Source of the DNA: a virus
Strand: one strand, 5' to 3'
Virus record (IMG/VR): IMGVR_UViG_3300050821_002172
Span: 1 to 26,459 of that record
DNA length: 26,459 nt
The notes below the pieces were generated by a model. It worked only from the letters and a program-made list of their open reading frames with translations. It did not search any database and had not been told where the DNA came from. Positions 1-26,459 of this stretch are shown here, one piece after another; the first letter of the stretch is position 1; each line of letters opens with the position of its first letter. The position numbers were made by a program, and so were the translations under genes.

Positions 1-359
1 GCCCCAACAACAACGCTGTTAGTGCCAGCATTAACAGTCGCAGTGCCGATGAGCCTCCCGCCAGCACCGCCGCCGCCTGAATAATAGGCGTTACCGCCAG
101 CACCGCCGCCAGCAACGACCAAATAGTTGACCGTGCGCTGAGTAGGACAATAGAAGTCGCTATTACCAACGGTCGTGAAGGTGTGGATCGTGTTGCCACC
201 GGAATAGGTGATCGTCCCGCCGATGCAATCAAGGACGCCGCCCGCAGCCGACACGCTCGTCAGTGGGCTGAACGTCCCCGGCATTTGCGCGAACGTGCCC
301 TGCGAGAACAGTCCGCAAAGGCTGGCAACAATCAGAATATTTTGGAACAGACGCTTCAT
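1..359 (-). CDS. Glycine-rich protein with signal peptide, 3' end cut by window edge
   Basis: I translated this from the ATG at 359-357 to the window edge; about 119 residues are visible. It begins with a clear Sec signal peptide: a basic start (MKRLF), a hydrophobic core, and a likely signal peptidase I site after Thr-Phe-Ala near residue 24. The mature part has a short beta-rich stretch, a Cys pair (residues ~46 and ~69) and then a YLVVAGGGAGG motif followed by more glycine clusters. That pattern is typical of the glycine-rich domains found in phage tail-fibre proteins and some secreted bacterial proteins. Its start overlaps the stop of the preceding gene as ATGA, so it is probably translated by coupling. 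The C-terminus lies outside the window. Role inferred: secreted or surface/fibre-tip adhesin. The export signal is odd for a virion protein. Confidence 0.8.
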   Translation of the reverse strand, partial: MKRLFQNILIVASLCGLFSQGTFAQMPGTFSPLTSVSAAGGVLDCIGGTITYSGGNTIHTFTTVGNSDFYCPTQRTVNYLVVAGGGAGGNAYYSGGGGAGGRLIGTATVNAGTNSVVVG

Positions 360-1165
360 TGCACGGCCTTCAACAAACTGCCACCGATGCAGTAGGTCGC
401 GCTGATACAAGTATAGCCGAGCACATCAACTGCGCCTGCGGCGGTCGAGAGCACATAGTTGCACCCTCCCGCACATTTCAGCGTCGAGTTGACCGTCACC
501 GGGATTGTGCGACTCCCTGTTCCGTCTTGAATGAAACGGATCAGCCCGGCTTGCCCGGCCTTCACGTTGCTGAACGTCACGGTCGTGATATTGCCGGTGA
601 GCGTGACTGCAGTATTGATGAATGTCGAGAAGTCGAAGGTCGTGGTCGCGCCGTAAGTGGTGGTTGTCTCTGCGCCAGCCGCGAACGCCTGATCAGCCCC
701 GACTGGATTAGTCGCAGCGGCCCGATACTGCGCAGCGGTGATGAGACTGAGCCGCGCGTTTGCAAGAGTACCTGATGCGATGTTGTTAGCATTGGTTGCG
801 TCGGTCGTAGCTGATGCCGCAAACGCCGCCCCGCCGGTCTTGGTGCAAGTGATATTTGGCACGCCGAACGTGCAATCACCGCCCATGACGAACTCGCCAT
901 AGGTGCCAGTATTGTTGTACGGGATGCGTCCCGATGTGCCCCCAGTTATCACCGTCGAATTGACTGTGATCGGTGGCGGCGACACCGCTGGAATGTCAGC
1001 CCCAATAAGCGCTCGCCATCCGGGCAAGCCGCTGCCGCCCGAGCTCGGTCCAGCACAAACCTGATTGGCGTTCGGTTGCCCCGAACACTGTGCTTGCGCA
1101 ATATCGATGAGCGCTATGAGCGCAAGGAGGATCAGCAGCGCGCGAAGTATTAAACGATTGACCAT
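356..1165 (-). CDS. Tail-fibre-like protein with Sec signal peptide
   Basis: This is a 269-residue protein. Residues 1-25 form a strong signal peptide (MVNR, then a long Leu/Ile/Ala core, cleavage expected after AQA). There is no lipobox, so it should be soluble rather than a lipoprotein. The mature part is Thr/Ala/Asn/Gly-rich, with the fibre-type motif NNIASGTLANARLS near residues 127-140 and a beta-rich C-terminus with four cysteines (CAGGC, then TCISATYC). I know the 'ASGTLANARL' style motif from phage tail-fibre stalks. The gene overlaps its upstream neighbour by 16 bases and its downstream neighbour by ATGA. A GGAG about 12 bases before the start is a moderate ribosome site. The mixture of a fibre motif with an export signal and paired Cys is unusual. 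Function is inferred only. Confidence 0.82.
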   Translation of the reverse strand: MVNRLILRALLILLALIALIDIAQAQCSGQPNANQVCAGPSSGGSGLPGWRALIGADIPAVSPPPITVNSTVITGGTSGRIPYNNTGTYGEFVMGGDCTFGVPNITCTKTGGAAFAASATTDATNANNIASGTLANARLSLITAAQYRAAATNPVGADQAFAAGAETTTTYGATTTFDFSTFINTAVTLTGNITTVTFSNVKAGQAGLIRFIQDGTGSRTIPVTVNSTLKCAGGCNYVLSTAAGAVDVLGYTCISATYCIGGSLLKAVQ

Positions 1166-2556
1166 CCTGTGTTCACTCCGTCGTTTGCTGGCACCAGCCG
1201 CAAGAATTGATAGTTAGTATTGAGCGTGATGCTGGCAAGCCCATCGGCCTTCTCTGCACCGGCACAATTGATGGTCAGCGCATGCGCGGCAAACTGTCCG
1301 CCAACATCCTTGATCACGAGCGGCCTGCCAGCGCGCGTGGCAGCCGATGGCAGATTGCAGGACGCCGTACCTGAAGCGATGTTGCAGTTGATAACTTCGT
1401 CATTTGCCGTGACCGTGATGGGCGACGCCGTGACGCTGCGCTGTGTCGGCGGCAGCGGCTTGCCGGACAAGTCTGCATACGCACCAGTATTTGCGACAGT
1501 AGCAAGTTGAAGATTGGTGCGCGCCTGCGGTTTGTTGGTGAGGTCCGAAAGATTATTAGCAGCGAGCATGTCGCCAGTGCCAGACCCGCTCGCGCCAGTT
1601 GGTCCTTGCTGACCTTGTTCACCAGCGACTGCAATAGTCCAATTGTTAAATGTTCCTGAGCCACCAATTAACACTGCATTGATTGTGATGCTGCCGCTAG
1701 CGTAGTCATAAGCGGTGACCTGACCCTCCATCCAATTTGTCATGGCCGAGTACGCCGCGAACCTAGCGCGCAGCCCGGTCACATAGGCCAGCCCCGGTTG
1801 CGTTGTAATAGTGACACTGCCAATGCCAATGGACGCCGACGTTGTAGACGTGCCATTGTAACCCGCTCCGGTAGGTCCGGCTGGCCCGATGCTACCAGGA
1901 ACTCCCTGCGTACCATTTGGGCCTTGTGGCCCTTGCGGTCCAGCGGGTCCGACTGCTCCCGTAGCCCCCGGTGCGCCTTGAGGCCCCGCAGGGCCGGTTG
2001 GACCAACTGCTAGCAACAAGCCTGTGCTGCCCCACGGCGGCGTGGATGCGTGAGCATATGGTCCCCACAAATATGCTGCTGATCCAGGCACAGCCGGATT
2101 GCTTTGCAAATAGTAGTCACCATCAACAGGACTTGCCGGACTGGTTCCACTCGGCGCGGCCACACCGTGCCAAATCACATTGCCAGGGCGCCCGGCCACA
2201 CCCTGCGCACCAGGGTTGCCTTGTTGTCCAGGGTGGCCAGCAGAGCTCAGGTTCCAATCATTGTGGGTATTCGAGTCACGCGTGGCGCTGATCAGATCAA
2301 TCGTAACCAACATAACACCAGCGGCATAAGACGAAACGACACCTTCCATCCAATCATCAACAGGCAATGCTGCTGATGAAAAACGCACTCTGCTCCCTGC
2401 CAAATAGGCTAGATTAGGTTGCGTAATGAAAGTCTTTGGACCAACGCTAATAGCAAAGACCGATGTGCTGGTGCCGTTGTAGCTAGGACCTGAAGGTCCC
2501 GGAGGGCCGATATTCCCCGCGCTGCCATTGACAACTGTAACTGAGTTAATCGTCAT
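1150..2556 (-). CDS. Collagen-like tail fibre with two copies of a beta-repeat domain
   Basis: This is a 468-residue modular fibre. Two homologous ~83-residue domains (about 24-107 and 231-312) share YNGTST, TQP.LAY, DWMEG or NWMEG, and a closing W..... AG motif; such repeats are common in phage fibres. They are separated by collagen-type Gly-X-Y runs: about six triplets at 107-125 and sixteen at 185-230. Residues 331-366 hold the familiar fibre motif NNLSDLTNKPQARTNL and ADLSGKP. The C-terminal ~90 residues form a beta-rich domain ending in GWSIV, probably a trimeric tip. The start forms an ATGA overlap with the upstream gene's stop. Role inferred: receptor-binding side or tip fibre, trimeric because of the collagen segments. 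It carries no signal peptide, unlike the two genes downstream of it. Confidence 0.88.
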   Translation of the reverse strand: MTINSVTVVNGSAGNIGPPGPSGPSYNGTSTSVFAISVGPKTFITQPNLAYLAGSRVRFSSAALPVDDWMEGVVSSYAAGVMLVTIDLISATRDSNTHNDWNLSSAGHPGQQGNPGAQGVAGRPGNVIWHGVAAPSGTSPASPVDGDYYLQSNPAVPGSAAYLWGPYAHASTPPWGSTGLLLAVGPTGPAGPQGAPGATGAVGPAGPQGPQGPNGTQGVPGSIGPAGPTGAGYNGTSTTSASIGIGSVTITTQPGLAYVTGLRARFAAYSAMTNWMEGQVTAYDYASGSITINAVLIGGSGTFNNWTIAVAGEQGQQGPTGASGSGTGDMLAANNLSDLTNKPQARTNLQLATVANTGAYADLSGKPLPPTQRSVTASPITVTANDEVINCNIASGTASCNLPSAATRAGRPLVIKDVGGQFAAHALTINCAGAEKADGLASITLNTNYQFLRLVPANDGVNTGWSIV

Positions 2557-3041
2557 TCATTGACTCCACAAACAGCGTGAGATGGTTCTACACCGACAGT
2601 TGCGCCAGTGACTCGCATAAAATTAGATGATAATTGCGTTACACTTGATGGTGCAACAACTGGCGGCAAATCAGTGCGTGTTACTCCCAAATTCACTGTG
2701 ACGGTGGCTTGCACAAGGCTGCGCGTATAGCCATCCGCGCGCCCAAGCAAATCAAATACATAGTCACCAGGCGGTACCAATAACATTGTTACTGAAGGAA
2801 CGAAAAATTGCCATGAATTAGAATAGATAATGATCAATCCGTTATCTGTAGAAGCACGCAGCACGACAGTTGCCACTGGTGGTGCAGTTCGCATTTCCAT
2901 TTCAAACTCAATACCGGACAAATCAATTGGCTGTGCGGGATTTTGTAGATCCCAATATTCCAAACCATCAAGCCAATCGGCATTGGTCGCAACGGTCATA
3001 TCCATTGCGACTGCAGGCATGTAGAGGATGTTTGTTGGCAT
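2553..3041 (-). CDS. Small beta-rich baseplate/fibre-associated protein (BppU-N-like, tentative)
   Basis: This 162-residue protein lies within the fibre cluster. The middle reads as an immunoglobulin-like beta sandwich: a DLSGIEFEMEMR strand near residue 40, then V.LRASTDNGLI, then PPGDYVFDLLGRADG and a final GVTRTDLPP. The order 'linear trend or field, DL(S/T)G..F.M..R, PG.Y.FDLLG' resembles the N-terminal domain of BppU-type baseplate proteins and related small phage structural proteins. I cannot confirm this by eye, so the call stays tentative. The gene begins 6 bases after the preceding stop and has no obvious Shine-Dalgarno; the leader is A-rich (TAAAAAACC before ATG). It ends in an ATGA overlap with the collagen-like fibre gene. 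Coupling to both neighbours suggests it belongs to the same fibre assembly. Confidence 0.72.
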   Translation of the reverse strand: MPTNILYMPAVAMDMTVATNADWLDGLEYWDLQNPAQPIDLSGIEFEMEMRTAPPVATVVLRASTDNGLIIIYSNSWQFFVPSVTMLLVPPGDYVFDLLGRADGYTRSLVQATVTVNLGVTRTDLPPVVAPSSVTQLSSNFMRVTGATVGVEPSHAVCGVNE

Positions 3042-3047
3042 GGTTTT

Positions 3048-3506
3048 TTAGTGTGGTGTTAAGAAGGATGGGGGTGCTGGCCACGGTGGAATGCCAACTG
3101 GAACAACGTAGGCAACAAGTTGGTCGAAAGTTAATGTCATAACATTAGCAACCTGTGTGTCCCTATAGGCATTCACCGCCGCCACCCAATCCATCGTGGC
3201 CTTTGCATTGGTGTATGGCGTGCCAGATGTTGTTGTTGATAATGTATAAAGAGCGTTTCTCTGAACATCCGCTGGCGCGTATTTGTTGACCAATGTTGCG
3301 GCCTGTTCGGTAACGTTCGCAGCCGTCTGCGATGGGAGTCCCGGTATAACGACAACATTATTTGGATCGGACTGAGTATTCAAACCTGGAGGAACAAAAT
3401 GAATGTCATTCATTGCCATTTGCTCGGATGACCAAGTCTTATCCGGCAACTGCATGATACTCGTGTAATATCTAGGGTCAGGTTTGGTTGTTGTAATTAT
3501 GGCCAT
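3048..3506 (-). CDS. Fibre-partner protein, copy B (paralogue of the 5425-5919 gene)
   Basis: This 152-residue protein starts MAIITTTKPDPRYYTSIMQ, which aligns with its paralogue's MPIITHDRPDSRYYINIIQ. From KYAP to PPWPAPP the two match at 52 of 72 positions by hand count. The conserved C-terminal block NAKATMDWVAAVNAYRD ... PPWPAPP contains a helical W..AVN..RD segment like those in small phage fibre-assembly or DUF4376-type proteins. I infer a chaperone or fibre-cap role because each copy follows a fibre gene. There is no signal peptide or membrane segment. The start overlaps the end of the 64-residue gene by 29 bases. What it binds is unknown; a structural tail component is the main alternative. 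Confidence 0.82.
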   Translation of the reverse strand: MAIITTTKPDPRYYTSIMQLPDKTWSSEQMAMNDIHFVPPGLNTQSDPNNVVVIPGLPSQTAANVTEQAATLVNKYAPADVQRNALYTLSTTTSGTPYTNAKATMDWVAAVNAYRDTQVANVMTLTFDQLVAYVVPVGIPPWPAPPSFLTPH

Positions 3507-3672
3507 CTAAGCGATCCTCTCCATTCGAAACTTTTTGATACTGCTCACGATAAATAGCATCGATTGCAGCCGCCGTATGCGGACTAACTCCTGTCCTACT
3601 TCTAGTCCATGCCTCTACAATGGCGGCCAATCGCACCATTCTGCGTCGTGTTTCCTCGCAAAATGTGCACAT
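3478..3672 (-). CDS. Small CxxC-start protein, unknown function
   Basis: This 64-residue protein lies between fibre B (2 bases after its TAG) and the small partner gene, which it overlaps by 29 bases. It starts MCTFCEETRRRM, with a Cys-x-x-Cys right at the N-terminus, and continues as one or two amphipathic helices (VRLAAIVEAWTRSR, then TAAAIDAIYREQYQKV). Without it there would be an unexplained 168-base gap in an otherwise gapless operon, and its residue use looks like real protein. The ribosome site is weak, so coupling to the fibre stop is likely. No counterpart exists after fibre A, so it was either inserted in or lost from one module copy. A single CxxC could bind metal in a dimer, but this is inference. 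Function not recognised. Confidence 0.6.
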   Translation of the reverse strand: MCTFCEETRRRMVRLAAIVEAWTRSRTGVSPHTAAAIDAIYREQYQKVSNGEDRLDGHNYNNQT

Positions 3673-3674
3673 TG

Positions 3675-5417
3675 CTATGCTTGTTGCTTACCAGGAAAGT
3701 CTGTTTGAACATGCGACGAGTCCAAATTCATCGGCTGCCAGTTATTCCCTGCTGGGCTCGCGTCCTTGCCTAATCCGGTTGTGGTCATATCAACCGCATT
3801 TTGCCAGTTCAAATAAAATCCATTCGGGCCAAAGGGTAATTTCAAAATATCAGTCGGATCGTTCGGAACAAGAATGCCGTTCTTTGCTTGAGCGAATTTT
3901 GTGTAGTCGCCTATGGCCGTGCCATCTAGATTGATCACTTCCGCGTAACGGAACCTAGCGACTCCATAATAGCCAGCCCCGTAGTTCCCGCCCGGATAGT
4001 TCGCACCACTGCAACTCCAAATAGCTCCGATGACATTGTGCAAGGTGCTGTTCCAAGGCGCGTTGCCGGAAACATTGCCCTTGCTCTTCAAAATCCCGTC
4101 CAGATATATCGATATTGTTGCTCCGTCGGCAGTAATCAAAAGATGATGCCAGTTGTTGTCTACAAATACACCTGACGTATAATAGCCGTTCGTCGTTCCG
4201 GTATAGGACTGAGGCCCACCGATACCAGCTACTTGGCCACCCGAGTTGTTCCACCAGACATTAACAATCTGGTTGCCGGTAAAATCGGCAACGGGCGCTA
4301 TTCCAAACCAATTCATACTGCAGCCCCACCACGCCCCTCCTTCATCACCAGCCGAGAACAGATAATCGCCGCCACCATACAAGCCATCATTAGGTGGGAC
4401 AGGAGTTTTAAGAAATGAACTAATCGTAAACACTTGTCTATTCGTATTCAGCGAAGGAGAGCGCGTCAGCATTGGTTGTGCATTATTGGCAACCCAAGGA
4501 GTGGAGCCGGGAGCGGCCAATTGCAGCGATCTGCCGTCATAGGCTTTAGGCGTTGGTGCAGGTCCGGGTTGAGCCCCAGAGTTGAAAACATCCAACAACT
4601 GCCATTGGACCGAATCAAAAACGAGAAGCCAAATCTGATTAGGAACTCCGTCACCAGCCACGATTGGCGAGCCATCAGGATGCGCCACTGGATGAATTGG
4701 AAAATTGTTAGGAGCAAAGTCTGTCGGACCCTGGATCACTTGGTCAAGCTTAACTTCAACAGTTCGCCCCTCTTTAATATCAGGCAAAACAGGACTATAA
4801 AGACCAATAACATGATTTTTTGTGACTTGCTTAGGGTCAGTCCAATTTGGATCAAGTGCGCCCGTGTCATGAACATACGGAATATCAACATTATGTAATG
4901 TTGTTGTGCCACCAACAGCACCGTCGGCGCCCATGTTTTGCAATTGAAAGTAAGTGCCATCACAAACCAAGGTGGCAATTTGGCCAGTGACCATGTCGTT
5001 GGCCTGTAGCTCGGCCCCGTCTCTGCGCTTGATGGCCGTGGGATTGATGTTGCCAATAGCTATGGTCGTTGGTCCAGTAATCGTGTGAGCAATCAAAACA
5101 TGTAACGTCAACCCTTGAGTATATGTCGTAATGGGCGGCGTAAGATTAACAACTTGCACAGTGTTCAATGGACCACTGTCGAAACAATAGATGAGCTTGC
5201 CGTCGCGAACAGCACGCGTCATCTGATTTAAATCCTGATCAGTCGGAACCTGCTGAGAATTTCCGATTAAGTTAACTATTTCTCTTTGGGGAAATTCGAA
5301 AGCTGCCGCCGGAGGCACGGAGCCCTGACGGCCAATTGTTGGGTCGCCGTTGATGTAGGAGGCATTCGGGTCAATAGCGCCCGGAGGTCCGTATGGCGGC
5401 TGATATTGCACTTGCAT
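3675..5417 (-). CDS. Tail fibre B with lectin-like C-terminus (paralogue of 5922-7694)
   Basis: This is a 580-residue protein. I chose the ATG at 5417 because AAGGAG lies just upstream, because the first residues (QYQPPYG) match those of fibre A, and because the longer in-frame option begins with TTG inside the previous gene. Residues 1-75 are the putative baseplate-attachment region (PPYG, DPNASYINGDP, NSQQVPTDQDLNQMTRAVRDG). Residues ~90-162 are a beta domain found in many fibres (PPITTY, VLIA, ANDMVTGQIATLVCDG). From ~295 on there is a LamG/concanavalin-like lectin: NNWHHLL at 421-427, IYLDGIL at 437-443, then FYLNW and LGKDASPAGNNWQPMN near the end. It likely binds surface glycans. It lacks the ~25-residue C-terminal tail present in fibre A. 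Confidence 0.88.
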   Translation of the reverse strand: MQVQYQPPYGPPGAIDPNASYINGDPTIGRQGSVPPAAAFEFPQREIVNLIGNSQQVPTDQDLNQMTRAVRDGKLIYCFDSGPLNTVQVVNLTPPITTYTQGLTLHVLIAHTITGPTTIAIGNINPTAIKRRDGAELQANDMVTGQIATLVCDGTYFQLQNMGADGAVGGTTTLHNVDIPYVHDTGALDPNWTDPKQVTKNHVIGLYSPVLPDIKEGRTVEVKLDQVIQGPTDFAPNNFPIHPVAHPDGSPIVAGDGVPNQIWLLVFDSVQWQLLDVFNSGAQPGPAPTPKAYDGRSLQLAAPGSTPWVANNAQPMLTRSPSLNTNRQVFTISSFLKTPVPPNDGLYGGGDYLFSAGDEGGAWWGCSMNWFGIAPVADFTGNQIVNVWWNNSGGQVAGIGGPQSYTGTTNGYYTSGVFVDNNWHHLLITADGATISIYLDGILKSKGNVSGNAPWNSTLHNVIGAIWSCSGANYPGGNYGAGYYGVARFRYAEVINLDGTAIGDYTKFAQAKNGILVPNDPTDILKLPFGPNGFYLNWQNAVDMTTTGLGKDASPAGNNWQPMNLDSSHVQTDFPGKQQA

Positions 5418-5419
5418 TT

Positions 5420-5425
5420 CTCCTT
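5420..5425 (-). promoter_or_regulatory. Shine-Dalgarno of fibre B
   Basis: The minus strand reads AAGGAG two bases before the ATG at 5417. The spacing is short, but the site together with the match to fibre A decides the start in favour of 5417 over an upstream in-frame TTG at 5459. The site falls between the TAA of the partner-protein gene and the fibre B start. Confidence 0.65.
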
Positions 5426-5919
5426 TAAGAATTGCGAAGCTTATGAGTCGCGATCCCAACTCGCACTGGCATAACTAGCGTCAAACCGGCTGGCGGCGCT
5501 GGCCATGGCGGAATACCGACCGGTGGGATATATATAACAAGCTGGTTGAAATTTAATGTTTTTATATTGGCAATTTCATTATCTCTAAAAGCGTTAACCG
5601 CCGCAACCCAGTCCATCATTGCTTTGGCATTCGTCCAAGCAGTTCCAGATGTCTGTGTCGCCAAAATATAAAGAGAGTTTCGCTGCAAATCATTTGGTGC
5701 ATATTTACTAATTAAGTCTCTTGCCAAACCGGTCACAGGACCAGAAATCCTTGTGCGCAAACCCGGCTGTGATATGCCAACGCTACCGTATCCGCCTTTA
5801 ACCGGGTGAACAATCGTATCATCAAGTGGCAGCGGGTCTGCTGCCCAATCCCCGTTGTCATACTGGATTATATTTATATAGTATCTTGAATCTGGTCTGT
5901 CGTGAGTAATGATTGGCAT
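5425..5919 (-). CDS. Fibre-partner protein, copy A
   Basis: This 164-residue protein starts at the ATG at 5919, 2 bases after the fibre A stop. An in-frame GTG at 5970 would extend it into fibre A, but the paralogue at 3048-3506 begins exactly at the equivalent M(P/A)IIT. The DLQRNSLYILATQTSGT, NAKAMMDWVAAVNAFRD and PPWPAPP blocks are nearly the same as in copy B. The C-terminus is 15 or so residues longer than in copy B (VMPVRVGIATHKLRNS). No export signal or membrane segment is seen. Its position directly behind fibre A mirrors the copy B arrangement, so I infer a fibre-specific chaperone or accessory subunit. It might instead be a stoichiometric structural protein. Confidence 0.82.
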   Translation of the reverse strand: MPIITHDRPDSRYYINIIQYDNGDWAADPLPLDDTIVHPVKGGYGSVGISQPGLRTRISGPVTGLARDLISKYAPNDLQRNSLYILATQTSGTAWTNAKAMMDWVAAVNAFRDNEIANIKTLNFNQLVIYIPPVGIPPWPAPPAGLTLVMPVRVGIATHKLRNS

Positions 5920-5921
5920 GG

Positions 5922-7694
5922 CTATGGCCCCGTTGTATTGCGCCAACCGGGAGGCAAGCCAGTCGGCCACGAACCACCATTAGTGAATGTTCCAAAAGTT
6001 TCCGTAGAATCAGGATTACCGGGGTAGTCTCCCCGTAGGCGTGTCGTGTCAAAATTAACTGGCGTCCAGTTGTTATTGTTTGGACTAAAATCTTTCCCTA
6101 AACTAGTAGAGGTCGTACCGCTGCCATCGCTCCAATTCAAATAGTAACCATTCGTCCCGAAATTCATCCCTCCTACATTAAGCACTTTCGGAATCATGAT
6201 ACCGCCTATGTTGTAGGCGAAGAAACTCCAATCCAACCATAGCCCATCAACCATGACAACTTCGGCCATGCGGGCGCGACATCCGTAACTCGATGGCTGT
6301 AACGGAATAACTGACGCGACCTGGTCTGGACCTGTTTCAGTACCAAGCGCATGGAGGCGCGCAGCATTCATAGTACTCGGAACAGTTACAGAGGCAGCAT
6401 TTACGAGGATGCCATCGATCCACACCTCGGTTTGATGTGCGGTGATCGCGTCACCTCTCCACAATAGATGATGCCAATTTGCATCCTTGAACACGCCCCA
6501 TTTAAAAATTCCATTATGCGTAGCCGGAACAGTCCCGTCACCATAACCAGTATCTGGAACATTAGTGTTTGCCCAAAAAGTTGACAAGCACGTATCAATG
6601 TCACCACCCTCAAATTCCAAGCAAGTCACATCACCTCTACCACCTTGCGTGGTCCCAGTAGAATCACCAGCAGATACGATGAATTCTCTAAGATCAGTTT
6701 GACCACCGGGATAAACATTAGGGCGTGGAATTATAACCGGCCAACGGATGAATGTGCTAAATGTCCAGACATTGCTATTGCCAGCAACCTTGGGCGTCCG
6801 CGTCATAAACGGAAACTGATTGTAGGTTCCAAACCATCCGGCATTGGGATCTTGAAATTGCAACGAGCGCTTCGGTGTTCTTACAATAATAGCGTTTGGG
6901 TCTGCTCGACTACTAATCAATTGCCATTGGCCGCCATCCCAACACAAAAGCCAAATCTGATTGATGACGCCATCACCAGCAGATATGTCCGAGCCATCAG
7001 GATGCCTCACTGGATAGACCGGAAAATTGTTAGGTTTGAATGTAACCGGCCCTGTCGTATTATTGGCCAGCTTAATCTCGCAAGTGCGCCCTTCATTAAT
7101 ATTAGGAAGCGGTGGAACGTATAAACCAATTAAATTATTTGGAGTACCAGTGTCATGAACATACGGAATGTTTATTTCATATCTATCAATATCACCAGCG
7201 CCAGCTTGATCTGAAATGCCCAAATTTTGAACTTGAAAATTAGTACCATCACAAACAAGATCAGCAATCTGACCAGCCAATAAATCATTAGCCTTCAAAG
7301 CAGTACCATCTAATCTTATGACACCCGTGGATGGGAGACCGCCAATCTGAATTGTAGTCCCACCAGCGGCTACGCTATTCGCAATCAATACACGCAATTC
7401 TAACCCAGCATCGTAAGTCGTAATTGGTGGCGAAAGCTGGGATATAACGATTTGATTTGCTGTACCTTGATCAATGTAAAAATTCAATCGTCCATCACGA
7501 ACCGAACGCGTAACTTGCATCAAATCATCATCGGTTGGCGTTTGCTGCGAGTTAGCAATTATGCCCGTAAGCTCACGCATGGGGTTTTCAACGGTAGCCC
7601 CACTTGGCTTCGAACCTATAATCCCTTTGGGTCGATCACCGTTAATAAAAGGCGCATTCGGATCAGGACTACCAAACGGTGGTTCATATTTCAT
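5922..7694 (-). CDS. Tail fibre A with lectin-like C-terminus
   Basis: This 590-residue protein has the same architecture as fibre B. The N-terminal attachment region is residues 1-70 (PPFG, DPNAPFINGD, NSQQTPTDDDLMQVTRSVRDG). A beta domain covers ~83-159 (PPITTY ... LVCDGTNFQVQNLG) and matches fibre B at roughly 42 of 73 positions. A linker domain at ~172-262 contains YVHDTG, PNNFPVYPVRHPDGS and INQIWLL. The lectin-like domain starts near 275, with NWHHLL at 406-411, VWIDGIL at 424-430, NGYYLNWSDG at 515-524 and LGKDFSPNNNNWTPVNF at 532-548. The start is an ATGA overlap with the gp48-like gene, as expected for the first fibre after the baseplate. It is the proximal fibre gene and probably the main receptor binder. 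Confidence 0.88.
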   Translation of the reverse strand: MKYEPPFGSPDPNAPFINGDRPKGIIGSKPSGATVENPMRELTGIIANSQQTPTDDDLMQVTRSVRDGRLNFYIDQGTANQIVISQLSPPITTYDAGLELRVLIANSVAAGGTTIQIGGLPSTGVIRLDGTALKANDLLAGQIADLVCDGTNFQVQNLGISDQAGAGDIDRYEINIPYVHDTGTPNNLIGLYVPPLPNINEGRTCEIKLANNTTGPVTFKPNNFPVYPVRHPDGSDISAGDGVINQIWLLCWDGGQWQLISSRADPNAIIVRTPKRSLQFQDPNAGWFGTYNQFPFMTRTPKVAGNSNVWTFSTFIRWPVIIPRPNVYPGGQTDLREFIVSAGDSTGTTQGGRGDVTCLEFEGGDIDTCLSTFWANTNVPDTGYGDGTVPATHNGIFKWGVFKDANWHHLLWRGDAITAHQTEVWIDGILVNAASVTVPSTMNAARLHALGTETGPDQVASVIPLQPSSYGCRARMAEVVMVDGLWLDWSFFAYNIGGIMIPKVLNVGGMNFGTNGYYLNWSDGSGTTSTSLGKDFSPNNNNWTPVNFDTTRLRGDYPGNPDSTETFGTFTNGGSWPTGLPPGWRNTTGP

Positions 7695-8407
7695 GGCAAT
7701 CCTGCATATTTATCCGGTGGCGTTAGGTTGCTGTAGTCAAACACAATTTCAGTGTGAGCCGGTTTCCATCGATTCATCAAACACTCTAAATCTTGCGCAT
7801 AACCAATCGTCAAATGTGGATCCACTCCCGCTTCACCAGATCCAACTCTAAACCACATTAACGGAGCTAAATGGACATGTACCTGCCAACAAAATCGCAT
7901 TTCAGGCGGGCCAATTTCCCAACGGAAATCATCCATCAGTTCTGGGTGCTGCCCAGGCGTGTCGTTCCACAATTCCATTCCGCGCGTATCACCAACCTGC
8001 GAAATCCCACAAGTAAATGGAGCAAATTCAGTAATCGAAATATCGTAACCGAGCCATTTAGCACTATCAATGAACCACTGCCGGTTTTGAGCACCTAGCA
8101 GTGTCATCTTAAAAACTAGCATCTTCTGCCGTTCAGAAATAGTCAAAGCAGTTTTAAAACAAGGATCAGGAAGTCCCCAATTCCGTTCCCAATCAGGCAG
8201 AAGCTCTAAAGTATATCGCGGATCACTCTCACGCTCTAATAAATCGGCAGCACGACCATCAACAAATCCAAACACCTGCGCCAACCCATACACCGTGCGC
8301 ATCAACACACTGTCAGGCCAGCGCGGCCACGCCTGCCCATACGGCAATAGGCTAGCTAATGCTTCACCGTAATCATCACCACTACGCCGTACATGACTAT
8401 CCGGCAT
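7691..8407 (-). CDS. Baseplate protein, Mu gp48 / YmfQ (DUF2313) family
   Basis: This 238-residue protein follows the baseplate J gene, as in Mu-like and P2-like phages. Family features are visible: an N-terminal LLPYGQAWPRWPDS segment, the LLERESDPRYTLELLPDWE block followed by WGLPDPC near residues 58-83, and a conserved RQKMLVFKMTLLGAQNRQWF helix region. The C-terminal half (WFRVGSGEAGVDPHL, CLMNRWKPAHTEIVFDYS) also fits. Proteins of this family close the wedge at the baseplate periphery and connect it to the fibre network. The start overlaps the J gene by 11 bases; the stop overlaps the fibre A start as ATGA. Length is a little above the ~190-210 I expect, due to an internal segment around GISQVGDTRGMELW. 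I am confident of the family. Confidence 0.92.
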   Translation of the reverse strand: MPDSHVRRSGDDYGEALASLLPYGQAWPRWPDSVLMRTVYGLAQVFGFVDGRAADLLERESDPRYTLELLPDWERNWGLPDPCFKTALTISERQKMLVFKMTLLGAQNRQWFIDSAKWLGYDISITEFAPFTCGISQVGDTRGMELWNDTPGQHPELMDDFRWEIGPPEMRFCWQVHVHLAPLMWFRVGSGEAGVDPHLTIGYAQDLECLMNRWKPAHTEIVFDYSNLTPPDKYAGLP

Positions 8408-9491
8408 AAATAATTGATCCCAAAATTGCTAAATGACCAGGACTAGGCATTGCCGTTGTAGTATAAACCAATTCAAAGTGGTCCACTCCAACAGTATCAG
8501 AAATAGCTGCTTCAATCCATGATGAATAAATTGTCCCACCGGGAATAGCCTTTTCAAAAAGCATTTCAGTCAATGACAATACAATTGCTTCACGCGTCGA
8601 ACCATTATCAATAACCAACTGGTTGATAGTCAAATTGATTGGGAACGGAATAGGTGCCACCACAAACACATCTTTAACCGCGACAGGGCGCACAGTGTCA
8701 AGATAGGCTGCGACTGCATTAACATCCTCTTGCAATGGGAAACCATTATTATCGGCACGAAGATCATCCATCATAAAGCGAACTGAAACCGTCCCAAGAC
8801 CGACCTCGAGCGGGTTGCACCATGCCCTGGTGACACCCGGCACAGCTTCAACCCAGGCAACATAGTCTGTCTGATCTCCGCCCATGGGCGGCTGCTGAAT
8901 TCGCTGCAGAACACGCGCACGTAATTCATCATCTGTTTCAGTATCTACACCTCCACTAATAGAGCCATAAACAATTGCATCTCGGTCCACACCATTTAAA
9001 ATTGGAGCAAATGAAATTATTTGCCCATCCGCCATATTACCTTGTATGCCAGCGTCCAATGCACGTACTGTAACCGGCGTTGCACCAGTACCAACATTAA
9101 TTTCTTCTAAAGTTTCATAACCAGTTTGTATGCCAAATGTTGGTGCATTAGCCAGCGTTGACCCCTGTGGCACCACGACACCCGGTTGCCCAGTAATCGT
9201 AATAGTGCCATTCGCAAGCGTAGATAATTTTCTACCAGTCGTGCCATCCGAATTTACTAACCAGATATTGGCATGGCGATCAAGCCAAACAGTTTCAGCA
9301 GAATCTGGAAGAAGTTGCTTGGCGAGCCAATCTATATATTGGAGTGTAAGGTGCGCCAACGCACCCATGCCATCGGACATAACGCGCAACAAGCTGTTCG
9401 GCACATTGGCGTCAGACCCCGGCAAGCTAGCGCGCAAACCATCACGCACCATAGTACGTACATCACGGAGGCTAGGTGTTGACCAGGGCAT
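8397..9491 (-). CDS. Baseplate J-like wedge protein (Mu gp47 family)
   Basis: This is a 364-residue protein and a typical length for the family. Residues 1-60 show the conserved start (LRDVRTMVRDGLRASLPGSDA, NSLLRVMSDGMGALAHL) followed by DWLAKQLLPDSAETVWLDRHA. A beta domain follows (TITITGQPGVVVPQGSTLANA, then GNMADGQIISF). Then comes the family hallmark TETDDELRARVLQRIQQPPMGGDQTDYVAWV and PGVTRAWCNP near 190-235. The C-terminal part (VKDVFVVAPIPFPINLTIN) is also standard. In Mu and P2 this protein forms the baseplate wedge with the gp46/W-like and gp48/I-like proteins, which flank it here. It begins 1 base after the gp46-like stop (TGATATG). No anomaly seen. Confidence 0.95.
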   Translation of the reverse strand: MPWSTPSLRDVRTMVRDGLRASLPGSDANVPNSLLRVMSDGMGALAHLTLQYIDWLAKQLLPDSAETVWLDRHANIWLVNSDGTTGRKLSTLANGTITITGQPGVVVPQGSTLANAPTFGIQTGYETLEEINVGTGATPVTVRALDAGIQGNMADGQIISFAPILNGVDRDAIVYGSISGGVDTETDDELRARVLQRIQQPPMGGDQTDYVAWVEAVPGVTRAWCNPLEVGLGTVSVRFMMDDLRADNNGFPLQEDVNAVAAYLDTVRPVAVKDVFVVAPIPFPINLTINQLVIDNGSTREAIVLSLTEMLFEKAIPGGTIYSSWIEAAISDTVGVDHFELVYTTTAMPSPGHLAILGSIIYAG

Positions 9492-9492
9492 A

Positions 9493-10005
9493 TCAAATCC
9501 TTACACCTTCCCATAGTGATTCAAACTGTAACTCAATAGCTGGCTCAGGCCCACGATAAATTCTTATCGAAGATTCAATTGTTTGTTGATCTTTACGTAC
9601 GGAAACAACTTCAAATGTTGAGCAAATTCTGTTGTCAACAAACGGCTGCAAACATGCTCTGATATAATTATTCACCAATGCAATCGTGGCACCCCGCTGC
9701 GCGTTTGGCCCTTCAATCTTACTACGCCGCAGCAGCCATAACTTACTGCCAATTGGCCAAGCTCCCCAGATTTCTTGGGCGTCGAGGTCTCCCCACCAGC
9801 CTTGGCGGTCAGTACTGTCAGGGTCAGGCAATGGTTCACTTACATCGGCCAATGCATTAGTACCCAACGCAATGCACACCGCAGTAGCCAGGGCGTAACG
9901 GTCGTCTAAGGTGCCATCCTGCAGCAAGTTCCAGTCAAGGGTAACACTGTAACGCGGGTAAACCGCGTTCTGCTTTAAGTAAATATCGGGTACTTTGCTT
10001 GGCAT
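9493..10005 (-). CDS. Mu gp46-like baseplate wedge protein (GP46)
   Basis: This 170-residue protein shows the GP46 family pattern: DWNLLQDGTLDDRYALATAV near residue 24, a DRQGWWGDLDAQEIWGAWPIGSKLWLLRRSK block at ~66-97, then a helical ALVNNYIRACLQPFVDN stretch and a final beta strand. The family is functionally equivalent to T4 gp25 and P2 gpW and starts sheath polymerisation from the baseplate. It sits between the spike and J genes as in Mu. A 135-base gap with a hairpin separates it from the spike gene, the largest gap in the window. The ribosome site is G-rich and poor (GGGGCGGCATAA before ATG), so its expression may rely on the preceding structure or on coupling. Confidence 0.93.
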   Translation of the reverse strand: MPSKVPDIYLKQNAVYPRYSVTLDWNLLQDGTLDDRYALATAVCIALGTNALADVSEPLPDPDSTDRQGWWGDLDAQEIWGAWPIGSKLWLLRRSKIEGPNAQRGATIALVNNYIRACLQPFVDNRICSTFEVVSVRKDQQTIESSIRIYRGPEPAIELQFESLWEGVRI

Positions 10006-10092
10006 TTATGCCGCCCCTACCATGCCCAAGTGCCCACGGGTGCCCTTTGCCGGGGCAGTCCGCAGCCATCTACAGGTTGTGACCGCCACCGC

Positions 10093-10110
10093 ATTAGGCG
10101 CCCGCCTAAT
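10093..10110 (-). other. Perfect inverted repeat in the spike-gp46 gap
   Basis: ATTAGGCG, two bases, then CGCCTAAT: an 8-base perfect inverted repeat (7 pairs with a realistic 4-base loop) 31 bases after the spike stop. No U run follows, so it is not a clear intrinsic terminator. The surrounding 135 bases are GC-rich and also contain several GTGCCC/GGGCAC segments that could pair. A 37-codon minus-strand ORF crosses it, but I see no support for that being a gene. Confidence 0.5.
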
Positions 10111-10140
10111 CGGCTCTTGGAACAAACCATGAACTACAGG

Positions 10141-11052
10141 TTAGCCAATACGTCCCATGCCATTAATTGATGGTCCCGCCAGCGTAAGTATTTTTGAAAA
10201 CTTGTGCTTGTCCGGTGTGCCACCAACATAATCTTTTCCGCTGCTTGACTCATGCAGCACGTCATCATCTTCCTTGCTGGTGCTCAGCCTTACTTTTTTG
10301 CCACTGGAAAGTCTAGCCTCGGCGGACTTAACATGCATAAAATCCGCACTGTTAGCGCCCGCACCATTAACAGCCTTCTGCCCAGTTTTCTTGGAGGCAC
10401 CCGGATCACTACCTTGCTGACCACCACTACTGCCACCGTTTGCCGTCGCTGCAACATGTGGCCCTTCTAATCGGTCTAATTCTACTTGCAATTGTTGTTG
10501 TAGTTCTGGTTCTAACCCAGCCCATAGGCGCGCTTCAATGTGAGTGCCATGTTTAGCATACAAGCTTTGTTTGGCTTGGCTTGCTTGAGCTTTACTTTGT
10601 GGCGGATTGGCCTTGCCACTGCCCGCTGGTACCAACTGACACCGCACCATTTGGGGGGCACTATGATACATGCCGTCACTAGCAAGATGAACTTGCATGT
10701 CATCACTATTGCCACGATTCATCATTGAATCGCCTTCGCTTAATCCTCTACAACGATGACGCCTGTCATCAACAGGCCCCATCGCCGGGAAACTGCGATT
10801 GCCGCCTTGGTAAGAAACAAATGACTCCGCACTAGCAATGGTGGTGCCTTGCCCGTCCTTGTCAGCCTGGAAATTGTGTGAAGTAAATCCGTAGTTCTGT
10901 GGGCATTCAATAGCGTCACGGGATTCGTTTGCCTGCATGTCGGCATGGCATGCCTGCATCAGGCTATTGTCATCCATTGTATTAATGGTGGCACGCGACC
11001 CACCTGCACTATAGCCACGTAATGAAGAAGAAGCTGGTGTTGCCCTATGCAT
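10141..11052 (-). CDS. Mu gp45-like tail spike (membrane-puncturing) protein
   Basis: This is a 303-residue protein, against about 200 for Mu gp45. Residues ~13-140 match the family: RATINTMDDNSLMQACHADM, then NESRDAIECPQNYGFTSHN, then FVSYQGGNRSFPAMGPVDDR with RHRCRGLSEGDSMM and the beta-helix-like LHLASDGMYHSAPQ region. In Mu this trimer forms the needle at the baseplate centre. The C-terminal ~160 residues are different: a Gln-rich helical part (SQAKQSLYAKHGTHIEARL, ELQQQLQVELDRLEGPH), then Gly/Ser/Lys-rich low-complexity sequence. I do not see a typical His-x-His iron-binding tip, so the puncturing end may be built differently. AGGAA lies 8 bases before the ATG, inside the tail of the hub gene region. 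Confidence 0.9.
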   Translation of the reverse strand: MHRATPASSSLRGYSAGGSRATINTMDDNSLMQACHADMQANESRDAIECPQNYGFTSHNFQADKDGQGTTIASAESFVSYQGGNRSFPAMGPVDDRRHRCRGLSEGDSMMNRGNSDDMQVHLASDGMYHSAPQMVRCQLVPAGSGKANPPQSKAQASQAKQSLYAKHGTHIEARLWAGLEPELQQQLQVELDRLEGPHVAATANGGSSGGQQGSDPGASKKTGQKAVNGAGANSADFMHVKSAEARLSSGKKVRLSTSKEDDDVLHESSSGKDYVGGTPDKHKFSKILTLAGPSINGMGRIG

Positions 11053-11055
11053 TTT

Positions 11056-12291
11056 TCATTTCCTTCGCTGAGGAGGAGTTGGAGTTGTGCCTATGTCACC
11101 CGAACCAAGCTGTTGACCAAGCGTTGCGCGTATATCGCCAAGCCCAAGCTGTTGACCAAGGCCCGGTGCAGTACCAGTTGGCGTTGGCGCAGGTGCAGGT
11201 TGCTCTGGTATATTTTCCGGTTGCGCTGCGCCCAGCGGGTTGCCAACGTTTGCATTGGTCTGATCATTAAGCCCATACGGCTGCACCAACTCCAGCGTCG
11301 TCGTGGTGCCGCTATTATTGTCTTGTTGAAACGTAACTGTCTTGGCCTTCAACACACCTGTAATCATTGCCATTGGACAATGCACACTAACCAAACCGCC
11401 AGCCTGCCATAGATTGCCGCCCTGTGTGAACCAACCTTGCACGGTGCAATTAGCTGTTATCTTAGTTGCTTCGGTCCATTGCCGCTCAGCCAATGCGCGC
11501 CGTTGCGCGGCACCCTGGTCAGGCGGTGGATGCTCCATTGGTATAACCAACATGGAGTTACGTGGCGCCGTACCGTTTGTATGCCCCTTTATTTGACTTG
11601 CCTGAGTACCATTATTTTGATCGTCACCTTGATTCATAGCGGTAACGTTAATGTTCTTGTGCAAATCCTCACAGGTAATCGTGCACTGCATGCTCAATAC
11701 ATTGATGCCATCCTGTACACTACCCATGATTTTACTTTGGTGCTTACCAATAATTTGCGGCAAGCCCGCCCTATTGGTGCCAAGGATAATATTTTTCTCA
11801 CGAGCCAGTTGTTCTAAGTAATCCCAGATCTTCATTCCAATCTCGGCTTGCGCTTTCTTAAATGGTGAACTGTCTGGCGTTCCTACAACCACCGCACCGC
11901 CATAGTCCTTCAAAACAATTTGTGCTATCTGTACAAAATTCATCCCATCAAAATTGCCATTGTCAGTAAACACACTAGACTTGTACGGAAAGAAACTGTA
12001 TGTCTTACCAGTCAACTGCACCATGTGCTGCGTAGCATTGTAACTGGCTTGCCGCGTAATAATCGTGCCACCTTCAATAACCTTTTCACCACCAAGGATA
12101 ACTTCAACATCATCACCTGGGGAAAATTGTGCATCAGACCAACTAGTAGGCAATATGCGCCCCTCATTAGCCGTAAACCTGAACAATGAAAACGATTCGG
12201 TCCAACGTTCCTGCACCCATACCGACTCCCATTCAGTATAATTCTGACCGTCAACAATCAATGTTGCTTGCTCTGAAGGTGGCCAACTCAT
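11056..12291 (-). CDS. Baseplate hub protein (Mu gpP/gp44, P2 gpD-like)
   Basis: This 411-residue protein lies between the circularisation genes and the spike, the exact place of Mu gpP. Visible family features are the early beta domain (ATLIVDGQNYTEWESVWVQ, FRFTANE), PGDDVEVILGGEKVIEGGTI, the ARE-type region WDYLEQLAREKNIILGTN near 150, QWTEATKITANCTVQGWFTQGG and LWQAGGLVSVHCPMAMI. These proteins form the trimeric hub to which the spike binds and correspond to T4 gp27. After residue ~345 comes a Pro/Thr/Gly-rich extension with a 13-residue tandem repeat (378-390 and 391-403) and a basic end (PPQRRK), not expected in the core family. The start is an ATGA overlap with the upstream gene. Confidence 0.93.
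   Translation of the reverse strand: MSWPPSEQATLIVDGQNYTEWESVWVQERWTESFSLFRFTANEGRILPTSWSDAQFSPGDDVEVILGGEKVIEGGTIITRQASYNATQHMVQLTGKTYSFFPYKSSVFTDNGNFDGMNFVQIAQIVLKDYGGAVVVGTPDSSPFKKAQAEIGMKIWDYLEQLAREKNIILGTNRAGLPQIIGKHQSKIMGSVQDGINVLSMQCTITCEDLHKNINVTAMNQGDDQNNGTQASQIKGHTNGTAPRNSMLVIPMEHPPPDQGAAQRRALAERQWTEATKITANCTVQGWFTQGGNLWQAGGLVSVHCPMAMITGVLKAKTVTFQQDNNSGTTTTLELVQPYGLNDQTNANVGNPLGAAQPENIPEQPAPAPTPTGTAPGLGQQLGLGDIRATLGQQLGSGDIGTTPTPPQRRK
11105..11160 (-). repeat. 39-base tandem repeat in the hub C-terminus
   Basis: A 17-base sequence (CCAAGCTGTTGACCAAG on the plus strand) occurs at 11105-11121 and again at 11144-11160. The period is 39 bases, equal to 13 codons, so the frame is kept. 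The protein repeat is LGQQLG(L/S)GDI followed by three variable residues. Such a tract can expand or shrink by slippage without breaking the gene. Confidence 0.8.
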
Positions 12292-12956
12292 GCAGAAAGT
12301 GCCTGCCCTATAGCGGGTGCAAAAGCCGGATGGACAATTTTATTTTCATCACGCACTTGGTCAGCCCGCCCAGCATCGGAATAAAGTTTATAAGCCATTA
12401 CCAACGTAGTAGAAGGTCCAATAAATTGAAAAGTAAGCATTTGTGGCAATGGCCTTTGCGTGGTAACAAGGTGATTAACAATTGAACCACGCAACCTCAC
12501 CAAAATTTGAAATTCCATTTGTATCATGTCATCGGCAGCTTGTTCTTCAGCATCTAAAAACGGTTGTTGAATTTCCTCTTTAACAATATCTACATCCTGC
12601 CTACTAACAAATGTCATATTAACTATTATTACACATTCATAAGCCAAACAAAATCTAATAATACTATTTTGTACAAGCAAGCCACCAAGAGTAATTGGAG
12701 TTTCCTGTGAAACTAGATTACGCACATGGTCAAGCTGCGGATATGTAGCACCGGCTAGATTGATCAAATTAAAACATTGATCTAGCTCTGGCCCCAATGT
12801 ATTGGCACGCAACCATTCATAAGCATGAGCTATCGTGTCCCCAATCTGCGTGCGCGCATCAATCCCTAGACGACCTTGTGCATTAATAGTGCGCAGTAAA
12901 TTCTGGCAGCAGCGCACTACAATAGGAGCCGCCTCCAGCGCATCAGTTTTATTCAT
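12288..12956 (-). CDS. DNA-circularisation protein, C-terminal half (split Mu gpN-like)
   Basis: This 222-residue protein continues the family that starts in the upstream gene. The C-terminus LVMAYKLYSDAGRADQVRDENKIVHPAFAP is the known end of Mu gpN-type 'DNA circularisation' proteins, and the middle (PFLDAEEQAADDMIQMEFQILVRLRGSIVNHL) fits the helical part that precedes it. In most phages both halves form one protein of about 400-500 residues. Here the DNA_circ_N domain ends with a stop and this gene starts through an ATGA overlap, so both halves should be made together. The family is now seen as a tail/baseplate component despite its name. The middle of the gene is very AT-rich (14 G+C of 60 in bases 12601-12660). 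I see no sign of decay. Confidence 0.85.
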   Translation of the reverse strand: MNKTDALEAAPIVVRCCQNLLRTINAQGRLGIDARTQIGDTIAHAYEWLRANTLGPELDQCFNLINLAGATYPQLDHVRNLVSQETPITLGGLLVQNSIIRFCLAYECVIIVNMTFVSRQDVDIVKEEIQQPFLDAEEQAADDMIQMEFQILVRLRGSIVNHLVTTQRPLPQMLTFQFIGPSTTLVMAYKLYSDAGRADQVRDENKIVHPAFAPAIGQALSA

Positions 12957-13591
12957 TGTGCGTCTGCCAACATTAAAAGAATTTGGTCTCGTAATTCGGT
13001 TGAATTATTAAGCACACTGGTGCGCGTATCCGCAAGCACAAACGGGTAACTACCCGCTTCACGGAAGTGCATGTCAAACACCGCATAACCACCAAATTTT
13101 TCTTGCTCAGTGATGCGATAGCGCTCGCAAAATACAATGAGGCTGGGCAACGTTTGCACCTGCAACGGGAATGGGCCACCCTTATCAAGCTCACGTATAA
13201 GGGCGTCACGTGCGTTACGGTAGTCACGTTGATAAAGTAAATTGCCAGCGACATTGGTCGGGTACACTATGACGTAACCACGCACCTCCCAAGTAATGGC
13301 ACGGTGGCCCATGTCTTCACAGTACGGAAGATCACGCTTCGGGAATTCATGCTCTACAAGTCTACGGCCAGACTCCATACTGTGTTGCTCACAATGGAAC
13401 GTTGCTCCGTTAAAGCTGGCTGGCACCAACGTGTCCCGCCATGTTGTATTGGGTAGTTCCATAATTTGAGAGGCATGCGGTCCAGGCGCATACCCCGGCA
13501 CGGGCGGATTACGCGTCTGCCCAGGCTGGGTCTGAGTTTGCAAACCGCTGCCACCAATAGGTGGGCCAACTGCTGGGCCAGGATTAGGCAT
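12953..13591 (-). CDS. DNA-circularisation protein N-terminal domain (Mu gpN-like)
   Basis: This 212-residue protein begins with a ~40-residue Pro/Gly/Gln-rich stretch and then has the DNA_circ_N domain: NTTWRDTLVPASFNGATFHCE near residue 48, ESGRRLVEHEFPKRDLPYCEDMG, ITWEVRGYVI, YRNARDALIRELDKGGPFPL and KFGGYAVFDMHFREAG. In Mu this domain heads the gpN tail protein located in the baseplate. The gene follows TMP2 with no gap (TAA then ATG), with AGGG about 10 bases upstream. It ends in an ATGA overlap with the gene coding for the rest of the family. Length after the extension agrees with a complete domain, so the stop looks like a clean domain boundary rather than a random break. Confidence 0.92.
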   Translation of the reverse strand: MPNPGPAVGPPIGGSGLQTQTQPGQTRNPPVPGYAPGPHASQIMELPNTTWRDTLVPASFNGATFHCEQHSMESGRRLVEHEFPKRDLPYCEDMGHRAITWEVRGYVIVYPTNVAGNLLYQRDYRNARDALIRELDKGGPFPLQVQTLPSLIVFCERYRITEQEKFGGYAVFDMHFREAGSYPFVLADTRTSVLNNSTELRDQILLMLADAQ

Positions 13592-16500
13592 TTAATTTAA
13601 CCCTACTGTGTCACGCCAACTAGTAATTTGCGGGCCATCCGCTGCAGGCAGAAACTGTGTTTGACGATTGTCTGGCACGTCCTTGAACGCGGGCTTACGG
13701 TGCGTAAGGGTTGAACCTTTAGCTTTTGAATGCTTGATTTTGATAGTGCCGCTGGTGTCACCAGTTTGCTTTTGAGTTTCCTTCCCCATCATGCGATCAA
13801 GCGTTGCTCTAGTATCTTCTTTTGGAAAAGTGTCAAATGGACTAGCTGGCGTTGTGTCAGAGGTTGGTAATGCCGCAGAAGTAGGACCAGCGACTTGCGT
13901 AGGAGTAGATGTCGCAGTAGCCAATTGACTAGACAAAGCACCACTTCTAAGTTGCTTGGCGATCACCTCACCTTCATTTTCACGATGACCAGGATTTACT
14001 TCACTGTGACCATAAACCGTATCATCCTTCCAATGATACTTGGCTTTCAAAGTGGCATACAAGCTTTGAATTGCAGCACGTTGTTCAGGTGTCCAATCCT
14101 TATCTTCCTTGCCAATAACTTCAACTCCAAGATAATTCATGTTGCTAATATCATGACGCGGATCACCAGGTGGCAAGAATTTACTAGCTGGCAAAATATG
14201 AGCGCCACGAGCACCTTCAGGCTCAATCTGAACTATTCTACCGGCTTTATCAATAACGTAATTGGAAGAAAGACCTTGTGCACCAAATTCTGTTCTTCCT
14301 TTCAAGACACCTGCAACAGCTTCGGCACTCGCCTCATTGCCACCTGTATGATGCACAATCAAACCTTGCGGGCCACCTGGACCAAACTTGCCAAAATTAC
14401 CCATCCGCAATTGAGCAGATTCATCAACAATATTTGCTCCACCTGGAACTGTAACGGTTCCACCTCCCGCAGCACCAGCAACTTGCGTGCTAGTTCCATA
14501 GGGACCATAACCAACAAATGGATGTGCACCTGCAACAGCGGTGGGAGATGTGGGTACTGCACCAGCTTGACCAGCAATTTGATTTGCCCACGTCATATGC
14601 GCACCAGCTTGACCGCGAGGGCCATGTCGCCATGAGCCAAAGTATCGCCCTGCTCCACCCCATCCACCGCCCGGTCCGGCTCCTGGCTCAGAAAAAACTT
14701 TGTCCGCTGGTATATGTTTGGACCATTGCGCAACCAAAGCATCTAATTGAGAATTTGGATCATTAACAGCGCCCTTAATACCATAATTTCTTAAATCTTT
14801 TTCATTAAATTGATTAAGCCCACCACCAGGAGCATTGGCATTAAATGATGATTCTTGCATTGCGGTTGCTGTGGCCGCGCGCGCGTATTCTTCTGGTGTT
14901 CCACTAACAATGCCGTATTTAGCGCCATCAGTTGGAACATAACCATTCAATGGGGAATTTCTAAATTTTTCAACAGCAGCCTTATAATAAGCGATCGGAT
15001 CAACATGCCCATTCGGCAACGCTGTTAATTTGTCTCCACCTGTAACCCCACCACCAAGACCTCCCGCTCCACCTCCACCTTGCGCTGGCCACTGCATACG
15101 CGGAGCACCAGGGAAACCACCAGTCGTTAAACCACCACCAGACCTAATAGCCCTCATCATAGTGCCGGGTGCCGTGGCAGGGCTTTTAATGTTAGGGTCA
15201 TCCCACGCAGGAGACATGCCCAAACGTGCCGAAGACATATCAATAGCTGGTCCTCCGGGCTCTCCTGGTGCTGCTGGTGCTGTAGGTCCATCAGACGTAC
15301 CGCCTGGACCTCTACCCGTGCCACCTGGACCAGTACCATCACCGCCACCGCCAGCGCCGGGACCTGCACCTCCCATACCTTGTGAAATCTGAGTAACTCG
15401 TGATGGATTTAATATCTGGTCCAATTGATCATTCAACATTCGTAACTGTTTGGTATTGTCTTCCACAGTTTCGGTATGTTTTTGACCACCACTCATTTGG
15501 TCCATCTGGTCCAACGGAATAATAGCTTCCGGGCCAGCTTCACCAACCATACCTACATGTGGTTGCGTAACAATGCCACCTGCTTGATGTTTTGGAACAC
15601 CACCAAACATACCTGCAAATGGATTGCTTATAAGGTTCTGCGTGTTCCATGGCTGATCATATATACTTTTAGGCGCATCCCACATCGCAGCACCATGCGT
15701 CATCCATTTTGACCATGGTGCTTTTTCATTTTCTCTTCTAAATTTTTCAGCTTCATTGCCACTTTTAATAATAACGTCTAAACCCTTATTCCAGATATCA
15801 AGTACTTTGCTAGCCGCAGGCGCCATGCCAGTTTCAAAAATATCAACAATGCGCTGATGTTTCTCAGCGGTCTCTTCTACTTTTTCATTAAACTCATCCT
15901 GTATCTTAGCTTCATATTTCATATTTTCTTGGGTACGCTTGTCAAGCTCATGCAATTGACGCTTTTGGTTAATAAGCTTTTCCATGCCAAATTGCTGCAG
16001 GAGCAAGTATTGCGCATAACGCGCCTGCATTTCGTCATGGGTTTCCCTAAACTTATTAGCATAAACATTCAAACCCATTTCACGAATATAATTGGTACGC
16101 TCAACCGCACCGCGCATATTCGCAAGCTTAACAAGCGCATCAGACATTGCATTTGAAAATTCCGGGCCAGCCATGTTTAATAAACTTTCGCGTAACGCAC
16201 TGCCAGGGCGATTAACCTCTGACATAGCACGCGACAAACTCATCATCATGCTAGCGGCTTGTTGAGCATTTGTGCCTGAGGCTGCCAATTGACTTGAAAT
16301 GCCTCTAAATGCTCCAATACCAACCCCGGAAGCACGCGCGGCGTTATTAAGTTGTACTGCTTGCGCGGACCACTCCTTTAAACTAGCAATAGTGCGTATT
16401 AATTCATAACCGACCGTTGCTATGGCAACTGGCATAGGGCCAATCACCTTGGCAAAGTCCATAGCACTACGGCCAACCCCAAGGAATGACCGTGCCAGGC

Positions 16501-16669
16501 TACCAAAAGCTTTATCGGCCTCAGTTGCTTTAACGGTTGCCTGCCCTAACCCCTGCGCAACCGGGCCACTGCCAATCTGGCTTAATTCCTGACGCACGCG
16601 CGTTAGCTGCGCGCTTGCGCCATCATCAAGCGTTATGCGTAGTTTTAGCTCTTCAACTTCGGTTGGCAT
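13592..16669 (-). CDS. Tape measure protein 2 with transglycosylase-like and amidase domains
   Basis: This is a 1025-residue protein. Residues 1-300 form the helical tape-measure part, which aligns without gaps to TMP1 (51 of the first 100 residues identical; shared LGVG, AKVIGPMPVA, AGPEF, QENM). The motif HVGMVGEAGPEAIIPLDQ at 371-388 is a common tape-measure signature. A Gly/Pro-rich linker follows (430-550). Residues ~590-700 look like a lytic transglycosylase or phage tail lysozyme (TAMQESSFNANAPGGGLNQF, likely catalytic Glu606). Residues ~765-910 are an Amidase_2/T7-lysozyme-type domain: IVHHTGG (His773/774), NYVIDKAGRIVQI, NYLGVEVIG and VYGHSEVNPGH (His888), with Asn-Glu where the family usually has Asp-Pro. 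Role: tail length and local wall opening at injection. Confidence 0.92.
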   Translation of the reverse strand: MPTEVEELKLRITLDDGASAQLTRVRQELSQIGSGPVAQGLGQATVKATEADKAFGSLARSFLGVGRSAMDFAKVIGPMPVAIATVGYELIRTIASLKEWSAQAVQLNNAARASGVGIGAFRGISSQLAASGTNAQQAASMMMSLSRAMSEVNRPGSALRESLLNMAGPEFSNAMSDALVKLANMRGAVERTNYIREMGLNVYANKFRETHDEMQARYAQYLLLQQFGMEKLINQKRQLHELDKRTQENMKYEAKIQDEFNEKVEETAEKHQRIVDIFETGMAPAASKVLDIWNKGLDVIIKSGNEAEKFRRENEKAPWSKWMTHGAAMWDAPKSIYDQPWNTQNLISNPFAGMFGGVPKHQAGGIVTQPHVGMVGEAGPEAIIPLDQMDQMSGGQKHTETVEDNTKQLRMLNDQLDQILNPSRVTQISQGMGGAGPGAGGGGDGTGPGGTGRGPGGTSDGPTAPAAPGEPGGPAIDMSSARLGMSPAWDDPNIKSPATAPGTMMRAIRSGGGLTTGGFPGAPRMQWPAQGGGGAGGLGGGVTGGDKLTALPNGHVDPIAYYKAAVEKFRNSPLNGYVPTDGAKYGIVSGTPEEYARAATATAMQESSFNANAPGGGLNQFNEKDLRNYGIKGAVNDPNSQLDALVAQWSKHIPADKVFSEPGAGPGGGWGGAGRYFGSWRHGPRGQAGAHMTWANQIAGQAGAVPTSPTAVAGAHPFVGYGPYGTSTQVAGAAGGGTVTVPGGANIVDESAQLRMGNFGKFGPGGPQGLIVHHTGGNEASAEAVAGVLKGRTEFGAQGLSSNYVIDKAGRIVQIEPEGARGAHILPASKFLPPGDPRHDISNMNYLGVEVIGKEDKDWTPEQRAAIQSLYATLKAKYHWKDDTVYGHSEVNPGHRENEGEVIAKQLRSGALSSQLATATSTPTQVAGPTSAALPTSDTTPASPFDTFPKEDTRATLDRMMGKETQKQTGDTSGTIKIKHSKAKGSTLTHRKPAFKDVPDNRQTQFLPAADGPQITSWRDTVGLN

Positions 16670-16679
16670 TAATTACACT

Positions 16680-19301
16680 CTATGGTGCGATTTGTGCGCC
16701 AGCAGTCTCTTCAGGCTTTTGTCTTGCCTTTGCAGCATCAGGAGGGCGAGACCTAACTTGTGGTTCTATTAATGGCTGCTGAGTTATCTCACGCTCTTGT
16801 GAATGTTCTGCGTTCTCAAATATCTTACCATCAGTTTCAACAGTTGTTCCTTCCGGTGCATTTTCTTGAACAACCTTTATTTGATTTTTACCATTACCGG
16901 ACCCAACCTCATTGCCCAACAACTTATCAAATCCTTGTCTAGCAGATTCACCAACTTTCCCAGCAAATTTTAAACGCTCAAGCTTTTGCGACAACTCCAA
17001 AAAATTCACAGCTTTAGCTGCCGTTGCTGCTCCCGTAACTGCTGACTCAACCCCGCCACTAGGAGTCCATGGAATAAATGGACTCAACACGTCAGCGACT
17101 ACATTACCCGCTTCACGGCCACCAACTGCGCCGCCAGCAATACGACCAATAGTAGTGTGTTCAACAGCAGAAATTGGTGACATCGCATATTTAAAAGTAT
17201 CCCAACCTGCCTTCCCAACATTTATGGCATTGCCGACCAAACCCGCCGACTCGCTAAGTTTAGAAATAGACCCACGCGCCTGACTACGCGCCGCTGACAT
17301 ATCTCTTTCTATATCTGATAATGGATTTGAAAAATACGGTTGCCAAGTATCCATCTGTTCCTTTGTATGAGGAACTTTTATCATAGATCTGCTTAAACCT
17401 GGAACATTGCTTCGCCCTGTAACAGTACCTCCTTCTGCCATAGCAGGCAGACCGCCAATCGTAACTCCACCTTCACGGGTAGAAGTCAAATAAAGCTTGC
17501 CACCATTTTTCTCTGCCTCCTTCAAATACAATTCACGAAAATGCGGCCATTGTTTTTTATCAACACCAATACAACCTGCAGTATAAAGTTGATCTAACTT
17601 ATTAGCATTTTCAGGATGAAGCTCTACACCAGTACGGTCTCTATTTAAAAGTGGATCATGAACAACATTGCCTGTACCTAAAATATCTGAAATTCCAGCA
17701 ATGGCTTGCTTCTTATGACCAGTTGCTCCAATTTCATTTGTAAGTGAATAAACGCCATACGGTAATGATGGCGAACTTGGCATGCCGCTCCCACCACGAA
17801 ACGTTTCACCACCTATACTGACCTGCGCCTCATAGTGTGCAGGGCGGTCTTTTTGGTCAGCGAATGCACCAAGCTTTGGTGACCCATCCGGGTTAAGCGG
17901 GATAACTGTTTGTGTGCCTTGATCACCACCAAGTGTAGTAATTGTTGGTTTAGTAACAACAGTAGAACCTTGCTCACCAACAATCGCCTCCGGACCTTTT
18001 TCACCAACCAAAGCTTTAGTCGGTCCTTTAATAACACCACCCTTCGCATATTTCTTAGGCACCAATGGCGTTGTCTTAGGATCTACAAGCAACTTTTGAA
18101 CGTTGCCACTGAGGCGTTGTAACTCCTTGGTATTTTCTTCAGTTGTCTGAGCAGGCTTGCTACCACCACCAAAAATGCCACTAAGACCGCCTTCCATAAC
18201 TCTCTCAGTAAGACCCTTGGTGCCTGTAGCTTTATTACCCATGAAAAAATCATGATAGGCAGCAGCAGCCCCAGCCCCTACTGTAGTAGCTCCGGTTGCC
18301 GTAGCCGCTTTGCCAAACGGACTACCCTGATTAACCCCACCAAAAATCCAAGTTATTTGACTTGTCCTAACCAATTCCTCTTGTTTTTCTAACCACTCAA
18401 CTAAAGGCCCAGCAACAAAATCCGTCTGCTTAAGCAGCCACGTTCCAGCGACAGCTAACTGAGTCTTAGTAATGTCAGCGATACGCCCACGTTTATAAGC
18501 TTCATCAGCTTGAGCGTCAGTAAGCTCTTCAAATTTTTTCGCTTCCCAAGCCATATTTTCTTGACTAAGCTTATCCTGCCGCAAAGCAAAATCACGCAAT
18601 CCATTTAATTCTTCAGAGTCAAAAATCATCAACACTTGGTCACGCTTATATGCGGCCAACATTTGGTCTCCAGACCGCGCCATCTCATTACGAAATGCAT
18701 TATTTGAAATCGTATAAACATACTTCAAACGTTCACTAGCAGTTGTCAACCCTCTAAGATGCTCAATCGCATTAAACATATTGCCCGCAAACTCAGGCCC
18801 AGCAATTTGCAATAACTGCTCACGCCGTTGACTGCCAACCATCATCACTTCAGTATAAGCACGGCTAAACTTGGCAAGTAGGTTACCCGCACCTTCTGCG
18901 GAAAGGCCCACAGTTTTTAAACTAGAAACAATTTCTTTAAATTCACCAAAATTAATCCCGGCCATACGCGCTGCATTGGCCGTAGCCTGCATTTGCTCAC
19001 CCCAAGACTTTGCCGCTTCACTAGTGCGTATTGTTTGGTAAGCAAGCACACCGAGTGCCACTGGCATTGGGCCAATGACCTTGGCAAGCTCCATACTGGC
19101 TTTGCCAACACCAAGCGCGGACCGTGTCAAACTACCAAGGGCACGGTCAAACTCACTTATGCGCCCGGTGATTTGACTAAGGTCACTACCACTACCGCTG
19201 CCCCCGAGCCCACTAAGAGTTTGCTTAATTTGCTGTAGCTGCGCGGTGGCTTGATCATCAAGCGTTACGCGTAACTCTAACTCTTGTTGCTCAGTCGCCA
19301 T
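16680..19301 (-). CDS. Tape measure protein 1 with L,D-transpeptidase-like domain
   Basis: This 873-residue protein starts right after the chaperone frame, the normal tape-measure position, and overlaps the frameshift product by 11 bases. Residues 1-300 are helical and homologous to TMP2. KGGVIKGPTKALVGEKGPEAIV at 420-441 is the tape-measure signature. Residues ~490-617 form a compact domain with LPYGVYSL, TGVELHPENANKLDQLYTAGCIGV and GGKLYLT; His562 and Cys577 occupy the His/GCI positions of YkuD-type L,D-transpeptidases and similar small phage domains. The enzyme class is inferred from this motif only. Residues ~690-770 are Gly/Ala-rich and hydrophobic (IAGGAVGGREAGNVVADVL) and may insert into membrane. 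The last 70 residues are hydrophilic. It ends 10 bases before TMP2. Confidence 0.9.
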   Translation of the reverse strand: MATEQQELELRVTLDDQATAQLQQIKQTLSGLGGSGSGSDLSQITGRISEFDRALGSLTRSALGVGKASMELAKVIGPMPVALGVLAYQTIRTSEAAKSWGEQMQATANAARMAGINFGEFKEIVSSLKTVGLSAEGAGNLLAKFSRAYTEVMMVGSQRREQLLQIAGPEFAGNMFNAIEHLRGLTTASERLKYVYTISNNAFRNEMARSGDQMLAAYKRDQVLMIFDSEELNGLRDFALRQDKLSQENMAWEAKKFEELTDAQADEAYKRGRIADITKTQLAVAGTWLLKQTDFVAGPLVEWLEKQEELVRTSQITWIFGGVNQGSPFGKAATATGATTVGAGAAAAYHDFFMGNKATGTKGLTERVMEGGLSGIFGGGSKPAQTTEENTKELQRLSGNVQKLLVDPKTTPLVPKKYAKGGVIKGPTKALVGEKGPEAIVGEQGSTVVTKPTITTLGGDQGTQTVIPLNPDGSPKLGAFADQKDRPAHYEAQVSIGGETFRGGSGMPSSPSLPYGVYSLTNEIGATGHKKQAIAGISDILGTGNVVHDPLLNRDRTGVELHPENANKLDQLYTAGCIGVDKKQWPHFRELYLKEAEKNGGKLYLTSTREGGVTIGGLPAMAEGGTVTGRSNVPGLSRSMIKVPHTKEQMDTWQPYFSNPLSDIERDMSAARSQARGSISKLSESAGLVGNAINVGKAGWDTFKYAMSPISAVEHTTIGRIAGGAVGGREAGNVVADVLSPFIPWTPSGGVESAVTGAATAAKAVNFLELSQKLERLKFAGKVGESARQGFDKLLGNEVGSGNGKNQIKVVQENAPEGTTVETDGKIFENAEHSQEREITQQPLIEPQVRSRPPDAAKARQKPEETAGAQIAP

Positions 19302-19913
19302 CTTCCGTACTGGCTTCCCGTTGCATCATGCTGGCAAGCTGCAAAGTGCGCCGCATATGCAGCGTTACTTCGCCAACGGTCATCGCTAAAAACACATCAG
19401 GAGCTTGGTGATAAAACCGGGCTAGCCGGTAACAGTCCAAGATCAAGGTGTCGTCGTAGCCGACAACCACGCTCGGGGATCGGGGGCGAAAAAATGGCGG
19501 AGCCTATAGGCGCAGGAGTTCCAGTCACGTGGATCCAACATTTCCAAGTATGGCGGCAATACACCACTAAGTGCAGCCATAATGTAATGCATCTTACGCT
19601 CTTCGATAATGACTTCACCTTCTTGGTTCACCCGACATGGATTACCATAGCGATTGATATCACCACCACGCGGTTCACGGAAACTAAGCTCAGTGTACGT
19701 AGGGCCACCAGGGATCACCAACGGCTTGTACAGCAGCCTTACAACCACTGGCCAAGTGTCCTGTGCAATCTCAATAGCAGGCGCGGCTGCGACTGCATCA
19801 AGTTCAACAGGACTTGGCTCAAGCTCCGGCGGCGGCATACCTGCCGGAACCTGCTGGGCTTTAGGGTCAACGAACCCTTCTTTAAACCCCGCTTGATTGG
19901 GTCGCTCGTTCAT
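19291..19913 (-). CDS. Tail assembly chaperone, -1 frameshift product (E+E' / gp41-42 type)
   Basis: This is the predicted long form, 207 residues: 142 zero-frame residues up to the slip site at 19494-19488, then 65 residues in the -1 frame ending at TGA 19291-19293. The -1 segment is open across the whole interval and reads as real protein: VVVGYDDTLILDCYRLARFY, then MTVGEVTLHMRRTLQLASMM. The 'MT.GE' motif is typical of the second chaperone part in P2 (E') and Mu. In these phages the short form and the long form are made at a fixed ratio and fold the tape measure for tail assembly. Place (between tube and tape measure) and slip site agree. The end overlaps the TMP1 start by 11 bases. Confidence 0.88.
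19443..19913 (-). CDS. Tail assembly chaperone, short form (Mu gp41-like)
   Basis: This is the 156-residue zero-frame product. Residues ~1-45 are a flexible Pro/Glu-rich start. The domain at ~50-142 reads WPVVVRLLYKPLVIPGG, TELSFREPRGGDI, then a helical MHYIMAALSGVLPPYLEMLDPRDWNSCAYRLRHFF, which fits Phage_TAC_7/gp41-type chaperones. After the slip site the zero frame adds only 14 residues. The ribosome site is near-ideal (AAGGAGG, then 5 bases, then ATG), consistent with high expression. Tube gene stop lies 9 bases upstream. The short form is expected to be made in excess over the frameshift form. Confidence 0.9.
   Translation of the reverse strand: MNERPNQAGFKEGFVDPKAQQVPAGMPPPELEPSPVELDAVAAAPAIEIAQDTWPVVVRLLYKPLVIPGGPTYTELSFREPRGGDINRYGNPCRVNQEGEVIIEERKMHYIMAALSGVLPPYLEMLDPRDWNSCAYRLRHFFAPDPRAWLSATTTP
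19488..19494 (-). promoter_or_regulatory. Programmed -1 ribosomal frameshift site TTTTTTC
   Basis: On the minus strand the zero-frame codons are CAT TTT TTC, giving the heptamer T TTT TTC, which allows both tRNAs to re-pair one base back. The site sits at codons 141-142 of the chaperone and joins it to a -1 frame that stays open to 19291. Downstream there is only a modest candidate stem (GTCG GCTA CGAC, about 25 bases later). I did not find an obvious pseudoknot. Confidence 0.87.
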
Positions 19914-19922
19914 GTAACCTCC

Positions 19923-20303
19923 TTAGAAACCAACCCCACCAGTCTGAATTTCCTGGCAGGTTAAGCCCTCCCAACGCACGCGCACTTGACCGTCACGTGT
20001 ATTGGCTTCAAAGCCGCCCTTACAGGTGGCACCGGTCAACGTGTAGGTCGTATAGTTCGCAAGCTGCGCCACTACCGTGGAGTCAGTTTGCGTAATCAAC
20101 GCTTCCAGGGACAATCCTGGCACCGTTGAAATATCTCCCTCGATGTAGGGGACGCGCGGCAATTCTTGATATCCATGGACGCCATCTTGTCCGGCAATCA
20201 TAGTCCTTTCCACCGGACTTGGACTTACGGTAAAGTTGCCACGCAGTGCGTATTGATTGCCATCAACACTCAAGAATGCCGTTCCGGCTATTCTCTGTGC
20301 CAT
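19923..20303 (-). CDS. Tail tube protein (Mu gpM family)
   Basis: This 126-residue protein is the usual length for Mu-type tube subunits. The pattern AGTAFLSVDGNQYALRGNFTV at the N-terminus, GYQELPRVPYIEGDIS in the middle and TLTGATCKGGFEANTRDGQVRVRWEG towards the end is characteristic of the family. Subunits stack as hexameric rings to form the inner DNA-conducting tube. It directly follows the sheath gene, as in Mu and P2. Its ribosome site is strong (AAAGGAG, then GCGACT, then ATG). A GC-rich hairpin lies about 30 bases upstream, between sheath stop and tube start. No anomaly in the protein. Confidence 0.95.
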   Translation of the reverse strand: MAQRIAGTAFLSVDGNQYALRGNFTVSPSPVERTMIAGQDGVHGYQELPRVPYIEGDISTVPGLSLEALITQTDSTVVAQLANYTTYTLTGATCKGGFEANTRDGQVRVRWEGLTCQEIQTGGVGF

Positions 20304-20333
20304 AGTCGCTCTCCTTTATTTTTTAATGAGGAA

Positions 20334-20354
20334 GGGGCGGCACTAGGCCACCCC
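20334..20354 (-). terminator. GC-rich hairpin between sheath and tube genes (possible attenuator)
   Basis: On the transcript strand GGGGTGGC, loop CTAGT, GCCGCCCC gives eight pairs with one U-G wobble. It lies 19 bases after the sheath TAA. The bases that follow (TTCCTCATTAAAAAAT) are only mildly T-rich, so full rho-independent termination is doubtful. Partial termination, or an mRNA end-protecting stem, is more likely. A second small stem (GGCTT AAC AAGCC) overlaps the sheath stop itself. Confidence 0.5.
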
Positions 20355-20373
20355 CATAGAAACAAGTGGCTTG

Positions 20374-22191
20374 TTAAGCCGCCTGAGAAGCCGCGTTGAA
20401 CGGTCCAGTGGTTGGGCCAATAATTTCTGCGTCGATGCCCCTATTGTACTGTAATCTGAACTGCGCGAGCACCGCGAAAATTCGTAACTGATTGATCAAA
20501 TCAGGTGGGTAAAGGACGTTGAGCCGATTCGGATTATCCGGGTCACGCTCCACCAGCAAGTGCGCCTTAAACGCCTGCAGGTTTTCCACCAAGCCGTCAT
20601 ACATGTCCTGTATGTACTGATTGATCAATTCAGCCTTGACAAGAATAGGTGTCACTATCGCCTGTCCAGGGCCAAATTTCGTTCCATCGTCGGCGAGTTT
20701 ATGCCTCGGGAATTTCGACTCAATGGCGTGCTTCTGATTACGCAAAAGCTTGGCCAAAGTAGCAAGCGTCGTCACGAGTTCATATGCGTCGTCAGAATCT
20801 CCATAAAGATTCAGTTGATAGGTTGTTTGCTCCCGTAGAATCATAGGCTGGTTGTCACTACCGGCACGCTGGATGGCAATGCCAGTGCTAGCCAAGCTGT
20901 TCAATTCCACAAAGTCAAACCGCTCATGCTTGGGCGCCATCTTGATCTGGTTAAGGCTGAGCGACTGCAGCGGACGAGCAGGATCGTTGATGAGAGCTCG
21001 CTGAGCTTTCGCACAGTAGGCGGCAGCCCATTCAAAGTTCGGCGACGGGCTTTGCATTTCAAAGCCCATAACGCTGACCAAACCACTGTTCATGGTTTCA
21101 CCAAACAGCAGCAAGTCCGCGTAAGTACCACGCTTGGCCGTGAACACATGGCCAAACAATTCGCGTTGCCAACCCCATCTTCCCGTGTCAGTAAATCCAT
21201 ATTCCAGGTCGAGGTTGAACAAGCTTTCGCTATCCGTATATGGGCAACAAGCGTATTCATACGGCTCTTCGCCCATGTTTATAATGGCATTGTCAAGCTG
21301 CGGTGTGCCCGTGCCACCAGTAAGGAAGCTAGTCGGAGGCATCATAATGCCAAGCCCTACGGGAGTTTGCTCACCACCACGGCTACCGTAGTAATTCATT
21401 GACACTTGAATTTCATTACCACCGACACCCTTCCAAAGCGTAGTAAGAGTAATTACACCTGCAGCCGCGCTAGCACTAACTGCGATACCAACAGTGTCAT
21501 TTATTTCTGCCTCAATCGCAGCAGCGATGTCAGTAACAGTATCAGTGGGAGAAATGTTTATCGGCACATACTCGCCACCGACGTACAAATGGATGGTCCC
21601 AGCCGCAGTGGGCGGCGCCGTAACTGTAATGGTTCCATGCGCTGCAACCGCACCTGTCGGTTGCTTAAGACCTACGCCCCAGACTTCATTCGCAAAATTG
21701 TTGGCATAGAACGCCTTGAACATTCTGGAGAGTTCAGACCCCTGTCCAAAATTCTGGTCAGCCTGCATCTGGCTGCCAATCGGGATCGGCACATCCGGCG
21801 CGGCAACACCACCACCGGGCGTATTGACCCACGTCAAGGTAAACGTAGCATTGATGCCATTGCCGCTGGTCCCGATTTGCGGCTGCGGACCAGTAGGCGG
21901 CGTCACCGCACTACCGCCATCAATAATATCCACGGTGGCCACACCGCCAGTCGCGACAGTCTTGACCTTCAATGTGACATTATTGTCCAAGTTGATAATG
22001 TCATCAACAATGTAGCCCGTACCCGGTGTGGCAGCCACCGCAGTGCCAACTGTGTTGATAGGATCAAACATCGTACCAAACAAAATGGCACGCAAATTTA
22101 TTGACGGAAGTCCTGCCTGAGAAGGGTCCACTTCGACCCAGTAAAGAGGGACTTTGATATTCGCGGGGATTTGGGCAAATGAAATCGGCAT
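20374..22191 (-). CDS. Tail sheath protein (Mu gpL-like) with inserted beta domain
   Basis: This is a 605-residue protein, about 110 longer than Mu gpL. It starts with the conserved sheath head (PANIKVPLYWVEVDPSQAG, NLRAILFGTMFD). Sheath sequence resumes at ~128 with APDVPIPIGSQMQADQNFGQGSELSRMFKAFYANN, WGVGLKQP and ITVTAPPTAAGTIHLYVGGEYV. The rest is typical (ALINDPARPLQSLSLNQIKMAP, TTYQLNLYGDSDDAYELVTT and the end LRIFAVLAQFRLQYNRG). Residues ~48-122 are an extra domain with GTGYIVDDIINLDNN, VKTVATGGVATVDIIDGGS and GTSGNGINATFTLTW, a beta-repeat I know from phage fibres. It falls in a surface-loop position, so it probably decorates the outer sheath. GGAG lies 8 bases before the ATG. Confidence 0.93.
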   Translation of the reverse strand: MPISFAQIPANIKVPLYWVEVDPSQAGLPSINLRAILFGTMFDPINTVGTAVAATPGTGYIVDDIINLDNNVTLKVKTVATGGVATVDIIDGGSAVTPPTGPQPQIGTSGNGINATFTLTWVNTPGGGVAAPDVPIPIGSQMQADQNFGQGSELSRMFKAFYANNFANEVWGVGLKQPTGAVAAHGTITVTAPPTAAGTIHLYVGGEYVPINISPTDTVTDIAAAIEAEINDTVGIAVSASAAAGVITLTTLWKGVGGNEIQVSMNYYGSRGGEQTPVGLGIMMPPTSFLTGGTGTPQLDNAIINMGEEPYEYACCPYTDSESLFNLDLEYGFTDTGRWGWQRELFGHVFTAKRGTYADLLLFGETMNSGLVSVMGFEMQSPSPNFEWAAAYCAKAQRALINDPARPLQSLSLNQIKMAPKHERFDFVELNSLASTGIAIQRAGSDNQPMILREQTTYQLNLYGDSDDAYELVTTLATLAKLLRNQKHAIESKFPRHKLADDGTKFGPGQAIVTPILVKAELINQYIQDMYDGLVENLQAFKAHLLVERDPDNPNRLNVLYPPDLINQLRIFAVLAQFRLQYNRGIDAEIIGPTTGPFNAASQAA

Positions 22192-22212
22192 TGGATAACT
22201 CCATCATTGTTT

Positions 22213-22233
22213 GCCGAGAAACCACGTCTCGGC
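22213..22233 (-). other. Perfect 7-bp hairpin in the sheath leader
   Basis: The transcript strand reads GCCGAGA, loop CGTGGTT, TCTCGGC, ending 21 bases before the sheath ATG and just ahead of its GGAG. There is no T run. A stem directly 5' of a highly expressed structural gene could protect a processed transcript end or mark an RNase cut. Together with the 20334-20354 stem it brackets the sheath message. Confidence 0.55.
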
Positions 22234-22260
22234 GAGGCGGGGGTTGCAGATTGTCCCAAA

Positions 22261-22584
22261 CTACAGGGACGGGCGCTCTTTAGGAGCCTGAGGCTTCTCA
22301 GATTTCTCAGGCTTCTTCTCTTCGATTTTTACGCTGCCATCCCGCAAGCGTCGCTGAGTAAACCTGTCGTTTGGCCACTCAGTACTGCCCTCAGCACGCA
22401 GCCGCATTCCATTGGGATGCTTCAGCACCGCGCGATATTTTTCATTTGCAGGCACCACACGCACGCTGCCATGCCCAGCATGTGCCGCTTTCAAAATGCC
22501 AAGTCGGCGTGCACGCTTATTAACACTGGGATTTGCTCCGGGCTGTTCACGGCCCTTCGGTATTGTAGTCTTTACATCAACCAT
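22261..22584 (-). CDS. DUF2635 protein (Mu gp38-like)
   Basis: This 107-residue protein lies directly ahead of the sheath gene, as gp38 does in Mu. Residues ~41-88 carry the DUF2635 pattern: VRVVPANEKYRAVLKHP, MRLRAEGSTEWPNDRFTQRRLRDGSV. The usual family is only about 50-60 residues. Here it has a ~40-residue basic N-terminal extension (KGREQPGANPSVNKRARRLGILK) and a Lys/Glu/Pro-rich tail (EEKKPEKSEKPQAPKERP). The role in Mu-like phages is not established; a small tail or neck component is likely. AGGAG lies 7 bases before the start, overlapping the end of the terminator gene. Both charged extensions may be disordered or bind nucleic acid, but that is conjecture. Confidence 0.82.
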   Translation of the reverse strand: MVDVKTTIPKGREQPGANPSVNKRARRLGILKAAHAGHGSVRVVPANEKYRAVLKHPNGMRLRAEGSTEWPNDRFTQRRLRDGSVKIEEKKPEKSEKPQAPKERPSL

Positions 22585-22585
22585 C

Positions 22586-23242
22586 TCATTTCTCCTCTAA
22601 CGGATTTACTTCTACGGGTGGCTCTAACGTATATTTTCGCGTAATTGGTGGAGTACCATCTGATAACGGCGGAGACCCTACAGTCATGTCAATCTCCAAC
22701 AAGTCATCAGTGATAACTGGCGGCCAATTCGTACGGAACGTGCAACTGATCTCGTAACGCAACTCTGCGACAGGCGTTTGCTGGTTAAGCGCATTAGTGC
22801 CGTACACATGCCTGCGCGTACCGCGCACTAACCCTTCAATGCGAGTATTGTCAGGGTTGGTACTGAACCACACATTCATAATATGTGCATCAGTCCATAG
22901 CCTGTTCATAATGCGCCACCAAGCTGCATCTACGGTGGCATCGGCAGTGTCCGGGTCGTTGTTGGCTATCAGTACCGAAAACCCAATGCGCAACGTGTGT
23001 ATAAAACGCGGCTCACCGGCGTCAGCGTCACCATCCGGCACCATATTTTCATCAACAATGTAAACACCAAGAAAAGGTAAATGCTCTATGTGCACCACAT
23101 TGATCGGTGCTTTGCGACAATGGTAACCAGCAAAAAACGGATCACTCTTTAATGCATCATAAAATACATTGCGCAGCACCCAGCCATAGCTCTGCGTGGC
23201 TGTAATGCCGCCCGGCGGTACACCAATCGTCTTGTCAAGCAT
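22586..23242 (-). CDS. Putative tail terminator / completion protein
   Basis: This 218-residue protein is placed between the head-closure gene and the DUF2635/sheath genes, where Mu gp37 and other tail terminators lie. It has one alpha/beta core: a helical start (QSYGWVLRNVFYDALKSDPFFAGYH), a central strand LPFLGVYIVDENMVPDGDADAGEPRF, then IHTLRIGFSVLIANND followed by a helix DAAWWRIMNRLWTDA, and a strand LRYEISCTFRTNWPP. The pattern 'strand, D-rich loop, R-G-FSV-I' fits tail-terminator folds. I do not recognise a named family with certainty. GGAAGG lies 4 bases ahead of the start; the gene abuts both neighbours. Role: caps the tail shaft and joins it to the neck. Confidence 0.72.
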   Translation of the reverse strand: MLDKTIGVPPGGITATQSYGWVLRNVFYDALKSDPFFAGYHCRKAPINVVHIEHLPFLGVYIVDENMVPDGDADAGEPRFIHTLRIGFSVLIANNDPDTADATVDAAWWRIMNRLWTDAHIMNVWFSTNPDNTRIEGLVRGTRRHVYGTNALNQQTPVAELRYEISCTFRTNWPPVITDDLLEIDMTVGSPPLSDGTPPITRKYTLEPPVEVNPLEEK

Positions 23243-23602
23243 TTAACCTTCCCACTTGCGCAGGGTACAGGTCGTTTCCCCACCACCGTTAGTGCTGGTA
23301 TCAACAATGACCCACTCACCTTGATTAACGCCATTACAGTCTTGTGCAATTGTTACGTGATCACCTTGTTTGGGCAGTACGCCAAACTCAACTTCAAGAA
23401 TATCTAACTCAGTGCGCTGGTCAGAATAAACCGTATTGTTTTCCGCCAACACAGCTAACAGACGTGTATCAAAAATTCCGCGCCCTGCATAAGCTGGTGA
23501 CCCTGGCGATGAAACGATCGGATTAAACATAACATCAACCGCGAACGTATCAAAATTCGGGCTATAAATAAGTGCTGAAAAATTTATCCCTTGATTTGCC
23601 AT
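23243..23602 (-). CDS. Putative head-closure / head-tail joining protein
   Basis: This 119-residue protein is mostly beta. It opens with ALIYSPNFDTFAVDVMFNPI, then SPAYAGRGIFDTRLL, SDQRTELDILEVEFGVLPKQGDHVTI and WVIVDTSTNGGGETTCTLRKWEG. The 'D(I/V).(E)(V/F)EFG.LP.QGD.V' motif is characteristic of small joining proteins in the lambda gpFII / HK97 gp7-9 neighbourhood, often annotated as head-tail joining or 'phage tail protein'. AAGG lies upstream at normal spacing. It overlaps the gp10-like gene by 19 bases. The place in the cluster supports head completion; family assignment is by pattern only. Confidence 0.75.
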   Translation of the reverse strand: MANQGINFSALIYSPNFDTFAVDVMFNPIVSSPGSPAYAGRGIFDTRLLAVLAENNTVYSDQRTELDILEVEFGVLPKQGDHVTIAQDCNGVNQGEWVIVDTSTNGGGETTCTLRKWEG

Positions 23603-23958
23603 TGCAACACCTTGCTCATAAGCACAGCCATCCTGTCACAGAGCATGGTAAATAATTCAGCACGCAAAATCGGCCGCGTAGAAGTATGCACTTGCGCCAT
23701 ATGAATGCGCTGCGCTACTTGCCTATTAGTTTTACGTGTTGGCATCCAAGTGCGTGACCGTGGCCATACGCCAGTCACTGCAGAAGTTTCCGTGTCCTGC
23801 AGCGTGTTAGGATACTTACGATGCATGTCCTCTGACTGCCATGCAGTCAGTTCCTCAAATATTTCAATCTTACCAAGCTGCACAATGTCTTCCACCATTT
23901 TGTCAATGGTGTTTTGGATTGCGTCCAAGCCAACAGTTTCTACATTAAGCTCGGTCAT
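23584..23958 (-). CDS. HK97 gp10-like neck/tail completion protein
   Basis: This 124-residue protein starts at the ATG at 23958, which overlaps the upstream stop as ATGA and has AGGA 7 bases before it; an in-frame TTG two codons earlier is less likely. The N-terminal helix LDAIQNTIDKMVEDIVQLGKIEIFEEL is followed by DMHRKYPNTLQDT, a loop with WPRSRT and basic TRKTNRQVAQRIH, then the helix RPILRAELFTMLCDRMAVLMSKVL. This layout (long helix, R-rich loop, RP.L...L) is that of HK97 gp10-type proteins, which act at the neck in tail completion. No anomaly apart from the unusual Trp/Arg-rich loop. Confidence 0.75.
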   Translation of the reverse strand: MTELNVETVGLDAIQNTIDKMVEDIVQLGKIEIFEELTAWQSEDMHRKYPNTLQDTETSAVTGVWPRSRTWMPTRKTNRQVAQRIHMAQVHTSTRPILRAELFTMLCDRMAVLMSKVLQWQIKG

Positions 23959-24584
23959 ACCCAAATCCTCATATAGTGATAAAGCAAATCCTTCACAGCC
24001 TGTGCCGCTGCACCAAATGGCGTACCACCAGTTTGTTTCAACAACACATTTGGATCAAAAAACATGACCCGCGCTTCCTTATGACTAAGGCTGCGTATGC
24101 CGGACGTTAATTGCCGCGCTATCCACAACCGATAATTACGGATCATAATTTCACAAGCTGCCTTCAATGCTGGTGGTGCATCATCAGGCAACAAATAGCC
24201 ACCCGTATAAGTCACACTGATTGGCTCATCCTGCCCAGCGAACAAACTAAGCTTGCCACTGGCTACTTCAAGTTCCCATTGTGATGGGTCATAAGGCGTA
24301 CCACGCGGGCACTCAACCGCCGTTATGTCAGCGGCCTTTGTGGGCCAATGCGAAAGGTACACTCGCCGTGAGTCCAGGTCGCGCCAAGTTTCCTGTACTT
24401 CTTCTTTCGCAAAACAACGATTGCACTCCGTGGCAATTACATCCGACATTACTGTAATCTGATTTTGTAATTGGGCGTCTTGACTAGTATCAGTGTCCGG
24501 AATCTTAAGAGCCTCTTTCATTTCTTCCAACGACATTAAATCAAACGTCGTGGCTGGCGTTATGATGTTAATGATACTGTCCAT
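23955..24584 (-). CDS. Head-tail connector, HK97 gp6-like
   Basis: This 209-residue protein has the classic gp6/gp15 pattern: DLMSLEEMKEALKIPDTDTSQDAQLQ followed by the long helix ITVMSDVIATECNRCF, then a beta domain with DSRRVYLSHWP, GKLSLFAG, ISVTYTGGYLLPDDAPPALKAAC and a final helix. The pattern 'TYTGGY.LP.DAP.ALK.A' is characteristic. It forms the ring beneath the portal. The C-terminal part (SHKEARVMFFDPNVLLKQTGG, AAQAVKDLLYHYMRIWV) is also family-like. The start shares one base with the preceding stop (TAATG), so it is probably coupled to the collagen-like gene, which here separates it from the portal. Confidence 0.9.
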   Translation of the reverse strand: MDSIINIITPATTFDLMSLEEMKEALKIPDTDTSQDAQLQNQITVMSDVIATECNRCFAKEEVQETWRDLDSRRVYLSHWPTKAADITAVECPRGTPYDPSQWELEVASGKLSLFAGQDEPISVTYTGGYLLPDDAPPALKAACEIMIRNYRLWIARQLTSGIRSLSHKEARVMFFDPNVLLKQTGGTPFGAAAQAVKDLLYHYMRIWV

Positions 24585-26080
24585 TAGCGCGTCTCAATCT
24601 GGAATTGCTCAAAAAGCTCGCGCAGATTAAGCTCTACCTCATTGCCATCAGACATGACGGCAACTACGCCATAATTTTCACGGTTTATTTTCCAGGCAAG
24701 AATGGTCGCACCCGTGTCACCTTGCGGCCCTCTAGCGCCAGGCTCGCCTCTTGGTCCGGTGGGGCCAACCTTGCCAATCTTGCCAGCACTAGCAATTAGC
24801 TGCCAACCATCACCAGGGCATTTACCAGGAGCAGAGCATTTAGCTATAAAACTAGAACCATTAAGCGCCACCACATCATAGCGAACATAAACAGTTTTTT
24901 CGTCATATGTTCCAGTGATTTGTGGCGTGGCGCCATCTACCCCTTTAGCTGACAAGCAAATCCAGTCTTCGCCATCTGGTGACTGAGCCGTGTCCTTAAG
25001 TGCTTGGTACGTCGCACCCGCATAAGTTACAACGTCAGCGGCGTAATGCACCGCGCCAGCCTTGTAAGCTTTCACAACAGGCAACTTACCAGGCATGCCT
25101 TGCGGACCATGGTCACCTTTTTCACCACGCTCACCGGGTAAGCCACGCGCACCATCCTTGCCGTCTGCGCCAGTTTTCCCAACCAAGCCCGGTATGCCTT
25201 GCTCACCGCGCTCACCTTTTTCACCACGTGGGCCAGGTATGCCCGGAATGCCATCTTTTCCCACCAGGCCGGGTACACCTTGCTCGCCACGGTCGCCCTT
25301 TGGTCCGGGGTCACCTTGCCAACCAGGTGCGCCAGGTGCACCGTCCTTACCCACCAGGCCAGGCATGCCTTGTGGTCCGGGATCACCCTTTTCACCGGGC
25401 AGGCCATCGTTACCTTTTTCACCGGGTAGCCCGTTACTGCCATCCTTACCGTCGGCTCCAGGCGCCCCAGGCAAGCCCGCTGGGCCACTGTCACCAGGGG
25501 CGCCACGCTCACCAGGGAGACCCTGCTCGCCGCGCGCACCGGGCACGCCATCGGCGCCAACAGACCCTTGGGCGCCAACTTCCCCTTTTGCACCCTGCTC
25601 ACCGGGCGAGCCTTGCGGCCCAGGTGGCCCTATACCACCAACGACGCCAGGGTCGCCCTTCTGCCCCATAGGCCCAGGCAGGCCAGGGTCGCCTTTGTTG
25701 CCGTGGTGGCCCATGCTGCCCGTCAGGCCCTGCTTGCCCTCAACGCCTTGCGGCCCAGGTGGCCCTACTTCACCAGGCAAGCCTTGCGGACCTTGAGCGC
25801 CATCCCGCAGCTCGCGCAGGCGCGCGGCAAATTCATTTTGTAGCTTGGTTACAGTGTCAGCAACCGTGGCACTAAGCTCAGCGCGCAAGGTAACATTTTC
25901 TGTACGCAAGTCTGCAATCGTGCGGCCAAACTCAGCTATGATCAACGCACGCTCACGCTGCCACTGATGCTTTTCAAAGGCAATAGTTTCAGCGAGTATT
26001 TCGCGCAGTGCTTCAACCGGATAGGCGTCGTCCGGCACGCTCAACGGAGTTTCGTAATTTTCCGATTTCGGCTGCAACAT
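24584..26080 (-). CDS. Collagen-like protein with coiled coil and CBM5/12-like modules, in the head cluster
   Basis: This is a 498-residue protein. Residues ~20-92 form a charged coiled-coil-like helix (EALREILAETIAFEKHQWQ ... LQNEFAARLRELRDG). Residues 94-333 are 80 uninterrupted Gly-X-Y triplets with many GLPGE(K/R) and GLVGKDG units, consistent with a stable triple helix of about 70 nm if fully extended (about 0.29 nm per residue). Residues ~336-380 and ~390-433 are two related modules with spaced aromatics (YKAG..., DVVTYAG.TYQA, W; then YDVVALNGSSFIAK, GDGW) like chitin-binding CBM5/12 folds. A last G-X-Y patch leads to a compact C-terminus (AWKINRENYGVV, LNLRELFEQF), likely a trimerisation cap. 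It overlaps the portal end by 68 bases and the gp6-like start by 1. Probably a virion surface fibre. Confidence 0.9.
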   Translation of the reverse strand: MLQPKSENYETPLSVPDDAYPVEALREILAETIAFEKHQWQRERALIIAEFGRTIADLRTENVTLRAELSATVADTVTKLQNEFAARLRELRDGAQGPQGLPGEVGPPGPQGVEGKQGLTGSMGHHGNKGDPGLPGPMGQKGDPGVVGGIGPPGPQGSPGEQGAKGEVGAQGSVGADGVPGARGEQGLPGERGAPGDSGPAGLPGAPGADGKDGSNGLPGEKGNDGLPGEKGDPGPQGMPGLVGKDGAPGAPGWQGDPGPKGDRGEQGVPGLVGKDGIPGIPGPRGEKGERGEQGIPGLVGKTGADGKDGARGLPGERGEKGDHGPQGMPGKLPVVKAYKAGAVHYAADVVTYAGATYQALKDTAQSPDGEDWICLSAKGVDGATPQITGTYDEKTVYVRYDVVALNGSSFIAKCSAPGKCPGDGWQLIASAGKIGKVGPTGPRGEPGARGPQGDTGATILAWKINRENYGVVAVMSDGNEVELNLRELFEQFQIETR

Positions 26081-26459
26081 CTACCTTCCCCTTTGCGGGT
26101 GGCACAGCAGGCGCGGCTAATGCGGGTGGCGCCGCGTCAGGACGCGGACTTGGCGGCGGGTGCGGCCCAGTACTACCAGGCCCAGCCGGTTGAATATTAG
26201 CGGCTGCCGAAAGCGGTACCACCTGCTGCTGGACACGCGGCTCATCACCAAATTTAACTTCATCAAGATTTTCCATTCCGCGTGCTTCATTAGGCGAATA
26301 AATCCCACCCTGTACGCCTTTGACCAAACCTTCAATGCGCGTGCTGAATGCACTACGCAGCAATGCATCAGTGCTAAATTCCACATACTCGTCCGGTGGC
26401 CCGTCAAGCATAAACAATACGCCGAACGCCTCTTCAATATGATTAAGTGCAAACCCAAG
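26013..26459 (-). CDS. Portal protein C-terminus (HK97 family), 5' end beyond window
   Basis: About 148 residues are visible, open from the right edge. The first, LGFALNHIEEAFGVLFML, is followed by EYVEFSTDALLRSAFSTRIEGL and KGVQGGIYSPNEARGMENLDEVKFGDE. The sequence 'F.TDALLR.....R.E......G...PNE.R..E.L' is a clear HK97-type portal C-terminal signature. After this comes a Pro/Ala-rich low-complexity tail (AGPGSTGPHPPPSPRPDAAPP) and a basic helix (VAAEIGKLRNSVERAGRRL). The last 68 bases are read in two frames because the collagen-like gene starts inside them. The portal forms the dodecameric vertex ring through which DNA passes. The true start is outside the window. Confidence 0.92.
   Translation of the reverse strand, partial: LGFALNHIEEAFGVLFMLDGPPDEYVEFSTDALLRSAFSTRIEGLVKGVQGGIYSPNEARGMENLDEVKFGDEPRVQQQVVPLSAAANIQPAGPGSTGPHPPPSPRPDAAPPALAAPAVPPAKGKVDVAAEIGKLRNSVERAGRRLSG

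Follow-up and report, generated by a model that had tools for sequence, protein, structure and literature searches.

A 26,459-base IMG/VR fragment of a soil phage (IMGVR_UViG_3300050821_002172, here called the window) carries two tandem tape measure genes, TMP1 and TMP2, whose products are by their sequences true paralogs and probably, at somewhat better than even confidence, combine into a hetero-oligomeric tape measure within a single contractile tail. The adjacent tape pair is kept in many related uncultured phages, in which tube, sheath and frameshifted chaperone are each present once. A more specific version, to which slightly less than even confidence is given, is an obligate two-protein tape in which the paralogs would co-assemble, the two halves of an ancestral hub-docking cap and the enzymes being shared out between them, and with their ruler ends matched by concerted evolution. 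On the minus strand, the main tail genes run from the head-tail connectors through sheath, tube, chaperone, TMP1, TMP2, DNA_circ, hub and baseplate wedge to the fibres; the features discussed below are the following.

20374..22191, minus strand: tail sheath, single copy, 80% in the relative G001
19923..20303, minus strand: tail tube, single copy, 93% in G001
19443..19913, minus strand: tail assembly chaperone (PF10109), the sole chaperone found for both tapes
19488..19494, minus strand: slippery heptamer T_TTT_TTC for the -1 frameshift of the chaperone
19291..19442, minus strand: chaperone extension in the -1 frame, which overlaps the start codon of TMP1
16680..19301, minus strand: TMP1 (copy a), ORF of 873 aa, paralog of TMP2, with orthologs in L003, L004 and L014
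18432..19301, minus strand: TMP1 N-terminal tape domain, residues 1-290, predicted all-helical
17892..18044, minus strand: TMP1 residues 420-470, beta-rich segment (from the model) with the GEKGPEAI motif (from the sequence)
17442..17861, minus strand: TMP1 cassette, residues 481-620, with a His...GCIGV motif, possible L,D-transpeptidase
16788..16898, minus strand: TMP1 A-type C-terminal cap (ENAPEGTTVETDG...), residues 802-838
13592..16669, minus strand: TMP2 (copy b), ORF of 1025 aa, with orthologs in L003, L004 and L014
15800..16669, minus strand: TMP2 N-terminal tape domain, residues 1-290, predicted all-helical, with weak PF20155 (TMP_3) and phrog_2013 matches
15521..15544, minus strand: TMP2 GEAGPEAI motif, residues 376-383 (BLASTP alignment and sequence)
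14555..15007, minus strand: TMP2 helical cassette, residues 555-705, with an ESSFN...GLNQF motif, possible lysozyme/transglycosylase
13994..14371, minus strand: TMP2 Amidase_2 domain, residues 767-892 (PF01510, E 2.6e-17)
13622..13741, minus strand: TMP2 B-type C-terminal cap (...PAFKDVPDNRQTQFLPAADGP), residues 977-1016
12953..13591, minus strand: DNA_circ_N / baseplate hub protein N-part, the first gene past the tapes (PF07157, E 7e-16)

An earlier note on this DNA had described two tandem tape ORFs between a chaperone and a circularisation gene, and both ORFs are present, 10 nt apart, with PF10109 upstream and PF07157 downstream. TMP1 is the long gene directly past the tube and the -1 frameshifted chaperone, as tape genes are, and TMP2 lies directly next to it; the canonical T_TTT_TTC heptamer is kept in nearly all relatives inspected. 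The claimed paralogy is strongly supported by a BLASTP match of 216 bits (E 2e-62) between the two proteins, which over residues 1-290 align without a gap, as had been noted, at 40.7% identity; the hand count of 51 shared residues proved exact, the first 100 columns of the alignment containing 51 identities. Both tape signatures, GEKGPEAI in TMP1 and GEAGPEAI in TMP2, are also where they were said to be, and weak RcGTA_tape matches in relatives cover a motif of this type. Known tape families give sub-threshold matches only, namely TMP_3 to TMP2, TMP_2 to L087_b (1.9e-6) and PhageMin_Tail to L003_a, L014_a and L024_a, where a and b denote the two copies of a locus. The reported divergence past residue 290 is not simple, in that two later segments, an N-T-K-x-L helix and the cap at the very C-terminus, also have related counterparts in the single tapes of relatives. 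An assembly artefact was discounted on the grounds that the copies are too different and that the arrangement recurs in independent contigs.

For full-length TMP1 and TMP2, overall confidence in the structure models is low (mean pLDDT 58-59). In these models both N-terminal domains are helical with good confidence from about residue 90 onwards, their helix boundaries being nearly identical, and higher values are found at TMP1 residues 110-230 (pLDDT 84-97), in the GEKGPEAI-bearing segment of TMP1, which is modelled as a confident beta segment (pLDDT mostly 83-92), and at TMP2 residues 551-650 (pLDDT mostly 86-96). Both models have the mainly helical, extended N-terminal part known from tape measure proteins; a PDB structure search with the two models returned no significant match to a solved fold.

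Other phages with two adjacent homologous tapes were looked for and found. A scan with a tube profile yielded 349 related places, 80 of which were kept (first set), and a scan with DNA_circ yielded 285, again with 80 kept (second set). Both tapes are complete at 24 loci, the window included, mostly between the conserved tube gene and DNA_circ. Two tapes occupy that interval at 14 loci of the first set (the window, L003, L004, L014, L015, L019, L024, L026, L031, L037, L042, L074, L082 and L087) and at L122, L130, L133, L161, L164, L165, L172 and L175 of the second, and both tape genes of L112 are complete as well. In a 72-kb relative, G001 (IMGVR_UViG_3300021478_000023), the tail module is the same: a single tube, a single sheath and both of these tapes. 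About 29 first-set loci, including Bradyrhizobium prophages, have one tape at the equivalent position, and all Bradyrhizobium tape matches among 196 genomes are one per prophage. No tandem matches that would mark two-tape prophages were present in the sampled 196 Bradyrhizobium, 397 order-level and 385 class-level genomes, tblastn of either tape against 50,697 phage records gave no match, and TMP1 had no match in plasmids.

Inactivation of one ORF in related genomes, raised beforehand as an outcome that would undo the two-tape idea, was not seen: no complete pair has an interrupted gene, and in pairs of related loci dN/dS is well below 1 for a as well as b, with values of about 0.06 (a) and 0.04 (b) over the first 300 codons of L047/L055. 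By this measure both copies are under purifying selection.

The two ends of the paired tapes evolve differently. The last ~50 residues of paired tapes fall into two families that are conserved across lineages and unlike each other, such that the mean cap z between lineages is 3.3-12.0 for a-a and 4.1-16.3 for b-b comparisons, whereas the group-mean z for a vs b of the same phage is 0.3-3.0. A single tape has a cap with both halves, GKISVDVNAPKGTxVxAEGGGLFK-xVEINRQTQMxPAxxGP; in pairs, the first half is found mainly on one copy and the second mainly on its partner. With profiles of the half-caps, which score low for many members, the best first-half and second-half scores fall on different copies in 18 of the 24 complete pairs, loci that are not phylogenetically independent; a stricter sign statistic gives 15 of 24, and six (L019, L037, L082, L087, L155 and L165) have no clean signal of complementarity. 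Gene order is reversed in L133 and L164 with cap complementarity kept, and a strict tie between cap type and gene order is therefore rejected. Two apparent single tapes with B-type caps, L124 and L174, start near a contig end, so that an upstream partner may have been cut off. The tape of phage JBD30 docks in the baseplate with its last 33 residues (PMC11445458), and the caps described here would likewise dock in the hub. The pair of L155 (1616-5941 and 5948-9994) is unusually long for tape-like proteins, at 1441 and 1348 aa, and its two caps still seem alike, perhaps an early stage of cap divergence.

Between the tape part and the cap lies a swap zone, where a given cassette occurs on a, on b or on single tapes, depending on the phage; two cassettes that are joined on the single tapes L007 and L041 are carried one per copy in the pairs L003 and L024. 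Wall enzymes confirmed by Pfam include, in pairs, Amidase_2 (TMP2 and L014_b), Phage_lysozyme (L026_b and L082_b) and Peptidase_M23 (L037_b), and, on single tapes, CHAP (L008) and Phage_lysozyme2 (L009); M15 matches in the tapes of relatives are below cut-off. The amidase domain claimed for TMP2 is well founded, its Amidase_2 (N-acetylmuramoyl-L-alanine amidase) profile scoring 63.8 bits against a curated cut-off of 26. The transglycosylase-like domain claimed for the same protein is less certain. The corresponding cassette (residues 555-705) is also found in L014_b and L031_a, has a high-confidence predicted fold and weakly matches the tail lysozyme domain of L009, but a Pfam search gave no match; its motif, its conservation and the confident helical prediction make a lysozyme or transglycosylase assignment only suggestive.

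The cassette of TMP1 (residues 481-620) has the His...GCIGV motif on which an L,D-transpeptidase-like domain had been proposed, and the motif is kept in one relative, L014_a, the only other tape to have this cassette (at 59-61%). Searches of Pfam and the PDB gave no match, nor did a profile comparison with YkuD, and further examples were sought in viral contigs, which gave only L014 again, and in 61 Bradyrhizobium genomes, which gave none. A comparison with Tlde1 profiles gave a local match with a score of 20.8, against a maximum of 18.1 for shuffled sequences (P 0.007). Because this match is weak and limited to the GC motif and the next helix, the L,D-transpeptidase label is only suggestive, and neither a YkuD nor a Tlde1 identity was accepted for the cassette.

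The history of the pair differs between the two ends of the protein. In a tree of 63 N-terminal domains, a and b cluster by phage lineage, and a topology that unites all a copies in one clade is rejected (p 3e-54); N-terminal scores in lineages I and II are likewise higher for a-b of the same phage (522 and 511) than for a-a across lineages (374). One ancient a/b split for the whole protein is thus rejected by the N-terminal part, though the caps resemble two old families. On a phage tree built from sheath, tube and DNA_circ, at least four changes are needed to explain the two-tape state: there is a main two-tape clade (the window, L003, L004, L014, L024, L015, L017, L019, L031/L033 and L042), a second clade with the single-tape sister L032, and two isolated loci. 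For the large clades, the simplest account of these sequences would be an old duplication with distinct caps followed by repeated homogenisation of the tape part; the alternative would be repeated duplication with parallel cap divergence. A stretch of the L003 pair (10001-12736 and 12740-15736) around codons 300-330 has 76% DNA identity between a and b, vs 43-69% in most windows of that comparison, and may be a tract of gene conversion. L073 (10292-12334 and 12349-13116), one of the two isolated loci, lies inside a single-tape clade and is a recent tape duplication, with 82% N-terminal identity and dN/dS of about 0.2; its second copy runs off the contig.

How might two such proteins share one tail? 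In a hetero-oligomeric tape, the N-terminal parts would pack together as a helical bundle in the tube, for example as three copies of each, and packing in one bundle would explain why the N-terminal parts stay alike. Each of the two C-terminal ends would have its own docking site on the baseplate hub, and a single tape would contact both sites through its composite cap; matched N-termini would then be a requirement of one bundle, and complementary caps a requirement of two docking sites. On injection the two proteins would exit the tail together, bringing along both sets of peptidoglycan-cutting enzymes. Such a system could have originated from a single tape gene, similar to the one in the Bradyrhizobium prophages, that was duplicated in tandem; cap halves and enzymes would then have been divided between the copies, and the N-terminal part homogenised later. 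The earlier note had raised hetero-oligomeric tapes as one of three possibilities, and complementary caps and matched N-termini lend this one indirect support. A shared ruler length is without support, as total lengths of a and b are uncorrelated across phages (r 0.08), and the position of a mid-protein helix, as a measure of ruler length, was usable in four pairs only.

The main rival is a division of labour in which one protein would be the true tape and the other a tape-derived enzyme, hub-bound or carried in the lumen and injected, that does not set length. This arrangement is rather unlikely, although the uncorrelated full lengths of a and b would suit it, as would lineages III and IV, where Pfam recognises Phage_lysozyme, M23 and M15 (M15 below cut-off) on copy b and none on copy a. 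Both copies have the full helical N-terminal domain, matched within each phage, and the tape part is not visibly lost in complete pairs with a profile match on both copies; copy a, moreover, also bears a cassette in lineages I and L024. Of the split between ruler and enzyme roles that had been envisaged, what stands is that enzymes and end caps are divided between the copies, not that there is one ruler and one enzyme.

A third suggestion, that the two genes encode alternative tapes, one protein per tail, and so give two tail lengths or injection modes in one phage population, would be in keeping with the differing lengths and enzymes of TMP1 and TMP2. It is disfavoured, and improbable, given that the genes lie 10 nt apart in the same direction with a single chaperone, that casual inspection noticed no switch, and that the caps are complementary rather than equivalent, so that a single-tape cap is complete on neither copy by itself. 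Independent recent duplications without function, on their way to being lost, would account for a locus such as L073 and for the several changes that the phage tree demands; the retention of pairs across large clades, strong purifying selection and conserved caps make this very improbable in general, and the conservation of both genes in L003, L004 and L014 contradicts it for the lineage of the window. A hetero-oligomeric tape is thus the reading preferred here.

Enzyme-bearing tape measures, tape trimers and frameshifted chaperones are already known. Cultured phage SfV (NC_003444) has the same order of sheath, tube, chaperone, tape, DNA circularisation, hub and baseplate genes but a single tape, orf14 of 611 aa, so that the window, with two paralogous tapes, departs from the canonical SfV/Mu-like tail module in this respect. 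The Bradyrhizobium prophages L007-L009 are closer, with a syntenic tail module, a tube at 82-85%, a homologous N-terminal tape part and C-terminal cap, and enzyme cassettes in common with the pairs; unlike the window, each has one tape, with a cap that contains both halves. The tape measure protein gp95 of phiCbK contains a CHAP peptidoglycan-cutting domain (PMC3556154), and mycobacteriophage TM4 is mentioned in the same paper as having a tape measure with a muralytic domain; in both the enzyme is on one tape, whereas in the window two tapes share them out. In JBD30 the tape proteins form a trimer with C-termini docked in the baseplate (PMC11445458), and in myophage A-1(L) a six-fold bundle, of which three distal ends were modelled (PMC10966104), a bundle that suggests the 3+3 arrangement considered above. 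All tape copies of these two phages come from one gene, whereas two gene products are proposed here. No description of tandem paralogous tape genes, or of a conserved pair with split caps, was found in the literature searched, most subscription journals lying outside it.

The number of tape proteins per tail and the arrangement of their ends at the hub are only partly known in general. With two distinguishable tapes, each position could be separately tagged, deleted or cross-linked, so that the two-tape family would allow direct tests of stoichiometry, symmetry and the separation of ruler and enzyme, with single-tape sister phages as a natural control; an obligate two-protein tape, if real, would be a naturally occurring heteromer of tapes in defined stoichiometry.

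Several further features of the tail module were observed in passing. The Mu-type DNA circularisation/hub protein is encoded by two adjoining genes (12953-13591 and 12288-12956) that match opposite ends of phrog_184, a split also present in single-tape Bradyrhizobium prophages. A second tandem duplication in the window concerns a tail/fibre-like protein of ~590 aa (3675-5459 and 5922-7694, copies 42% alike), whose small partner is duplicated too (3048-3506 and 5425-5970, 51% between copies); G001 has only one gene of each. Two collagen-like proteins with tail-fibre-type repeats are encoded at opposite ends of the window (1150-2556 and 24584-26080), the latter gene directly upstream of the head-tail connector genes. 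Finally, the sheath is about 600-624 aa long in most two-tape phages (the window at 20374-22191, L015, L019, L024, L026, L031, L037, L074, L082, L087 and L172) and about 520-538 aa long in almost every complete single-tape relative, with L073, L122, L130 and L133 as two-tape exceptions to the longer form and with sheath inserts that vary between lineages.
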